Made by a program: the position numbers and the translations under genes. A DNA stretch of 64,000 bases, from contig CBDCXE010000006.1 in NCBI GenBank assembly GCA_965223725.1, positions 558,001 to 622,000 of the forward strand, in the 5' to 3' direction. The first letter of the stretch is position 1, and each line of letters begins with the position of its first letter. The notes below the pieces were generated by a model. That model saw nothing but the letters and a program-made list of their open reading frames with translations, was not told the origin of the DNA and ran no database searches. This DNA comes from CBDCXE01 sp965223725 [NCBI: Nitrospinota bacterium]. GTDB taxonomy: Bacteria > Nitrospinota_A > UBA7883. Shown here one piece after another: positions 1 to 64,000 of this stretch.

Positions 1-294
1 ATCGCCAGAGGCGCGGAAAACGGCGACCCTTTTTGCAAAGGATTGTTCCGCAGCGCTGGGGAGGACCTGGGTGTGGCGCTGGGCTTCCTGGCTTTGACCT
101 TGGATATAGGCGTGTTTGTGATTGGCGGAGGCATGGGCCCTGCCCTGAAATTCATGGAATCGGCGGCCCGGCAAGTGGCCATAGACCGGGCGTTCACACT
201 GAATACCATGAAGCTTAAAATCAGACCGGCCACCCTGGGCAACCTGGCAGGTATAATTGGCGCTGGGAAAATAGCCCGCGACTATATGGATTGA
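1..294 (+). CDS. ROK family sugar kinase, C-terminal part (5' end outside window)
   Basis: The frame is open from the first base and ends with TGA at 292-294, so only the last 97 residues are present. They match the end of ROK-family kinases (glucokinase and N-acetylhexosamine kinases): a helix beginning ENGDPFCKGLF, the glycine-rich stretch FVIGGGMGPA near the end of the nucleotide-binding lobe, and a closing A(T)LGNLAGIIGAG segment like the conserved end of ROK proteins. The substrate cannot be told, because the zinc and sugar-binding motifs lie outside the window. The next gene starts 3 bases downstream and is probably co-transcribed. Confidence 0.75.
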   Translation: MARGAENGDPFCKGLFRSAGEDLGVALGFLALTLDIGVFVIGGGMGPALKFMESAARQVAIDRAFTLNTMKLKIRPATLGNLAGIIGAGKIARDYMD

Positions 295-297
295 GCC

Positions 298-1503
298 ATG
301 CTTAGTATAATCTTCCGTGTGGCGATGCGAGAGCTTGGGAGCTCGCTCACCCGGTCGTTGTTAACCATGCTGGGGGTTATCATCGGAGTGGCCGCTGTGG
401 TATCCATGGTGGCCATCGGCGAAGGCGCCAAACGCGATATCACCAAAAACATAGAAAACCTTGGCGCGAACCTGCTGATCGTGCGCCCGGGATTGCTGAA
501 ACGGGGCCATGTCCGCAGCGCCACGGCGCAGACGCTTACTTTATCCGACGCCACACTGATACGCAAAAATGTTCCTCAGATTAGATCTGTCGCCCCATCT
601 GTATCGCAAGCCGCGCAGATTAAGTATTTTAACCAGAACCGAAGAACCAACGTTATCGGAGTTACGCCTGATTACCTGTCCGCTCGGCAATTTTCGGTGG
701 AGAAAGGGTCGTTTTTCACTATCCGAGATTTGGCGGCGGCCAAGCGGGTGGTGGCGCTGGGCAAAACGGTGGCGGAGGCGCTGTTCGGTACAAAGCAGCC
801 GGTGGGCAAACAGGTTAAAATTAACGGGATAAACTTTTTTGTCACCGCTGTTATGGCGGAAAAGGGACAGGCTGGATGGTGGGATGCGGATGATCAGGTG
901 ATGATACCGATCACCACATATCAAAAACGGCTTTTTGGCGGATCCGACATCGCCAATATTTTCCTGGAAGTGGAAAGTCGTGAAGCCATGGAGGAGGCCA
1001 GCGCCGTGGTGACCAGGCTGCTGCGGCAGTCGCACCGTATCGGCAGGGATAGCGAGGCGGATTTCCATGTCAGGAGCCAGACCGATATTATGAAATCGAT
1101 GGAATCTATGACCCGCACATTCACTTATCTGCTGGGTGGCATCGCCGCCATATCCCTCATGGTCGGCGGGATTGGCATCATGAACATCATGCTGGTGACC
1201 GTGACCGAGCGCACGAGGGAGATCGGGTTACGCAAAGCGTTGGGCGCCAAACGACGCGATATACTGAAACAGTTTCTGGTGGAGTCCACCATCCTTTCGG
1301 GGGTGGGGGGTCTGATCGGAGTCGGCCTCGGTTTTCTGGGCGCTTTTGCCATTGGGCATTTTTCTGAATGGGAGACTTTTGTATCGCCAAATTCTGTCAT
1401 CATCGCATACGGCACGGCATTGCTGGTGGGTGTCTTCTTCGGCTGGTGGCCGGCCTACAAGGCGTCTGCGCTCAGCCCGGTGGACGCGTTGCGCCATGAG
1501 TAA
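298..1503 (+). CDS. MacB/FtsX-type ABC transporter permease
   Basis: A 401-residue inner-membrane protein with the MacB layout. A first membrane segment at about residues 20-42 is followed by a large periplasmic core (about 45-270) and three C-terminal membrane segments forming an FtsX domain (from about 275). The FtsX hallmark is visible as GGIGIMNIMLVTVTERTREIG followed by a LRKALGAKRRDI-like stretch. Family members work with a separate LolD/MacB-type ATPase to move lipoproteins, peptides or drugs, or to transmit force. No ATPase gene lies beside it here; it may be upstream of the window. The stop overlaps the start of the next gene by 8 bases, so translational coupling is likely. Confidence 0.85.
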   Translation: MLSIIFRVAMRELGSSLTRSLLTMLGVIIGVAAVVSMVAIGEGAKRDITKNIENLGANLLIVRPGLLKRGHVRSATAQTLTLSDATLIRKNVPQIRSVAPSVSQAAQIKYFNQNRRTNVIGVTPDYLSARQFSVEKGSFFTIRDLAAAKRVVALGKTVAEALFGTKQPVGKQVKINGINFFVTAVMAEKGQAGWWDADDQVMIPITTYQKRLFGGSDIANIFLEVESREAMEEASAVVTRLLRQSHRIGRDSEADFHVRSQTDIMKSMESMTRTFTYLLGGIAAISLMVGGIGIMNIMLVTVTERTREIGLRKALGAKRRDILKQFLVESTILSGVGGLIGVGLGFLGAFAIGHFSEWETFVSPNSVIIAYGTALLVGVFFGWWPAYKASALSPVDALRHE

Positions 1504-2236
1504 TAAACCAGCAGTCGTGATTCTGGCGGCGGGAAAGGGGACAAGGATGAAGTCGGACCTGCCGAAGGCTTTGTGCAGCCTCAACGGCAAACCACTGCTT
1601 GGCCACGTGGCGCAAACGGCTCGATCGCTGGATCCGGAAAAGATCATCGTCATAGTTGGCCATAAACGAAAGCTGGTGACAGAACAGTTTGCCGACACTG
1701 GGTTGGTCTTCGTTGTCCAGGAGCCGCAGCTTGGCACCGGCCACGCCGTGGCGCAGGCGGAGGACGCTTTGGCAGATCATGATGGCGCTGTGATGGTCCT
1801 CTCTGCTGATGTGCCGCTGATTAGAGAGGCCACTTTGCAGAACATGCTTAACGCGCATACCACCGCAGGCGCTGCGGTTACTATACTGACCTGCAAACTG
1901 GATGACCCAGGGGCATATGGCAGGATTATTCGCCGGAATGGCCGCGTCGTGGCGAATGTCGAAGCGAAGGACGCCAGCGATGAGCAACTTGCGATAAATG
2001 AGATCAACAGCGGGATATATATATTCGATTCCCGGTTCCTGTTTTCAGCGTTAAAGCAAGTGAACAACAACAACGCGCAGGGAGAATATTATCTGACCGA
2101 CCTGATCGCCATGGCGGTGGAAGATGGCCATGCGGCCGAGGGTATTGTTGTCGATGACCCATACGAAATCATGGGTGTGAACACAGTGGAACAGCTAGAA
2201 GAGATGGAGAAGAACGCGCCGAAACGTGATCATTAA
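1496..2236 (+). CDS. GlmU-like nucleotidyltransferase (pyrophosphorylase domain only)
   Basis: A 246-residue NTP-transferase protein. The N-terminal signature LAAGKGTRMKSDLPKAL (about residues 10-26) is the nucleotide-binding loop of GlmU-type UDP-N-acetylglucosamine pyrophosphorylases. QLGTGHAVAQAEDAL and the AEAKDAS(D)EQLAINEINSG-like region also fit GlmU. The left-handed beta-helix acetyltransferase half of bacterial GlmU (total about 450 residues) is absent; the frame stops cleanly after the uridylyltransferase domain. I chose ATG 1496, which overlaps the permease stop by 8 bases; a longer frame upstream would lie inside the permease gene. Activity on GlcNAc-1-P and UTP is inferred from the family; another sugar-1-phosphate is possible. 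Confidence 0.8.
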   Translation: MSNKPAVVILAAGKGTRMKSDLPKALCSLNGKPLLGHVAQTARSLDPEKIIVIVGHKRKLVTEQFADTGLVFVVQEPQLGTGHAVAQAEDALADHDGAVMVLSADVPLIREATLQNMLNAHTTAGAAVTILTCKLDDPGAYGRIIRRNGRVVANVEAKDASDEQLAINEINSGIYIFDSRFLFSALKQVNNNNAQGEYYLTDLIAMAVEDGHAAEGIVVDDPYEIMGVNTVEQLEEMEKNAPKRDH

Positions 2237-2261
2237 TGTGGAAGCGTCAATATCGTCGTAT

Positions 2262-3128
2262 CTAGATAGCGCAGCGAAAGCCAACATACATATAGCTGTA
2301 AACCGCCTTGAGCCCAAACCGGTTTGACGCCCGTATATGTGACGGACCCGCATGCCAGGAGCCGCCACGTATTGTGCGATAAACCTTTTGCTCGACCTCT
2401 TCTGCCGTTTGATCCTCTTTCACCTCCAGCTCCGGGCCTTGCGGATTCACGACAAATTCGGCGCTGTAATAATCAGCTTTATACAAATCCGACACCCATT
2501 CCCAAACGTTGCCAGACATGTTGTACAAACCAAGCTCGTTCGGCTCAAAACTGTTCACAGGTACCGTCGATCTGCGATATTTACCAGCCTGAGAATATGA
2601 CTTTTTATACGCACGTCTGCTGTTGAAGTTTATCTCGTCAGGGTCCAGTTTCTCTTTGCCATTTCCAAAACGGACTTCTTTCCCACCTTCGCGCGCCGCA
2701 TACTCCCACTCGGCTTCTGTGGGCAGCCGTTTACCCAGTTTTTCGCAATACGCTTTTGCTTCAAACCAGTTAACACTCTCCACCGGACAATCAGGGCCAC
2801 ACGATTTGAAAAACGCCGGGACAGCGTCTGTCTCATTTTTATATTGCAGTTGATGGACTTCATATTTATCCAGATAAAAATCATCAAGACAAACATCGTG
2901 CACCGGTTTTTCATCCGCCGCGCCATCCCCGAACGTGTCGCCCATCTTGTAGCAGCCGCCTTTTATATACACCATATCCTTCAGGATGCCCTTTTCTACC
3001 AAACTTCTTTTTACCTTGGCTTCCCTCGGTTGAAATGTTTCAGGTATAATATTTTCCAACGTGACGGCACAACCTGAAACACAGGTTATAGCAAACAAAA
3101 GTGAGGTTATTTGACGCAACCAGATCAT
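2262..3128 (-). CDS. FGE/SUMF1-fold lipoprotein
   Basis: A 288-residue protein. Its N-terminus is a lipoprotein signal with a lipobox ending VSGC (Cys about residue 20). The rest is a formylglycine-generating-enzyme-like domain: MVYIKGGCYKMGDTFGDG, DEKPVHDVCLDDFYLDKYEV, PVESVNWFEAKAYCEKLGKR, RLPTEAEWEYAAREGG, SGNVWEWVSDLY, RGGSWHAGPSH and a final VGFRCAI. The segment after RGGSW carries no cysteine, where true copper-dependent FGEs have the catalytic Cys pair, so sulfatase maturation is unlikely. It is probably a lipid-anchored structural or binding protein. It converges on the nucleotidyltransferase gene 25 bases away and has its own promoter region of about 220 bases upstream. Confidence 0.8.
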   Translation of the reverse strand: MIWLRQITSLLFAITCVSGCAVTLENIIPETFQPREAKVKRSLVEKGILKDMVYIKGGCYKMGDTFGDGAADEKPVHDVCLDDFYLDKYEVHQLQYKNETDAVPAFFKSCGPDCPVESVNWFEAKAYCEKLGKRLPTEAEWEYAAREGGKEVRFGNGKEKLDPDEINFNSRRAYKKSYSQAGKYRRSTVPVNSFEPNELGLYNMSGNVWEWVSDLYKADYYSAEFVVNPQGPELEVKEDQTAEEVEQKVYRTIRGGSWHAGPSHIRASNRFGLKAVYSYMYVGFRCAI

Positions 3129-3348
3129 ACTGTTTTTCTACTTAACCGCTAAAATTTGTAAATTATCCACACACATTTTTAGTATTAATCATTAGCCATA
3201 CTCATTTCCAATATCAGCCATTGGCAACACTGTTGAGCAAACACTCCTCTATTGGAAACAAACTCAGCATTATACATTATAAAACAACTGTTTACTATTT
3301 TCCGAGTAGTGATTATATGCAATGGGTGGGTAAATGCAAAAAGACGGA

Positions 3349-5565
3349 TTAGTCCGACATCATATCTGGAAGCGTCGAATGCCAGGCATCGTCCAGGTCA
3401 ACAATATTGGCGCCGATAACCTTGGCGCCGTTTACCGCGATCTGGGCAGATCCATTTGTCACAATTCCGATGGCGACAACCGGGACTTTTAAAATGTCCG
3501 CTTCCTTGAAAATGGCGTTTTTCTCATCAGGCGAGCATGAAACCACAACCCGTGATTGCGACTCGGAGAATAGCGCAATATCAGGCCTTAATTCAGAGGT
3601 TACATCAACATCAAACCCTGGACGATCTTCCCCGTCAGCCCCGAAACAACACTCCGCCAGACATACAGCCAGCCCTCCATCAGAAACATCGTGCATCGAT
3701 GCGACAAGCCGCTTATCCGCCAATACGCCCATTAGTTTTTGCAAATTTACTTCCGCCTCCAACCCAACGCAGGGGGGGTAACCCTTCTCTTTATTATGGA
3801 TGACCGACAAATACTCCGATCCACCCACTTCCGCAAAAGTATCCCCCAACAAGATAATTAAATCACCCACGCTTTTAAAAAACTGGTTCACAAGCTTTGA
3901 ACTATCCTCGAGCAAACCAACAGCGCTCACAGCCGGCGTCGGATACACACTCTCATCGCCGGTCTGGTTATAAAATGAAACATTGCCGGAAACCACCGGG
4001 GTCGATAACGCCTTGCACATCTCAGAAATTCCGTCGATCGCATTTTTGAATTCCCACATCACTTCTTCCCGTTCCGGGCTTCCAAAGTTCAAGCAATCGG
4101 TGATGGCCAAAGGCTTCGCGCCAGAGCAAGCCACGTTCCTGGTCGCTTCGGCCACCGCCTGCATCCCGCCCATGTGTGGATCGAGCTTGCAATACCTGGC
4201 GTTGCAGTCCAGGCTCATGGCCACAGCTTTCGATGTACCTTTTATCTGGATGACAGAGCTGTCCGACCCGGGCGGTTCAATTGTGTTTGTTCGAACCTGA
4301 TAGTCATACTGCTGGTAGATCCACTGTTTGCTGCAGATGTTGGGCGACGCCAGCAAAGTCGTAAGCGTTGCCGTCAGGTCCGCCGGCTCCGGCACTTCGC
4401 TTCTGTCCAGTTCTTGACGCACCATTTCGTCCGCTGGCGCCAGGGCCAGCCGGTCATATTTAGGTGCATTGTTCGAAAGAGCCAGCGCCGGCAACTCCGC
4501 CACGGTGGCGCCGTTTTCTATCACTCGGACCAGCCCGTCATCGGTGACTTTTCCTACCACTTCGGCATTCAGGTCCCACTTGGAGTAGATCTCTTTCACC
4601 TTATCTTCTGTGCCCTTTCTGCACACGATCAGCATCCGCTCCTGCGATTCCGACAGCATGATCTCATACGCGTTCATGCCCTCTTCACGCCGCGGGACCT
4701 TGTCGATATCCAGCTCCACCCCGGTTCCGGCTCTGCCTGCCATCTCGAACGAAGAGCTGGTCAGCCCGGCCGCGCCCATATCCTGTATGCCGACCACGTA
4801 ATCGGTTTCAAACAGCTCCAGGCACGCCTCCAGAAGTTTCTTCTCTGTAAACGGGTCGCCCACCTGCACAGTGGGTCGTCGCTCCTCGCCGCCTTCGCCG
4901 AACTGCTCGCTGGCCATGGTGGCGCCATGGATGCCGTCCCTGCCGGTCTTGGCGCCGGCGTAGATCACCGGGTTGCCGGCGCCCTCCGCTTTGCCGAGGA
5001 AGATTTTTTCCTTGCGCGCTATGCCGAGGTTGAACACGTTGACCAGGCAGTTGCCGTTATAGCTGGGGTGGAACACCGTCTCGCCGCCGATGGTGGGCAC
5101 GCCCATACAGTTGCCATATCCGGCGATACCGGCCACCACACCATCCACCAGGTATTTTGTCCTGGGGTGGTCCACTGCGCCGAAACGGATAGAGTTCAGC
5201 GAGGCCAGTGGCCGGGCGCCCATGGTGAATATGTCGCGCATGATACCGCCCACGCCGGTGGCGGCGCCCTGGTATGGCTCTATATATGAGGGGTGGTTGT
5301 GCGATTCCATTTTGAACACGACGGCCAGCCCGTCACCGATATCCACCACGCCAGCGTTTTCGCCGGGACCCTCTATCACCTGCGGGCCTTCCGTGGGGAA
5401 CCTGCCCAGATGCAGCCGGGAGCTTTTGTAGGAGCAATGCTCGCTCCACATTACGGATAAAATGCCCAGCTCCACCATGGTGGGCTCTCGGTTGATTATC
5501 TCCAGCGCCGCGTCATACTCCTCGGTGGTCAGGCCATGTTCTTCGATCAGTTTTGTATCAATCAT
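3349..5565 (-). CDS. purL: Phosphoribosylformylglycinamidine synthase subunit PurL
   Basis: Catalyses the glutamine-dependent conversion of FGAR to FGAM in purine synthesis. At 738 residues this is the small PurL, which works with separate PurS and PurQ subunits (not in the window). Visible signatures: [17 protein letters not shown] near the N-terminus (ATP/FGAR binding), the [19 protein letters not shown] motif, [18 protein letters not shown], a second AIRS-type half with [16 protein letters not shown], and near the C-terminus [16 protein letters not shown] place the start at ATG 5565, giving the usual [13 protein letters not shown] beginning; the open frame continues 23 codons further upstream without family similarity. 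The dispersed repeat begins only 33 bases upstream of this start. Confidence 0.95.
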
Positions 5566-5597
5566 CAAGCTATTATAATCAAACAAACCAAAACCGC

Positions 5598-5932
5598 AAC
5601 TGCCGTGGGCAGGTGGCGCGGCCACTGCGAACAACCCTGTCGGGATGTGCGGTTATGCCCTTTCGTTTGCAAACCCATTTCAACCGGCTCTTTCATCAAT
5701 GTAAAATCGCAAGCTCTACGCCGGGTCGCGGCAGCTATATCTATTCGTCACCATAATTCTTCTCCTTATCATCATTTCTGCACCCGTTGTGCATTAGGTA
5801 CAAATATAAAAGAATATTGATTGAAGTAAATAGCAGGTGAGGGATTTGAAGCATTTGGAGCATATGAGGGATTTGAGGCAAAAGAAGCATTTGAGGAATG
5901 CTAATTCGCCCGTTTTGGCACGGTTATTGTCC
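5598..5932 (+). repeat. Dispersed intergenic repeat, copy 1
   Basis: Aligned by eye with the reverse complement of 30345-30626. Shared blocks in the same order: AACTGCCGTGGGCAGG at the left end, CCCTGTCGGGATG, a TATGCCCTT block, CAACCGGC/CGACCGGC, AATTCTTCTC, GTTG..GCATTA.GTAC, an identical 32-base block at 5826-5857, a 9-base tandem array, and a GTTTTGGC..GTT.TTG end. This copy is about 50 bases longer, with an insertion around 5700-5750. No transposase is encoded. A second TGCCGTGGGCAGG lies just past the right end, so the copy is bracketed by direct repeats. Confidence 0.7.
5842..5900 (+). repeat. 9-base tandem array inside repeat copy 1
   Basis: About six imperfect units of the 9-mer ATTTGAGGC (variants ATTTGAAGC, ATATGAGGG, AAAAGAAGC). 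The same array occurs in repeat copy 2 at 30384-30446 on the other strand, with unit-level differences such as ATTTGGAGC versus ATTTGAGGC. In one frame the unit would read Asp/His-Leu-Lys/Arg. Confidence 0.75.
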
Positions 5933-6196
5933 ATTGCCGTGGGCAGGCCAGTGACCCCACCACCCACTTTAGAAAGGGGGTCGGCCAACCGCAGGTTGGA
6001 CGGGGGGGGTTGTAACAGTTTAAGAGGCTGGTTGTTAATCCACCCCAGCCCTGCGCCATCATGGCGCCTTTTCAAAAGGAGGGAGGAAGAACAGCAAGCC
6101 CCGATGCAAGGCTTGACATAGTAAAATATCCAGAGATAATACAATCAGGTGGAGATTATATTAATTTCTGAATAATTCGCCGATGGAGGCATTAGG

Positions 6197-6310
6197 ATGG
6201 GTAAAGATAGTCAAGCCAGGCCCAACACTCCTTTTACGTCTAAATTCATTCCACAATATATTTACAACGATCCAGTAAACCGAACAGTAGTAACCAATCC
6301 AGGGGGGTAA
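6197..6310 (+). CDS. Small ORF upstream of the S74 repeat protein
   Basis: A 37-codon frame starting MGKDSQARPNTPFTSKF and ending NPGG, with TAA at 6308-6310. A good Shine-Dalgarno GGAGG at 6185-6189 lies 7 bases before the ATG. The stop is 2 bases before the ATG of the 561-residue secreted protein, and the last codons (GGG GGG) supply that gene's ribosome-binding site, so the two would be translationally coupled. The peptide is hydrophilic, has no signal sequence, and is rich in Pro, Thr and Asn. I recognise no family. It could be a real small protein or a leader that sets expression of the next gene. Confidence 0.5.
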   Translation: MGKDSQARPNTPFTSKFIPQYIYNDPVNRTVVTNPGG

Positions 6311-6312
6311 TC

Positions 6313-7998
6313 ATGAGAAACGGAGAAAGCAAGATTAGGCATATTCCATTCGCCATCGCTGTCATGCTGGTGTTTGTGACAGCGGAGTTGGCCAGCGCAC
6401 AAATGATCAACTCTATCAATGTAGCAGGTCGAGGAGCTTACGAAGGTACAAATAGCAACTCAACCGGTAGAGGTGTCTTTGGTAGGGCCACCGATGGTGG
6501 TGGTTCCAACGTTGGTGTTTTGGGATTGAACGATAGCAATAGCGGAAGAGGTGTACAAGGCACAGCTCTTAGTCCTTTTGGTGTCAATTATGGTGTTAGT
6601 GGATGGAGTCTTAGCAATGGCGGATTAGGTGTTTACGGTATCGCTTCTTCTAACAATGGCTCTACGTATGGTGTTCTGGGATTGAGCAGAAGCTCATCTG
6701 GCAGAGGTGTTGCTGGTGCGGCCACTAAAACATTTGGCGTCACCTATGGTGTTCAGGGGATAAGCAATAGTCCAGCTGGTTATGGAGTATACGGCTGGAA
6801 TACATCAACCGGTTGGTCTGGTTTTTTTACCGGTGGTAAATTTACAGTGCTTGGGATGCTGGAGCTGATACCGCACGCCACCAGCCCGAACATTATTGGT
6901 GGGGTGGTAAATAACAATGTAACATCCGGAGCGTTTGGCGCCAACATTGGTGGAGGCGGCTCTGCAGCATTGCCGAACAAGGTTACCGACAACTGGGGCA
7001 CAATAGGCGGCGGATTGAACAACCAGGCGGGCGACAACGCCGGAACCGATGCCGACAGAACCCACGCCACCGTAGGCGGAGGAGATAGCAACATCGCCAG
7101 CGGCTTGGGTTCCACCGTGGGCGGAGGTAAAAAAATCAATGCCAGTGGCCGATTTGCCACCGTGGGCGGAGGTACCAGTAACAGAGCCAGCGGCTACATT
7201 TCCACCGTGAGTGGCGGATGGGGTCACACCGCCAGCGGCTCTGAATCCACCGTGGGCGGAGGCGCCGTTAACATGGCCAGTGGCAGTTTTTCAACTGTGG
7301 ACGGAGGCCTACGTAACATCGCCAGCGGGAAATATTCCACCGTGGGTGGCGGCTACAAAAACTTTGCTGGCAATAATTACGCCGTGGTGGGCGGCGGAGC
7401 TTTTAACCAGGCCTACGGTATTTTTTCCACCATCCCGGGTGGGCATGGCAACGCGGCCGCAGGCTATAGCTTTGCCGTGGGCAGAAGGGCCAAGGCCGTC
7501 CACACAGGAGCTTTCGTATGGGGCGACAGCACCAACACCGATATTCAATCATCCAATCATAACCAGGTGACGTTCCGAGCCAGAGGTGGCTACCTTCTGT
7601 TTACCAACGCGGCAGCCAACCTCGGGGCGCGTCTGAACCCTGGCGCCACGGCATGGGTAGCCATGAGTGATCGGGCATCGAAGGAGAAGGTGGTGAAGGT
7701 GGACGCCCGCAAGGTATTGGATAAACTGGCTCAGATGGAGATAGCCACCTGGCAGTACAAGGGTGTGGACGCGCCGGTGCGGCATATGGGCCCGATGGCG
7801 CAGGATTTTTACAAGGCGTACAGCCTGGGTCATGACGAAAAGGGGATCTCCACCCTCGACGCGGATGGAGTAGCCCTCGCCGCCATTCAGGGACTGTATG
7901 ACCTGGTGAAGGAGAACAGAGAGGTAATCGAAACTAAGGAAACAGAGATTGCGGAGCTGAAAGCGCAGTTGGCGGAGCTGAAAAGCAGGCTTAATTAA
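6313..7998 (+). CDS. Secreted beta-helical repeat protein with C-terminal S74 (endosialidase-type) chaperone domain
   Basis: 561 residues. An N-terminal signal peptide (hydrophobic stretch about 12-28, cleavage likely after ELASAQ). Residues 35-170 carry glycine-rich repeats of the GVxGxSxSxxGxGVxG type. Residues about 200-400 have YadA-head-like 15-residue repeats of the form xASGxxSTVGGGxxN (for example ASGRFATVGGGTSNR). From about residue 455 follows SDRASKEKVVKVDARKVL, the start of a Peptidase_S74 intramolecular chaperone, then a closing coiled coil (ENREVIETKETEIAELKAQL). Known S74 proteins trimerise, and many self-cleave at the Ser of the S-D-R/K motif. It probably forms a trimeric surface or extracellular fibre. 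RBS AGGGGGG lies at 6301-6307. Confidence 0.8.
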   Translation: MRNGESKIRHIPFAIAVMLVFVTAELASAQMINSINVAGRGAYEGTNSNSTGRGVFGRATDGGGSNVGVLGLNDSNSGRGVQGTALSPFGVNYGVSGWSLSNGGLGVYGIASSNNGSTYGVLGLSRSSSGRGVAGAATKTFGVTYGVQGISNSPAGYGVYGWNTSTGWSGFFTGGKFTVLGMLELIPHATSPNIIGGVVNNNVTSGAFGANIGGGGSAALPNKVTDNWGTIGGGLNNQAGDNAGTDADRTHATVGGGDSNIASGLGSTVGGGKKINASGRFATVGGGTSNRASGYISTVSGGWGHTASGSESTVGGGAVNMASGSFSTVDGGLRNIASGKYSTVGGGYKNFAGNNYAVVGGGAFNQAYGIFSTIPGGHGNAAAGYSFAVGRRAKAVHTGAFVWGDSTNTDIQSSNHNQVTFRARGGYLLFTNAAANLGARLNPGATAWVAMSDRASKEKVVKVDARKVLDKLAQMEIATWQYKGVDAPVRHMGPMAQDFYKAYSLGHDEKGISTLDADGVALAAIQGLYDLVKENREVIETKETEIAELKAQLAELKSRLN

Positions 7999-8076
7999 GT
8001 TGACTATCTAAATCGTAATCACTCTGGGTATAGTGTCATTTTGGGTGGAGCTACACCTGGAAATAACGCCCCATGT

Positions 8077-8087
8077 CCCCCCCCCCC
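8077..8087. repeat. C11 homopolymer
   Basis: Eleven consecutive C between the S74 gene and the zapB-like gene, about 80 bases after the stop. It lies outside any gene I can support. The 221-base gap also has a palindrome GACCGG-GGA-CCGGTC at about 8123-8137. No T-run follows, so I do not call it a terminator. Confidence 0.6.
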
Positions 8088-8219
8088 GGTTCCTGCCAAT
8101 AAAACTATTATCAACTATAGCTTGACCGGGGACCGGTCTGCTTGTATTCTAGGTATCAATCTTTCAGATAGATACGGTAGCGCGTAAAAGTGACACTTCA
8201 ATGATTGTTTGTGGGGCCG

Positions 8220-8510
8220 ATGGATTTTTCTCGTTTTGACACTGTTCAGCAAAAACTGAACGTCCTGTTTGAATATATCAACGGGCTGAAAAGAGAAAAC
8301 GGCGAACTGCGCAGAAAAATCAAATCTCTGGAAACTAACCTGAAGCAGGCCCTCGCCTCGCCCAAGGAAAAAATACTCAAGGACAAATACTCCGCCCTGG
8401 CCGAAGAGCGGGACAGCCTTATGATGGAGCGGGAGCTGATCCGGAGCAAAGTAAAAGCGCTGATCAACAAACTGGAGACGAGCGAGAACAAGGATGGCGC
8501 CAAAAAATGA
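8220..8510 (+). CDS. ZapB-like coiled-coil protein
   Basis: A 96-residue, almost entirely helical and charged protein: QQKLNVLFEYINGLKRENGE, LRRKIKSLETNLKQAL and a second helix around KYSALAEERDSLMMERELI, ending KLETSENKDGAKK. This is the size and build of ZapB/SlyX-type coiled coils, which cross-link ZapA and FtsZ at the division site. The link rests mainly on context: the stop overlaps the zapA start by 4 bases (ATGA). I chose ATG 8220 with GTGGGG just upstream; in-frame TTG 8205 and GTG 8211 are alternatives. Confidence 0.7.
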   Translation: MDFSRFDTVQQKLNVLFEYINGLKRENGELRRKIKSLETNLKQALASPKEKILKDKYSALAEERDSLMMERELIRSKVKALINKLETSENKDGAKK

Positions 8511-8833
8511 GCCGTGGAAAAAAAGTTAACATCACCGTATATGGCAAGGACTATTCCATCGTCAGCTCGGAAGATGAAAGCAAGACCCGTGAGTATGCAG
8601 AGTATATCGACAACCTGATGAGAACCATCAGCCAACAAACCGGCGCCATGGAGTCTGGCCGGGTGGCGGTGCTGGCAATGTTGCAGATGGCCCACGAGCT
8701 GTTCACCCTCCGCGAAAAAAGCGGGATTGATGACATGGAGCTGGAGCGGCGCATAGAAAAGCTGATCGTTGACATGGAATCGGGGATGAGCGAAAGTGGA
8801 ATTCAGACAAAAATAACCACCGATAATGGATGA
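8507..8833 (+). CDS. zapA: Cell division protein ZapA
   Basis: 108 residues. ZapA bundles FtsZ filaments. The N-terminal globular part (KKVNITVYGKDYSIVSSEDE, then TREYAEYIDNLMRTISQQTG) matches the ZapA pattern of a short sheet with VxVxIxGxxYxIxSxE followed by an ArxVxxxMxxi helix. The C-terminal half (about 60-95) is the tetramer-forming coiled coil with ALAxxxxaxEL-type spacing (VLAMLQMAHELFTLREK). It overlaps the upstream zapB-like gene by 4 bases; the next gene starts 16 bases later, so the block is probably one operon. Confidence 0.85.
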   Translation: MSRGKKVNITVYGKDYSIVSSEDESKTREYAEYIDNLMRTISQQTGAMESGRVAVLAMLQMAHELFTLREKSGIDDMELERRIEKLIVDMESGMSESGIQTKITTDNG

Positions 8834-8849
8834 AGGATAAGGAAAAATA

Positions 8850-9620
8850 ATGAACGAAAAAAGTAATCGAGTTGCTATGATCACCGGCGCGTCCAGCGGG
8901 GTGGGCGAGGCGGTGGCGATGCGGTTCGCCAGCGCAGGATATTCCGTGGCCATCGGCGCCCGGCGCGAGGACCGTATACAGGCGCTGGCCGCCAGGATAG
9001 AAAACGAGTGCGACAGCCCGACGCACAGCTTCGACCTGGATATCCGGTCGGCGGATTCATCGGCCGCGTTCGCGAAAAGCGCGCTGGACAAGTTCGGCCA
9101 TATCGATGTGCTGGTCAACTGCGCCGGCGTGGCGCTGGGTAGGGAGCCGGTTGAAGGCGCCGAGCTGGCCGATTGGGCGCAGATGATAGAGACCAACTAT
9201 TCCGGTCCGGCCCAGCTGATCAAGGAGGTCATCCCGTCGATGAAAGATAACGGCGCTGGACAGATAATCAACATAGGCGCATTGGCGGCGTTGTTTCCGC
9301 ACCCCGGATCTGTCGTGTATGCGTCGGCGAAGGAGGCGATCCGTATGTTCCTCAAATGCCTGCGGGAGGACACCCTGGGGACCGGCATCCGGGTCAGCAA
9401 CATAGACCCCGGCATCATCCGCACCGAGTTCGCCCATGTCCGGTTCCGCGGCAACGACGAGGCGGTGGCGACCATGCTCAAGGGCATGCGGCCGCTGGAA
9501 GCGGAGGACCTGGCGGAATGCGTCTGGTTCATCGCCAGCCTGCCGCCCCATGTCAATGTGGACCAGATGACAGTATTGCCGACGGACCAGACCAGCCCAA
9601 CCCGGGTCCACAGGGCATAA
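8850..9620 (+). CDS. Short-chain dehydrogenase/reductase
   Basis: 256 residues with a classical SDR fold: cofactor loop TGASSGVGEAVAMRFASAGY (about 12-31), an RRED stretch after the second strand that suggests NADP(H) preference, DLDIRSAD, NAG motif VLVNCAGVALG, and the catalytic Ser-Tyr-Lys region with VYASAKEAIRMFLK. It belongs to the group close to E. coli YdfG/serine dehydrogenases; the substrate is not evident. ATG 8850 is preceded by AAGGATAAGG. It sits between zapA and a small membrane protein, with no obvious functional link. Confidence 0.85.
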   Translation: MNEKSNRVAMITGASSGVGEAVAMRFASAGYSVAIGARREDRIQALAARIENECDSPTHSFDLDIRSADSSAAFAKSALDKFGHIDVLVNCAGVALGREPVEGAELADWAQMIETNYSGPAQLIKEVIPSMKDNGAGQIINIGALAALFPHPGSVVYASAKEAIRMFLKCLREDTLGTGIRVSNIDPGIIRTEFAHVRFRGNDEAVATMLKGMRPLEAEDLAECVWFIASLPPHVNVDQMTVLPTDQTSPTRVHRA

Positions 9621-9641
9621 CCTGCAAATCGAGCCGCCGTA

Positions 9642-9917
9642 GTGAATGAGCGGGAGTATAGCGCCAACTGGCTGTTCATCGCCCTGTTCGTTGCGGCCGT
9701 GGCCGCCGCGGTGTTCATGTATACGCTGGGCAACCGGGCGAAGCTCATGCCGGAGCATACCCGCCAGATGAACAAGCTCCTGCGCGATCAGACGATCTAT
9801 TGCTCCGACAAATCGACCGCCCGGCAATGCAGGGAGGCGATTGACGCCATTGAGGAATATAAAAAAGTGATCGCCGAAGATATGGCCAGGAAAAAACGAG
9901 GGCAAGAAAATCAGTGA
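9642..9917 (+). CDS. Small single-pass membrane protein, unknown function
   Basis: 91 residues from GTG 9642 (no in-frame ATG nearby). One membrane segment at about residues 9-28 (WLFIALFVAAVAAAVFMYTL) is followed by a soluble, mostly helical, charged tail with two cysteines in about 10 residues (IYCSDKSTARQCREA) and a basic end DMARKKRGQENQ. I recognise no family. It lies 21 bases after the SDR stop and just before the nitrilase-like gene, in the same orientation. Confidence 0.65.
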   Translation: MNEREYSANWLFIALFVAAVAAAVFMYTLGNRAKLMPEHTRQMNKLLRDQTIYCSDKSTARQCREAIDAIEEYKKVIAEDMARKKRGQENQ

Positions 9918-9921
9918 GACG

Positions 9922-9945
9922 ATGAAGGTATCAACGATACTATGA
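9922..9945 (+). promoter_or_regulatory. Possible 7-codon leader overlapping the nitrilase start
   Basis: ATG 9922 opens a frame reading MKVSTIL and then TGA at 9943-9945, which overlaps the nitrilase ATG 9942 as ATGA. The first bases (ATGAAGGTATC) nearly repeat the real gene start (ATGAAAGTATC) 20 bases further on, as if the start region had been duplicated out of frame. Reinitiation at 9942 is possible. Translation of the minigene is inference only. Confidence 0.3.
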
Positions 9946-10730
9946 AAGTATCGGCCATTCAGCTATCGCCCGGCGCCGACATCGATCAAAATCTTGCCCG
10001 CGCAGTGGAGCTGACTGCCGAAGCCTGCGCCGATGGCGCCAGGTTTGTGGCGTTGCCGGAGTATTTTGCCCTTTACGACAACAGCGAAGGTTGGCAAAAA
10101 CCTGCGGCTGACAAAAGCGACGCAATACTGGAGGCGGTGGGCGCAATCGCAAAAAGCAAAGCGGTCCATATCCTTGCCGGCTCGGTCCTGCTGCCCAGCG
10201 GCCATGAAGGCAAATTCGAAAACGTATCGATCCTGTTCGGCCCGGACGGGCTCGAAGCGGCGCGGTATGTGAAGCGGAACCTGTTCGTCGCCGAGGTCGA
10301 TGGTAACAGCTATCGAGAAGGCGACTGGTTGCAGGCGGGCGACAGCGTCGTGAAAAGCCAGATCGACCAATGGAACGTCGGTTTGTCGACCTGTTTCGAT
10401 CTGCGGTTCGCCGAGCATTACACCGCTCTGCGCGCGCAAGGTGCCAACATCATCACGGCGCCCTCCGCCTTCACGAAACAGACCGGGCAGGCGCACTGGA
10501 TGACCCTCGTCCGGGCCCGGGCCATAGAGACGCAATCCTACATGATCGCCCCGGCGTTGGTTGGCGAGACAGCGCCCGGCGTCGAATGTTATGGATCGAC
10601 GGTCATCGTAGACCCTTGGGGCGAACCGGTGGCGTTGCTGGAAACAGGGGAGGGGTATATCAGCGCCGAGCTGGATATGACGCTGGTGGAGTCTGTGCGA
10701 CGAAGGATAAATATGACGCGCGGAAAATAG
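9942..10730 (+). CDS. Nitrilase-superfamily carbon-nitrogen hydrolase (Nit type)
   Basis: 262 residues. The catalytic triad is visible: Glu40 in RFVALPEYFAL, Lys111 in RYVKRNLF, and Cys151 in LSTCFDLRF, followed by PSAFTKQTGQAHW and LVRARAIETQSYMIAPALVG. This pattern, with a CxDLRF nucleophile and HW after TxxTG, is that of the Nit1/Nit2 branch, whose members hydrolyse deaminated glutathione or omega-amides such as alpha-ketoglutaramate. The exact substrate is inferred. It converges on cbiB with a 9-base gap. Confidence 0.85.
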   Translation: MKVSAIQLSPGADIDQNLARAVELTAEACADGARFVALPEYFALYDNSEGWQKPAADKSDAILEAVGAIAKSKAVHILAGSVLLPSGHEGKFENVSILFGPDGLEAARYVKRNLFVAEVDGNSYREGDWLQAGDSVVKSQIDQWNVGLSTCFDLRFAEHYTALRAQGANIITAPSAFTKQTGQAHWMTLVRARAIETQSYMIAPALVGETAPGVECYGSTVIVDPWGEPVALLETGEGYISAELDMTLVESVRRRINMTRGK

Positions 10731-10739
10731 CGGCCCCGG

Positions 10740-11708
10740 CTATAACCAGAACAAATAACAGGCCAGGCTCAACCCGATTAAAAATAACGCGGTCACAGCT
10801 AATGTGGCGTACATCAGCTCTATTGATTCCATAATCACAATCGCGGTCAATGAACGCGTGGGATCGCCAATGGTTGCGGAATTGCGCGCCACGCCTCCAT
10901 AATAGCTCACGCCGCCAAGCTGGATATCGAGCGCTCCGGCAAATGCAGACTCGGACATCGCGGAGTTGGGTGATGGATGCTTTCGCCCATCGCGTTTCAG
11001 AATTTTCAGCGAGTTGCGCCAGTTCAGCCCCAGCAGAGCCGAAGAAAGAGATATAAGCCATGCCGTCAGCCGCGCCGGTATATAGTTGGCCAGATCATCC
11101 AGCCGCGCCGGCGCCCAGCCGAAATTGACATATTTCTCGTTTTTATAACCGAACAGCGAGTCCATGGTGTTGATGGATTTGTAAACCATCGCCCCCACCG
11201 GCCCGCCAATCACCGCAAAAAACAGGGGCGCCGTCACGCCATCCACCGTGCTCTCCGCCACGCTCTCCACGGTGGCCCGGGTGATCTCTCCCTCGTCCAG
11301 GTTTCTGGTGTCCCTTCCCACAATAAACCCCACGTCGGCCCGGCCCTGTTCGATATCGCCATTTTCCAGTGACCGGTACACAGCGCTGGCGTGAAGATCC
11401 AGATCCCGGGCGGAAAAAGTGAAATAAAGCAACAGCACAGACACCAGGTCACCCAACAGCCAATGGATCATCCCGGCGCCCTCGATGGCGCCATAACAGA
11501 CCAGCCCCACAATAACCACCGTGTCTATCACTGTCACCACGCCGGCCAGTTTAGTACCGCCGAACAGGTTGCGCGTGGCCTCTTCCAGGAAGCTGGCGAA
11601 CCGGCCGATCAGGCGGATAGGGTGATAGCTCCACCGCGGGTCCCCGATGGCAAGGTCGAGGAGTATGGCAGCTATTATCTGTATTTCCAGGCCCACGTTA
11701 ACCGACAA
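10740..11708 (-). CDS. cbiB: Adenosylcobinamide-phosphate synthase CbiB (CobD)
   Basis: 322-residue polytopic membrane protein that attaches the aminopropanol (or ethanolamine) phosphate arm to adenosylcobyric acid. Motifs: DLAIGDPRWSYHPIRLIGRF at the N-terminus, FIVGRDTRNLDEGEITRATV, ESVAESTVDGVTAPLFFAVI, and NSAMSESAFAGALDIQLGG with YYGGV, all typical of CbiB/CobD. The start appears to be TTG 11708, 2 bases after the stop of the preceding fusion gene. It is the last gene of the cobalamin operon and converges on the nitrilase gene. Confidence 0.92.
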   Translation of the reverse strand: MSVNVGLEIQIIAAILLDLAIGDPRWSYHPIRLIGRFASFLEEATRNLFGGTKLAGVVTVIDTVVIVGLVCYGAIEGAGMIHWLLGDLVSVLLLYFTFSARDLDLHASAVYRSLENGDIEQGRADVGFIVGRDTRNLDEGEITRATVESVAESTVDGVTAPLFFAVIGGPVGAMVYKSINTMDSLFGYKNEKYVNFGWAPARLDDLANYIPARLTAWLISLSSALLGLNWRNSLKILKRDGRKHPSPNSAMSESAFAGALDIQLGGVSYYGGVARNSATIGDPTRSLTAIVIMESIELMYATLAVTALFLIGLSLACYLFWL

Positions 11709-11710
11709 CG

Positions 11711-14278
11711 TTATGAGTCGATGATCTGGTAAATTTTATCCATATCGATATTGCCGCGGACAGTGTCGGCCAGGTCATCCAGCGCCTTGTCGATATCGTA
11801 GCGCACCGCGCTTTTACCCAGCGCCGCAAAGCCCTTGCGGACACGCAATTTGTCGATGAACCAGCGGCGGAACTTGTCATCATTGAATATGCCGTGGATG
11901 TATGACCCCCAGTTCCTTCCATCGTCGGAGCCGACACCCAGCGCGGCGCCGGAGCTGTCGGTCACCACCGGTTTTGCCGCGCCATACTCGGTCACGCCAT
12001 GGTGGATCTCATATCCATGCACCGCCAGGTCCGACTCGGCATGCACCGCCTGCACCCGGGCCAGGGTTTTCTCTTTTTCGATGGTGGTTTTCAACGGCAG
12101 AATGCCTATACCCTCTATGGAGCCACGGTTCGATTCGATGCCATGCGGATCGGTTATCACCTCGCCCATCATCTGGTAACCACCGCAGATCCCGACGATC
12201 TCTGTTTTGCCATTACCTGCAATTTCCTTTAACTTTTCGACGACGCCGTTTTCGTATATATGCTCGATATCGCCGATGACGTTTTTCGAGCCGGGGATAA
12301 TCACGCAGTCGACATCGTCAAGATCGTCCGGGCCATACGCTTCAACGATGGCCACATCCCGCTCCATGGCCAGCGGATCGAAGTCGGTGAAGTTGGATAC
12401 GTGGCGCAGCTTCAATATCGCCACCGTCACCGAGTCGCCGCCGTTCTTCCCGCCATAGGTCGGCGCCACCGCCCGGTCCTCCTCCGGCAGGCCGATCGGT
12501 CGGATGAACGGGACCACGCCCAGGGTCGGTTTGCCGCAGGCGCGATCCACATATTCGATGGCGGCGTCCAGCAGGCTGGCGTCACCGCGGAACTTGTTGA
12601 TGATAAACCCGGCGGTCAGCTTTCGTTCCCATTCGTTCAGCGTTTCCATGATTCCGACGAACGACGCAAAGACGCCGCCCCGGTCGATATCGCCGACGAT
12701 CAACACTTTGGCGTCGGCGTATCGGGCCATGCGCATGTTGACGATGTCCCGCTTCTTCAGGTTCATTTCGCCCGGGCTGCCGGCGCCCTCCATGATGATT
12801 ACATCATGATCGGCGGATAAGTCGTCGTATGCCCGCTTGACGATTTTGAATCCTTCCTTCTGGTAATCTATATATTCCGAAACGTTCATGGCGCCCACCG
12901 GCTTGCCCATCACCACCACCTGCGAGCCGGTGTCGCTGTTCGGTTTCAGCAGGATCGGGTTCATCCTGGTGTCCGGCTCCAGCCCGCACGCCTGCGCCTG
13001 GGTCACCTGCGCCCGGCCGATCTCCTCGCCATTGATGGTGACGTAGGAGTTGAGGGCCATGTTCTGGGCCTTGAACGGCGCCACGTCATACCCATCCTGT
13101 TTCAGGATCCGGCAGAGGGCGGCGTTGATCACACTCTTGCCGGAGTCGGAGCTGACCCCCTGGATCATTATTGCCGGTTTTTTCTTCGCCCGTTTTTTAC
13201 CGGCAGGCGCCTTGAAAATTTTTCGTAAGCTCGCAACCAGCTTTTCATTTTCCTTACCGTTTCTCACCGCCACGCGGAAGAATTTGTCATCCAGTCCGGT
13301 GTAGTTTTCGCAGACACGGATCGCGACTCCATCCTTCAAGGTCAGCTTCGCCAGTTCGCCGGCGGTCATGCCTGGTTGGTTGATTTTTAGCAGGAGATAG
13401 TTGGCGTCGCTTTCAAATACTTTCAGAGCGTCGATAGTTTCAAGGTCGGCCATCAGGTTACCGCGCCAATGGGCGACATGCTTCCAGGCCCTGGAGACAT
13501 ACCCGTCATCCTTCATCGCCTCCACGCCCACCGCCTGGGCCAGCACGTTGACCGACCAGGGCATGACCTGATCGCGCAACCGGGTGGCAATCGCTTCATC
13601 CGCCAGCGCCACACCCAGCCGCAACCCGGGGATGGCAAACAGTTTGGTGAGTGATATCACAACAATGACATTGGCCGGACGATCGACCGCCAATGACTCA
13701 AAATTTTCTACGAACCCGCCGAAAGATTCATCCACCACAAATAGCGAGTCAGGCTTTCGAAGGGCGATATCACGGATGGCCACAGCATCCACGGTCCGCC
13801 CGGTCGGGTTGTTCGGATGGCCTATGATCACCAGGTCGTTGACGCCGATGGTCGACTCCAGCGCCTGATAATCGAGCGTGAAATCATCCTCTTCACACAT
13901 CTGGACCGTCGCCACATCCAGCCCCGCCTTCTCCGCCAGGCGCCGGTAGTCTATATACGCCGGCTCCGGGACCACCGCTTTGTCAAAGTTTCCAATGCCT
14001 GGGATGGCGTAAAGGATCTCTGTAGCGCCGTTGCCCGCAACTACAGCCTCCTCACCCGCCCCATATTTTTCCGCTACTGCGGTTGTCAGCTCTTCGCAGT
14101 ACGGGTCAGGATATTTCGTGATGTCAGAGACGCGGGAGCTGATCAACGGCCGGAGCCATTCCGGAAAACCGAGCGGGTTTATATTCGCCGAAAAATCGAG
14201 GATATCGTTCTCGTCAATGCCGGAGTCGATCGACAATTTCCGCAGGTTGCCGCCATGTCCTTCGCCAGAGCTTTTCAT
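11711..14278 (-). CDS. Fusion of a CobC/CobD-type PLP aminotransferase and cobyric acid synthase CobQ
   Basis: 855 residues with two complete enzymes. Residues 1 to about 355 are a fold-type I PLP enzyme of the threonine-phosphate decarboxylase/histidinol-phosphate aminotransferase group: LDFSANINPLGFPEWL, KYPDPYCEEL, GNGATEILYAIP, GHPNNPTGRTVD, and PLP lysine in SLTKLFAIPGLRLG. A basic linker (APAGKKRAKKK) leads to cobyric acid synthase from about residue 370: IMIQGVSSDSGKSVINAAL, PFKAQNMALNSYVT, MEGAGSPGEMNLK, GDIDRGGVFASFVG, IPGSKN and a class I glutaminase domain with VGICGGYQMMGE and final EIHHG. The first domain probably makes aminopropanol phosphate for CbiB, encoded just downstream. 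It overlaps cobS by 1 base (TAATG). Confidence 0.92.
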   Translation of the reverse strand: MKSSGEGHGGNLRKLSIDSGIDENDILDFSANINPLGFPEWLRPLISSRVSDITKYPDPYCEELTTAVAEKYGAGEEAVVAGNGATEILYAIPGIGNFDKAVVPEPAYIDYRRLAEKAGLDVATVQMCEEDDFTLDYQALESTIGVNDLVIIGHPNNPTGRTVDAVAIRDIALRKPDSLFVVDESFGGFVENFESLAVDRPANVIVVISLTKLFAIPGLRLGVALADEAIATRLRDQVMPWSVNVLAQAVGVEAMKDDGYVSRAWKHVAHWRGNLMADLETIDALKVFESDANYLLLKINQPGMTAGELAKLTLKDGVAIRVCENYTGLDDKFFRVAVRNGKENEKLVASLRKIFKAPAGKKRAKKKPAIMIQGVSSDSGKSVINAALCRILKQDGYDVAPFKAQNMALNSYVTINGEEIGRAQVTQAQACGLEPDTRMNPILLKPNSDTGSQVVVMGKPVGAMNVSEYIDYQKEGFKIVKRAYDDLSADHDVIIMEGAGSPGEMNLKKRDIVNMRMARYADAKVLIVGDIDRGGVFASFVGIMETLNEWERKLTAGFIINKFRGDASLLDAAIEYVDRACGKPTLGVVPFIRPIGLPEEDRAVAPTYGGKNGGDSVTVAILKLRHVSNFTDFDPLAMERDVAIVEAYGPDDLDDVDCVIIPGSKNVIGDIEHIYENGVVEKLKEIAGNGKTEIVGICGGYQMMGEVITDPHGIESNRGSIEGIGILPLKTTIEKEKTLARVQAVHAESDLAVHGYEIHHGVTEYGAAKPVVTDSSGAALGVGSDDGRNWGSYIHGIFNDDKFRRWFIDKLRVRKGFAALGKSAVRYDIDKALDDLADTVRGNIDMDKIYQIIDS

Positions 14279-15027
14279 TATAAATTACCCACCAGATAAC
14301 CAGCCAGCGCCAGCATGACCACCGCCTCGGTGATCTCACACAGCGCGCCATATGTGTCGCCGGTCATCCCGCCGACACGTCGTGTTGAATAGTAAGAAAA
14401 CACAATAGTTACAGCCAGCATCACCACAGTGGCGAAAACACCGGCGCCGCCCCCGATATATGCGCCAGCCACCAGCGCGAACAACAGACCGATGACCGCG
14501 TGCTTTTTGCCGGCGTGGTCGATCAGCGGCGTCCCCAGCCCGCCGTAGGAACGGACATATGGAAACGAAGCGATGGCGATCATCATGGCGCAGCGGGCCA
14601 TGATCGGCGCAATCAGCAACGCCGTGCAGACGATCGACGGCTTGATGGAGGTCAGCGCCGCGAACTTGATCAGCAATACCGCGAAGATCGCGAACACACC
14701 CATCGGCCCGGCGCTGCTGTCCTTCATAATTTCCAGGGCGCGCTCTTTCGATCCCTGGCTCATGAACGCGTCGAAACTGTCCGCCAGCCCGTCGATATGC
14801 AGCGCGCCAGAGATCGCCGACATGACGACAATGATCACAGATGCGGTGGCGAACGGGGTCATAAGAATGGCCATCAGCTTGTAGATGCCGCAATATACAA
14901 GACCGAGCAATAGGCCAACGACCGGATAATAGATTAATGACGCGCCATGCTCCTTCTCGCCGATCTCGTACCGGGAGGGCAGAGGGAGTACGGTTAAAAA
15001 AGTGACCGCCGCCAGGAAACTCTTCAT
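14278..15027 (-). CDS. cobS: Adenosylcobinamide-GDP ribazoletransferase (cobalamin synthase)
   Basis: 249-residue membrane protein that joins adenosylcobinamide-GDP to alpha-ribazole (phosphate). Signatures: an N-terminal FLTVLPLPSRYEIGEKEHG stretch, ISGALHIDGLADSFDAFMSQ (the DGLAD metal site), ALEIMKDSSAGPMGVFAIF, and GGMTGDTYGALCEITEAVVM near the C-terminus. About six hydrophobic segments fit the family. The start overlaps the cobT stop by 4 bases. Confidence 0.93.
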   Translation of the reverse strand: MKSFLAAVTFLTVLPLPSRYEIGEKEHGASLIYYPVVGLLLGLVYCGIYKLMAILMTPFATASVIIVVMSAISGALHIDGLADSFDAFMSQGSKERALEIMKDSSAGPMGVFAIFAVLLIKFAALTSIKPSIVCTALLIAPIMARCAMMIAIASFPYVRSYGGLGTPLIDHAGKKHAVIGLLFALVAGAYIGGGAGVFATVVMLAVTIVFSYYSTRRVGGMTGDTYGALCEITEAVVMLALAGYLVGNL

Positions 15028-16085
15028 TTGTCCGCGCCAGAGACCGCCGCCTCTTCAAACGTCGCTATCTCCGTCAGCACAGAATGCGCCGCGTCCACAA
15101 GGCCCATGGCCAGCGCGCCGCCGGTCCCTTCACCCAGCCGCATGTCCAGGTTCAGGTACGCTTTTTTGTCCAAAGTATCCAGCATAGCCACATGCCCCGG
15201 CTCCACGCTCTGGTGCGATGCGATCATATACTCCTTCGATTCCGGGCAGATCAGCGACGCGATCAACGCGCCGGCGGTGGAGATAAATCCATCCACCACG
15301 ACCGGTTTTCTTTTCGAAGCCGCGCCCAGGATCACCCCGGCGATACCGCCGATCTCGAATCCGCCCACCTTGGCCAGGATATCGAGCCCGTCGTTTTTAT
15401 CCGGCTTGTTTACGTCCAGTATCTTTTCGATCACGGCGATTTTGCTTGCCAGCTGGCCGTCGTCCACGCCGGTCCCGCGGCCGGTCACCTCTTGCGGCGA
15501 TTTGCCGGTTATCACGGAGATGATGGCGCTGCTGGGCGTTGTGTTGCCGATCCCCATGTCGCCGGTGCCGAATACATCTGTGGTGTCCGCATGTTCCAGC
15601 GCCAGCTCTATCCCCGCTTCCACGCAGCGGACGGCGTCGTCGGAGCCCATGGCCGGGCCCTTGGCGATGTTGGCTGTGCCTTGTCCCATTTTTTTGTCCA
15701 CGACCTTGCCTTCGGCGACCTTGCTGAAGTCAAACTTTACGCCCATGTCCACGACGACAACATTTGCGTTAACCAGCCTAGCCAGGGCGTTCACACCGGC
15801 GCCGCCGACCACGAAGTTCATCACCATCTGCGGTGTCACCTCCTGCGGGTATTTGCTGACGCCTTCGTCGCAGACGCCATGATCGGCCGCCATGGTGATG
15901 ATGGTTTTCCGTTTTACTGCTGGGGGGAAGGATGATGTCATACCGGTCAGATCCACCGCCAGGTCCATCAGCCGCCCCAGCGCCCAATGCGGCATAGTCA
16001 GCTGATCCAGCCGCTTTCTGGCCAAACCTTCGGCTTCCTTGTCCTTCGGTTTTATATTCTTGATTGTTTCTTTTAGCAAGCTCAA
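15024..16085 (-). CDS. cobT: Nicotinate-nucleotide--dimethylbenzimidazole phosphoribosyltransferase
   Basis: 353 residues, the normal length. It activates the lower-ligand base of cobalamin. Visible: RLDQLTMPHWALGRLMDLAV near the N-terminus, TMAADHGVCDEGVSKYPQEV, MGIGNTTPSSAIISVITG, GRGTGVDDGQL, and the catalytic-glutamate motif MRLGEGTGGALAMGLVDAA close to the C-terminus. It abuts the phosphatase gene (16086) with no gap and overlaps cobS by 4 bases. Confidence 0.95.
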   Translation of the reverse strand: MSLLKETIKNIKPKDKEAEGLARKRLDQLTMPHWALGRLMDLAVDLTGMTSSFPPAVKRKTIITMAADHGVCDEGVSKYPQEVTPQMVMNFVVGGAGVNALARLVNANVVVVDMGVKFDFSKVAEGKVVDKKMGQGTANIAKGPAMGSDDAVRCVEAGIELALEHADTTDVFGTGDMGIGNTTPSSAIISVITGKSPQEVTGRGTGVDDGQLASKIAVIEKILDVNKPDKNDGLDILAKVGGFEIGGIAGVILGAASKRKPVVVDGFISTAGALIASLICPESKEYMIASHQSVEPGHVAMLDTLDKKAYLNLDMRLGEGTGGALAMGLVDAAHSVLTEIATFEEAAVSGADK

Positions 16086-16694
16086 CTATTGCACTCCTTT
16101 TTCAAAATTAGTGTTGCATATCCCGGTCAAAACTCCGCGGCCCTCAAACATCTCGACGGTGGTGACAGACGCCGTGGGCAGCCGGAAAACCACATGCCGT
16201 GTATACGGCAGATCCAGCAGACGGCATATCGCCTGGCCGATCACCCCGCCATGGGTAAACGCGGCCACCACATCCGCTTCATCCTCGATCAGCCGGTTCA
16301 TGGCCCGTTCCACCCGGGTGATGAAGCCGGTGACGCTGTCGCCCCCCGGGAATGTGAAATCGACATCTCCATCGAACCACCGTTGGGCCAGCTCCGGATG
16401 CTTGCGGCTTACCTCATCGAAGGTCAAACCGTCCCACTCTCCAAAATCGGCTTCCATCAAATTTTTATCTATGTCCATTGCCGCCTGCCCGGTGGCGATT
16501 TTCGCCGTTTCCATCGCCCGCTGCAACGGGCTGCTGAGCACCCGCCCAGGTTTGACCCTGTTGATAAACGCAACCAGTCCCTCCGCCTGTTTTATGCCAT
16601 GATCCGACAGCGGCGGATCGCAGACCCCCACGAAACATCCCGATTTATTGGCCTCGGTTTCCCCATGGCGGATCAGGAATATTTTACTCGCCAT
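16086..16694 (-). CDS. cobC: Histidine phosphatase, probable alpha-ribazole phosphatase CobC
   Basis: 202 residues of the phosphoglycerate-mutase-like phosphatase family: LIRHGETEANKSGCFVG (catalytic His in RHGE), PLSDHGIKQAEGLV, SSPLQRAMETAKI, LMEADFGEWDGLTFDE and the second histidine in VVAAFTHGGVIGQ. Its position between cbiX and cobT points to dephosphorylation of alpha-ribazole-5'-phosphate or adenosylcobalamin-5'-phosphate. Family members with other roles look the same, so the specific role comes from context. It overlaps the upstream chelatase gene by 11 bases. Confidence 0.85.
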   Translation of the reverse strand: MASKIFLIRHGETEANKSGCFVGVCDPPLSDHGIKQAEGLVAFINRVKPGRVLSSPLQRAMETAKIATGQAAMDIDKNLMEADFGEWDGLTFDEVSRKHPELAQRWFDGDVDFTFPGGDSVTGFITRVERAMNRLIEDEADVVAAFTHGGVIGQAICRLLDLPYTRHVVFRLPTASVTTVEMFEGRGVLTGICNTNFEKGVQ

Positions 16695-17097
16695 CGGCGT
16701 TGTCCAGCTTCATGTTGCGCACATCATCAAGATCCAGCGATTCATCGATCCGTTTCGAAACCAGATCAACCAGCAGATCGTCATAACCCAGATGCTTACC
16801 GAACAGAAGTTCTATGCTCGGATATTTTTCACCCTCTTTCTGCATCATCCCCGGGATATCTTGCCGCATGTGCAGCCCCATATGCAAAAAGTAAGGAATC
16901 AGAACCACCTTCTCCGCGCCCTGGTCCACGCACCGTTCCAGCGTCTCCGGGAACAGTGGGGCGGCGCCAGACATGTTGCACGCTTCGACTATCGTATAGT
17001 CGCCAGATTCCTTGATGTGCCGGGCGATTTTTTCCATCCCTTCAGAAGCGCCCGCCGTGAAGCTGCCATGCCCCATCAATATAACAGCGATTTTCAT
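16684..17097 (-). CDS. cbiX: CbiX-type sirohydrochlorin cobaltochelatase, short form
   Basis: 137 residues from ATG 17097 (the open frame extends 22 codons further upstream without family similarity). Visible: VILMGHGSFTAGASEGMEKI (metal-binding His of the GHGS motif), the EACNMSGAAPLFPETLERC region, LIPYFLHMGLHMRQDIPGM with the second conserved His, and HLGYDDLLVDLV. The size is that of single-domain CbiX. It is the first gene behind the cobalamin riboswitch. The rest of the corrin ring pathway is not in the window. Confidence 0.82.
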   Translation of the reverse strand: MKIAVILMGHGSFTAGASEGMEKIARHIKESGDYTIVEACNMSGAAPLFPETLERCVDQGAEKVVLIPYFLHMGLHMRQDIPGMMQKEGEKYPSIELLFGKHLGYDDLLVDLVSKRIDESLDLDDVRNMKLDNADGE

Positions 17098-17253
17098 ATG
17101 GAACCATCCAGTAGTATGGAGAAGAAAAACCGGCGATGAAAAGCAAACATATATCCAGAACACTTTTTACATAAATATCAATCAGGATACCGTTTACTAT
17201 CCCATATGGCAGATAAGGCCGCGATCCACGATGGCCCACTCCATTCACAGAGT

Positions 17254-17430
17254 TCACAGGCAAGTCTTCTGGCTCCCGGATCTACCTAACGGCCGCGCCT
17301 TCCCATCTTTCTGATGATAGTGGCAATTTGCGGATTTCGTCCCCGGTCACAGCGGCGGGTCCGCGACGGAATTTAACCGTCTTCCTTTTAAACTTGTAAG
17401 CAGATAAAATCCCTTACAATCCACCTGTGA
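17254..17430 (-). promoter_or_regulatory. Cobalamin riboswitch
   Basis: On the minus strand a 177-base element is closed by a perfect 7-bp P1 helix (TCACAGG at 17424-17430 with CCTGTGA at 17254-17260). In between come an AAAAGGAAGACGG segment, GCCGCTGTGACCGGGGACGA, the GCCACTATCATC core, GATGGGAAGGCGCGG and the B12 box GAGCCAGAAGACTTGCC. Order and content match the AdoCbl riboswitch family. It lies upstream of six cobalamin genes, so repression by adenosylcobalamin is expected. Confidence 0.92.
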
Positions 17431-17438
17431 GCTATAAA

Positions 17439-17465
17439 ATTATACTTGATAGGGCCTTGTGTCAA
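17439..17465 (-). promoter_or_regulatory. Promoter of the cobalamin operon
   Basis: Minus strand: TTGACA at 17465-17460 and TATAAT at 17444-17439. Both are consensus sigma-70 hexamers, but with a short 15-base spacer. Transcription would begin near 17432, right at the 5' strand of the riboswitch P1 helix. The spacer length is the weak point. Confidence 0.55.
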
Positions 17466-17577
17466 GCTCCTTGTCACTATCTGTACAGAGTGTAGATTCG
17501 GTTTTGAAGGGCAGGAAGCTGTAAGGATCACAAAAGCTGCAATTATATGAAGCTTTTGCCCCATCGCCTAAAACTGC

Positions 17578-17606
17578 TTGACTAACGTGGAAACATTATT
17601 GATACT
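17578..17606 (+). promoter_or_regulatory. Promoter of tRNA-Val and probably infC
   Basis: TTGACT at 17578-17583 and GATACT at 17601-17606 with a 17-base spacer. Transcription would start at about 17613, a few bases before the mature tRNA 5' end at 17621. Confidence 0.5.
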
Positions 17607-17620
17607 AGCTAGTTTGTAGA

Positions 17621-17695
17621 AGGTGCGTAGCTCAGGGGGAGAGCGCTTGCTTGACACGCAAGAGGTCGGCGGTTCGAAACCGCCCGCGCCTACCA
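17621..17695 (+). tRNA. tRNA-Val (anticodon GAC)
   Basis: 75 bases with a full cloverleaf. The acceptor AGGTGCG pairs with CGCGCCT (one G-U), the D arm has TAGCTCAGGGGGAGAGC, the anticodon stem-loop CTTGC-TTGACAC-GCAAG has GAC at the anticodon, and the T arm is GGCGGTTCGAAACCGCC. The 3' CCA is encoded (17693-17695). It is the only tRNA I find. It lies about 100 bases upstream of infC, in the place where many bacteria have thrS. Confidence 0.95.
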
Positions 17696-17728
17696 GAAGA
17701 ATTTTTTGTTGGAGGAAGGTATATAGAT

Positions 17729-17803
17729 TTGAAGGCGTTTGTGATTGTCCAAGGTGGCGACGGGGCTGCGCTTTTCGCTGCTGAGGAGGCGTGGTATTTC
17801 TAA
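17729..17803 (+). CDS. Possible 24-residue leader ORF overlapping the infC start
   Basis: TTG 17729 has a very strong Shine-Dalgarno GGAGGAAGGT at 17711-17720. The frame reads MKAFVIVQGGDGAALF and so on, and stops with TAA at 17801-17803, just past the proposed AUU start of infC (17796). Ribosomes finishing here would stop on top of the infC initiation region. I know no family. It may be a coupling leader, or the strong SD may serve something else. Confidence 0.35.
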   Translation: MKAFVIVQGGDGAALFAAEEAWYF

Positions 17804-18359
17804 GACAAATAAAAGACTGAGAGTTAATGATCAAATCCACGCCGACCAGGTGATGGTTGTGGGCGCGGGTGGAGAGCAGGCAGGTATGATGAGTGTAGAC
17901 GCCGCGTTGGAGCTGGCGGCGGATGCAGAGCTTGATCTTGTGGAAGTGGCGCCAAATTCCAAGCCCCCGGTATGCAAGGTGATGGATTATGGCAAATATA
18001 AATACAAGATGAGCAAAAAGGCTCATGACGCCAAAAAGAAACAGAAAATTATAAAGGTCAAGGAGGTCAAGACCACACCGAAGACCGAAGAGCATGATTA
18101 TCAGTTCAAGCTGAATCACGTGAAAAGGTTCCTGGCGGATGGGGACAAGGTCAAGGTAACGGTTTTTTTCAAGGGCAGGCTGATCACCCATTCCGAACTG
18201 GGGTTGAAGATCCTCGACCGGTTTGTGGAGGACCTGGCCGACCTGGCGATAGTAGAGCAGGAGCCGAAAAAAGAGGGCAAGACCATGGCCCTGGTGCTGG
18301 CCCCGGTCAATAATGATAAAGCTGAGAAGAAGAGCGTTAAAGAAAAAGTAAACGAATAA
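17796..18359 (+). CDS. infC: Translation initiation factor IF-3
   Basis: 187 residues from a proposed AUU start. The N-domain begins SKTNKRLRVNDQIHADQV and runs through LVEVAPNSKPPVCKVMDYGK. A lysine-rich linker helix follows, then the C-domain (TEEHDYQFKLNHVKRFL, VTVFFKGRLITHSELG). ATT at 17796-17798 lies 6 bases after GAGGAGG (17783-17789), and the residues after it align with normal IF-3 N-termini. A TTG at 17745 is in frame but has no SD at a useful distance and would add 17 foreign residues. AUU starts are known in infC, where IF-3 represses its own rare-start mRNA. Confidence 0.9.
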   Translation: MSKTNKRLRVNDQIHADQVMVVGAGGEQAGMMSVDAALELAADAELDLVEVAPNSKPPVCKVMDYGKYKYKMSKKAHDAKKKQKIIKVKEVKTTPKTEEHDYQFKLNHVKRFLADGDKVKVTVFFKGRLITHSELGLKILDRFVEDLADLAIVEQEPKKEGKTMALVLAPVNNDKAEKKSVKEKVNE

Positions 18360-18467
18360 CATTCGTGTAAACGTTCTGACCTTGTGTAGAATGTGGGCTT
18401 GCGCAGAATAGGTTAAAAATAAGTCGACGAATGGCAGTTGTGTAAACAAAAGTATTGGAGATTGAAG

Positions 18468-18665
18468 TTGCCAAAACAGAAATCGAACAGAGGAGCCGCC
18501 AAGCGGTTCAAGCTGACAGGGACCGGGAAGGTGAAGCGTAAAAAGGCTTACCTGCGTCATATATTGACCACCAAGTCCACCAAAACGAAGCGAAACCTGC
18601 GCCATGCATGCCTGATAGACAAGGCGGATGAGAAAAGGGTTAAAAGGTTACTTCCATATTTATAA
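18468..18665 (+). CDS. rpmI: 50S ribosomal protein L35
   Basis: 65 residues. The sequence begins [20 protein letters not shown] after the initiator and ends RVKRLLPYL, as in L35. The start is TTG 18468, 7 bases after GGAG (18457-18460); there is no ATG at the expected place. The 108-base gap after infC has no gene; in other bacteria this region of the infC-rpmI-rplT mRNA binds L20 for autoregulation, which I cannot confirm here. Confidence 0.93.
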
Positions 18666-18730
18666 TGTTGCGCGCAAATACAATAATTGTTTTGAGCGGC
18701 AGAGAATTCAGCAGGAGTTAACATAGAAAA

Positions 18731-19096
18731 ATGTCAAGAGTGAAAAGCGGCCCGGTGGCGAAGGCGCGCAGAAAAAAGATTTTGAAAATGGCCAAAGGCT
18801 TCCGGGGCGCCAGGAGCCGGACGTTCCTGAAGGCGAAGGAAGCGGTCACCAACTCGTTGAAAGACGCCTATCGTGGTCGGCGTATCCGCCGGCGCGATTT
18901 TCGCTCCCTCTGGATCGTGCGCATCAACGCCGCGGCGCGGGAGCAGGGGCTGACCTATGGCCGGATGATCAACGGGCTGAACAAGGCGGGGGTGGAGCTG
19001 AACCGCAAAATGCTGGCGGAGCTGGCCGTGTCGGAGCCGGAATCTTTTACCAAGCTGGTGGAGCTGGCAAAGGAAAAAGTTGGCGCCGCGACCTGA
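18731..19096 (+). CDS. rplT: 50S ribosomal protein L20
   Basis: 121 residues, typical L20: MSRVKSGPVAKARRKKILKM, AKGFRGARSRTFLKAKEAV, DAYRGRRIRRRDFRSLWIVR, INAAAREQGLTYGRMINGL and GVELNRKMLAELAV. The basic N-terminal extension binds 23S rRNA early in assembly. An SD AGGAG precedes the ATG. An intrinsic terminator follows 30 bases after the stop. Confidence 0.96.
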   Translation: MSRVKSGPVAKARRKKILKMAKGFRGARSRTFLKAKEAVTNSLKDAYRGRRIRRRDFRSLWIVRINAAAREQGLTYGRMINGLNKAGVELNRKMLAELAVSEPESFTKLVELAKEKVGAAT

Positions 19097-19126
19097 TTCA
19101 CGCAGCTCGGTATATAAATCAACCAA

Positions 19127-19156
19127 GGTTTGCGGCCTGCCGTAAACCTTTTTTTT
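19127..19156 (+). terminator. Intrinsic terminator between rplT and pheS
   Basis: GGTTTGCGG (19127-19135), loop CCTG, CCGTAAACC (19140-19148), a 9-bp stem with one G-U pair, followed at once by T8. It separates the infC-rpmI-rplT unit from pheST. It may be a full terminator or an attenuator with read-through; no phenylalanine-rich leader peptide is visible ahead of it. Confidence 0.8.
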
Positions 19157-19165
19157 ATTATTCAG

Positions 19166-20200
19166 ATGGGTTCAACAAACGCTAACGATGACATGGCAAA
19201 GCTCCAGGAGGAGTATCTTGCGCGGGTAGCCGCCGCCGGCTCCTTGCAGGAGCTGGAGTCCGCCCGGGTCGCCCTGCTGGGCAAGAAAAGCGAGCTTACC
19301 ACCCGCATGAAAGGCCTGAACAAGGTCCCGGCGGACCAGCGCCCGGCCATGGGCAAAGCGTTGAACAGCGTTCGCGTCGCGGTGGAGTCCGCCCTGACCA
19401 AAAAAATCGAAAATGTTCGTAAAAAGGAACAGACCGAACTTCTGGAAAAAGAGCATTTCGATATCACGCTCCCGGCCCGGCCGGTTGGCATGGGGAGCTA
19501 TCACCCGGTAAACATGGTGAACGAGCAGATGATACAGATTTTTACAGAGCTCGGTTTCCGTGTGGAAGAGGGCCCGGAGGTGGAGACCGACGAGTATAAC
19601 TTCCAGATGCTAAACTTCCCGGACGATCACCCGGCCCGCGATATGCAAGACACCCTGTATGTGCAAAACGGCGCGCGGCTGCTGCGGACCCATACATCGC
19701 CGGTGCAGGTGCACGCCATGCAAAAGCACAAGCCGCCCCTGTCGGTGATAGCGCCCGGCAGGACATTCCGTTGCGACTACGACATCACCCACTCGCCGGT
19801 GTTTCACCAGATCGAAGGATTCCATGTGGACCGGGACGTCACCTTCGGCCACCTGAAAGGCACGCTGGAGCTGTTCGTGAAAAGGTTGTACGGCGATGGC
19901 GTAAAACTTCGGTTCCGCCCCAGCTTCTTCCCGTTCACAGAGCCGAGCGCGGAGATCGACATCAGCTGTGTGCTCTGCAACGGCGCCGGCTGCCGCATCT
20001 GCAAACAAACCGGCTGGCTGGAGATCCTGGGCGCCGGGATGATCGACCCGAACGTATTGACCGCCGTGGGCATCGATCCGGAGATATGGTCCGGGTTCGC
20101 GTTTGGCGTCGGGATAGAGCGGATAGCCATGCTCAAATACCGGATAAACGACATCCGTCTGCTGTTCGATAACGACATCCGTTTCCTCAGCCAGTTTTAA
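19166..20200 (+). CDS. pheS: Phenylalanyl-tRNA synthetase alpha subunit
   Basis: 344 residues from ATG 19166. An N-terminal coiled-coil arm (about 10-95, RVALLGKKSELTTRMKGLNK) is followed by the class II catalytic core: HPVNMVNEQMIQIFTELGF, EGPEVETDEYNFQMLNFP, PGRTFRCDYDITHSPVFHQI (motif 2), RFRPSFFPFTEPSAEID, the cysteine-rich CVLCNGAGCRICKQTGW, and GFAFGVGIERIAMLKYRI (motif 3). The start is uncertain: neither ATG 19166 nor ATG 19193 has a clear SD, because the terminator T-run lies directly upstream. Confidence 0.93.
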   Translation: MGSTNANDDMAKLQEEYLARVAAAGSLQELESARVALLGKKSELTTRMKGLNKVPADQRPAMGKALNSVRVAVESALTKKIENVRKKEQTELLEKEHFDITLPARPVGMGSYHPVNMVNEQMIQIFTELGFRVEEGPEVETDEYNFQMLNFPDDHPARDMQDTLYVQNGARLLRTHTSPVQVHAMQKHKPPLSVIAPGRTFRCDYDITHSPVFHQIEGFHVDRDVTFGHLKGTLELFVKRLYGDGVKLRFRPSFFPFTEPSAEIDISCVLCNGAGCRICKQTGWLEILGAGMIDPNVLTAVGIDPEIWSGFAFGVGIERIAMLKYRINDIRLLFDNDIRFLSQF

Positions 20201-20211
20201 GGAAATAGAAG

Positions 20212-22596
20212 ATGCTGGTTTCATACCTGTGGTTAAAGGAGCTGACGGAGTTTTCATACTCACCGGAGGAGCTCGCCTCTGTGCTGACCAACCTGGGGCT
20301 GGAGGCGGACATCGCCGATAACCGGCGCGGCTGGTACGCCAACATGGTCATCGGGAAGGTCGAGTCGGCCGGGCCCCACCCGAACGCCGATCGGCTGAGC
20401 CTGTGCCAGGTGAATGTGGGCGCAGAGACCAAACAGATAGTATGCGGCGCGCCGAACGTGGCCGAGGGGCAGACGGTGGCCGTGGCCCTGACCGGCGCCG
20501 AGCTGCCGGACGGGACAAAAATAGAAAAACGTAAGGTCCGGGGCGAGGTTTCAGACGGGATGATCCTCTCCGAAGCGGAGCTGCAACTTTCCGACGATCA
20601 CAGCGGGATCATGGTCCTGGATGGCGACCATGAACCGGGGAGTGCGCTGGCCGAGGCGCTGGAGATCGGCGATACGATCATCGAGATCGACCTGACGCCG
20701 AACCGGGGCGACTGCCTCAGCATGATCGGCGTGGCGCGGGAGATCGCCGCGCTAACCGGCGCCCCGATAAACATCCCACCGGCGCAGGTTGAAGGGAGCG
20801 ACGAAAAGTCGGCGGATAAAATAAAAGTGCAGATCGACGCGCCGGAGCTTTGCCCGAGGTACGCGGCCAGATACCTGTCCGGATTGAAAGCGGGGCCGTC
20901 GCCGCTCTGGATGCGTATCCGTCTCAACGCGCTGGGTGTGCGGTCGATCAATAACCTCGTCGATGTCACCAACTATGTGCTGATGGAGACCGGCCACCCG
21001 CTGCATGCGTTCGACTATTCGTTGATCGATGATGGCAAGATAATTGTGCGCCGGGCGGGCGATGGCGAGCGGTTCAAAACCCTGGACGACAAGGAGCATA
21101 AACTTAACAGCGGCAACCTGGTGATCGCCGATCCTGAAAAACCGGTGGCGCTGGCGGGTGTCATGGGCGGGCAGAACTCCGAAGTGTCGGACGGGACCAC
21201 CGAAGTGCTGCTGGAATCCGCCTATTTCGACCCTGCATGTATCCGGCGCACCGGCAAGGAACATAATATCAAGTCGGAGTCGTCGTTCCGGTTCGAGCGG
21301 GGATGCGATGTGGAGGGGTTGATATACGCGCAAGATAGAGCGGCCCATCTGATGATCCAACTTGCCGGGGGCGCCGCATATAAAGGAACGGTGGACGCAT
21401 ATCCGACGCCGATTGCAAAAAAGAGAGTCACACTGCGCTATGGCCGGGTGGACAAAATCCTGGGCATTGCAACAGCTCCTGATGACATAAAAAAAATCTT
21501 GTCATCGCTGGAGATGGGTATAGTTGAGCAGACCGACGAAGCGACCACCATCGAGGCGCCCTACTTCCGCCACGATATCGAAAGGGAAGCGGACCTGATC
21601 GAGGAGATCGCCCGCTTCGTCGGGTACGACAAGATCGAATCGGCGATACCACAAATATCCGCCAACGCAGACGGTCTTACGCCGGGCCTGCAGTTGCGGC
21701 GTATACTGCGTCGTCATCTTCGCTCTGTCGGCATGGCGGAAGGCTTATCCTACAGCTTCACCAGCGAGAGGGATCTGGACCGGTTCCGCCTGCCGGATGA
21801 TCATGAACTGCGGCGGTTGGTGAAAATCGACAACCCGTTATCGTCGGAGTGGACCCATCTGCGCTCCACCATTCTGCCGGCGCTGGTATCCGCCTCCGCC
21901 GGGATGGATGACGGCCAGATTTTTGAAATAGGTGTGGTGTTTACCGATAAAGGAGACGCCGCCCCGGTGGAGAAATGGGTGGTGGCTGGCGTTATGACTG
22001 CCAATGTAAAAACCGGCCTGTGGAACGACAAGGACAACCAGCGTGATTTCTACCACGCCAAGGGCATCGTGGAATCGATACTGTCTGTCGCCGGGTCAGG
22101 GGACGTCCGGTTCGAGCAATCGCGTCATCCGTTCTATTACCCGAAGCGGCAGGCGGATGTCCTGTCTGGGTCGAAGGTTGTCGGCCATCTGGGGCAGATC
22201 CATCCGGAGATACTGGAAGGGTATGAGGTCACCGGCGAGCTGCTGACGTTCGAGCTGGATATCGACCGGCTGACAGGCGCCAGCATAGATGTGAAGTTTG
22301 AAACTTTACCGAAGTTTCCATCGGTCAAACGTGACCTGGCAGTGCTGGTGGATAAGGGGATACCGGCCAGCGACCTGATAGCGTCAATCAGCAAATCCGG
22401 CGGCGCCATGTTGAAAGAGACAATCCTGTTCGACGTATACGAAGGCGCGAACATCGATGATGGAGCTCGGAGCATGGCCTTTTCCCTCGAGTTTCGGGAC
22501 GAGGAGAAAACGCTGACCGACGACGATGTAAATGTTGTGTTCGACAAGATAGTCAGCGCGCTGCAGGCTGACCATAACGCCAGACTGAGGTCATAA
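20212..22596 (+). CDS. pheT: Phenylalanyl-tRNA synthetase beta subunit
   Basis: 794 residues, the expected length. It begins MLVSYLWLKELTEFSYSPEE. The tRNA-binding EMAP-II-like domain is at about 40-150 (VESAGPHPNADRLSLCQVNV, CGAPNVAEGQTV), then B3/B4 editing and B5 domains (DLTPNRGDCLSMIGVAREIA, NLVDVTNYVLMETGHPLHAF), a catalytic-like domain and the C-terminal FDX-ACB domain (KFPSVKRDLAVLVDKGIPAS). It pairs with PheS as an alpha2beta2 enzyme. It starts 11 bases after pheS. Confidence 0.95.
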   Translation: MLVSYLWLKELTEFSYSPEELASVLTNLGLEADIADNRRGWYANMVIGKVESAGPHPNADRLSLCQVNVGAETKQIVCGAPNVAEGQTVAVALTGAELPDGTKIEKRKVRGEVSDGMILSEAELQLSDDHSGIMVLDGDHEPGSALAEALEIGDTIIEIDLTPNRGDCLSMIGVAREIAALTGAPINIPPAQVEGSDEKSADKIKVQIDAPELCPRYAARYLSGLKAGPSPLWMRIRLNALGVRSINNLVDVTNYVLMETGHPLHAFDYSLIDDGKIIVRRAGDGERFKTLDDKEHKLNSGNLVIADPEKPVALAGVMGGQNSEVSDGTTEVLLESAYFDPACIRRTGKEHNIKSESSFRFERGCDVEGLIYAQDRAAHLMIQLAGGAAYKGTVDAYPTPIAKKRVTLRYGRVDKILGIATAPDDIKKILSSLEMGIVEQTDEATTIEAPYFRHDIEREADLIEEIARFVGYDKIESAIPQISANADGLTPGLQLRRILRRHLRSVGMAEGLSYSFTSERDLDRFRLPDDHELRRLVKIDNPLSSEWTHLRSTILPALVSASAGMDDGQIFEIGVVFTDKGDAAPVEKWVVAGVMTANVKTGLWNDKDNQRDFYHAKGIVESILSVAGSGDVRFEQSRHPFYYPKRQADVLSGSKVVGHLGQIHPEILEGYEVTGELLTFELDIDRLTGASIDVKFETLPKFPSVKRDLAVLVDKGIPASDLIASISKSGGAMLKETILFDVYEGANIDDGARSMAFSLEFRDEEKTLTDDDVNVVFDKIVSALQADHNARLRS

Positions 22597-22600
22597 CAAC

Positions 22601-23977
22601 ATGAACAAAACCATATTCAGGGAGTACGACATTCGGGGTGTAGTCAAGGACGACCTTACACCCGAGGTTGTGCAGAACATCGGCCGGGCCTTCGGCACGA
22701 TCATTTCCCGGTTCGGCGATGGCGGTCAAAGGAAAGTCTCTGTCGGTTACGACGCACGAGGATCGAGCCCGGAGCTGTTTCGCTCGTTGACGGATGGCAT
22801 ACGCGCGGCTGGTGTGGATGTCATCGATATCGGACTGGTCCCCACCCCGGCGTTATACTTTTCGCTCCATCATCTGAAAACCGATGGGGGTGTGATGATC
22901 ACCGGCTCGCACAATCCGCCGGAGTTTAACGGGTTCAAGCTGAACACCGGCACAGAATCGCTGTACGGCGAAGGTATACAGAAGCTGATGAACCTGATCG
23001 AGGAGAACGACTATACATCGGGCGCCGGCGCCCTGACCCGGCAGGATGTGATCGAGGATTACATCGCCATGGTGAAAGGGAAGATCAAACTGAAACGTAA
23101 GCTGAGGATCGTGCTCGATTCTGGCAACGGCTGCGGCGGCATATTCACGCCCCGGCTGATGCGCGAACTGGGCTGCGAAGTGGTGGAGCTGTATTGCGAG
23201 GTGGACGGCCAGTTCCCGAACCATCACCCGGACCCCACCGTGCCGGAGAACCTGACCGATCTGATCGCGAAGGTGAAGGAGACCGGGGCCGACGCTGGGT
23301 TCGCCTATGATGGCGACGCGGACAGGATCGGCGTCGTGGATGAGCGGGGCGGTATACTGTTCGGCGACCAGTTGTTGATGATATTCGCCCGCGATATCCT
23401 GAAGCGTGAACCAGGCGCGTCGATCGTATATGACGTGAAATGCACCAGCAACCTGCCGAAGGATGTGGAGAACCATGGCGGCGTCCCGATAATCAACGCC
23501 ACCGGCCACTCGCTGATCAAGGCGCGGCTGCACAAAGAGCATGCGGCGCTGGCAGGCGAGATGAGCGCGCATATATTTTTCAATGAAGATTACTATGGAT
23601 ATGACGACGCGCTGTTCGCCACGGCCCGGTTCCTGCGGATCATGGCGGATAGCGAATTGAAAGTGTCGCAATTTCTCGATGATGTGCCGAAGGTGTATAA
23701 CACGCCGGAGATCCGGGTGGATTGCCCGGACGATGTGAAGTTTGGGTTGATCGAGGATATAACCGGACATTTCAAACAATCTTATGATGTGGTGGAGATC
23801 GACGGCGCCCGGGTGGAGTTTGGCGGCGGCTGGGGGCTGATGCGGGCGTCGAACACACAGCCGGTGATCGTGCTGCGGTTCGAGGCGCAGACCGAGGCGA
23901 GGCTGGACGAGATCAGGAAAATCGTATACGACAAGCTGAAAACATACCCCTCGCAAAAAGAGTTGGCCCCATTCTGA
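22601..23977 (+). CDS. Phosphomannomutase/phosphoglucomutase
   Basis: 458 residues of the alpha-D-phosphohexomutase family, AlgC/ManB branch. Motifs: FREYDIRGVVKDDLTPEVV at the start, VGYDARGSSPELFRSL, the phosphoserine loop in MITGSHNPPEFNGFK, the Mg loop FAYDGDADRIGVVDE, the sugar loop GEMSAHIFFNEDYYG, and the phosphate-binding FGGGWGLMRASNTQPVIVLR. It makes mannose-1-P or glucose-1-P for surface glycans and so may feed the polysaccharide cluster at 43-64 kb. It is 4 bases from pheT but functionally unrelated. Confidence 0.93.
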   Translation: MNKTIFREYDIRGVVKDDLTPEVVQNIGRAFGTIISRFGDGGQRKVSVGYDARGSSPELFRSLTDGIRAAGVDVIDIGLVPTPALYFSLHHLKTDGGVMITGSHNPPEFNGFKLNTGTESLYGEGIQKLMNLIEENDYTSGAGALTRQDVIEDYIAMVKGKIKLKRKLRIVLDSGNGCGGIFTPRLMRELGCEVVELYCEVDGQFPNHHPDPTVPENLTDLIAKVKETGADAGFAYDGDADRIGVVDERGGILFGDQLLMIFARDILKREPGASIVYDVKCTSNLPKDVENHGGVPIINATGHSLIKARLHKEHAALAGEMSAHIFFNEDYYGYDDALFATARFLRIMADSELKVSQFLDDVPKVYNTPEIRVDCPDDVKFGLIEDITGHFKQSYDVVEIDGARVEFGGGWGLMRASNTQPVIVLRFEAQTEARLDEIRKIVYDKLKTYPSQKELAPF

Positions 23978-24039
23978 CGCCCCGCCTGTATAATATGCAG
24001 GATAATTTTAGTTTTGATAATTTCTGTATATAACTACCG

Positions 24040-25923
24040 ATGTTAAGATCAAAATCAGAATGGGAAGATTTTCTTGATAACAGAAAAACGAAAGTTCTGG
24101 TCTTCACCGCGCTGGTATCCATCGGCTTTGCCCTGATCATCTTCCGACTGTGGCACCTGCAGATAGTGCAATACGCCACCCTGTCCAACCGGGCGGATAG
24201 CAACCGGATACGCCAGCTGACCGTGGACGGACGCCGGGGAAAAATTTTCGATTCGGGCAATATCGCCCTGGTCGATTCGCGCCCTTCGTTCCTGGTATCG
24301 ATAATTCCGGAGGATGTGGACGACCCGGAGAAAACTTTGAAACTGCTGCGGGAGAGGATAGAGTTCGATATCGATGAGGTCCTCGCAAAAATGAAAGTAT
24401 CGAGCGCGTTCAAGCCGGTCATGATCCAGCGGGATGTGCCCAGGAGTGATATCGCGTTCATCGAGGAGCGCCGCATGGAGCTGCCGGGTGTGCTGATAGA
24501 GACCCGGGCCATACGCAACTATATATTCGGCAAGCTGGGCGCCCACCTGATTGGTTACCTGGGCGCCATATCGCCGGAGGAGTATGCCAAAGCCCCCAAA
24601 TCGGTCTATGCCAAAGATGATTACGTGGGTAAAAACGGAATCGAAAAAATGTTTGAGGAGGTCATCCGCGGCCAAAAAGGGCTGAAAAGGATAGAAGTGG
24701 ACGCCGCCGGCCGGCAACTGAGCCAGCTCGGGCTGATCAACCCAAGGAGCGGATCGGACCTGCATCTGACCATCGACTACGATACGCAGGCCGCCGCGGA
24801 GAGGGGTATGGAAGGGAAGATGGGCTCCGCTGTGGCCATCGACCCACAGACCGGCGCCCTGCTGGCGTTTGTGAACAGGCCGACGTTCGACCCAAACAAG
24901 TTCGCCTATGGCATATCGAAAGAGAACTGGCGATCGTTGATGGATGACGATTTTCATCCACTGCAAAACCGGGCCACCCAGGGGCAGTATCCGCCCGGCT
25001 CCACTTTCAAGATCGTCGTGGCCGCGGCGGCGCTGGAAGAGCGGATAATAAACAAAAACACGGTCATCAACTGCCCCGGTCATTTTTATTTTGGGGGGCG
25101 GCCATATCGATGCTGGAAGCGCAGCGGCCATGGGCTGATGGATATCAAACAGGCGCTGATCCAATCGTGCGATGTTTATTTTTATACCATCGGCGACCGG
25201 CTGGGGATAGACAAGATTGCCAAATACGCCAAAATGTTTGGGCTGGGCGCGGCGCCCGACCTGAAGCTTGGCAAAGAGCGCGCTGGCATTGTGCCTACGC
25301 AAGAGTGGAAAAAACGGGTGATAGGCGAACGATGGTGGCCCGGCGAAACCCTGTCCTGCTCCATTGGCCAGGGGTTTGTGCTGACCACGCCGCTGCAACA
25401 GGCGCGGATGATAGCGGCCATCGCCAACAAGGGGAAGCTGGTCTGGCCACAGTTGGTCAGAAGGATCGACCACCCGGACGAAGCGTCGTTTCTGGAAAAA
25501 ATAAAGGCGAATCCACCGATAGAGATCCCGATCAAAAAACGGAACCTGGCGATAATCAGCGAAGCGCTGAAGGGTGTGGTGTCGGCCAAGCGGGGCACTG
25601 CGTGGCGGTTGAAAAACGGTAAGTACCAGTACGCCGGCAAGACCGGCACGTCGCAGGTTATCAAGCTGGGCCAGAAGGTGGAGAAGGATATAGAAAAAAT
25701 CAAGCTAAAGTATCGCGACCATGGCTGGTTCGTCGGGTTTGCGCCGTACGACAACCCGCGGATCGCCGTGGCGGTGCTGGCGGAGCATGGCGGGCATGGC
25801 GGCGAGGCGGCGGCCCCGGTGGCCCAGATGATCATGGACGCCTACCTGACCAAGATCGGCATACCACCCAGGGAAGAGCCGGAAAAAACGGGCCCACTGG
25901 CCGCGCTGGGCAGGTCGCAATGA
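24040..25923 (+). CDS. mrdA: Penicillin-binding protein 2 (elongasome transpeptidase)
   Basis: 627 residues. A short cytoplasmic N-terminus is followed by one membrane segment (about 20-43, VFTALVSIGFALIIFRLWHL). The PBP dimerisation domain includes RLTVDGRRGKIFDS-like and GKLGAHLIGYLGAISPEEY stretches. The transpeptidase domain has SxxK in PPGSTFKIVVAAAALEE, a motif-2 region around QSCDVYFYTIGDRLG, and KTG in YAGKTGTSQVIKLGQK. It cross-links lateral-wall peptidoglycan together with RodA, whose gene overlaps its stop by 4 bases. Confidence 0.95.
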   Translation: MLRSKSEWEDFLDNRKTKVLVFTALVSIGFALIIFRLWHLQIVQYATLSNRADSNRIRQLTVDGRRGKIFDSGNIALVDSRPSFLVSIIPEDVDDPEKTLKLLRERIEFDIDEVLAKMKVSSAFKPVMIQRDVPRSDIAFIEERRMELPGVLIETRAIRNYIFGKLGAHLIGYLGAISPEEYAKAPKSVYAKDDYVGKNGIEKMFEEVIRGQKGLKRIEVDAAGRQLSQLGLINPRSGSDLHLTIDYDTQAAAERGMEGKMGSAVAIDPQTGALLAFVNRPTFDPNKFAYGISKENWRSLMDDDFHPLQNRATQGQYPPGSTFKIVVAAAALEERIINKNTVINCPGHFYFGGRPYRCWKRSGHGLMDIKQALIQSCDVYFYTIGDRLGIDKIAKYAKMFGLGAAPDLKLGKERAGIVPTQEWKKRVIGERWWPGETLSCSIGQGFVLTTPLQQARMIAAIANKGKLVWPQLVRRIDHPDEASFLEKIKANPPIEIPIKKRNLAIISEALKGVVSAKRGTAWRLKNGKYQYAGKTGTSQVIKLGQKVEKDIEKIKLKYRDHGWFVGFAPYDNPRIAVAVLAEHGGHGGEAAAPVAQMIMDAYLTKIGIPPREEPEKTGPLAALGRSQ

Positions 25924-27041
25924 TCACACCGGACGATTATCTGGACCGGGGTATAACCAAAGGTTTCGACTTCACGCTGGTGGGGATGACGGCCCTGTTA
26001 TGCGCGCTGGGTGTCGTCACCATATACAGCGCCAATTTGCAGAGCGAGTCGTCTTATATGCAAGGGCTCTATATCCGCCAGATTTACTGGATCGGTATAT
26101 GCTTGCCTGCATTGATCGTCTGCGCTGTTATCGATTTTCGTTTTCTGGAGCGAATGGCCTATCCACTATATCTGATCGGCATTGCGTCACTCTTTGCGGT
26201 CAGTTTCAGCGGGCGGCTGATCGGCGGGTCGAAGCGGTGGCTCTCCATAGCCGGATTCAATCTGCAACCATCGGAAATAATGAAGATCCTGCTGATAATC
26301 CTGCTGGCCCGGATTTTCGATGAGATGCGCCAGAGTGGCGCCCTGGGGTTCAAAAACCTGATCAAGCCTGCGATATTCGTGGCGATCCCGTTTTTCATCG
26401 TCGCCAAACAACCGGACCTGGGCACGGCCCTGATTTTTGTGCTGGTGTTCGGAGGAATGGCGTTGTTCAATGGTATCAGCCGCCGGTTGCTGACCACCAT
26501 GGCCATCGGCCTGCCGATCATTGCGCCGCTGTTCTGGCTGTTTCTGAAGCCGTATCACAAGAAGAGGATCATAGCCCTGCTCAACCCGGAGGCGGACCCG
26601 ATGGGGCAGGGGTATCATATCATCCAGTCGAAAATCGCCGTCGGCTCCGGCGGCACATGGGGCAAAGGCATATTCGAAGGGACCCAGAGCAAGCTCAACT
26701 TCCTGCCGGCCAAGCACACCGATTTTATATTCTCGGTGTTTGCCGAGGAGGTCGGGTTTTTCGGGTCGATACTTTTGATCCTGCTGTTTTTCTTCTTCAT
26801 CATGAAGCTGGTGGAGATCATCCTCTACGCCAAGGATAAGTTCGCATCGTTGATAGTTGTGGGTATTGTCACCATGCTGACCTTCAACTTTCTGTACAAC
26901 CTGGGGATGACCATCGGTCTGTTCCCCATCGTCGGGATACCGCTGCCGTTTATTTCGTATGGAGGCTCGTCACTGTTGGTGAATTTCATAGCTGTGGGGC
27001 TTGCCTTGAATGTATCGTTATCCAGGTACAGGCTTGACTGA
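25920..27041 (+). CDS. rodA: Rod shape-determining protein RodA (SEDS glycosyltransferase)
   Basis: 373 residues with about ten membrane segments, SEDS family. Motifs: GGSKRWLSIAGFNLQPSEIM, VAKQPDLGTALIFVLVFGGM, the AVGSGGTWGKGIFEGTQSK extracellular loop, LPAKHTDFIFSVFAEEVGFF and the closing GIPLPFISYGGSSLLVNFIA. It polymerises lipid II glycan strands in complex with PBP2. No mreBCD genes are in the window. The following gene begins inside the last codons of rodA. Confidence 0.95.
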   Translation: MITPDDYLDRGITKGFDFTLVGMTALLCALGVVTIYSANLQSESSYMQGLYIRQIYWIGICLPALIVCAVIDFRFLERMAYPLYLIGIASLFAVSFSGRLIGGSKRWLSIAGFNLQPSEIMKILLIILLARIFDEMRQSGALGFKNLIKPAIFVAIPFFIVAKQPDLGTALIFVLVFGGMALFNGISRRLLTTMAIGLPIIAPLFWLFLKPYHKKRIIALLNPEADPMGQGYHIIQSKIAVGSGGTWGKGIFEGTQSKLNFLPAKHTDFIFSVFAEEVGFFGSILLILLFFFFIMKLVEIILYAKDKFASLIVVGIVTMLTFNFLYNLGMTIGLFPIVGIPLPFISYGGSSLLVNFIAVGLALNVSLSRYRLD

Positions 27042-29559
27042 TATATTGCCGGAGAAGAATGACTCGATCCTGGAACGGGTGCGCAAGCCATCGTCATACC
27101 TCGGTACGGAGCCGGGCGCCTGCCGCAAGGATCATGCAAACGTAGAAGCTTCCATCGCGCTGATCTTCCCAGACCTGTACGAGATCGGCATGTCGCACCT
27201 GGGGCTGAAAATACTGTACGACATTATCAACCAGCGGGACGATATGGTGGCGGAGCGCGCCTTTGCGCCTGCGCACGATTTTGCGGAGATTATCACTGCC
27301 GAACAGGCGCCGCTGATGTCGCTGGAATCGAAGACGCCGCTGGCTTCGTTCGATGTGCTGGGGTTCACGATTCCTTATGAGCTTTCGTATACGACCATCC
27401 TCTGGATCCTCGACTTGGCCGGGATACCATTGCGGTCGGCGGATAGGGATGACACCCATCCGATAATCATAGGTGGTGGGGCGGGGGTCTTTAATCCGGA
27501 GCCGGTGGCGGAATTTTTCGACGGTTTCGTATTGGGTGATGGCGAGGCGGTGACAGTCGAAATTATGGAAACGATAATAGCGACCAAAGATTTGAACAGA
27601 GAGGAGCGGCTCCTGCGGTTGGCCAGGATACCGGGCGTCTATGTCCCTGCGTTTTTCGATGTGGGATATAAGGAGTCGGGGGAGGTAAGCGAGATCGCGC
27701 CCCGGTTCGATTGGTACAACAAAGCGGACAGGGTATATCTGCCGACCCTGGCAGAGTCGCCCTTCCCGGAATATTTCCCGGTACCGTTCGGGCAGACGGC
27801 GCATGACAGGCTGAACGTGGAGCTGGACCGGGGGTGCGCCCAGGGCTGCCGGTTCTGTCAGGCGGGCACCACATACCGTCCGATCCGCGAGCGGAAGCCG
27901 GAGGAGGTGACGGCCATTTTTGACGACGCGTTGAAGCGGACCGGGTATGGAGAGATATCGCTGACCAGCCTGAGCGCGGGCGACTATACGAAAATCGAGC
28001 CGCTGCTGGAGGGGTTGATGGCCAGATATTCCGACAAGCGGGTTTCTGTTTCGCTGCCCTCGCTGCGGCCGGCCACGGTGACCAGCAACATGATCGACCA
28101 GATAAAAAAGGTGCGCAAAAGCGGGTTCACCATCGCCGCCGAGGCCGGGTCCGACCGGCTGCGCAAGGTGATAAACAAAAAGGTGACCGATGAAGAGATC
28201 ATCACGGCCGCCACCCGGCTGCTGGAGGCTGGCTGGCGCAGCCTGAAACTCTATTTCATGATCGGGCTGCCGACCGAGACGATGGAGGATGTGGACGCGA
28301 TATTCCATCTGGCCAACGAGATCAGCAGGCTGAAGGTCAACGGCTCCACATTCAGCAATGTCACGGTCAGCGTCTCCAACTTCGTGCCGAAATCGCATAC
28401 GGCGTTCCAGTGGAGCGGTCAGGACAGCGTCGAGAGCCTGCGGACGAAAAAGGAGCGGCTGTTCGAGCTGATCAAACCGAAGAAGAAGCTGAAGCTGAAA
28501 TGGCACGATTTCGGTATGAGCCAGATGGAGGCGGTGTTCAGCCGGGGCGACCGGAAGCTGGTCGACGTTATCGAAGCAGCCTACAGGACCGGCGCGAAGC
28601 TGGACGCATGGACGGAGCATTTTGACCATGACCGTTGGCTGCATGCGTTTGAAGCGAAGGGGATCGATCCGCGCTTCTATGCCGAACGGGAGATCGGGCG
28701 GGACGAGGTTTTGCCGTGGGATATGATCGACACCGGTTTGACGAAGGAATACTTCATGCGCGAGATGAAGCTGGCGGAACGGGGGGAGGTGACGCAGGAT
28801 TGCAAATTCGACCGATGCCTGTTGTGCGGGCTCGACCCGAAGACCTGTTTCAAACCGTACGACATGGAGCCCGCCGCTATTCCCGAACCGAAAGCCGCCG
28901 CCGAAACCGGTCGTTACAAGTATCGTGTCCGGTTCCGGAAAGTCGGGACATCGCGCTTCTTCTCGCATCTGGAGCTGCGGTCGTTGATCGTACGGGCGTT
29001 CCGGGTGGTTGACCTGCCGATAGCCTATTCGCAAGGATTTTCGCCCCATCCGAAAATAGCGTTCGGGCCGGCGCTGCCGGTGGGGATGGAGAGCGAAGAT
29101 GAGTATATCGATGTGGAGTGCGTCACAGAAGTTGACTGGGATGCGATCACATCAGGCGTTAATAACTATTTGCCTGAAGGCATCGACTTTGTAAACGCAA
29201 AACCTTTGGAGCCAGGCGTGAAATCGATCTCCGCCTCCATCGTGGCGAACGATATCGAGATAGAGCTAGTCGAGCCGGCTGATACAGCCGAAGTCCGGTC
29301 TGCGGTAGACGATTTCATGCGGCTGGATAGTTACAAGATAACCCGGAAGGAGAAAGAGATCGACCTGCGGCCGCTAGTGGAAGGTATCGAGATCGACCAA
29401 TCGGGCACTAAACTTACATACACCGCAACAGTCGGCGGTAAAGGCTCCGTCCGCCCGGAGGATATTATTTTAATAGTTTTTGGCAAGCGCGATCATCCGG
29501 TCAAAAGCGTAACAAAAATGCGAGCTGTTATGCAAAATGAGGCCAGGAGCTTGCAGTGA
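27034..29559 (+). CDS. B12-binding-type radical SAM protein fused to a DUF2344 domain
   Basis: About 841 residues. The N-terminal half matches the TIGR03960-like family: LERVRKPSSYLGTEPGA, LIFPDLYEIGMSHLGLKILY, then the [4Fe-4S] motif in ELDRGCAQGCRFCQAGTTYR and SVSLPSLRPATVTSNM. From about residue 620 follows the TIGR03936/DUF2344 domain (YRVRFRKVGTSRFFSHLELR, SQGFSPHPKIAFGPALPVGM). The function is unknown; in other genomes it often neighbours RNase G and ribosomal L21/L27 genes, which are absent here. The start could be TTG 27034 (8-base overlap with rodA) or ATG 27010 further inside rodA. Confidence 0.88.
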   Translation: MTDILPEKNDSILERVRKPSSYLGTEPGACRKDHANVEASIALIFPDLYEIGMSHLGLKILYDIINQRDDMVAERAFAPAHDFAEIITAEQAPLMSLESKTPLASFDVLGFTIPYELSYTTILWILDLAGIPLRSADRDDTHPIIIGGGAGVFNPEPVAEFFDGFVLGDGEAVTVEIMETIIATKDLNREERLLRLARIPGVYVPAFFDVGYKESGEVSEIAPRFDWYNKADRVYLPTLAESPFPEYFPVPFGQTAHDRLNVELDRGCAQGCRFCQAGTTYRPIRERKPEEVTAIFDDALKRTGYGEISLTSLSAGDYTKIEPLLEGLMARYSDKRVSVSLPSLRPATVTSNMIDQIKKVRKSGFTIAAEAGSDRLRKVINKKVTDEEIITAATRLLEAGWRSLKLYFMIGLPTETMEDVDAIFHLANEISRLKVNGSTFSNVTVSVSNFVPKSHTAFQWSGQDSVESLRTKKERLFELIKPKKKLKLKWHDFGMSQMEAVFSRGDRKLVDVIEAAYRTGAKLDAWTEHFDHDRWLHAFEAKGIDPRFYAEREIGRDEVLPWDMIDTGLTKEYFMREMKLAERGEVTQDCKFDRCLLCGLDPKTCFKPYDMEPAAIPEPKAAAETGRYKYRVRFRKVGTSRFFSHLELRSLIVRAFRVVDLPIAYSQGFSPHPKIAFGPALPVGMESEDEYIDVECVTEVDWDAITSGVNNYLPEGIDFVNAKPLEPGVKSISASIVANDIEIELVEPADTAEVRSAVDDFMRLDSYKITRKEKEIDLRPLVEGIEIDQSGTKLTYTATVGGKGSVRPEDIILIVFGKRDHPVKSVTKMRAVMQNEARSLQ

Positions 29560-29561
29560 CC

Positions 29562-30287
29562 CTACATAGTCTTCCTGCTCTTAAATGCTTTGACGTCGCC
29601 GGCGGAAAGATCAAACCATTCTCCTCGCTTGCGCTTGTCCTGAAAGCGACCATGCCAATATTTTTCAATCCCGGAAGGGTAGTCGGTTATTATCTTGTGT
29701 ACCAACTCAAGCTCTTCTGGGAGAATGATGCCAAGCTCATACTCTCGCCTTTCCGCATTATTGCTTCGACCAATTTTAAAGCGTTTTCCTGATTTCATTA
29801 AATAAACAAATCCATATTCTATATTTTTTGAATCTGTAATTATTTCTTGCGAAGGCTTGGTTTTGGGAAGAGCTTCATTGCAGATATCAATAACGCTTGA
29901 GTGCGTTTTATTGGTTCTACAATATTTTATGACAGTTTCGATCAGGTTTCCTTTACCGTTAAATCTGCCAAAAGTATCCTTTGAAGGGAAGCTCTTGTCA
30001 TGATGTCTCTTGAACCTAAGCTCATCACTTGTAGGGAAGTGTCCAAGCTCCAGAATCAAGTCTATAAGCTTCTTAATCAGGAAATCATCTGCATAAGCAG
30101 TCTGCATTTTGTTCGTATAGCTATATCCTGCTTCTTCAATTGCATCTCCCCACTTAAGCCAGTATCTCCCGCTCCAATGCGATCGTTTGATTCCAGTTTC
30201 TTTTTCGAATCTTTCAACCCCGAGGGGAGCGCCACCGTTCTCTTCGGTAGTACGTTTGATTTCCAAAAGTATATGATCTTTATCCAT
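29562..30287 (-). CDS. GIY-YIG nuclease-family protein with HARE-like N-terminus
   Basis: 241 residues. The N-terminal two thirds have helical segments like homing-endonuclease-associated repeats (GVERFEKETGIKRSHWSGRY, LELGHFPTSDELRFKRHHDK). The C-terminal 90 residues are a GIY-YIG-like domain of the T5orf172/MUG113 type: YGFVYLMKSGKRFKIGRSNN, ERREYELG and EKYWHGRFQDKRKRGEWFDL. The base composition is more AT-rich than its neighbours, and it lies directly beside repeat copy 2, so it may be acquired. It converges on the radical SAM gene with 2 bases between stops. Confidence 0.8.
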   Translation of the reverse strand: MDKDHILLEIKRTTEENGGAPLGVERFEKETGIKRSHWSGRYWLKWGDAIEEAGYSYTNKMQTAYADDFLIKKLIDLILELGHFPTSDELRFKRHHDKSFPSKDTFGRFNGKGNLIETVIKYCRTNKTHSSVIDICNEALPKTKPSQEIITDSKNIEYGFVYLMKSGKRFKIGRSNNAERREYELGIILPEELELVHKIITDYPSGIEKYWHGRFQDKRKRGEWFDLSAGDVKAFKSRKTM

Positions 30288-30726
30288 TATCCTTGCATTT
30301 TAGAAGTATCGATGCCTTAATTCAAATTGGTTAAAAGCTGGGAGCAGGCAACAACGGCGCCAAAACAGCCGAAATTGCATTCCACAGATGCTTCTTTTGC
30401 CTCAAATCCTTCAAATGCCTCATATGCCTCAAATGCTTCAAATCCCTCACCTGCTATTTACGTTCAATAATTCCCATTGTAACCTCGTACTTAATGCAAC
30501 GCAGGTTGCAGAGAGAAGAATTGTTGTAAAGGAGTATTTGAGTGAAAGGGCCGGTCGAGTTGAATAAACAAACAGAAGGGCATACCCACCCATCCCGACA
30601 GGGTATCTGCCCTGCCCACGGCAGTTAGAAAGGACAAAAAAATGACCTGGACCTGAAGACCAAGGTTGATTGATGTGGTCAAAATCAGATATGGTAACGG
30701 CTTACATATTTTCAGCAAAGGATGAA
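30288..30726. other. 439-base intergenic region with repeat copy 2
   Basis: Lies between the divergent GIY-YIG gene and folD. It contains the second dispersed repeat (30345-30626, minus orientation). Between 30627 and the folD start at 30727 there is about 100 bases with no recognisable promoter hexamers. I see no gene in it. Confidence 0.6.
30345..30626 (-). repeat. Dispersed intergenic repeat, copy 2 (inverted relative to copy 1)
   Basis: The reverse complement runs AACTGCCGTGGGCAGG (30626-30611), CCCTGTCGGGATG, TATGCCCTT, AATTCTTCTC, GCATTAAGTAC, the 32-base block identical to copy 1 (30461-30430), the 9-base array (30446-30384), and GTTTTGGCGCCGTTGTTG. It lacks the insertion present in copy 1 at about 5700-5750. 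The two copies lie 25 kb apart in opposite orientation, each between divergently transcribed genes. Confidence 0.7.
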
Positions 30727-31599
30727 ATGGCTCAGATTATTGACGGGAAAAAGATCGCCGGCGCCATAAGGGCCGATATCAAGGAAGAGGTCAAGCGGAT
30801 CAGGGATAGGTATGGCGACAAGGTCTGTCTCTCCGTCGTGCTGGTGGGTGACGACCCTGCCTCCAAGGTGTATGTTCGGCTGAAAGAAAAAGGGCTGAAA
30901 GAGGCTGGCATGGAATCGCGCCAGATCATTCTTCCCGATACCACGTCCATGGAGCAACTGCTGGGCACGATTGATGACCTGAATGCTGACCCCACGGTGA
31001 ACGGGATTTTGGTCCAGCTGCCACTGCCGGACCATCTCGATTCCAACCTGGCGTTGGACCGGATCGACCCGGCCAAGGATGTGGACGGCTTTCATCCAAT
31101 CAACGTTGGTCTGCTGTCGCAAAACCTGGCGACGCTGATGCCATGCACCCCGGCCGGTTGTATGGAACTGCTGGACAAATACCAAATCCCCATTGCCGGT
31201 GCGGAAGCTGTGGTGGTCGGCCGGTCGAACATTGTGGGCAAACCGATCGCGGCGATGCTGATGCATCGGAACGCGACGGTGACCATATGCCATTCCCGCA
31301 CCAAGGATCTGGCGGAGGTCACCCGGCGGGCCGATATCCTGATCGCAGCTATAGGCAAGCCGAACCTGATCACCGAAGATATGGTGAAGCCAGGCTCCGC
31401 CGTCATCGATGTTGGTATCAACCGGCTCGATTCAAAGCTGGTGGGTGATGTGGATTATGATGCGGTCGCTCGCACAGCCGGATGGATCACCCCTGTGCCG
31501 GGCGGTGTGGGGCCGATGACCATCGCCATGCTGTTATCGAATACACTGACCGCCTACAAACTGCAAAACAACCAGCTGGTGGGGATAGAGAAGCCGTAA
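30727..31599 (+). CDS. folD: Methylene-THF dehydrogenase/cyclohydrolase FolD
   Basis: 290 residues from ATG 30727 ([20 protein letters not shown]) with AAGGAT just upstream; the longer open frame to 30670 has no family similarity. Motifs: [20 protein letters not shown] (catalytic Tyr/Lys), [30 protein letters not shown], the cofactor-binding [17 protein letters not shown] and [20 protein letters not shown]. It is a bifunctional one-carbon enzyme supplying 10-formyl-THF, used among others in purine synthesis. Confidence 0.95.
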
Positions 31600-31611
31600 C
31601 GACTGGAAAAG

Positions 31612-32643
31612 TTAATGGGAGTTTATAAACTTCCTGATTTCGTCCAGCGCCCTGACCCTGATCTCGTCCCGTTCGAACAGGATCTCGTGTTGTGAGTTTT
31701 CGATATGAACCTTCGTGCAGTCGGCCGCTTTTTCGCAAACAAGATTTTGAGCGTCGAGCCGTACCAGCTTGTCGGCGCCAGCCTGGAGCAGCAGCATCGG
31801 TGTTTTGATTTGATCAGCGTTTTGCCGAATGACCTTGCACATGCGCCGCATATTTTTTACCCAGGCAACCGTTGGCCCACCAAGATGCAGTTCAGGGTGA
31901 TTGAATATGTACCCTTCCTTCATTTCGAACCGCTTTCTGTCGGATGACAACCTGTTGCCCTCGAACTTGTCCCGACTATATCCCCCGGAGCCAGGGGCGT
32001 AATCGTCGCCTTTGCCGATGAGGTCGTAGAACCAGACGAGCCATTCGACCACGACAGATGGAAACGGGCCTGTGTTGATCCCGTGCATGGGGGCGGATAG
32101 GATTATACCGTCGAAATCGTTCGGATATAGCTGGGCATACAATGTCATCGCCCCGCCGCCCATGGAGTGTGCCAGCGCAAAAAGTTTCTTGTGGGGTGTA
32201 TTGTTTACCACAGTGTCGATGAATGTTTTAATATCTTCGGTGTAGTCGCTATGATTTTCCACGTGTCCCTTTTCGCTGTCTGGCAGCAGCCGGTCGGAAT
32301 AGCCCTGGCCCCGGTGGTCCATGGTATATATGGAAAACCCGGAATCCCTCAGTTCATAAAAAATTTCCAGATAACTTATGAACGGCTCTGTCCTGCCGTT
32401 TATAATCACCAACGCGCCTTTTGCATTTGGCTGCTCGATTACCGCATAGCGGATCTGCTTGCCACCCTTTCCCGTGAAGGAGCCTGGCCTGGCGTTCTGT
32501 TCAAAGTAAGGTGTGATTACTTCTTTACATTTTTTTTCAAAATCCATAGCGCTGTCAGCCTGAATAGACGTTGTGGACAGCATCGTGATACAGCATGCAA
32601 GCGTGATGATGGACCGATGCCGACCCTGTATTAATTTTCTCAT
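31612..32643 (-). CDS. Secreted alpha/beta hydrolase, lysophospholipase-like
   Basis: 343 residues with an N-terminal signal peptide (hydrophobic about 11-27, cleavage near SIQADS). The fold shows IYTMDHRGQGYSDRLLPDSE, the nucleophile elbow FALAHSMGGGAMTLYAQLYP (Ser in AHSMG, Ala replacing the first Gly), and late-strand LLLQAGADKLVRLDAQ before the probable catalytic His in ENSQHEILFERDEIR. It resembles PldB/monoacylglycerol lipases. The periplasmic location is inferred from the signal. It converges on folD. Confidence 0.85.
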   Translation of the reverse strand: MRKLIQGRHRSIITLACCITMLSTTSIQADSAMDFEKKCKEVITPYFEQNARPGSFTGKGGKQIRYAVIEQPNAKGALVIINGRTEPFISYLEIFYELRDSGFSIYTMDHRGQGYSDRLLPDSEKGHVENHSDYTEDIKTFIDTVVNNTPHKKLFALAHSMGGGAMTLYAQLYPNDFDGIILSAPMHGINTGPFPSVVVEWLVWFYDLIGKGDDYAPGSGGYSRDKFEGNRLSSDRKRFEMKEGYIFNHPELHLGGPTVAWVKNMRRMCKVIRQNADQIKTPMLLLQAGADKLVRLDAQNLVCEKAADCTKVHIENSQHEILFERDEIRVRALDEIRKFINSH

Positions 32644-32766
32644 ATAAAATACTCTGATAATGACACACTGTTAATTGTGCAACTGTTGTTATAATATATC
32701 CGCTGGCCGGGTGTAAAGAAAGCCCGATCTGGAGATGAATATATAGCATACTATTGGAAATTGATA

Positions 32767-33378
32767 ATGAACGATTCTTTAGCCGGGAATATAAAATGGT
32801 TGCCCTTCGGCGCGCTGTTGCTGGTATCGCTGGCTGTTACCGGGTTTTGGAAGGTGGAAAAAAGCCGCGAAGTGGCGCCCAAGCCGATAAGCCAGGCGCC
32901 AGCGTCCGTTCAACGGCCCCAACCGGTGATGGAAGGCAAAACCGCGCCGTCGTTCACATTGCCCACCATCGCTGGCGCCGAGCTCAGCCTGGAGGATTAC
33001 AGGGGCAAGTTTGTTTTCCTGAACATATGGGCCACATGGTGCGCGCCCTGCCGGGAAGAGATGCCATCGATGCAGCGGCTGTACGAGAAAATGGTTAACA
33101 CAAACTTCGAAATGCTGGCCATGAGCATAGACGCTGGTGAGGAAGAGGTGATCAAGTTCATAAATGAATACGGATTGACCTTTCCTGTCCCGATGGACGT
33201 TTCCCAGGAAATATCGGCGCAATATAAAATCACAGGAGTGCCAGAGACCTTTCTGATCGGCCCGGACGGAGTGATCATGCACCACATCATCGGCCCGGGC
33301 GAGTGGGACAGCCCGGAGACGGTGGCCGCCTTTGCCCGGATCGCCGAGTCGACCAAAGATATGGGGCAGGGCAGCTAG
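32767..33378 (+). CDS. TlpA-like membrane-anchored thioredoxin
   Basis: 203 residues. One N-terminal membrane anchor (about 11-28), a Pro/Ala-rich linker, then an AhpC-TSA/redoxin domain: FVFLNIWATWCAPCREEMPS with redox Cys92 and Cys95, SIDAGEEEVIKFINEYGLTF and the cis-Pro loop ITGVPETFLIGPDG. Family members reduce periplasmic disulfides, for example in cytochrome c maturation. ATG 32767 is preceded by TTGGAAATTGA; TTG 32761 is an alternative. The stop overlaps the convergent glycosyltransferase gene by 4 bases. Confidence 0.85.
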   Translation: MNDSLAGNIKWLPFGALLLVSLAVTGFWKVEKSREVAPKPISQAPASVQRPQPVMEGKTAPSFTLPTIAGAELSLEDYRGKFVFLNIWATWCAPCREEMPSMQRLYEKMVNTNFEMLAMSIDAGEEEVIKFINEYGLTFPVPMDVSQEISAQYKITGVPETFLIGPDGVIMHHIIGPGEWDSPETVAAFARIAESTKDMGQGS

Positions 33379-34037
33379 CGCCGAAACATTCTGGCGAGCC
33401 GGTGCGGGCCCACACCTGCAAAGTAGCAGATCATTATCAGCCAGTTGCGGATGGTGGCGCTGTATGAGCCGCGGTGTTTCCATCTCCGGGAAGATGTTAT
33501 GGCGACATCATCTATGATTTTAAAACCGCCTTCCCGTTTCATGGCCTCGACCAGCCGTACATCCTCCAGAATGGGGACCGGCTCATAGCCGCCGACTTTT
33601 TCGAAAATTTCACGTTTTATAAAAATGGCCTGGTCGCCATACGGCAGTTTCATGATTCTGCTTCTGGCGTTCGCCATGAATGTGACAAAACGCAGCCATA
33701 GGCTATCGGAATCGATGCGCAGTCTATACGCGCCACCGGCCACATCCTGGTTGCGGAGCGTTTCCCGCACCATCGCCAAAGACTCTATAGTGATCGATGT
33801 ATCGGCATGGAGAAACAGAAATATGGAACCGACCGCCAGCTTTGCCCCGGCGTTCATCTGTTCCGCCCGGCCCTTGTCCGAGCGGGATGTTTTGAGGTTT
33901 GGCGGAACTTTTGTGGCGGAGTCACCCTGCGCCATAGCGAAGATCAGCTCAACATTCGATTCCTCTGCCAGACGAAAAATTGACTTATCGACAGATACTT
34001 CCTTCCATGCCGGCACAATAATAGAGATTGTTTCCAT
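33375..34037 (-). CDS. Family 2 glycosyltransferase (TIGR04283-like)
   Basis: About 220 residues: METISIIVPAWKEVSVDKSI, a DSATKVPPN segment, ARAEQMNAGAKLA-like SDKGRAEQMNAGAKLAVGSI, then FLHADTSI (the D-x-D-like donor site) and PYGDQAIFIKREIFEKVGGY. This arrangement, with QMNAGA and FLHADT, is that of TIGR04283 glycosyltransferases of unknown acceptor. A weak hydrophobic C-terminal segment (WLIMICYFAGVG) may touch the membrane. Start 34037 fits the family; ATG 34049 is possible. Confidence 0.82.
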   Translation of the reverse strand: METISIIVPAWKEVSVDKSIFRLAEESNVELIFAMAQGDSATKVPPNLKTSRSDKGRAEQMNAGAKLAVGSIFLFLHADTSITIESLAMVRETLRNQDVAGGAYRLRIDSDSLWLRFVTFMANARSRIMKLPYGDQAIFIKREIFEKVGGYEPVPILEDVRLVEAMKREGGFKIIDDVAITSSRRWKHRGSYSATIRNWLIMICYFAGVGPHRLARMFRR

Positions 34038-34076
34038 CGCTATAAACATGGGAAAGCGGGTTTAGCGCTATAAACT

Positions 34077-35006
34077 CTACGATTGGTCGTATGCTCTACC
34101 TTCCATTTCGGAAACATACTCTTCCGCCTTGAACGCGGCGATGGCGGCGTCGCCCACAGCAGTGGCCACCTGGCGCAGCGGGGTCACCCGACAATCACCG
34201 GCGGCGTATACACCCGGGATCGATGTCTCCATATTGGCGTTTGTGACGATAAAACCTTGCTCATCCTTTTCGCAATCGACAAATTCTGTGTTCGGCCGGA
34301 TGCCGACGAAAACGAAGATGCCGTCAACCTCGAGCTCCCGCTCCTCGCCGGTTTCTACGCTGGCGACTTTCAGGCCGGTAACGCCAGAGTCGTCACCCAA
34401 TACTTGCTGGGCGTTATGTTTCCATAGGAAGTCGATATTTTCCTTCGTCTTTATCCGTTCATTCAGGACCTGCTCCGCCCGGAAGCGGTCCCGCCTGTGC
34501 ACATGATAAATTTTGCTGGCGATCTTGGATAGATAGATCGACTCTTTCACCGCGGTGTCGCCCCCCCCGATAATCGCCACAGGCTTGTCGCGGTAGAACG
34601 GCCCGTCGCAAGTGGCGCAGTTGGAGACGCCTCTGCCCACAAACTCCTCCTCTCCATCGAACCCCAGCCGTTTTGGTTGCGCGCCGGAGCATATGATGAC
34701 TGACTTTGTTTGAATCGGGTCCTTGTTGGTGCCGATGGTTATCTCGCCATTATTGTTTTCTATAGATTTCACATCAGCGAATAAAAACTGTGTATCTATG
34801 GATTTGGCGTGTTCCTCGAAGTTTTGCATAAGCTCCGGGCCGGAGAGGGATGGGAACCCAGGATAGTTTTCTATGATATCAGATACGGCGATCTGCCCAC
34901 CGACCCCCAGCTTTTCTACAACAACAGTTTTCATCCCGGCGCGGATGGCGTAGATTGCCGCGCAAATACCACCGGGGCCACCACCTATGATTACACAGTC
35001 ATACAT
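34077..35006 (-). CDS. trxB: Thioredoxin reductase
   Basis: 309 residues. FAD site VIIGGGPGGICAAIYAIRAG, GQIAVSDIIENYPGFP, redox-active disulfide at Cys130/Cys133 in SNCATCDGPFYRD, NADPH site VAIIGGGDTAVKESIYLSK with HRRDRFRAEQ, and final YAAGDCRVTPLRQVATAVGD. It reduces thioredoxin with NADPH. The C8 run at 34561 encodes the conserved Gly-Gly-Gly, so it is not taken as a phase-variable tract. Confidence 0.94.
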   Translation of the reverse strand: MYDCVIIGGGPGGICAAIYAIRAGMKTVVVEKLGVGGQIAVSDIIENYPGFPSLSGPELMQNFEEHAKSIDTQFLFADVKSIENNNGEITIGTNKDPIQTKSVIICSGAQPKRLGFDGEEEFVGRGVSNCATCDGPFYRDKPVAIIGGGDTAVKESIYLSKIASKIYHVHRRDRFRAEQVLNERIKTKENIDFLWKHNAQQVLGDDSGVTGLKVASVETGEERELEVDGIFVFVGIRPNTEFVDCEKDEQGFIVTNANMETSIPGVYAAGDCRVTPLRQVATAVGDAAIAAFKAEEYVSEMEGRAYDQS

Positions 35007-35100
35007 TATTTAGAATCCTCATTTTGATAATTAAGCGTTGTTAGCTGTCTTGTTACTACTTAATATCCAGTAGCGGCAAAGTCCAGCTCAAACGCTTATT

Positions 35101-35838
35101 CTAGCTATCTTCATCCGCCAGCGGAAGATTCTTTTTCGTTTTATATTTTTTATAGATTACTGGCACAAGGGCTAACATACCCAGCAAAGCAAAGGAAATA
35201 TACAGCCCGGCCCCGGTTTTGCCTTCCGCCGCCGCTTCCGCCGCCTGCGAGGCCGCATTTGCGTAAACAAAGGCGCCTGGGATGATTCCAATAGCTGTGG
35301 CCAGGGCATAATCACGGAACTTGATATTGGTTAACCCGGAGGCGAAGTTTATCCCGTTAAACGGGAACAGAGGAACCAGCCTGATAAACAAGATATAGAA
35401 AAACCCTTGCTCTTCTATGCCATCATCCAGCTTTTTGAACCAGGAGGCGGAGCCAAACTTTTCTGAAATAAACCCCCGCGCCAGAAACCGGGATACAAAG
35501 AAAGCGCCACAAGCGCCGATGGTCGCGCCAATTACTATTAATAACGTCCCCCAGTAGCTGCCGAATAACACACCGCCAAGGATGGTTAATATCGTGCCTG
35601 GAACACCAAGGATGGTGGCTATGGCGTATATAGATATGAATCCGGCAGGCGCCCACGCGCCCAGTCTTTCCAGAAGCTGCTCTATATATTCTTTGGAAAA
35701 GTAATCGCCCAGACCGAACATTTTGAACGCCAGAATAACCAGCACAGCCAATGCAATGAGGATAATCAGCTTCGTTGTCGCGGATCCGCAGTCACGCCTC
35801 CCGCATTGCATGGATGTAATAACAGTAGTACTATTCAT
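35101..35838 (-). CDS. TVP38/TMEM64 (VTT-domain) membrane protein
   Basis: 245 residues, polytopic. A cytoplasmic start with a CGRRDCG motif, a first membrane segment (about 24-42), then the SNARE-associated/VTT domain: TILGVPGTILTILGGVLFGS, GATIGACGAFFVSRFLARG, and FILFIRLVPLFPFNGINFAS-type motif (FYILFIRLVPLFPFNGINF) with SGLTNIKFRDYALAT and IPGAFVYANA. Bacterial members are DedA-like; some act in lipid-carrier recycling, but this one's function is unknown. Confidence 0.85.
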   Translation of the reverse strand: MNSTTVITSMQCGRRDCGSATTKLIILIALAVLVILAFKMFGLGDYFSKEYIEQLLERLGAWAPAGFISIYAIATILGVPGTILTILGGVLFGSYWGTLLIVIGATIGACGAFFVSRFLARGFISEKFGSASWFKKLDDGIEEQGFFYILFIRLVPLFPFNGINFASGLTNIKFRDYALATAIGIIPGAFVYANAASQAAEAAAEGKTGAGLYISFALLGMLALVPVIYKKYKTKKNLPLADEDS

Positions 35839-35934
35839 ATCAACCGCTTCCTGCCTATCCAGCCTATATTCGTTATATTATAGCTTGAATAATCATATAT
35901 AATATATGCAATTTACTTTTTTCGATTAATAGAT

Positions 35935-35962
35935 TTGAATGTAGCTTTATTATCGCTACAAT
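35935..35962 (+). promoter_or_regulatory. Candidate promoter for the MBL hydrolase gene
   Basis: TTGAAT at 35935-35940 and TACAAT at 35957-35962 with a 16-base spacer, in an AT-rich divergent region. Transcription would start about 15-20 bases before the ATG at 35986. Confidence 0.4.
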
Positions 35963-35985
35963 AAATCCTGTTATAGGATAGGCGT

Positions 35986-36627
35986 ATGTCATTGGAAATT
36001 GAAACTTTGAACGTTGGCCTGCTGGAGGTCAACTGCTATATAGTCGGATGCAACAAACACAATGTTTGCGCAGTATTCGACCCGGGTGATTCTTCCCAGC
36101 GAATCTATGACACGATAACCAGCAAAGGCTGGGAGCTGGAGCGTATCATCAATACCCATGGCCATGCCGACCATACCGGCGCCAATTCAAAGTTAATGGG
36201 GCTGACCGGCGCGCCCCTGGGCATCCACAAAGATGACGCGCCGCTGCTGGCCCATCAGGATATGAAGGAGATGGCAGAGTACCTTGGGCTGACGGTTTCG
36301 CCCCAGGCGGATGATTTATATACAGATGGTGATGTTGTAACAGTTTGCAACTGTCTGGAGTTTAAGCTTTTACACACGCCGGGGCATTCGCCCGGCAGCG
36401 CCAGCTTTCTGTTTGACCAGGCTGTGGTGACAGGCGACACACTGTTTAATACTTCGGTAGGGCGGACCGATCTGCCGGGCGGCAACCATAGTGAGCTGTT
36501 AAATTCCATAAACGAAAAACTATTCACCCTGCCCAACTCTTATGTAGTATATCCGGGTCATGGCGAAACCACCACCATCGAGCATGAAAAGCAAAATAAC
36601 CCTTTTGTCAATAAAAATATTGTTTAA
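35986..36627 (+). CDS. MBL-fold metallo-hydrolase (glyoxalase II-like)
   Basis: 213 residues. Metal-binding motif HGHADH at 58-63 (IINTHGHADHTGANSKLMG), later ligands in LLHTPGHSPGSASFLFDQ, VTGDTLFNTSVGRTDLPGGN and VYPGHGETTTIEHEK. This is the compact YcbL-like hydrolase group; glyoxalase II activity is possible but not shown, since the C-terminal helical domain of true GloB is missing. Confidence 0.88.
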   Translation: MSLEIETLNVGLLEVNCYIVGCNKHNVCAVFDPGDSSQRIYDTITSKGWELERIINTHGHADHTGANSKLMGLTGAPLGIHKDDAPLLAHQDMKEMAEYLGLTVSPQADDLYTDGDVVTVCNCLEFKLLHTPGHSPGSASFLFDQAVVTGDTLFNTSVGRTDLPGGNHSELLNSINEKLFTLPNSYVVYPGHGETTTIEHEKQNNPFVNKNIV

Positions 36628-36641
36628 TAGATAACATTATT

Positions 36642-37457
36642 ATGAGAGCGCACATGACAATTTTAAATAAATCAAAACATGCGGCTATAGCGATAGCATT
36701 GATATCAACCATGTCCCTATCATTAAATTCTTGTTCTGGCGGTGACGAAGATGGCGGATCCGGCGGCGCGTTGGGGATCAACCTGTGGATGGTGGCCATA
36801 CCGGATTATCAAGGTGTGGACGATCCGGCGCTGAACGCGATAGTTGCTGAATGTGTAAGGATCCTGCAGGGCGCTGGTGTGAAAATTGGCGATCTTAAGG
36901 TTGGCGTGCTCAACGACGCCAAGGCGCAACGCCTTACATTTCTAGATATAGAAAGAGACTCCAATCGTGATGGCTGGCCCGACGCGCTGGGCGAGCTGTT
37001 CCAGATGTCGGCCCAGTCTGGCAATAACAATTTGGATGTCTTTTTTGTGCGAAGTATCGGAACATTTGGTGTGTTGGGTATATCGGGTGGAATACCGGGC
37101 CCTGCCGAAAAAGGAACGCAATTTTCAGGTGTGGTTGTCAGCACGTTTGGCGGGCTTTCCAGGATGTCCGCAGCGGACCAGAAGCTTCAAGGCGCCACCA
37201 TGGCTCATGAAGGCAGTCATTACCTCGGATTGTTCCATACCACAGAGAGGACCGGTTTACGATTTGATCCGATTGGTGATACACCGGAATGTCCAAGGGC
37301 GATATTTGACAGTAATAACGACAGAATTGTGTCATCCACAGAATGCCGGGGGCAGGATGGCCCGAACCTGATGTTTTGGTCGTCAGCCACCTATATACAG
37401 GAACTGATAACCGGCGAGCAATTGGGCGTGATCAATAACCACCCATTTGTTCAATAG
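36642..37457 (+). CDS. Metzincin-like lipoprotein, putative zinc protease
   Basis: 271 residues. A lipoprotein signal with the lipobox ending LNSC (Cys about 31 from ATG 36642). The extended zinc site HEGSHYLGLFH matches HExxHxxGxxH of metzincins, placed within ATMAHEGSHYLGLFHTTERT, with C-terminal DGPNLMFWS in a position like the Met-turn. It is closest in feel to pappalysin-type M43 enzymes, but the match rests on the motif only. ATG 36654 is an alternative start; neither has a clear SD. It probably acts at the outer membrane or periplasm. Confidence 0.72.
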   Translation: MRAHMTILNKSKHAAIAIALISTMSLSLNSCSGGDEDGGSGGALGINLWMVAIPDYQGVDDPALNAIVAECVRILQGAGVKIGDLKVGVLNDAKAQRLTFLDIERDSNRDGWPDALGELFQMSAQSGNNNLDVFFVRSIGTFGVLGISGGIPGPAEKGTQFSGVVVSTFGGLSRMSAADQKLQGATMAHEGSHYLGLFHTTERTGLRFDPIGDTPECPRAIFDSNNDRIVSSTECRGQDGPNLMFWSSATYIQELITGEQLGVINNHPFVQ

Positions 37458-37481
37458 ATTGCGATAACCTGCGAAGCGGAA

Positions 37482-37775
37482 TTGCGGATCGGCGGATTGC
37501 CTGAAAACATTGTAGATGATGAGACGGCTCTGTTACATATGGAGAGCGCGGCGGATAAAGCAGGAATAGACGTATGCTATAAAAACCTGTCGGATGATGA
37601 AGTGAACATCGGCTCCGGGCTATGCATTGTGCGCCAGGAGAGGAAGCTGATCATCGACAACCGCCTGGATACAAGGTCGCGCTGGTTGATCCTTGCCCGG
37701 GAGCTTAAAAGTGTGGAGCTTGACAACCTGTTTCTCCCGCCGTTGGTCAGGGAGCTGATCGACACTGTAGATTAG
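37482..37775 (+). CDS. Conserved-looking small protein, unknown function
   Basis: 97 residues from TTG 37482. It is soluble and acidic, with two cysteines (IDVCYKNL, GSGLCIVRQE) and a distinctive second half: KLIIDNRLDTRSRWLILARE, then LKSVELDNLFLPPLVRELID. It lies 4 bases before lpxK and 24 bases after the metzincin gene, so it is probably co-transcribed with lpxK. I recognise no named family and assign no function. Confidence 0.6.
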   Translation: MRIGGLPENIVDDETALLHMESAADKAGIDVCYKNLSDDEVNIGSGLCIVRQERKLIIDNRLDTRSRWLILARELKSVELDNLFLPPLVRELIDTVD

Positions 37776-37779
37776 CCCG

Positions 37780-38877
37780 ATGCCACATGCCGCGTTACAA
37801 AGGAAAGTAACATACATCGTAGAAGGGAAGCGACCCCCCGGCGCCATGTTTGTCCCGCTGAAGCTTGCCCAGGCCCTGTATGGCGCAGGCGCTTATATCA
37901 AAAATTTTCTGTACGACAATCGTATTTACTCTCCGACCAAAAGTAAATGTAAAGTCATCAGTGTCGGCAACCTCACGGTGGGCGGCGCCGGCAAAACACC
38001 GTTCACATGCATGCTTGCAAACAAGCTGTCGGACCGAAGGCTGGCGATCCTCTCCCGCGGTTACGGCGCGAAACACCCAGGGGGCATACATATAGTTTCT
38101 GACGGGTCAGTAATAGCCGACCCACCCCCCGCGTCCGCCGACGAGCCATACATGATGGCGAAAAAACTGCCCGGTGTTGCTGTGGTGTGCGCGCCGGATC
38201 GGGTGGCCGGCGCCCGGGTTATCACGGAAAGGTTTGACCCCGAGCTGATTATCCTTGATGACGGGTTCCAGCATCGGGCCATACACCGCGATATCGATAT
38301 ACTGTTGTTCGACGCCAGGACTCCGCCTGACGCATTAAGGCTTTTGCCGTTGGGTCTATTAAGGGAGCCTCTGAACGGGATGGAACGAGCAGACCTTATT
38401 GTTATTACAGGAGTTAACAGTGTGGACGGTGATGTTCGCGCTGAGGCGATAGAGTGTGTCCGGAAGTATACAAACAGCCAAACAGCTGTGCTGACAGTGG
38501 ATGGCGCCGTTACAGGTTATATCGGGCTATCTGGTGAGAGAGCGCAGGCTCCCAAAGGTGAGGTGTTCGGCTTGTGTGGCATCGCCAACCCGGACCAGTT
38601 CGCCAACACATTAAATAATGAAGGGTTAGAGCTTGCCGGCTCGCTCGATTATCCAGATCATCATCAGTTTACGGGGGATGACGTGAACAGGATAAACGAT
38701 GCAGCAGCCCAATCTGGCGCCAAGGCTATCGTGACCACCGAAAAAGATATGGCGCGGCTGGAGTTGTTCCATGACGCATTCAATATACCGGTTTACGCTG
38801 TTATCTGGGAGATGAGCGTAATTGAAGGCGCGGAAGAGCTTGATAAACTGCTGGAAAAATTTTTTAAAGAATATTAG
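37780..38877 (+). CDS. lpxK: Tetraacyldisaccharide 4'-kinase
   Basis: 365 residues. Phosphorylates the lipid A disaccharide precursor at the inner membrane. Features: N-terminal membrane-associated helix (PLKLAQALYGAGAYIKNFLY), Walker A-type ISVGNLTVGGAGKTPFTCML, AILSRGYGAKHPGG, the ILDDGFQHRAIHRDIDILLF motif typical of LpxK, and C-terminal YPDHHQFTGDDVNRI and VTTEKDMARLELF. Its presence shows the organism makes lipid A. Confidence 0.94.
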   Translation: MPHAALQRKVTYIVEGKRPPGAMFVPLKLAQALYGAGAYIKNFLYDNRIYSPTKSKCKVISVGNLTVGGAGKTPFTCMLANKLSDRRLAILSRGYGAKHPGGIHIVSDGSVIADPPPASADEPYMMAKKLPGVAVVCAPDRVAGARVITERFDPELIILDDGFQHRAIHRDIDILLFDARTPPDALRLLPLGLLREPLNGMERADLIVITGVNSVDGDVRAEAIECVRKYTNSQTAVLTVDGAVTGYIGLSGERAQAPKGEVFGLCGIANPDQFANTLNNEGLELAGSLDYPDHHQFTGDDVNRINDAAAQSGAKAIVTTEKDMARLELFHDAFNIPVYAVIWEMSVIEGAEELDKLLEKFFKEY

Positions 38878-38951
38878 ACGGTGGACAAAGACTTCCTGCT
38901 ATAATTACAGCTACTTGGTTTGTGGTCAGTAAAAAGGAATATTTTATAGAA

Positions 38952-39362
38952 ATGATGGCAGTAAAATTTATCATTGGGCTTTTGCTTATCTTCCTCCTGG
39001 TTACGTTTGCGGTAAAAAACCAGCAGGATGTGATGGTCTCGTACTATATGGGACATGAATTCAATGTGAAGCTTTGGCTGGCAATATTAATCGCGTTCCT
39101 GGCTGGGGCCGTTCTATCTGCCATTGGTGTCGGGTTTTCGTTGGTTCGGGAAAAGGGCAAAAGCTGGCGGCTGAACAGAAAAGTGACAAAACTGGAGGCC
39201 GAAATCGACCAACTCAAACAAAAACCGATGCCGGATGAACCTTCAGTATATCCGCCGACAAGCGATGCGAACGCGCAGCATATTCATATTCAAAAAGCTT
39301 TGCCAGTCGCCAGTAATTCAGTGAAATCGCTTCCTCCAAAAGTCGCAGAAAAAGCTGATTAA
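38952..39362 (+). CDS. LapA-like (DUF1049) small membrane protein
   Basis: 136 residues from ATG 38952. Two membrane segments (about 4-24 and 42-64) flank the short conserved loop FAVKNQQDVMVSYYMGHEF. A coiled coil (RKVTKLEAEIDQLKQK) and a Pro/Ser-rich tail follow. LapA, with LapB, controls FtsH degradation of LpxC in enterics. The location between lpxK and ftsH makes a related lipopolysaccharide-control role attractive, but that is inference. A GTG 38922 would add ten residues. Confidence 0.75.
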   Translation: MMAVKFIIGLLLIFLLVTFAVKNQQDVMVSYYMGHEFNVKLWLAILIAFLAGAVLSAIGVGFSLVREKGKSWRLNRKVTKLEAEIDQLKQKPMPDEPSVYPPTSDANAQHIHIQKALPVASNSVKSLPPKVAEKAD

Positions 39363-39441
39363 CATTCAAGCTAACTTGATTTTCTTCATATACGGCCTTA
39401 ACCTTAATAGTAAGAGTAAATTGATAGGTAATTTTATTTAA

Positions 39442-41397
39442 ATGAATCAAAACCTGAAAAATCTGGCGCTCTGGATCGTCGTCGGTCTGGTAATGATCAC
39501 TTTGTTTAACCTGTTCCAACAACCGACCAGTGTCAGCAAGAGCATATCATTCACAGAGTTTATAGACGCTGTTGATCAACGTAAAATCAAGGAAGTTACA
39601 TTACAAGGCGACAGGGCCTACGGCCAATTTATGGACGGAGGAGAGTTTAATACCACTCTGGTAGAGTACCCTGACCTTGTAAAAGATCTGCGCAATTCTG
39701 GCGTGGCGATAAAAGCAAACCCTGATGAGGCGACCTCCTGGTGGCTGAATGTCTTGATTACCTGGTTCCCTATGCTTCTGCTGATAGGTGTCTGGATATT
39801 CTTCATGCGCCAGATGCAAAACGGTGGATCGCGGGCGCTCTCGTTTGGAAAAAGCAAGGCGAAGATGCAGACCGATGGCCAGGGGCTGGTCACCTTCAAA
39901 GATGTGGCTGGTGTCGAAGAGGCGAAAGAAGACCTGCAAGAGATAATAGAATTTTTAAGGGATCCAGGCAAGTTCCAGAAGCTGGGCGGTAAAATCCCAA
40001 AGGGTGTGTTGCTGATAGGCCCACCGGGCACCGGCAAAACATTGTTGGCAAGGGCCATCGCCGGCGAGGCTGATGTCCCGTTTTTCAGTATTTCCGGCTC
40101 CGATTTTGTGGAGATGTTTGTGGGGGTGGGCGCATCGAGGGTGCGCGACCTGTTTGACCAGGCGAAAAAGCATGCCCCATGCATTATATTCGTGGATGAG
40201 ATCGACGCCGTCGGCCGCCATCGTGGCGCAGGCCTGGGGGGCGGACATGACGAGCGGGAGCAGACACTGAACCAGCTTTTGGTAGAGATGGACGGATTTG
40301 AGGAGAACAGCGGCACGATACTGATCGCCGCCACCAACAGGCCGGACGTGCTCGACCCTGCATTGTTGCGCCCGGGCCGGTTTGACCGGCAGGTGGTGGT
40401 GCCCACACCTGACATCGGTGGACGGGAAGCGATATTGAAAGTGCACACGAAGAACATCCCCGTGGTGGATGATGTCGACCTGAAAGTGTTGGCCCGGGGC
40501 ACACCTGGATTCACCGGGGCCGACCTGGCCAACCTTTGTAACGAAGCGGCGTTGCTGGCCGCCCGGGAAGACGCGCAATATGTGACCATGCGCCACTTCG
40601 AAGAATCGAAGGACAAGGTGATGATGGGCGCGGAGCGGCGTTCCATGATCATAAGCGATAAAGAGAAAAGGACCACCGCTGTCCACGAGGCGGGGCACGC
40701 CCTGGTGGCTGTCATGTTGCCGGGGACCGACCCGATCCACAAGGTGACGATCATACCGCGGGGCAGGGCGCTGGGTATAACGCAACAACTCCCGATCGAT
40801 GAGAAACATACCCACGCCAAAGCGTATCTGGTCAACCAGTTGGCTATCCTGATGGGTGGCAGAGCGGCGGAGAAGCTGGTCCTGGATCAGTTGACCACCG
40901 GCGCCAGCAACGATATCGAAAGGGCGACCGGGCTGGCGCGCAAGATGGTGTGTGAATGGGGCATGAACGAAAAGCTGGGCCCTGTGGCTTTTGGCCAGAA
41001 GGAAGAGCAGATTTTCCTTGGCAGGGAGATTTCGCAGCATCGTGATTTCAGCGAAAACACTGCCATGGAGATTGATGAAGAGGTGCACAAGCTGGTCAGG
41101 GATGGTTATACGACTGCAACAACTATTCTTGAAGATAACAGGGAGATACTGGATAAGCTTACGGAGATCTTGCTGGATGTGGAAGTTATCGACGGTGAAG
41201 AGATCGCAAAGCTTATCGAAAATGTGAAAGATGGTAAAGGGTTTGACCCCAATGGCCATAAGAAAACTGTTGATGAGCCTGACGGTGGCTCCGATAATGT
41301 TTCTGATAAACCTGCTAAACCTGAAAATAAAGTTGAAAGGGAGAGGCCCGATGGGCTGACCGGTATTGGAGGGGAGGAGTCTCCTGCGTTGTTTTAG
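39442..41397 (+). CDS. ftsH: ATP-dependent zinc metalloprotease FtsH
   Basis: 651 residues. Two membrane segments (about 8-25 and 104-122) flank a periplasmic domain. The AAA+ module has Walker A GPPGTGKT (193-200), Walker B IIFVDEID (248-255) and pore/second-region-of-homology residues ([32 protein letters not shown]). The protease has zinc site HEAGH (415-419). The tail is Gly/Asp-rich. It degrades membrane and short-lived cytosolic proteins, including LpxC in enterics. Confidence 0.96.
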
Positions 41398-41443
41398 TAA
41401 TTCTAGGGCAGGCGCCGCTGATTCCAGGAATACAGTTTATTAA

Positions 41444-42196
41444 ATGAAGATATTACTTACCAATGATGACGGGATAAATTCCGCTGGCATCCGCGTTTTG
41501 AAAGAAGCGCTGGAAACCATTGGCGATGTTACGGTGGTGGCGCCGGAGGCCGAAATGTCGGCGGTGGGTCATTCCATAACCATATCCGACCCACTGCGGG
41601 TGAAGCGTATAAGTAAAAACGGTAAGGAGTTTGGCATTGCCGTTGGTGGAACACCGGCGGACTGTGTGAAGATAGCTGTCCGGGCTATAATGGATGAGAA
41701 GCCGGACCTGCTGGTATCTGGCATCAACCATGGGCAAAATGTGGCTACCAATGTCATATATTCCGGCACTGTATCAGCCGCGACTGAAGGTATGATACTG
41801 GGTGTGCCATCCATAGCCATATCCAACGCCTCGTTTACCCCCACAGACTTTTCCGCATCTATTGAATATGGCCTGAAAATCATCGATAAAATGAAGCAGA
41901 ATGAATTGCCTGCCGATACTTTGCTCAATGTTAATGTTCCTGATAAACCGGCCGGTGAGGTTGAAGGTATAAAGCTGTGCCACATGGGCGTTAGCAAATT
42001 TAGAGAAGCTTTCGAAAAAAGGGTCGACCCAAGGCAAAACGATTATTACTGGCAAGGCGGCCAAATGGTTGTATCGGATGATGACCATGACGCTGATGTT
42101 ACATGGCTTGCGAAGAACTGGGTCACCGTGACGCCGATCCATTTCGACCTCACAAACCATATGTTCCTCAAAGAGATGGAACAGTGGGATTATTGA
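41444..42196 (+). CDS. surE: 5'/3'-nucleotidase SurE
   Basis: 250 residues: MKILLTNDDGINSAGIRVLK (metal-binding Asp pair), VVAPEAEMSAVGHSITIS, GGTPADCVKIAVRAIMDEKP, LVSGINHGQNVATNVIYSGT and SAATEGMILGVPSIAIS. A survival-protein nucleotidase with broad nucleoside-monophosphate activity. It starts 46 bases after ftsH, and aroA follows 23 bases later. Confidence 0.94.
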   Translation: MKILLTNDDGINSAGIRVLKEALETIGDVTVVAPEAEMSAVGHSITISDPLRVKRISKNGKEFGIAVGGTPADCVKIAVRAIMDEKPDLLVSGINHGQNVATNVIYSGTVSAATEGMILGVPSIAISNASFTPTDFSASIEYGLKIIDKMKQNELPADTLLNVNVPDKPAGEVEGIKLCHMGVSKFREAFEKRVDPRQNDYYWQGGQMVVSDDDHDADVTWLAKNWVTVTPIHFDLTNHMFLKEMEQWDY

Positions 42197-42219
42197 GCCG
42201 CTACAGCCTGCGCGCATAG

Positions 42220-43482
42220 ATGAAATTCATTGTCAACCGTGGCGCCTTGAATGGGCGCGTTCTCATTCCCGCTTCCAAATCCCATACTATCCGGGCGTTA
42301 TTTTTTGCCGCGCTGGCTGATGGGATGTCGACGATTGCAAACCCACTCGATTCCGAGGATGGCCGTTCGGCTCTGGCGGCGGTCTCCGCCATGGGCGCTG
42401 ATTGCGAGGTTCTGGATGGGCTCTGGAAGGTAAACGGCCATGGGGGAAAAGTCTTCGCGCCGCCAACCCCTGTGGATGTCGGCAACTCTGGCACCACGGC
42501 CCGGTTCGCCCTGTCCATGGCCTCCCTGGGCAATGCGGAGATAACCATCACCGGTGACGCGCAGACCAGGAGCAGGCCGATGGGCCCGCTGCTGGAAGCG
42601 TTGGATAACCTTGGCGCACATGTTCAAAGCAAGGACGGGAAACTGCCAGCTACGATAAAAGGGCCGCTTGAAGGCGGCAAAACAGAAGTGGATGGCAAAA
42701 CGTCGCAATATCTATCCAGCCTGCTGGTTCATACGCCGTTGGCGGCGGGCGATACGACGCTGACCCTGTCGGATCTGAATGAAAAACCGTATGTGGATAT
42801 GACGCTGCGATGGCTGGACGAAATGGGGGTGGAATATTCCAGGGATGGATATAGAAAGTTTTCAATAGCAGGCGGGCAAGGTTATAAACCGTTTGAAAAA
42901 AGCATTCCGGCGGACTTCTCCTCCGCCACATTTTTCGCCTGTCTTGGCGCTATACCGGGCAACAGCATCACGCTGACCGGGCTGGACATGGCGGACACCC
43001 AGGGTGATAAGGCAGTGTTTGATTATCTAAAACAAATGGGCGCGCAGGTGGAGACAGGGCAAAACCAGGTCACCGTGTCCGGTAAGCGGTTAAATGGTGT
43101 GGAGCTTGATCTCAACGCGACCCCAGACGCATTGCCTGCCATGGCCGCCCTGGCGGCGGTTGCGGATGGCGTGACGACATTGGGCAACGTGCCCCAGGCC
43201 AGGATCAAGGAGACCGACCGGATCGCTGTGATGGCCGCCGAGCTGAGTAAAATGGGAGTAAAATGCGTAGAGAAGCCAGACGCGCTGGAGGTCCATGGCG
43301 GGAGCCCGAAAGGCGCGTATGTCTCCGGTAATGGTGATCATCGCGTGGTGATGAGCCTTGCAATAGCCGCTTCTTGCGCCGACGGCCCCACAGAAATTGA
43401 TACTGCAGAGGCTGTTAACATCACGTTTCCAGATTTTCCTGATCTGTTTCGGAGTTGTGGTGGCAAACTGATATCAGCTTAA
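42220..43482 (+). CDS. aroA: 3-phosphoshikimate 1-carboxyvinyltransferase (EPSP synthase)
   Basis: 420 residues. Motifs: IPASKSHTIRALFFAALADG (shikimate/PEP site), FAPPTPVDVGNSGTTARFAL, GDAQTRSRPMGPLLEALDNL, DGKTSQYLSSLLVHTPL, the FSSATFFACLGA region, RIKETDRIAVMAAELSKMG and GNGDHRVVMSLAIAASCADG. It makes EPSP for aromatic amino acids. It is the last gene of the GC-richer block; an AT-rich 165-base gap with a hairpin at 43534-43551 follows. Confidence 0.93.
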   Translation: MKFIVNRGALNGRVLIPASKSHTIRALFFAALADGMSTIANPLDSEDGRSALAAVSAMGADCEVLDGLWKVNGHGGKVFAPPTPVDVGNSGTTARFALSMASLGNAEITITGDAQTRSRPMGPLLEALDNLGAHVQSKDGKLPATIKGPLEGGKTEVDGKTSQYLSSLLVHTPLAAGDTTLTLSDLNEKPYVDMTLRWLDEMGVEYSRDGYRKFSIAGGQGYKPFEKSIPADFSSATFFACLGAIPGNSITLTGLDMADTQGDKAVFDYLKQMGAQVETGQNQVTVSGKRLNGVELDLNATPDALPAMAALAAVADGVTTLGNVPQARIKETDRIAVMAAELSKMGVKCVEKPDALEVHGGSPKGAYVSGNGDHRVVMSLAIAASCADGPTEIDTAEAVNITFPDFPDLFRSCGGKLISA

Positions 43483-43647
43483 TAAATAGTAGAGCAGTAT
43501 CGAGAGTTTGTTTATTACTGTTGGATCAATATATTGTGCGCAAGCGCGCAAATTCAGGTAAGCTAAACTGCTATAGTTGCAGAACAATCAAGTTTTGATG
43601 TATAAGTTTTTGCGGGGTTCTGTATTTCCAAATATATGAAATAATTA

Positions 43648-44769
43648 GTGGGAAACGAGAAAAAATTGGATAAAGAAAAGCTGTTTTCTGAAATTATCAA
43701 CTCGGAAGCGCTCCTGCTTACGCCTGAAAGGAAAACCGACCTTATTGACTGGATCGGCCATATTCCTTTTGCTTTCTGGCTAATCGAAAAATTGCGTCCA
43801 AAAGTGTTTGTTGAGCTTGGTGTATATAAAGGAGATTCCTATTTCGCGTTCTGTCAATCGATGAAATTCTGCTTTGTTGATTGTCAAAGCTTTGCTGTTG
43901 ATACTTGGCGAGGCGATGGGCATACCACTCCTTATGATGAATCTGTATACATAGATTTTAAAGGCCATCATGATCATCGTTATGAAAGTTTTTCAACAAT
44001 TATGAGGATGACCTTTGATGAAGCTTTGGAAAAGATTGAAGATGGATCAGTAGACCTGTTGCATATCGATGGGTACCATACCTATGAGGCGGTGAAAAAA
44101 GATTATACAAGCTGGCTTCCTAAGTTGAGCGACTCTGGAGTTGTGTTGTTACACGATTCTGAAGTGCGGGAGAGAGAATTTGGTGTATGGAAGCTGTGGG
44201 AAGAAATAAAAGAAACTGCGCCTTCTTTCGCTCTTTTGCATTCACATGGGTTGGCTGTAATTGCGCCTGGTTCCAACCCTCCACAATTGATTAGTTCCTT
44301 ATCCAAGTTGAGTAAAGAAGACAGGCGCTTTGTAGAAAAATACTTTGAGCGGGCGGGTCAGCTGCTTATTGATCAAAAGAAAATAGACTACTTGCAAATG
44401 GAAGGCCCAATGAGTGAGCTGGAAGGTATTAGAGAGCATATAGATAAACTCTATAATGATATAAACCTGACACAGGAAAAAAGTTTATCAACAGATGAAC
44501 ATATAGTAAAGCTGTTCGATGCTGATAAGGGCTTGTATAAAGATATCAGGTCTGCTGATGAACATATAGCAAAGTTGTTTGACGCAATAGAAAATATTAA
44601 CGGTAAAGCCATATCTGCAGATGAGCACATTGCAAAATTATATGATAGCATTGATAGATTAAGTAAAGAAAATACTACGATTGGAGTAAAGCTAAATGAT
44701 ATCGATAGGCATATTGAGTTGCTATTTAATGCCATAGAAAAATTGAAAAGTGATGAACAAGGCGATTAG
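43648..44769 (+). CDS. Class I SAM methyltransferase with C-terminal heptad-repeat coiled coil
   Basis: 373 residues from GTG 43648. Residues about 30-210 are a Methyltransf_24-like domain: FVELGVYKGDSYFAFCQS (SAM loop), AVDTWRGDGHT, VDLLHIDGYHTYEAVKKDY and SDSGVVLLHDSEVRE. From about 225 to the end the protein is helical with a repeat EHIxKLFDAI at residues 263, 284, 305, 326 and 354. The spacings are 21, 21, 21 and 28, all multiples of seven, as in a coiled coil. It is first in a block with two glycosyltransferases and an ABC exporter. A chain-terminating or length-measuring role like WbdD is an inference. Confidence 0.8.
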   Translation: MGNEKKLDKEKLFSEIINSEALLLTPERKTDLIDWIGHIPFAFWLIEKLRPKVFVELGVYKGDSYFAFCQSMKFCFVDCQSFAVDTWRGDGHTTPYDESVYIDFKGHHDHRYESFSTIMRMTFDEALEKIEDGSVDLLHIDGYHTYEAVKKDYTSWLPKLSDSGVVLLHDSEVREREFGVWKLWEEIKETAPSFALLHSHGLAVIAPGSNPPQLISSLSKLSKEDRRFVEKYFERAGQLLIDQKKIDYLQMEGPMSELEGIREHIDKLYNDINLTQEKSLSTDEHIVKLFDADKGLYKDIRSADEHIAKLFDAIENINGKAISADEHIAKLYDSIDRLSKENTTIGVKLNDIDRHIELLFNAIEKLKSDEQGD

Positions 44770-44778
44770 GGGAATGGA

Positions 44779-46185
44779 TTGACTAAGTCTGTTAGTAATT
44801 GGCGTAAACTAGTATCGTTTTTTAAAGAGTCGCGCAGGGCCAGGGGAACCTTCGCCGCTATATTCGAATCGATAGAAAAGATACGTGACGTGCTGGCCAT
44901 TGCGACAAGCGTAAAGCTGTCGTTGCCCTTCACCACAGCAAAACCAGGCGCCGCGCCCGATCGTTTTGATAAAATTTCACACCCTGATGGGCTTCGTTTG
45001 CTAGGTGAGCTGGACATGGCGCTGGAAATGCCTGAGTTTACTGTTAAACAGGGCCTTGAGCCGACTCTGAACATAATGCTTCCCACATTGGAACCGACAA
45101 TTATATTCGGCGGTTATATAGCTTTTTTGAACATGATTGGAAAGTTACGAAAGAAAGGAGAAGCTTTAAGAATCATAATATGTGACCGATATCCATATGA
45201 AACAGAACGCTTGCGATTGCGAAATGATATGGCAAACCATGGGTTGATTTCCGAGTCTGTTGGAGGTTTGCCAATATTTTTTGCTTATGGAGATAAAGAG
45301 AATTGTCTTTTTGGAGAAAATGATCGATTTTTGGCTTACTCATGGGTTACCGCGCATTTGGCCCATCAAGTCAGCCAGGAAGTTAATGGAGCGCCATTTA
45401 CGTTTTTCATTCAGGAGTATGAGCCGATATTTTATCCGAATAACGCTCATCGCGCAGCTGCGGAGGAAGCTTATACATTTCCCCACAATGCTATTTTCAA
45501 TAGTGAGCTTCTATCAAAATATTTTCAAATGAATAAAAAGGGTGTGTTTCAGGAAAATGGGAATGGGCGACACGTCTCATTTCATCATTCCCTTTCCAAA
45601 ATTCGCACGCCAGACGCAAGTGAACTATCAAAGCGAAAAAATAAAAAGCTAATTTTCTATGCGCGGCCAGAGCAGCACGCCGAAAGAAACCTGTTTGCCA
45701 CAGGTGTGAGGGCGATACGAAAGGCTATTAAAGATAATATTTTCGATGCGGATTGGGAGTTTTATGGTATTGGAAGTTTGTCGTTTGATGAAGAGGTATT
45801 TTTGAGCCCCGCAAAAACTTTATCAGTTATGCCAAGGATGTCTCTGGTAGAGTATGAAAGAAGTTTGTGCGATTATGATATAGGCATGGCGTTAATGTAT
45901 GCGCCACATCCCAGTGTGCCGCCTATGGAGATGGCTGCCGCTGGTATGCCTACCGTTACGACGACCTATGTGAACAGGACCTCTGAGGATATGTCGGCTA
46001 TTTGCGGCAACTTAATCGCTGTCGAGCCAAGGACGGACGAGCTGGTGACTGCATTAAAAGAAGCGGTGCGACGAGCCGACAACTATGACGACCGGGTGAA
46101 ACAGGCTTCGTTTAAGTGGCCAAGGGGTTGGGATGAGAGTTTTGATGACGCCACTATCGGCGCTATCAGGAAGCTGTTTTGGTAG
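44779..46185 (+). CDS. WsaF-like rhamnosyltransferase-family glycosyltransferase
   Basis: 468 residues from TTG 44779. Segments typical of the WsaF group: LEPTIIFGGYIAFLNMIGKL (GG(Y)-type acceptor loop), ICDRYPYETERLRLRND, FLAYSWVTAHLAHQVSQEV, TFFIQEYEPIFYPNNAHRAA, then the nucleotide-binding half with KLIFYARPEQHAERNLF and YDIGMALMYAPHPSVPPMEM-AAAGMP. GT4-like two-Rossmann architecture. It probably adds a deoxyhexose to the exported glycan; linkage and donor are unknown. Confidence 0.82.
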   Translation: MTKSVSNWRKLVSFFKESRRARGTFAAIFESIEKIRDVLAIATSVKLSLPFTTAKPGAAPDRFDKISHPDGLRLLGELDMALEMPEFTVKQGLEPTLNIMLPTLEPTIIFGGYIAFLNMIGKLRKKGEALRIIICDRYPYETERLRLRNDMANHGLISESVGGLPIFFAYGDKENCLFGENDRFLAYSWVTAHLAHQVSQEVNGAPFTFFIQEYEPIFYPNNAHRAAAEEAYTFPHNAIFNSELLSKYFQMNKKGVFQENGNGRHVSFHHSLSKIRTPDASELSKRKNKKLIFYARPEQHAERNLFATGVRAIRKAIKDNIFDADWEFYGIGSLSFDEEVFLSPAKTLSVMPRMSLVEYERSLCDYDIGMALMYAPHPSVPPMEMAAAGMPTVTTTYVNRTSEDMSAICGNLIAVEPRTDELVTALKEAVRRADNYDDRVKQASFKWPRGWDESFDDATIGAIRKLFW

Positions 46186-46200
46186 TAATGGTAACATTGG

Positions 46201-47313
46201 ATGACTGATTATTCCATCAGGGATAGCGCTCTTGCTGAAACCGCAAAATTGATTGATCGTTACGCGGTGGATTCACCTGAGTCACGAAACGGACCAGAAA
46301 TAGTATCCATAATCATAGTTAATTATAACAGTGGTGAGTATTTGGCTCAGTGTGCGGCTGCGCTAACCAAGCAAACCTATTCATCATTTCGTGTAATTAT
46401 TGTGGACAACAATTCAGAAGATCGTGGTTGGGTTGATGTCGCTGCTTCAGATAATCGGTTTCGGATACTGTTTTTAAATAAAAACCTTGGGTTCGCCGCC
46501 GGTAATAATATAGGAGCCTACCTGGAGCCTGCGCAGTTCATTGTTACCCTCAACGCAGATGCATTCCCGGAGCCTGAGTGGCTTGAGACATTGATAGCTT
46601 GCGCTATGAAGTCGAGTCCCGATATCGTCGCTTTTGGCTCTACACAACTACTTGATGGTGACGTCAACCTATTTGATGGAATAGGGGACCAATACTATTT
46701 CGCCGGCTACCCATGGCGATCCGGTTTTTGTCAGCCGGTTATGTCTCTTCCTGATGAGTATGAAACATTCAGTGTGTGCGCCGCAGCGGCATTATACAGG
46801 TCAGATGCATTTTGGGAGGAGGGTGGATTTGATTCAAGTTTTTTCTGCTATTGCGAAGACGTTGACCTTGGTTTTCGTATGCGTCTTGCCGGGCGCCATT
46901 GCCTTCAGGTTTCAAGGGCCAGGGTCAGGCATGTGGGTGGTGGTTCATCATCTAAAATATCGGGCTTGTCTGAAAGGTTGGGGAGCCGAAACACATTGTG
47001 GACATTGATTAAGAATATGCCATTTCCATTTTTGACTGTGGCTGTATTGTCTCACTTTGTCATAGAAATATTTTTTCAGGCTGTGGGTCTGATCTATTAT
47101 GATCGAAAGATAATGACTTTTAAACAACGTGTAGAGCAGCTTCGTTATCGAAGGGAAGGAATAATTGAAGCGGTATCCCGAATCGCAGATAGCATTAAAC
47201 AACGGCAATTATTGCAAAACAGACGCAAAGCGAGTACTATTTCGATTGCCCGTTTTATTACGTGGAACCCGTTGGCATTTTTACGGAGAAGAGAACTGAG
47301 TGGTTTTAAATAA
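46201..47313 (+). CDS. Family 2 glycosyltransferase (rhamnosyltransferase-like)
   Basis: 370 residues. GT-A fold: VSIIIVNYNSGEYLAQCAAA, VIIVDNNSEDRGWVDVAA, NLGFAAGNNIGAYLE, the donor-site region VTLNADAFPEPEWLE and FFCYCEDVDLGFRMRLAGRH, where ED(V)D is the catalytic-base motif. A hydrophobic C-terminal stretch (about 265-295) suggests membrane association. Members commonly transfer rhamnose in O-antigen synthesis. It lies 15 bases after the previous glycosyltransferase. Confidence 0.88.
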   Translation: MTDYSIRDSALAETAKLIDRYAVDSPESRNGPEIVSIIIVNYNSGEYLAQCAAALTKQTYSSFRVIIVDNNSEDRGWVDVAASDNRFRILFLNKNLGFAAGNNIGAYLEPAQFIVTLNADAFPEPEWLETLIACAMKSSPDIVAFGSTQLLDGDVNLFDGIGDQYYFAGYPWRSGFCQPVMSLPDEYETFSVCAAAALYRSDAFWEEGGFDSSFFCYCEDVDLGFRMRLAGRHCLQVSRARVRHVGGGSSSKISGLSERLGSRNTLWTLIKNMPFPFLTVAVLSHFVIEIFFQAVGLIYYDRKIMTFKQRVEQLRYRREGIIEAVSRIADSIKQRQLLQNRRKASTISIARFITWNPLAFLRRRELSGFK

Positions 47314-47370
47314 CCATCCCCCTTCCTGCAATATGCGATACACACTCATCTTTTTCATAGAGAAGGAAAC

Positions 47371-48162
47371 GTGCATTCTTTTTTAAATGACATGTTTTGG
47401 GTTGCCGGGAGAAGGAAAACCCTCTCGGCTCTGGTTGATGTTCGTGTTGAAACCAGTTATACCGGGTTGTGGCTTGGCCGCTTTTGGGGCAGTATTAATT
47501 ATATACTCATGGTGTTAACTATGACCGTGGTATATTCTGCGGTTTTAGGCGCGGATCCTTACGAGTATTTTCCACACCTGGCTCTTGGTTTGGCCTTATG
47601 GAATTTGATTTCCGCTCAAATGACTGATTCCTGCCGGTCTGTAAAGGATAATCTTAACCTCGCCCAGGAGTTTCCTTTTCCTCCTACGCTCTATTTTGCA
47701 GTTACGAATATAGTTGCGGCAAAAAACTTTCTGGAGCAAGGGCTGATCAGCTTAATCGGGTCCATATTGGCGCTAGGCCTTATGGATACACCTTTGCCAT
47801 ATCTGCAGGCGGTGTTTGGAGCTGTGATTGCGTTTGTCGCCTGTGGTTTGTTTGGTCTGTTTATTGGCATTATAGCAACTGCTTTACAAGATATATCCCA
47901 CCTTCTGAAAGCTATATTGCGTATTGCGTTTCTTGTGACGCCTATCATCTGGCAAAAAGATATGCGCCCAATTCCATCCTGGATATATAATGACAACCCT
48001 TTTTATCATCTCATCGAGCTTTTTCGAGCGCCACTTATGGGGGATGATGTTGCGGCGTTGAGTTATTGGGTTGCAATTTCAATGATATTTATTAGCCTTA
48101 TTTTGTGCAGTATTGCCTATCCTTCATTCAGAAAAACATATTTGTTATGGATCAACCGATAA
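47371..48162 (+). CDS. ABC-2 polysaccharide export permease (Wzm type)
   Basis: 263 residues from GTG 47371 with GAAGGAAAC upstream. Polytopic, about six membrane segments. The conserved N-terminal amphipathic region RVETSYTGLWLGRFWGSINY and later LALGLALWNLISAQMTDSCR, and the FLVTPIIWQKDMRPIPSWIY stretch before YNDNPFYHLIELFRAPLMG, match O-antigen/teichoic acid exporters. It pairs with the ATPase gene, whose start lies inside its last 16 bases. Confidence 0.9.
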   Translation: MHSFLNDMFWVAGRRKTLSALVDVRVETSYTGLWLGRFWGSINYILMVLTMTVVYSAVLGADPYEYFPHLALGLALWNLISAQMTDSCRSVKDNLNLAQEFPFPPTLYFAVTNIVAAKNFLEQGLISLIGSILALGLMDTPLPYLQAVFGAVIAFVACGLFGLFIGIIATALQDISHLLKAILRIAFLVTPIIWQKDMRPIPSWIYNDNPFYHLIELFRAPLMGDDVAALSYWVAISMIFISLILCSIAYPSFRKTYLLWINR

Positions 48163-48884
48163 TAGAGATTAACGACCTCACATTTGTCTATCCTGTAGAG
48201 TTGAAGACACATGCAGAAAAACTGGCTAAAATTGGAGGCCGGATCCTTAACATGGGAGGCAAGGGTGGGGTGTTGGCGTTGGAAAATGTAAATATATCAA
48301 TCTACAAGGGAGATCGGGTGGCCCTGGTTGGGCATAATGGCGCTGGCAAATCCACACTGCTCCGCCTTATAGCAGGTATTTACCATCCGCAAAAAGGGTC
48401 TGTTACAATTCGAGGGAAGATCGCCTCAATACTGAACCTGAACGCTGGTATGGTGGCAAATTTGTCCGGGTTAAAAAATATTAAGTTGCGATGTGATTTG
48501 CTCGGTTTGGATAGCTGTGAAGAAGTGTATGAAGATATAAAAGAGTTTTCAGAACTTGGTGATTATCTGGAGTTACCTATAAGACAATATTCTGCCGGAA
48601 TGAGAATGCGGCTTGCTTTTGCTATGGCTACAGCAGTAAAACCTGATATTTTGCTGATGGATGAATGGATCAATGCTGGTGATGAAAAGTTCAGGGAAAA
48701 AACCAAGGAACGTATGGAAAAGTTTGTAGATAGCTCATCGACTCTGGTACTTGCTTCACACAACCGCAATATTGTAAAAAATACTTGTAGCAGAATCATC
48801 CGTATAGAGCATGGTATTGTGGTCAAAGATGGCCCTATTGGTGAGTTTCCATTTTTCAATGATTATCCACAAGAAGCATCATAA
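48147..48884 (+). CDS. Polysaccharide export ABC ATPase (Wzt type, no C-terminal carbohydrate domain)
   Basis: 245 residues from ATG 48147. Walker A GHNGAGKSTLLRLIAGIYHP, signature motif QYSAGMRMRLAFAMATA and Walker B ILLMDEWINAGDEKFREK are all present. Wzt proteins that recognise terminated chains carry about 150-200 extra C-terminal residues; here the protein ends soon after the helical domain (EFPFFNDYPQEAS). This resembles exporters where synthesis and export are coupled. Confidence 0.92.
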   Translation: MDQPIIEINDLTFVYPVELKTHAEKLAKIGGRILNMGGKGGVLALENVNISIYKGDRVALVGHNGAGKSTLLRLIAGIYHPQKGSVTIRGKIASILNLNAGMVANLSGLKNIKLRCDLLGLDSCEEVYEDIKEFSELGDYLELPIRQYSAGMRMRLAFAMATAVKPDILLMDEWINAGDEKFREKTKERMEKFVDSSSTLVLASHNRNIVKNTCSRIIRIEHGIVVKDGPIGEFPFFNDYPQEAS

Positions 48885-48981
48885 TGCAGGGCAACGTATA
48901 TGGATCCTGCCATTTATTATTGAGAGAAAGCAAAGATATTCATAGCATAGCGCAGCTATTTTTACCTTTATAAGGAGAAAA

Positions 48982-49656
48982 ATGTTCGTTTCGATTCATA
49001 TCCCCAAAACGGCGGGAACAACCCTTGCCAAGGTATTTGATGATACTAGTAATCGGCGTGTCCTCTACGATTATGGCTCTGAAATGTCGCTGGAAGATGT
49101 TCGAACCTGTCGTGATGACTTTCGGGAGCATCGGGAGTTTATTAAAGGGTATTTCGAATATCTTCATGGTCATTTTCATTACCTGAAATATCATGACGTT
49201 TTTGGCGATTGCCCTGTTATAACCACCGTAAGGAACCCAACCGACAGAGTTGCGTCTCAATACAGGCATGTAGCTTTGCATGGCGACCCGAATGTGAAAC
49301 AGCATCAGATGGTCATGGATGGGGAGATTGATATAGTACGGTTTTCTATGTTTCAATATATTGGCAGCGCGCAATGGTATTTCCTGGAAGGGCGGGAGGT
49401 CAAGGATTATGATTATATTTTTATTCAGGAAAATATGACGCCATCTGTTGCGCATTTTGCAGAGAAATTTAAACTGCCAGCTATTACAGAATACATATCA
49501 TGGTTCGATAATTTGCCGAAGATTAATAAGCGTGAAGGGGCCAAGTGGGACACAAAAGCCATACCTGTGACAAAAAGCCAGCTAAAAGAAGTTACCAAGA
49601 ACTGCGTTAGAGATTATGAAATATATAATAAAGCGCTGGAAATTTACAAAAGATAA
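48982..49656 (+). CDS. Sulfotransferase-family protein
   Basis: 224 residues. P-loop for PAPS 5'-phosphate: FVSIHIPKTAGTTLAKVFDD. The 3'-phosphate site is VITTVRNPTDRVASQYRHVA, preceded by the LHGHFHYLKYHDVFGDCP stretch. This is the Sulfotransfer_2-like group that decorates carbohydrates. The RBS is AAGGAG. A paralogue sharing HGHFHYxKYxxxF and RxPxDRxxSxYRH is cut by the right edge of the window. Confidence 0.85.
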   Translation: MFVSIHIPKTAGTTLAKVFDDTSNRRVLYDYGSEMSLEDVRTCRDDFREHREFIKGYFEYLHGHFHYLKYHDVFGDCPVITTVRNPTDRVASQYRHVALHGDPNVKQHQMVMDGEIDIVRFSMFQYIGSAQWYFLEGREVKDYDYIFIQENMTPSVAHFAEKFKLPAITEYISWFDNLPKINKREGAKWDTKAIPVTKSQLKEVTKNCVRDYEIYNKALEIYKR

Positions 49657-49670
49657 TTATCAATGCGAAC

Positions 49671-51083
49671 ATGATATTCAGTTCTAATCTTTTTCTATAT
49701 ATTTTCTTACCTATCTTTGCCATTAACTATGCGCTGTGGCCAAACAAAAACCTGGTATTGGTTATTGCAAGCCTATGTTTTTACTCATGGGGAGAACCGA
49801 CTTACATTTTTTTGCTTTTATTTGTGTGTTTGGTCAACGCATTAATAGCCAAATTTATTGAACCTTCATGCGCTAATCGAAAAGCAGCTCTCATTTTAGG
49901 GGTTGGCTTCAATATAGTAATCTTGTTAATTTTCAAGTATCTCGGATTTTTTCTAACAAATTTAAATGTAGTTTTAGCTGAAATTGGTTTCCAGGATATA
50001 GTCATTATCGAACCGAAATTACCACTGGGTATATCATTTTTCCTTTTCCAAGCAATTACATATTTGGTTGACATATATAGAGGGCATTGCACCCCAGCCC
50101 GGAAAGCAAGTGACGTTATTCTTTATATATCTCTGTTTCCCCAGCTGGTTGCTGGCCCAATAGTTCGATATGAAGAGATTTATCAGGCTATTAAAAAAAG
50201 AAGTTCTAGTTGGAAACGGATTGTTGCAGGTACAGAGCGGTTTATATATGGTTTAGGTAAAAAAGTATTGATAGCTGATCAATTGGCAAAAGTCGTTGAT
50301 GAAATATATGCCCTGCCTGCCACTAGTCTTACGCCGGAATTGGCCTGGGCGGGGACAATATGCTTTGCCCTTCAAATATATTTTGATTTTTCAGGATACT
50401 CAGATATGGCCATTGGTATTGGTAAAGCTATTGGCTTTGATTTTCCTGAAAATTTCAATTATCCATATGTCGCCAAAAGTATTCAGGAGTTTTGGCGTCG
50501 ATGGCATATGACCCTCTCCCGATGGTTTCGCGACTATGTATACATCCCTTTGGGAGGGAATAGAAAATCTGCGGCAAGGACATATGTGAACCTTCTTATA
50601 GTATTTGTATTGACTGGATTTTGGCATGGCGCCGCATGGACATACCTTATATGGGGATTGATCCACGGTTTTTTCCTTGTATTAGAAAGGGTAGGGCTCT
50701 CTAAGGTATTAGCGAAGGTTTGGGCTCCAGTAGCTCATCTGTATATTTTTATTGTGATAACTTTAAGCTGGGTCTTTTTTAGAGCAGAATCACTAAACGG
50801 CGCTATTACAATGATCAAGACAATGCTCTTTTTGTCGCCGGGCGCAGTTAACGCTCCTTTGTTCCGTGAAGTATTTTCACCCCATATGATTTTTGTTATT
50901 TTCGTGGGGTTTGCCATATCTCTAGGAGCGGGACGATGGGCAGTTGAAAATATATACAGCAGCAATGAAGATGATATAGAAGTCGGGTGGATTAAAAGTG
51001 GGGCGCTTCTTGCCATTATGGTGCTGGCTATGGCTGGGCTTGCGACTGAATCTCACCAAGCGTTTATATATTTCAGGTTCTAG
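49671..51083 (+). CDS. MBOAT O-acyltransferase (AlgI-like)
   Basis: 470 residues, about ten membrane segments. AlgI/DltB family: FFLFQAITYLVDIYRGHC, LFPQLVAGPIVRYEEIYQAI, IYFDFSGYSDMAIGIGKAIG, NFNYPYVAKSIQEFWRRWHM, TLSRWFRDYVYIPLGGNRKS and the catalytic-His region LTGFWHGAAWTYLIWGLIHG. It passes acetyl groups across the inner membrane for polysaccharide acetylation, working with the AlgX/AlgJ-like protein encoded 17 bases downstream. Confidence 0.93.
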   Translation: MIFSSNLFLYIFLPIFAINYALWPNKNLVLVIASLCFYSWGEPTYIFLLLFVCLVNALIAKFIEPSCANRKAALILGVGFNIVILLIFKYLGFFLTNLNVVLAEIGFQDIVIIEPKLPLGISFFLFQAITYLVDIYRGHCTPARKASDVILYISLFPQLVAGPIVRYEEIYQAIKKRSSSWKRIVAGTERFIYGLGKKVLIADQLAKVVDEIYALPATSLTPELAWAGTICFALQIYFDFSGYSDMAIGIGKAIGFDFPENFNYPYVAKSIQEFWRRWHMTLSRWFRDYVYIPLGGNRKSAARTYVNLLIVFVLTGFWHGAAWTYLIWGLIHGFFLVLERVGLSKVLAKVWAPVAHLYIFIVITLSWVFFRAESLNGAITMIKTMLFLSPGAVNAPLFREVFSPHMIFVIFVGFAISLGAGRWAVENIYSSNEDDIEVGWIKSGALLAIMVLAMAGLATESHQAFIYFRF

Positions 51084-51100
51084 GTAAGGCATCGAATAAT

Positions 51101-52702
51101 ATGTCATCAGGGGTGGGAAAAAAGAGAGTGCTTTTATCAGAATTGGCGCTCATCATTATCATATCTTTTCTTGTGATAGCGCCGTCTCTTTTTGTCATGT
51201 TGGGGAAAGTTGACAATACTGTGTTTGGTGAAAACAGGAAAATGGCGTCCTTCCCATCTTTTTTTAATATTGATGATATAGATAATTGGCCATCCGCATT
51301 CGAAAAATATTATAACGACCACCTTGCGCATAGACGACCGCTGGTTAAACTGAATAATTGGATAAAGAGTCACCTCTTTAAGACAGCCCACAGCAAGAAA
51401 GTTTTAGTGGGCGAAAACGGCTGGCTTTTTCATAAGCTCCCTGACATGGTGTTACAACATCAAGGAATCCAGAACTATAAACGATATCATGTGCGTCGTA
51501 TAAGAATGGCTTTGGAAGAAAGGCGCGACTGGCTTAGAGAAAAAAACATTGATTTTCTGGTTATTGTCGTTCCAGACAAATTATCTGTTTATCAGGAATA
51601 TGCGCCACGTTGGCTACCACATAAAAAAGGCTTGTTAGTTCGAGAAATGTTGCAAGAAGAGTTATCTCGATCAACTTTGCCGTTGAGTTATCTTGACCTT
51701 AGCAAACATTTGATTCGAGCAAAAGAGAAGGAAGAAGCTCTTTTATATTACAGAAGAGATACACACTGGAACCACTACGGCGCTTTTATTGGATATCAAA
51801 AAATAGCAAATACATTTCCAAAGTTTTTCAAATCTTTTAAGGAGGAAAATGTTGCGTCAGTACCAATCGAACGCGTGAATAATCTGGCAACGATGAATGG
51901 GCTTAAAGAAGTAGTAACTACCCAGCGTCCATTTCCGGACAAGCTGTCTAAACTAAATAGTACAACTTATATGGAGTCACCTTCACAATTCAAGAAATTT
52001 CCATCAATTCTAAAACTGGCTGAAAAAGCTGGCTATGAATTGATTAGCAATAATAGTGGAAGTAAAAAAACAATGTTTTTTATTGCTGATTCATTTGCTA
52101 CATGGAACAAGGAATATTTGGCAAGTTCATATAAAAACACTTTTATAGTAAATACATGGAGTCAATCATGGAGTCGTATGGAACAATTTCCAATAGATGC
52201 GATTAATACAATTAAACCAGATCTAGTTCTTATGCAATTTTCTGAAAGTCGCCTTGGTGTTAAACGAATAAGCCCATTCATTGTCCCACCATATGGCGGC
52301 GCAAACCCCCCTCAAGTGAGGCAAGCTCGGCTGAGGCGACTCTACAAATCGACTAGGGACACTGCTTCGGCTACCGTTAAAAAGGTGTCTGGCGCTGATG
52401 GTAAATCGTTTAATTTAGAATTAAACAAGCCAACAGCGAAAATGGTCATTGCACGCTTTGAAGTAATGGCGCATAAAGCGACGACTCTTTCTGTGCAATC
52501 CAACTTTAGGAAAAAGGAGAAGTGGAGCGATCTATGCTATAAATATGACGAAATGACAATCATCCATATAAAGCCGGGACGTCACACTGTATATCTTTGT
52601 GGGCAGATAAAAGAAAATATTTCTCACCTTACATTTGCAACAACTGAGCCACAGGACCTAACTATAGTAAAAGTGGATGTGCGACCGCATCTAGATCCGT
52701 AG
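51101..52702 (+). CDS. AlgX/AlgJ-like SGNH acetyltransferase
   Basis: 533 residues. One N-terminal membrane segment (about 15-35) then a periplasmic SGNH-like domain: LVGENGWLFHKLPDMVLQHQ, VIVVPDKLSVYQEYAPRWLP, the catalytic-type DTHWNHYGAFIGYQKIA motif, and MFFIADSFATWNKEYLASSY with the probable nucleophile Ser. The last about 150 residues form a separate beta-rich domain (from about KKVSGADGKSF). With the MBOAT partner it should O-acetylate the exported glycan. Confidence 0.88.
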   Translation: MSSGVGKKRVLLSELALIIIISFLVIAPSLFVMLGKVDNTVFGENRKMASFPSFFNIDDIDNWPSAFEKYYNDHLAHRRPLVKLNNWIKSHLFKTAHSKKVLVGENGWLFHKLPDMVLQHQGIQNYKRYHVRRIRMALEERRDWLREKNIDFLVIVVPDKLSVYQEYAPRWLPHKKGLLVREMLQEELSRSTLPLSYLDLSKHLIRAKEKEEALLYYRRDTHWNHYGAFIGYQKIANTFPKFFKSFKEENVASVPIERVNNLATMNGLKEVVTTQRPFPDKLSKLNSTTYMESPSQFKKFPSILKLAEKAGYELISNNSGSKKTMFFIADSFATWNKEYLASSYKNTFIVNTWSQSWSRMEQFPIDAINTIKPDLVLMQFSESRLGVKRISPFIVPPYGGANPPQVRQARLRRLYKSTRDTASATVKKVSGADGKSFNLELNKPTAKMVIARFEVMAHKATTLSVQSNFRKKEKWSDLCYKYDEMTIIHIKPGRHTVYLCGQIKENISHLTFATTEPQDLTIVKVDVRPHLDP

Positions 52703-52776
52703 CTATTATTTCTCAGCCGCATTATATCGCATGATGATCCTTGGGCCATAAAGCCTATAGCAACGCTTTATAAAAT

Positions 52777-53454
52777 CTATTTTGGTTTAGAGCCGAGTAT
52801 GAAAAACTGTTTTCCTAGAAGAGGCCAGATCAGTGGGATTCGAAGATAAAGGGCTATGAGGGCTGGATGTTTTGGAAACCGCGATTTAGTAGAATAAGGT
52901 ACAAACCGGTCTATTAATCGATCAACACTAAATCCAGATTTCAGGAACGCTTCGGCGCACGATAAATGTGATAAAGGCAGATGATGGTCATAAAAATCCC
53001 AATATTGGCCTGGGACGTACCTGATATTCGGTTGTAAAGCCATAAATCGACCACCCGGTTCGAGGATACGTAAAACTTCCGCCAAAAGTGTATCAAAGGT
53101 CTTTTTGTCTGGCAAATGCTCGAAAAAATTACTGGTAAATACAACATTGACATCCTCATCCTTAATGAATGAGAGATCTGTTGCGGAGCCTAAATGAAAA
53201 GTTACATCAGGACCAACAGATAAGGCGGAATCAGGGTTTAAATCCACGGCAAGTTTTTTCCCTGCGTTAATATGTCTGCTGAACTCCCCATATCCTGACG
53301 CCAAATCCAGAAGCGTGTCGCTTGGATTGATATACTGCTGGAAAAATTTTTCGCACAACACTTTCCAAACCATATCCTTTTCGAGTTTCTCCTTTTCAGA
53401 GAACCTGTGCCGATAGAGAACATCTACCTTCTCCACTGCTCTATCGCTCCACAC
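52777..53454 (-). CDS. Class I SAM methyltransferase
   Basis: 225 residues from GTG 53454, overlapping the upstream GT2 stop by 14 bases. Methyltransf_11/23-type: TLLDLASGYGEFSRHINAGK (SAM loop), AVDLNPDSALSVG, VVFTSNFFEHLPDKKTFDTL, LAEVLRILEPGGRFMALQPN and YYDHHLPLSHLSCAEAF-like (WDFYDHHLPLSHLSCAEAF). The substrate is unknown; it is last in the block with DprE1/DprE2-like genes. Confidence 0.88.
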   Translation of the reverse strand: MWSDRAVEKVDVLYRHRFSEKEKLEKDMVWKVLCEKFFQQYINPSDTLLDLASGYGEFSRHINAGKKLAVDLNPDSALSVGPDVTFHLGSATDLSFIKDEDVNVVFTSNFFEHLPDKKTFDTLLAEVLRILEPGGRFMALQPNIRYVPGQYWDFYDHHLPLSHLSCAEAFLKSGFSVDRLIDRFVPYSTKSRFPKHPALIALYLRIPLIWPLLGKQFFILGSKPK

Positions 53455-54157
53455 GCTCGTAATCAGCAGAAAAAATATTTTTCCATATTTTTAGCATATC
53501 TTTAATAGTAGCCAAGATATTTTTTACAGACACACTGTTACCTTGCCCAAAAGTTCGTGGAAAGGTCTGTATGCCAACCTGCCCGACCTGGTATCCTTTG
53601 AGCATGGATTTAATAGCTATTTCGGCGCCAATAAACGGGCTGTCAGATTCAAGCTTTATATCATCCGCGACTTTCTTTTTCATCATTCGCAGACCGGTGG
53701 AAATATCGCGAAAATGGGTGCGAAAAAGGAATCTTAATATGACATTATAGACCCAGGAGACAAAAATTCTCCAGTTCGAATAAATCTTCTTATAACGAAA
53801 GGTTATTATGAGATCATAATGATCTTTGACCAGAAAAATTTTGTTAAACTCGCCCACATCATACTGGTTATCTCCATCAAGCATTAATATCCACTCGTAT
53901 TGACACGCGTTTATTCCTGTTCGAATAGCAGCCCCATAACCTCGGTTTTCCGGGTGATGAATAACTGATATATTTTTATGTTCGCCAGCCAGTTCATCAG
54001 CTATCGCGCCTGATCGATCGGGCGATCCATCATCCACAATAATAACTTCATATGGACAGCCAAGACTCTCAAGCAGGGCAATGGCGTTTTCTGCTACAGT
54101 ACGGACGGTCCCCTCATCTCCATATACCGGAAAAAAAAGGCTTGCTGATGTAGGCAT
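53441..54157 (-). CDS. Dpm1-like family 2 glycosyltransferase
   Basis: 238 residues: SASLFFPVYGDEGTVRTVAE, YEVIIVDDGSPDRSGAIADE, HHPENRGYGAAIRTGINACQ, WILMLDGDNQYDVGEFNKI (DGD donor metal site), and FRDISTGLRMMKKKVADD. This is the dolichol/polyprenyl-phosphate sugar synthase type, without C-terminal membrane segments. It probably moves a sugar from a nucleotide donor to a polyprenyl phosphate. It sits 13 bases after the DprE2-like gene. Confidence 0.87.
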   Translation of the reverse strand: MPTSASLFFPVYGDEGTVRTVAENAIALLESLGCPYEVIIVDDGSPDRSGAIADELAGEHKNISVIHHPENRGYGAAIRTGINACQYEWILMLDGDNQYDVGEFNKIFLVKDHYDLIITFRYKKIYSNWRIFVSWVYNVILRFLFRTHFRDISTGLRMMKKKVADDIKLESDSPFIGAEIAIKSMLKGYQVGQVGIQTFPRTFGQGNSVSVKNILATIKDMLKIWKNIFSADYERVER

Positions 54158-54170
54158 AATAATATTTAAC

Positions 54171-54908
54171 CTAAAAATTCATGCGACGGAAAATACTCCA
54201 TGGTGTCCACTTTAAAGCAGCGGATATCCACATCCAAAAACTGGGAATATACCATACCCCCCCCTTATTACCTAGGTTATTAACAACCTTCTCTGCAATA
54301 CGCTCCGGACTGGCTTTAGGGATAGGAGTAGACATCCCGAATGCCTGGCCAGTGTCGAGATAGCCAACAATGTAAAAAGATACCATTACACCGTATGGAG
54401 CAAATCCATGACGTATCGACTCGAAAAAACTGGCCAAAGCCCGTTTAGCCGCGCTGTAGTAAATATTTGCATTCCTCCCTCTGGCAGCGGCGATAGAACC
54501 AAATCCTACAATATCACCTTTGCGCTCTTTTATTATTTTAGGAGAAAAATAAGATATAATTTCGCTCACTGAAGAGAAATTGGCGGCCAATACTTCTATG
54601 CCTATAGTTTCATCCGGAGGAAATCGATCTTCGTCCCAGGTTGCGCCAATCGGAAATAGCATTCCATTTAGCTCTCCGGTTTTGTCTATCGCCTTCTCAA
54701 GTTTACTGAGGTCAGGGCGGGATGAAGCGTTGAAGGAAAGGGCCACCGGACAAATGGAAACGCCATAGCGTATGGCGCAGTCTGTGGCAAGCGCATCCAG
54801 GTCACGCTGGTCACTGGAGACAATAACCAGGTTGGCTCCTATCCTGGCCAGCGCTACTGTAATTGCTCTTCCGAGGCCTGAAGACGCCCCAACGACAAGG
54901 TATGTCAT
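54171..54908 (-). CDS. SDR oxidoreductase, DprE2-like
   Basis: 245 residues. LVVGASSGLGRAITVALARI cofactor loop, GDIVGFGSIAAARGRNANIY with catalytic YYSAAKRALASFFESIRHGF, and GYLDTGQAFGMSTPIPKASP late in the fold. Overlap with the FAD oxidase gene (4 bases, ATGA) mirrors the DprE1-DprE2 pair that epimerises decaprenyl-phospho-ribose to arabinose in actinobacteria. The C-terminal LGNKGGVWYIPSFWMWIS stretch is encoded across a G8 run. Confidence 0.82.
   Translation of the reverse strand: MTYLVVGASSGLGRAITVALARIGANLVIVSSDQRDLDALATDCAIRYGVSICPVALSFNASSRPDLSKLEKAIDKTGELNGMLFPIGATWDEDRFPPDETIGIEVLAANFSSVSEIISYFSPKIIKERKGDIVGFGSIAAARGRNANIYYSAAKRALASFFESIRHGFAPYGVMVSFYIVGYLDTGQAFGMSTPIPKASPERIAEKVVNNLGNKGGVWYIPSFWMWISAALKWTPWSIFRRMNF
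54257..54264. repeat. C8/G8 homopolymer inside the DprE2-like gene
   Basis: Eight C on the plus strand (eight G in the coding strand) over the codons Lys-Gly-Gly-Val-Trp, about 30 codons before the stop. A slip of one base would replace the C-terminus. Confidence 0.5.
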
Positions 54909-56239
54909 AGTCCTGCTCTCATAAGTAATTCAGACATAAATACCCTGTTTGGGTCAAGTTTATTAATTCGGTCAATAGTAAGTTCATACTCTGGATAACT
55001 GGCAGACACGACCTCCTGTGAAAGTCGGGAGTCTTTAATCAGGTTGGGAATTGCTTTATGCTCCAGGCAAAGCTCGTCAAAAGCTGTGAGAAATATCGAT
55101 GTAGAACTTGTCTGGGCCATATCAAGCGTAACGCATATCCCAGGGCCTGCAAAGCGAAAACCAGTTTGCAAGCCAGATGATTTTTTTAATGATATCATGA
55201 CACCAGGAGCATTGTGATTAAACAGCAACGCTTCCAAAAGTTCAAGGAATGCCCCTGCTTTTTCATCAGTTATAATTACCTGCGCTTCCGCCAAACCACG
55301 CTTGCCATAGGCTAAAAAATAATATGGGTTGGCGGCGAAAGGAAAAGTTGATGCAAATAACGATATATTGTTCGTAGAAGTTTTTTTCTCTTCTTGATGC
55401 AAATAAAATTTTAAAGCTGCATTTCTCAATGGGCTGGCCCAAAGGGAGATAGGTGAAATAGAGCGAGCTCGAGCGGTGATGGGTCGGTATGAGGGTGGAG
55501 ATGTGAATTTACCATTTCCCTCTGCTGGTTCACCTGTATACAAAAATCCTCGACCGAATAATCCTTTCGTGGGAGACGCAACATGGAATGTATAGGCAAA
55601 ATTGGAAGAAGAAACAGCGCTCGAACGTAATTGTTCCAAACCTTCTGTCAATGAGTTTAGTGAACTGCGATGGAGAAGAGTCTTTTCTCCCTTTTTAATT
55701 TGTTCAAGACGAAGAGTGGCGCTTACGATAATTCCTGTGGAGCCATAACCACCACAGGTCAAATCGAAAAGTTCCTTGTTTTCTTCTTCCGACAACGTAA
55801 TAAGACCATGAGCAGGATGATAGAGGACTAATGAGATTACACAAGAATGAAAGCTTCCTGCAACTCCAAAATTTTTTCCGTTTACATCTGCAGCAATGCA
55901 ACCTCCAATAGTGATATCTGGATAGCCAGGTTGGACACCAAGGGCAAGCCCACGCCGGGAGGTGGCGCCTAAAAGTTCCCCCAGGGTTATACCAGCCTCA
56001 ACAGTGACTGTTTTATTATTTTCATCCAGGAAAAGGATTCTGGAAAAAGAACGCATGGAGACCGTAGTGACACCTTGTCCAAAAGAGGCCGCTGCATAGG
56101 AATAGCCGCCACCTTGAGCAATATATGGCCCTTTAGCCCACGTTTGGTCAAACACACGGTATCTATCAGGCCGCGCAAAGTCAGAAGAGATAGATATCTG
56201 GCCATCGAAAGATAAAAATTTGCTTAACTCTGTTTTCAC
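54905..56239 (-). CDS. FAD-binding oxidase, DprE1-like
   Basis: 444 residues from GTG 56239. FAD_binding_4-type N-domain: IAQGGGYSYAAASFGQGVTT, ILFLDENNKTVTVEAGITLG, and PGYPDITIGGCIAADVNGKN-FGVAGSFHS, which matches the DprE1 family pattern TIGGAIAxDxHGKN. In actinobacteria DprE1 oxidises decaprenylphosphoryl-ribose at C2 and DprE2 reduces it to the arabinose form. The adjacent SDR, Dpm1-like GT2 and a divergent polytopic protein support a lipid-phospho-pentose (or other hexose C2-epimer) route. A DPPR synthase (UbiA family) is not in the window. Confidence 0.85.
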   Translation of the reverse strand: MKTELSKFLSFDGQISISSDFARPDRYRVFDQTWAKGPYIAQGGGYSYAAASFGQGVTTVSMRSFSRILFLDENNKTVTVEAGITLGELLGATSRRGLALGVQPGYPDITIGGCIAADVNGKNFGVAGSFHSCVISLVLYHPAHGLITLSEEENKELFDLTCGGYGSTGIIVSATLRLEQIKKGEKTLLHRSSLNSLTEGLEQLRSSAVSSSNFAYTFHVASPTKGLFGRGFLYTGEPAEGNGKFTSPPSYRPITARARSISPISLWASPLRNAALKFYLHQEEKKTSTNNISLFASTFPFAANPYYFLAYGKRGLAEAQVIITDEKAGAFLELLEALLFNHNAPGVMISLKKSSGLQTGFRFAGPGICVTLDMAQTSSTSIFLTAFDELCLEHKAIPNLIKDSRLSQEVVSASYPEYELTIDRINKLDPNRVFMSELLMRAGL

Positions 56240-56799
56240 GTATTATTATGCTTGTTGATTATCTGTATTGTAGCAATTAATATTAAATTACTTACCGTCT
56301 GCCTAAATTATTAGCCACCATGCCTGGAGAAAATAAAGAGATTTAGTCTATGCTCATAACTGTATTACAATAACGATTTAAATAAGTTAACTTCCTGGTT
56401 TTATCATAATATAGCAGAGTTAAAATAAATTCTATATTGCCATATTATTTTTAAGTAAACTTTTTCCAAAATTATATAAGTAATAACCTCTGGTATGTGA
56501 TATTTATTTTATAAGAAATTTGCAAACAGTATCATGTGTGTTATCCTGTGTTGGATTTATGCCAAATAATGCAAAGTAATTATAACCGATAACAAATTAA
56601 CTAATAAAGTCTTAAGATGCAATTGTATGGAGACTGCCAAAAAAAATGCGGACTTGTACCTGCAAGTTAAGCAAAAAATCTGTGAAAAGCGCTTGCTTAT
56701 TTAGAACCTGACGATAAAACTAAAATAAAATCGCCTGCATCAGTCTGGCAATGGCAACATCACATGTTTGTTTAAATAACACTATTTTAATTGTCATTT
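56240..56799. other. 560-base AT-rich divergent intergenic region
   Basis: Strongly AT-rich DNA between the DprE1-like operon (leftward) and the polytopic protein gene (rightward), presumably with both promoters. I find no supported gene. One 17-codon frame at 56617-56670 lacks an SD. A small palindrome ACTTG-TACCTG-CAAGT lies at about 56652-56667. No tRNA or known RNA fold is recognised. Confidence 0.55.
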
Positions 56800-59121
56800 A
56801 TGCTTAAACCAATTGTATACACTGCACTTACTTTTACGGTAATTATTATTTTTACCGTATTCAACCCACTTTTGCCTGGTGTGGGCCTCGATATTTCATG
56901 GTATCTTGCAAACAACCAAGCAGTAGCGCAGAACGTGGTGTTTGGTGAGAATTTGCTAACTACGCTTGGTCCATACCCATCAATTTATTCGAACGTCTAT
57001 CATCCTGATATTCACCAAATGGCGTTACTAGGTGGCATACTGATTGGCGTATGCTATTCAGTATTATTATTGCTCATTGCGATTGAGTTAGACTGGAAAT
57101 GGTTGATCCTTTACATTTGCTTCTTATTTGCCTGTCGTGTCCCGTTTGATACTTATTTGTTTTCATATATCTTCTTTATGTCAATAGTTGTCTACCGTAT
57201 GACCCTGCCCATCTCATCCAATCTTGTGTTGGAGAACACTGCACAAAACAAATGTTTTTATATTTTAGCGCTTGTACCATTGGGACTTTTGTTACTAACC
57301 AAAGGATCCGTCATACCATATATAGTATTAGCTGTTGGTATATGCGTCATTATGTTTTGGATGAGCCGTGATAAAGCATTCGCTTTAATTACTATCATAG
57401 TGCCAGTTGCCAGCTCTTTAGCTTTCTGGGTTGTTTCTGGACAACCTTTATGGGCCTTTCCAAAGTTTGTTGGTAATATGCTTGAAGTTATATTTGGATA
57501 TTCAGATGCGATGTCAGCATCAGGACCAGGTGGCTCATCGCATATTGCTTTGTATTTAATAACATCAGCGATGATTCTTTACCTAACGACAAAAAAAGAG
57601 TTTGGTCCACTCGTTTCAAGACTTCTGCTGTTTACAACGTTTTCATTATTTTTGTACGTTTCATTTAAAGCCGGTTTTGTTAGAGCCGGTATTGGCCATC
57701 AAATGATGGCTAGCACTTCTCTGGTCATAGCGGCGTTATCCATATTACTATTATCTAAAAGTAAATTGCGGTTAATCATACTGCCATTTGTAATAATTAC
57801 ATGGGTATTTATTGACGGTCATTTTTATAATAAGCCGGCGGAGAACTTGACCGGGTTACTGCGCTGGGCTGTTGGTGACAGGAATTTTGAAGAAGAATAT
57901 GAAAATAAATTTAGTGAAATTAACAGGAAATACTATATTCCTAAACTAACAGGGACAGTGGATATCTATTCTTTTGGTCAGTCATTTTTACTAGCTTCCG
58001 GAAATAAGTATAACCCACGACCAACGGTGCAAAGTTTTGCGGCGTACACACCATATCTGGCTAGCCTGAACGAGAGATACATTCGAGGATCCAACGCGCC
58101 AGACAACATATTATTTAGGGTGGAAACCATAGATCACCGATTTCCAAGCCTTGATGATGGAATAAGTTGGCCCACTTTGCTTAACAGATATGAAATATAT
58201 GGATATGATGAATATTTGGATTTATTCTACTTGAGGAAAAAGGCCGAGGCAAAGGGTGATCTTTTTGATGATGAAACAGTTGATATCCAAGGCAATTTCC
58301 AACAGGAGATATCACTACCTGATAGTGAGGAGGTGTTGTTTGCAGAATTTGATATTAAGCCAACATTATTTGGCAGGGCTATGTCTATTATCTATAAACG
58401 CCCCAAAATTGAAATCAGTATTGTCCTGGAAAGTGGACGATCCCGAACTTATCGAATAATTCCTGGTATGGCCAAGTCTGGTTTTATTATTTCTCCGTTA
58501 ATTGAACGCACAAGAGAATTTATATTTCTAAACAAGCCATACCAGAGCTATTTATCTCCAAATCGTGTGAAAAGTATAGTAATTTCGTCAACTCAAGGTA
58601 TTTTTAAATCGTGGGACGAACATTTCATGCTGCGACTTGGAAAGGTAAAGATAGAGTCAAATAGAGACGCCAACCTGTTAAAAGTCATAGATTACGATTA
58701 CTCAAAAATGGCGCTACACCCAGCCCAATCTATTAAAATTAGTGTAAAGTGCCAGGGAGGAGTCGATACAATAAATGGCTTCAGGGTAGATAAAAAAATA
58801 ATAAACGTTTCTAAAACACTCTTGGTCTATGGATGGTCCACTGCATATTCAACAAAAAGTAAAGTCGCCAGCAATATTTATTTGACTTTAACCGATATGC
58901 ATGGAGAGACTAAATATTTGGAAACAAAAAAAGTTGTCAGGCCAAATCTTGCAGAGTATTTTAATAATCCAATGCTATTAAACGCTGGATATTTTGCGAA
59001 TATTAATATTTCTAACATTGAAGGGAAATATGCTTTAGGCATATCCCATATGCTTAATGGCTCAATCAAACATTGTGCTAGTCCTCAAATTCAGCTAAAT
59101 ATTAATAAGCAACCTAAATAA
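56800..59121 (+). CDS. Large polytopic membrane protein, possible GT-C glycosyltransferase
   Basis: 773 residues from ATG 56800 (TTG 56791 possible). The N-terminal half has about ten membrane segments. The first periplasmic loop carries an acidic residue close to the membrane (LPGVGLDISWYLANNQAVAQ), as GT-C enzymes do. It is followed by LLTTLGPYPSIYSNVYH and a second loop VSGQPLWAFPKFVGNMLEVI. From about residue 360 it is a soluble domain (PRPTVQSFAAYTPYLASLNE, ISWPTLLNRYEIYGYDEYLD). I know no named family with certainty. The divergent DprE1/E2-like operon suggests it may use a polyprenyl-phosphate sugar. Confidence 0.7.
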   Translation: MLKPIVYTALTFTVIIIFTVFNPLLPGVGLDISWYLANNQAVAQNVVFGENLLTTLGPYPSIYSNVYHPDIHQMALLGGILIGVCYSVLLLLIAIELDWKWLILYICFLFACRVPFDTYLFSYIFFMSIVVYRMTLPISSNLVLENTAQNKCFYILALVPLGLLLLTKGSVIPYIVLAVGICVIMFWMSRDKAFALITIIVPVASSLAFWVVSGQPLWAFPKFVGNMLEVIFGYSDAMSASGPGGSSHIALYLITSAMILYLTTKKEFGPLVSRLLLFTTFSLFLYVSFKAGFVRAGIGHQMMASTSLVIAALSILLLSKSKLRLIILPFVIITWVFIDGHFYNKPAENLTGLLRWAVGDRNFEEEYENKFSEINRKYYIPKLTGTVDIYSFGQSFLLASGNKYNPRPTVQSFAAYTPYLASLNERYIRGSNAPDNILFRVETIDHRFPSLDDGISWPTLLNRYEIYGYDEYLDLFYLRKKAEAKGDLFDDETVDIQGNFQQEISLPDSEEVLFAEFDIKPTLFGRAMSIIYKRPKIEISIVLESGRSRTYRIIPGMAKSGFIISPLIERTREFIFLNKPYQSYLSPNRVKSIVISSTQGIFKSWDEHFMLRLGKVKIESNRDANLLKVIDYDYSKMALHPAQSIKISVKCQGGVDTINGFRVDKKIINVSKTLLVYGWSTAYSTKSKVASNIYLTLTDMHGETKYLETKKVVRPNLAEYFNNPMLLNAGYFANINISNIEGKYALGISHMLNGSIKHCASPQIQLNINKQPK

Positions 59122-59333
59122 ACCACCAATGCAGTCGATAACTAACAAGGCTATATATTACGTTAGCATTATTTCCAGCTGGCGCAGAATAAAAAGATAT
59201 GTTTCGATTAAACCGCACGATCGATTAAAAAATAGAAGAGATACGCGGTTCCATTTTGATTATTCACTGTTAAATTTATAACATATATATACAAACTGGC
59301 TACTGTAATAATTTAGCGAGATTGCTGTTTGAG

Positions 59334-60281
59334 TCAATTCTGCTCCGCTTCCTTGACGGAATATGCTTTCTTGATTCCGAGTGTACAGCCGCCACATATT
59401 GGATGACCAACTCTCGATTGGTTTTCAACTCTCAACTGCCTTAGTTCAGGTTTATTATAGATTTCCAAAATGCTTTCATCTTTAACATTGTACTTTCCTA
59501 AATCTCCATTCGCGTCCAGACAGCAAAATGCGACTTTACCATCGGAACAGATATGTATCTGGAACCATTTTGCACACCCTATATCCGGGGTTTCGCTGGT
59601 TTTGAGATCACTTACCGAGCCTAACCAATTGAACGGTTCGGTAAGAGCGGGGTTAAACATAGGGAATTCATTTTCAACGAAAGCAACATAGTTATCATCA
59701 TCCAAATTATTGCTTGCGACACGGGATAAAGTTACAGGAAAAGCAATGTTCCCGTTTACTTTTTCATCATGTAGTAATCTTAAATTGTTCATTATAAGAT
59801 CCCACGATAGCCCCATGCTATGTTCATATTTTTCTGGTTCGCATTCATTAAGCGAGACGTTCAACATCATGATATTTTCAAGTTCTGCAAATTTATCGAT
59901 GATTTTCCCATTTAGAGGAGATCCATTTGTATAAAAAGGTATTCTTGCTTGCGGAGCGACCGTTTTTACTTTATCAATAGCATCGAAGATATCTTTATTT
60001 AGAAGCGGTTCACTTAGGCTTGATAATACTATCCTTATTGGAAGTTTATTTGGAAATTCACCTAGGTCATGCAATATTTTTTCGAAAAGCTCACCTGACA
60101 TTTTTTCACCTTTTCTAGATGAACTATCATATGGACAAAAATTGCAAGTAGCGTTACACAGGTTTAATAGATCAAATGTGACCTGGAAAGGATATTCAGA
60201 ATATCGTTCTTGCAGAATGGATATCAGATTCTGATATTTAGTTAAAGATTCTTCATTATAGAAATCATTTTTATTATTCAT
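59334..60281 (-). CDS. Radical SAM protein with SPASM-like C-terminus
   Basis: 315 residues. Iron-sulfur motif CNATCNFCPYD (about residues 38-48), then LSSLSEPLLNKDIFDAIDKV and RIPFYTNGSPLNGKIIDKF. C-terminal cysteines lie in IGCAKWFQIHICSDGKVAFC-CLDANGD and HPICGGCTLGIKKAY, a SPASM-like auxiliary cluster pattern. Such proteins modify peptides or sugars; no precursor peptide is evident nearby. Its neighbours are methyltransferases and sulfotransferases, so a sugar-modifying role is possible. Confidence 0.85.
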   Translation of the reverse strand: MNNKNDFYNEESLTKYQNLISILQERYSEYPFQVTFDLLNLCNATCNFCPYDSSSRKGEKMSGELFEKILHDLGEFPNKLPIRIVLSSLSEPLLNKDIFDAIDKVKTVAPQARIPFYTNGSPLNGKIIDKFAELENIMMLNVSLNECEPEKYEHSMGLSWDLIMNNLRLLHDEKVNGNIAFPVTLSRVASNNLDDDNYVAFVENEFPMFNPALTEPFNWLGSVSDLKTSETPDIGCAKWFQIHICSDGKVAFCCLDANGDLGKYNVKDESILEIYNKPELRQLRVENQSRVGHPICGGCTLGIKKAYSVKEAEQN

Positions 60282-60378
60282 GGCAATATTTCCATTTGAA
60301 ACGAAACCAACATTGCTATAGTAACTGAAAAATTAAATGGCAGGTTGACTGATTTGCAAGTAGAAAAACGTCATGGAG

Positions 60379-61020
60379 TCAATACCGCAATAACCACCCA
60401 TTTGGAGAATAAGTTACATTGTATCCATAAAAATCACAATAAGACGCATCGATCTTATAGCGTTTGTAATTTGCTTTTAGGAATGCTTCTACCGCCCGGT
60501 TAGGGCCATTATTAAACATTTCAAACTGTTTAAGAGGCATGTCATTCAAAATGCCATCCTCTATCACAATATATTCGCCCGGGTGAAGGTAATTATCAAA
60601 AAAATTAAGAGCAGCAGTGCATGTTTCAAATAGATGACCACTATCTTCTACCACTAGCCACGGACGGGGAAGCGAAGATAAAAAACTCTCCGGTAACACT
60701 TTTTCCAAATCAAGGACATCCCCTTCAAGAAATGTTATCCGTTCATCTTCAAACGTTGCTATCGGGTTATTGTCGATGGTGACTATGCGAGGTTGATAAC
60801 CCATGTTTGAAGCTGTATCGGCAAACCATAGAGCGCTTCCGCCTTCCTTTGTGCCCAGTTCGATAATAGTCTTTGGTAAGGTTTTCTGGATAAGACGCAT
60901 ATATGAAACGATATCAAAAGGGCATTTGATGAATCGGTAACCTTTATAAGTTGTACGTGCAATACCTTGATGAATACCTATTATAGTATCTGCTGGTAGC
61001 GATGATTTAAAGTCACGCAT
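60379..61020 (-). CDS. CmcI-type class I methyltransferase
   Basis: 213 residues: YKGYRFIKCPFDIVSYMRLI, TIIELGTKEGGSALWFADTA (SAM loop), PRIVTIDNNPI, ITFLEGDVLD, WLVVEDSGHLFETCTAALNF and YIVIEDGILNDMP. This is the cephalosporin hydroxylase (CmcI) family pattern, whose members in polysaccharide clusters are O-methyltransferases. The substrate is unknown. It is 97 bases upstream of the radical SAM gene. Confidence 0.87.
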   Translation of the reverse strand: MRDFKSSLPADTIIGIHQGIARTTYKGYRFIKCPFDIVSYMRLIQKTLPKTIIELGTKEGGSALWFADTASNMGYQPRIVTIDNNPIATFEDERITFLEGDVLDLEKVLPESFLSSLPRPWLVVEDSGHLFETCTAALNFFDNYLHPGEYIVIEDGILNDMPLKQFEMFNNGPNRAVEAFLKANYKRYKIDASYCDFYGYNVTYSPNGWLLRY

Positions 61021-61198
61021 CGAAGTTACAATTACTTTTCATTTTTATGATGCAATTTATAGCATTCGTTTGTTTTGTTAACTTTTTTACGCTTTCCAAA
61101 CAGTACTTGCTATCAATCGATTAGCGCTGGTTTATGATTTGTCTGGGTTGTGTTCAAAGAGTTGCAAATAATAGTTATATTTTTGTTATCTATTGATT

Positions 61199-62047
61199 CT
61201 AGTCTGGCGATTTCTTTTTTAACGCAAAAAAGCCTTGTTCTAGTACGTCAGGATGATCGACGTAATAGATAAGATCGAGAAACCCACCCCACATCCTTCT
61301 AGCGTAAGCATCGGTCATGAAAGAATAACCGTAATCAAGATGATTGTAATTGCCTTTGCCGGAGCCTGGCATAAAGACCATTTCTCCCATTTCCATAAAT
61401 TCAACAAACCGGCCAAAAGATTCTAAAAAAGGTCGATGTGCTTCACGACGGGACGGTGGCAGTTGATCAACAGGAGTTTCCATTATCGTCTGGTAATGGC
61501 CCATGCCAAACGATGTAATGAATATCACACCATTAGGTTTTAGGGTGCGTGACATTTCATGCAACCAGTCCAGCCCATGCGCCTGACTTAAATGTGAAAA
61601 GACTGAATAGGCAGTAATGTAATCAAACGATTCATCCTGAAAAGGAAGTTTTGGCGGTTTCGCCGCAATCGGGTGAAAAGTCCCTTGAGGGAAATCTTTT
61701 TTTACAGTTTTGACAAAATCTGGAACCACGTCAACTCCATGAATATGAGCGGCTGGAACATTGCGCAAAAATGTCCTTCCAATACGAGCTGTAGTACCGC
61801 AACCAAAATCGAGAATCTTTGAGTTTTTATCGAGCGTCAAACCTTTACGCCATATTGCGCGTGTAGCTTCGTTATAAAAGCATGTTGCCTCAGATATAGA
61901 ATCTTTGGCGGTTGCGCTTCCAAGCATGGCATTATGGGAATACTTGCCGAAGGCCCCCCCATCGACACTATTGTCTGCAAGCGATTCAATCCATGCGTCC
62001 CTGAATTCTTCAACAGGCTTTTTTTCATATTTTTCAAACAGTTCCAC
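61199..62047 (-). CDS. Class I SAM methyltransferase
   Basis: 282 residues from GTG 62047. After a helical N-terminus: SKILDFGCGTTARIGRTFLR, HGVDVVPDFVKTVKKDFPQG, LPFQDESFDYITAYSVFSHL, LHEMSRTLKPNGVIFITSFG. The late sequence FMTDAYARRMWGGFLDLIYY is found in several glycan-linked methyltransferases. It is probably a sugar or lipid O-methyltransferase. Gaps of about 180-230 bases on either side suggest its own promoter. Confidence 0.87.
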   Translation of the reverse strand: MELFEKYEKKPVEEFRDAWIESLADNSVDGGAFGKYSHNAMLGSATAKDSISEATCFYNEATRAIWRKGLTLDKNSKILDFGCGTTARIGRTFLRNVPAAHIHGVDVVPDFVKTVKKDFPQGTFHPIAAKPPKLPFQDESFDYITAYSVFSHLSQAHGLDWLHEMSRTLKPNGVIFITSFGMGHYQTIMETPVDQLPPSRREAHRPFLESFGRFVEFMEMGEMVFMPGSGKGNYNHLDYGYSFMTDAYARRMWGGFLDLIYYVDHPDVLEQGFFALKKKSPD

Positions 62048-62280
62048 GTTATCAAGGCCTCCGTTAGTCGCAAATGTAATAATGATTAGCCTCGCAATAT
62101 AGCATACTTGTTAAACAGAGCAAATATTTTTAGCTATAGCAACGCTCGATTGCAGACATAATCACTTTTTGGTGTTGCCACAATTTACGCACTAAATACA
62201 ATTTGTCATTGATTTTGTCTGCGAGAAATTTTTCGGTAAACCACTTTACCTTGTTATAAGAACTTTTATACATAAACTTC

Positions 62281-63270
62281 CTATTTGGGAGAGGGTAATG
62301 TATACCCAGCGCTTTTTAGATCTAACCCGGTTAACGTAGAAAGAGATAAGTTATCTTCAGCATAATATTCGTTAATGAATTTCATAGACTCTGGTGAAAA
62401 GTATCGCGGGGGTGTGTCAATATATGAGATAAGCTCCATCACTCTTCCATGAACCCCTTCTTCAAAAGTACCCCATGGCCGATAGTCGTATGAAGGGTCC
62501 ACTCTTTTTCGCAATCTACCCATTTTTTTTAAGATACGCTGATACCCACTGCCAAACCTTCCAAAAGATACATTATGCCTGGGTTCTTCACTGAGAAAGT
62601 CTGCGCATTTTTTTGTATCAATGCCAGCAAACTCAGATAACGTTTTTGCAAACAGGTCCAGATTGCCCTTCAACCATTCAAGGGGGATAACCAAAACATT
62701 TTCTTTTCCAAAAGTGTCCTGGTAACAACTTACCAATGGACTGTAAAGATATTGCCGCAGATGAAAGTCATTCTGTTGGCCATGATAGTAGTTGAAGGAC
62801 CTCATCCAGTTTATCCAGTCATCGCTTGAACCTGTAAACAAGTCTCTCGTAGCAAGCCATCGATAGCCAGAAAATAGAACTGACTTTTGCTCCCTTATGG
62901 TTATGAGAATTCTTACCTTGCCGAAAATACTCTGCAATCGCTGACAGATTAACAAAGGGTCTGCCGCGCCAGCTAAAGATAGCGCTTCTTCAGATAGAAC
63001 TGTAACAGGCTTCTCGTTAAGCCGGGGCTTGATACCATGATCATATAACTTATAGGCATTATTCAAATCAAAAAAGTAAGCTGAATGCTGACATATAGAT
63101 TCAAGCAAAGAAGCAGTTGATTTGCTCATATCATACCCAACGGCTTCATCCCAATAAGGTTTCCCAAGGTACCGAATATCTGGATGTTTTGCGAACAGGT
63201 TAAATTGTAAGGTGGTAGTGCCGGTTTTCGGCGGGCCGATATGGATAATAAAAGAAGACTCGTTCGCCAT
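62281..63270 (-). CDS. Sulfotransferase-family protein
   Basis: 329 residues. P-loop FIIHIGPPKTGTTTLQFNLF (PAPS 5'-phosphate), a 3'-phosphate/helix region around RILITIREQKSVLFSGYRWL, and LVIPLEWLKGNLDLFAKTLS with EEPRHNVSFGRFG near the C-terminus. It is similar to sulfotransferases of glycan clusters. It overlaps the next upstream gene by 1 base (TGATG). Confidence 0.85.
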   Translation of the reverse strand: MANESSFIIHIGPPKTGTTTLQFNLFAKHPDIRYLGKPYWDEAVGYDMSKSTASLLESICQHSAYFFDLNNAYKLYDHGIKPRLNEKPVTVLSEEALSLAGAADPLLICQRLQSIFGKVRILITIREQKSVLFSGYRWLATRDLFTGSSDDWINWMRSFNYYHGQQNDFHLRQYLYSPLVSCYQDTFGKENVLVIPLEWLKGNLDLFAKTLSEFAGIDTKKCADFLSEEPRHNVSFGRFGSGYQRILKKMGRLRKRVDPSYDYRPWGTFEEGVHGRVMELISYIDTPPRYFSPESMKFINEYYAEDNLSLSTLTGLDLKSAGYTLPSPK

Positions 63271-64000
63271 CAGGTCAACAGTTTCTTTTTCAGGTCATTA
63301 AACCTGCCCACTGCCTGGTGATAGACATCCATTTCTTCTGCCAGCAGTGATTCCAGCTTTTGGCGTTCAGCGGTTGTAATTTTATCCCTGTCAGTTTTTC
63401 CATCCGGGTTTACATTTATAAAACGTACAGGCTCAACTTTTCCTGACTTGTTAACAGTCAATCTGCCACTGGCATATCGATAGGCGATCCTTTGAAAGTA
63501 ATTCATATTGATCATGTTTTCGACTTCGCTTCTGTCATAGGCTTCTGGCAATCGAAGCTTTGTATTCAGAAACACTTCCAGCATTTCTATTGTAACGCCC
63601 AATTCTTCAGATAACCCGATGAAATCGTATTCATTGATGGGTTTTCCCTCCAGATAAATGGCCATAGCTCTTGTCATACTAGGGAACGAAGCGAAAGTGA
63701 CCACATCAAAACCATTTTGTTTCATAAACTGGTACGATGGCTTGGTTTCATCTTTTATCCGTAAGATATGCCGATAATTTGAGATCATACGATCAACCGG
63801 ATGCCTGACACAGGTAATGTAGGAAGCGTCATCAAATATACCTTCATACTTTTTGTAGTGAAAATGCCCATGGATCATTTTAAACCGCCTAAGGAAATCT
63901 TTATGCAAAATTACCTGCGCCCTGTCCTCATCCCTGGGGATATGTTGGTAATAATCAAAATATACGTGGCGGCTGAACGAGTGGTCGAAATAGTTGGCTA
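63270..64000 (-). CDS. Sulfotransferase-family protein, 5' end outside window
   Basis: The frame is open to the window edge, so at least 243 residues with the N-terminal P-loop missing. Visible: HSFSRHVYFDYYQHIPRDED close to the edge, KMIHGHFHYKKYEGIFDDAS, and the 3'-phosphate motif YITCVRHPVDRMISNYRHIL. These match the sulfotransferase at 48982-49656, which also gives a V(L)YDY stretch in the same place. It ends with a basic coiled region (NDLKKKLLT). Confidence 0.82.
   Translation of the reverse strand, partial: ANYFDHSFSRHVYFDYYQHIPRDEDRAQVILHKDFLRRFKMIHGHFHYKKYEGIFDDASYITCVRHPVDRMISNYRHILRIKDETKPSYQFMKQNGFDVVTFASFPSMTRAMAIYLEGKPINEYDFIGLSEELGVTIEMLEVFLNTKLRLPEAYDRSEVENMINMNYFQRIAYRYASGRLTVNKSGKVEPVRFINVNPDGKTDRDKITTAERQKLESLLAEEMDVYHQAVGRFNDLKKKLLT

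What the first reader, a model, noticed from the sequence alone, without database searches (positions are those of the whole stretch)
43648..44769. Methyltransferase with a heptad-periodic tail beside an ABC exporter: possible WbdD-like chain-length ruler
The tail repeats EHIxKLFDAI at residues 263, 284, 305, 326 and 354, with spacing 21, 21, 21 and 28, all multiples of seven, so a regular coiled coil is likely. In E. coli O9a, WbdD (methyltransferase/kinase plus coiled coil) caps the glycan, and the coiled-coil length sets chain length. Here a Methyltransf_24-type enzyme without a kinase domain lies two genes upstream of the Wzm/Wzt-type exporter genes. If real, this is an independently built ruler. 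WbdD and its role are established knowledge; the analogy is inference.
Basis: partly seen in the sequence, partly recalled or inferred. Interest (0 to 1): 0.72.

Follow-up and report, generated by a model that had tools for sequence, protein, structure and literature searches.

The report
Coiled-coil methyltransferase beside a glycan exporter
This gene makes an enzyme that probably caps growing surface sugar chains from the end of a long rod, a known bacterial way to set chain length; here the rod has been cut from its sugar-adding partner, and the exporter lacks the part that normally checks for the cap.

Summary
The tail repeats at 263/284/305/326/354 are real, hydrophobicity has a 3.5-residue period, and AlphaFold2 gives one helix from 223 to 367.

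The gene belongs to a large family: a Methyltransf_24 domain, then a coil of variable length, often fused to glycosyltransferases. Linked Wzm+Wzt exporters occur in 44 of 80 genome loci, against 2 of 20 for another methyltransferase family. Viral-contig relatives show no exporter and mostly short tails.

The ruler analogy is sensible but not new. Coiled-coil terminators, including methyltransferase-only WbdD (E. coli O8) and a methyltransferase-coil-GT fusion, are published.

(1) The next ORF, a WsaF-like glycosyltransferase, is in the same frame, just past one TAG. Two other bacteria carry the same domain order in one chain. The cut falls between the coil and the motif that ends most stand-alone relatives where it was found.
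(2) The exporter ATPase lacks the cap-reading Wzt_C domain, as in 13 of the other 52 readable loci, judged by length.
(3) In E. coli group 3 capsules the same family varies in coil length (447-548 residues) at 94-100% identical methyltransferase.

Chain-length control itself is untested. New variant of a known kind.

The parts
43648..44769 (+). Methyltransferase plus coiled-coil gene, 373 aa, GTG start, TAG stop
43810..44157 (+). Methyltransf_24 domain, residues 55-170; holds the alignment-invariant E56 L57 G58, D85, H139, D141, G142, H144, H169, D170
44314..44748 (+). One continuous helix (residues 223-367), coiled coil; in residues 258-369 a positions mostly Ile (10 of 16), d mostly Leu (8 of 16), e often Phe/Tyr (6 of 16), g often His (5 of 16)
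   Evidence: AlphaFold2; periodicity; composition
44434..44736 (+). Five HIxxL[FY][DN] repeats starting at residues 263, 284, 305, 326, 354
44767..44769 (+). In-frame TAG that ends the coil gene; then 9 nt in the same frame
44768..44772 (+). AGGGG, a possible ribosome-binding site 6 nt before the TTG start of the next ORF (read by eye, not proven)
44779..46185 (+). WsaF-like GT-B glycosyltransferase, 468 aa (WsaF_N, WsaF_C; matches solved WsaF 2x0d/2x0e)
44788..44847 (+). SVSNWRKLVSFFKESRRARG near the start of the GT ORF; loosely like the SxSW[RKQ] motif that ends the coil in relatives (resemblance judged by eye)
46201..47313 (+). GT2 glycosyltransferase
47371..48162 (+). Wzm-type ABC permease
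48105..48884 (+). Wzt-type ATPase without C-terminal Wzt_C/CBM domain
48982..52702 (+). Sulfotransferase-like, MBOAT and AlgX-like genes of the same run (probable decoration genes)

Best explanation
It is a chain-capping sugar O-methyltransferase carried on a coiled-coil spacer: the terminator of an ABC-exported surface glycan, working like WbdD. The coil holds the methyltransferase away from the polymerising glycosyltransferases (the WsaF-like GT, perhaps the GT2), so only chains that reach the methyltransferase are methylated and stopped. The window's version is a split form of the methyltransferase-coil-GT proteins seen in relatives. An in-frame TAG separates the coil from the motif and GT that follow it in the fusions, and the GT restarts at a TTG. 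The two chains must then meet by contact rather than by a covalent link. Because Wzt has no cap-binding domain, the methyl cap probably stops growth but is not read by the exporter. Shown: predicted helix, domain order, frame, exporter linkage, missing Wzt_C. Inferred: capping activity, ruler function, restart at the TTG, contact between the split parts.
For: One helix 223-367, mean pLDDT 92.1 for the model; 3.5 periodicity. The best fold matches are O-methyltransferases, first MeT1 of M. hassiacum. Methyltransf_24 in 72 of 72 aligned members. Exporter pair in 44 of 80 loci, 5 of 6 in a sample drawn without regard to exporters, 2 of 20 for TylF. The same domain order in one chain in L061 and L081. 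The coil ends at an SxSW[RKQ] motif in 41 of 72 members, 20-258 residues after the methyltransferase, and 15 of 17 cleanly parsed stand-alone members that have it end 18-28 residues from its start. Residues after the conserved methyltransferase core (window 165): 94-459 in the 17 stand-alone members (ORF under 660 aa) with an exporter pair; under 60 in 18 of 20 viral-contig rows and 104 in two, L097/L098; none of these viral loci shows the exporter. Coil length varies between E. coli relatives with 94-100% identical methyltransferase.
Against: No glycan structure or activity is known. No Wzt_C in the window, although published terminators typically come with one (PMC11127046, passage). No SxSW motif in the methyltransferase ORF itself. 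phmmer against the PDB finds only CmcI weakly, not WbdD. 29 of 80 loci show no exporter in the DNA held, and the 12 stand-alone members among them still have 60-238 residues after the core. The fused WsaF relative L081 has no exporter in the DNA held, and in L061 it lies about 6 kb away. Several E. coli coil indels (96, 32, 25, 34, 15) are not heptad multiples. The relative in L177 has degenerate methyltransferase motifs yet keeps a long tail (motifs compared by eye).
Confidence: 0.55

Rival explanations
1. The enzyme methylates internal sugars or decorates side residues; the coiled coil only docks it to the membrane or polymerase and does not measure length.
For: Coil length is very variable (20-258 in 41 members) and authors of the E. 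[quoted passage not shown] The exporter lacks the cap-reading domain. For WsaE, a rhamnan-capping methyltransferase-GT, methylation in vitro did not depend on chain length (PMC2943079, passage).
Against: Published proteins with this layout (WbdD, WbbB, O7 ORF6) are terminators (PMC11231755). Viral-contig relatives without exporter mostly lack a coil-sized tail.
Confidence: 0.27
2. The TAG is a fresh nonsense change or an assembly error in a single methyltransferase-coil-GT gene, so the annotated 373-aa protein is a truncation and not a natural unit.
For: Same frame, 9 nt gap; single-chain relatives L061, L081; the split lies upstream of the motif that stand-alone relatives often keep.
Against: A plausible AGGGG site 6 nt before a TTG start, though several other starts of the cluster show no clear site, so this decides little. 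A relative (L177) also has methyltransferase-coil and WsaF as two genes, in different frames. Two neighbouring genes share a frame one time in three by chance.
Confidence: 0.2
3. The TAG is read through at some rate, so the cell makes both a free capping rod and a rod joined to the polymerase.
For: Frame is kept across the stop. Nothing else.
Against: No suppressor or special stop context was looked for or found, no relative seen shares the arrangement, and a restart site is available.
Confidence: 0.03

Closest known systems
WbdD of E. coli O8 (methyltransferase only) and O9a (methyltransferase-kinase)
   Same: N-terminal methyltransferase, no kinase (O8), C-terminal coiled coil, polymerase GT as a separate protein, ABC exporter (PMC3482155 passages; PMC11231755 passages)
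   Different: No sequence match to WbdD structures; no family end motif on the rod protein; Wzt without CBM; WsaF-like partner instead of WbdA
K. pneumoniae O7 ORF6 and O12 WbbB (terminator-coil-polymerase in one chain)
   Same: Same order as the window's two ORFs taken together: capping domain, coil, GT (PMC11231755)
   Different: O7 has a kinase, a CBM-like domain and GT2 modules; WbbB caps with an N-terminal GT (its sugar, Kdo, is recalled); here the chain is cut after the coil
WsaE/WsaF of Geobacillus stearothermophilus (S-layer rhamnan)
   Same: Methyl-capped, ABC-exported glycan; the window GT matches WsaF
   Different: In that system the methyltransferase is in WsaE, with two other GT domains, and Wzt is predicted to bind the cap (PMC2943079 passages)
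E. coli group 3 capsule 'putative methyltransferase' with variable coiled coil
   Same: L006 kin: same Methyltransf_24-coil family, exporter ATPase without Wzt_C, coil length polymorphism (PMC13171606 passage)
   Different: Much longer coil (447-548), capsule-type export genes, extra C-terminal region. That L006 belongs to group 3 is inferred from its gene content and that paper

Membership tests
Methyltransf_24 (PF13578) | Score above the curated cut-off | tested here: met
   76.3 bits against 26.3
Coiled-coil terminator of ABC-exported glycans (general class) | Capping-type enzyme at the far end of an extended coiled coil | tested here: met
   layout only: methyltransferase, then predicted coil
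Coiled-coil terminator of ABC-exported glycans (general class) | Linked to Wzm/Wzt and polymerising GT | tested here: met
   family 44 of 80 against control 2 of 20
Coiled-coil terminator of ABC-exported glycans (general class) | Exporter ATPase with C-terminal CBM (typical, not universal) | tested here: not met
   no Wzt_C in window Wzt; three Wzt C-terminal queries find nothing convincing elsewhere in the window (best E 0.048)
Coiled-coil terminator of ABC-exported glycans (general class) | Adds the terminal group and sets chain length | not testable with these tools
   needs glycan analysis
WbdD | Sequence kinship of the methyltransferase with WbdD | tested here: not met
   phmmer against PDB chains at E<=0.01 returns only CmcI; no profile comparison with WbdD was made
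WbdD | Kinase domain (O9a form only; O8 form lacks it) | tested here: not met
   no kinase model
WbdD | C-terminal membrane-binding helix and polymerase recruitment site on the rod protein | tested here: inconclusive
   family end motif absent from the ORF and loosely present at the start of the next ORF; no membrane test
WsaF (for the next ORF 44779-46185) | WsaF_N and WsaF_C domains and PHPSxPPxE signature | tested here: met
   PHPSVPPME, the signature Tyr is Val (signature from PMC2943079)

The most novel reading that the evidence does not exclude
There is a second class of coiled-coil rulers that works with exporters unable to read the cap. In the window and in 13 of the other 52 readable loci, E. 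coli group 3-type capsules among them, length is set by the capping rod alone and export is not gated by the cap. Coil copy-number changes, as in the E. coli capsules, would then act as a natural length dial. The window adds a rod severed from its polymerase by one stop codon.
Probability: 0.27. Interest if true: 0.66.

Novelty: new variant of a known kind. Interest (0 to 1): 0.5.

Why it matters
How cells set polysaccharide length without a Wzz-type regulator is understood for a few O antigens in which a coiled-coil terminator is paired with a cap-reading exporter. This family suggests that rod and cap reader can be uncoupled, in fused and split forms, and that close E. coli relatives differ naturally in rod length. 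That makes 'does rod length set glycan length without cap recognition' testable by comparing existing isolates.

Tried and rejected
Independent invention of the ruler: rejected, published paradigm. Globular tail: rejected. DNA-level tandem duplication: not seen. Naming the organism: no genome is held for the window. FtsH is 64% identical to a deltaproteobacterial MAG at best among 20 genomes; EPSP synthase had no match at E<=1e-110 in 63 genomes of that class, a threshold that shows little. Dimer or trimer: not resolved, only single chains were modelled; Ile at a and Leu at d would favour a dimer by recalled rules, while WbdD is a trimer. Extra stretch in L060: model too poor there (most of 266-405 below pLDDT 50). 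The long ORFs at WsaF hits L184/L185 turned out not to contain this methyltransferase. First control (window MT at 60379) matched 1 of 249 genomes and was dropped for TylF. Promoter and terminator scans were at shuffle level. A first tail count for viral rows scored unparsed rows as zero; it was redone with a uniform measure, which is the one reported.

Rows dropped: alignment A2 uses 71 of 80 genome loci; left out were near-copies L022, L023, L024, L027, L041, L046 and short or duplicate L031, L042, L044. In the Wzt-length count L011 is cut by the contig end, and near-copies (Azospirillum, L044/L046, and L222/L223, whose lengths and scores are nearly the same) were not removed. Two of 19 stand-alone motif parses failed. 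Of 79 viral loci only rows of at least 120 bits were examined (23, 20). TylF control: 20 of 25 listed places fetched, several on short contigs. E. coli: 12 of 17 hits fetched. Stand-alone or fused was set by ORF length (660 aa), so L052 (656 aa, with a GT-like end by eye) counts as stand-alone; L006, first listed as fused, was set to alone by hand.

Full report
What is there. The ORF at 43648-44769 encodes 373 residues: a Methyltransf_24 domain (residues 55-170, 76.3 bits) and a tail with HIxxL[FY][DN] repeats at 263, 284, 305, 326 and 354. Hydrophobicity in residues 225-373 peaks at a period of 3.5, with none of 2000 shuffles as strong; 3.6 and 21 are not raised. AlphaFold2 on a 72-row alignment gives a globular methyltransferase and a single helix 223-367 (mean pLDDT 92.1; the blocks from 341 on are 75, 74, 59 and 39). 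In residues 258-369, at a positions 10 of 16 residues are Ile, at d 8 of 16 are Leu, and e often holds Phe/Tyr and g His. The first four 21-residue units are alike in protein (7-11 of 21 per pair) but mostly use different codons, and no DNA tandem repeat is found.

The cluster. Downstream on the same strand come a WsaF-like GT, a GT2, Wzm, Wzt, a sulfotransferase-like gene, MBOAT and AlgX-like genes. The WsaF-like protein matches solved WsaF at 5e-27 over 96-442 and has PHPSVPPME where WsaF has PHPSYPPLE. That signature was proposed to mark rhamnose use (PMC2943079, passages). The Tyr is Val here, so the sugar is uncertain, and queries for the four dTDP-rhamnose genes found no convincing match in the 64 kb (best: a weak hit of the nucleotidyltransferase query, E 0.001). 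The nearest curated transporter models are the galactan-export Wzm and Wzt, both well below their cut-offs (103.5 against 380 and 217.7 against 400 bits).

A split gene. The methyltransferase ORF ends at TAG 44767-44769, and the GT ORF begins at TTG 44779 in the same frame. In Thiomonas delicata (L061, 769 aa) and Chitinasiproducens palmae (L081, 900 aa) one chain carries Methyltransf_24, then coil, then WsaF_N and WsaF_C. In the family the coil commonly ends in an SxSW[RKQ] motif (41 of 72 members, 20-258 residues after the methyltransferase, median 116); of 17 cleanly parsed stand-alone proteins that have it, 15 end 18-28 residues from its start. The window's methyltransferase ORF has no such motif; a loose version (SVSNWRKL) opens the GT ORF. 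This suggests a fused ancestor cut between coil and motif. Against a mere error, AGGGG stands 6 nt before the TTG, and another genome of the class of L008 (L177) carries the methyltransferase-coil and WsaF as two genes in different frames, followed by rmlC-, rmlD- and rmlB-like genes (rmlC by eye). The frame coincidence alone has a one-in-three chance.

The family. All 72 aligned rows (71 loci and the window) match Methyltransf_24. By ORF length 48 of 80 are fused-size and 32 stand-alone. On a quick tree the fused/stand-alone label needs 19 changes, at least 6 forced by well-supported branches, so modules have been joined and parted repeatedly; the window's branch is long (1.01) and its place is not strongly supported. 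Wzm and Wzt lie together within the DNA held in 44 of 80 loci and Wzt alone in 7; 29 have neither. The same test on 20 loci of another methyltransferase family (TylF) gave 2 pairs and 1 Wzt alone (Fisher p = 2e-4; near-copies among the 80 make this too strong). In 249 Pseudomonadota genomes, the sample centred on L061's own genome, 7 had a family member including that genome; of the other 6, all fetched, 5 had the pair. Viral-contig relatives are a useful contrast. None of the 23 rows shows the exporter. Counting residues after the conserved methyltransferase core (165 in the window), 18 of 20 viral rows have 58 or fewer and two, L097/L098, have 104; the 17 stand-alone genome members with an exporter pair have 94-459 (L052 and L060 hold more than a coil there). 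The link is not absolute: the 12 stand-alone members without a detected exporter have 60-238.

The missing cap reader. Among 54 loci with paired Wzm/Wzt (43 of the genome loci, 5 plasmid records, 5 of the random sample, the window), the ATPase's C-terminal extension is bimodal: 39 with 168-238 residues, 14 with at most 40 including the window, and one cut by a contig end. Pfam names the long form Wzt_C in the three tested and finds none in the window, L003 or L006; the others were judged by length alone. In four of the short ones (L039, L052, L061, L082) the exporter lies 3.6-6 kb from the methyltransferase, so it may not serve the same glycan. A published statement is that chain terminators typically come with a CBM-bearing ATPase that recognises the terminal group (PMC11127046, passage). 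The window belongs to the exception class.

Coil length in nature. The family occurs in E. coli loci that look like group 3 capsules. The query methyltransferase is found in 17 of 5426 E. coli genomes. Twelve fetched copies (11 distinct DNA sequences) are 816-917 aa with methyltransferase domains 94-100% identical to L187, and coils of 447-548 residues that differ by indels such as 96, 32, 25, 28, 34 and 15. Most of these are not heptad multiples; 25 and 32 equal two or three heptads plus eleven, an after-the-fact reading. [quoted passage not shown] A 2023 paper on these capsules names the methyltransferase gene without a coil or a length role (PMC10433991, term search and two passages).

What is known. 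Coiled-coil terminators are an established, widespread strategy (PMC11231755: abstract, passages and the first part of the discussion). That paper describes a methyltransferase-kinase-coil-GT-GT protein in K. pneumoniae O7 and notes that some orthologues end after the coil. WbdD of E. coli O8 is methyltransferase-only, and the O9a coil drives a trimer (PMC3482155, passages). In the listings of searches I saw no paper on this Methyltransf_24 family as terminators; none of those searches used the family's name, and the library lacks most subscription journals.

Verdict. Most likely (0.55) a capping methyltransferase on a spacer rod, split from its polymerase and working with an exporter that cannot read the cap. 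The predicted rod, the domain order, the frame, the exporter linkage and the missing Wzt_C are shown. Capping, ruler function, restart at the TTG and contact between the parts are inferred.

Noticed in passing
L184, L185 (L185:6087-8195): In L185 a Sulfotransfer_3 domain is followed by a long coiled-coil-like stretch (by eye) ending in QSWKAV, next to GT and WsaF-like genes; L184 looks the same. A possible sulfate-adding terminator rod. The window's Wzm/Wzt queries found nothing in these 20 kb; a flippase-like ORF (by eye) lies in L184.
   Followed up: partly
L177:7199-8233: Methyltransferase-coil protein whose methyltransferase motifs are degenerate (HIGKVR for HIDGLH, VDLWAGHG for VELGTHKG) though the tail remains: perhaps a dead capping domain kept for its rod.
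   Followed up: partly
L060, L069 (perhaps L222, L223, by length only): An extra stretch between methyltransferase and coil, beta-rich by eye in L060 and L069; L060, L222 and L223 have exporters without the C-terminal extension, L069 has one with it. A relocated sugar-binding domain is possible; AlphaFold2 did not resolve it in L060.
   Followed up: partly
L088, L090, L092 and other viral contigs: The same methyltransferase domain, mostly without a coil-sized tail, on viral contigs, up to 55% identical to family members.
   Followed up: partly
window 53441-59121: DprE1-like oxidase and SDR reductase, a GT2 and a large, membrane-type protein (by eye) with no Pfam match: possibly a lipid-linked pentose route.
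   Followed up: no
window 48982-49656, 62281-63270, 63270-63998: Three sulfotransferase-like genes within 15 kb (the one at 62281 scores just under Pfam's cut-off), suggesting a sulfated surface glycan.
   Followed up: no
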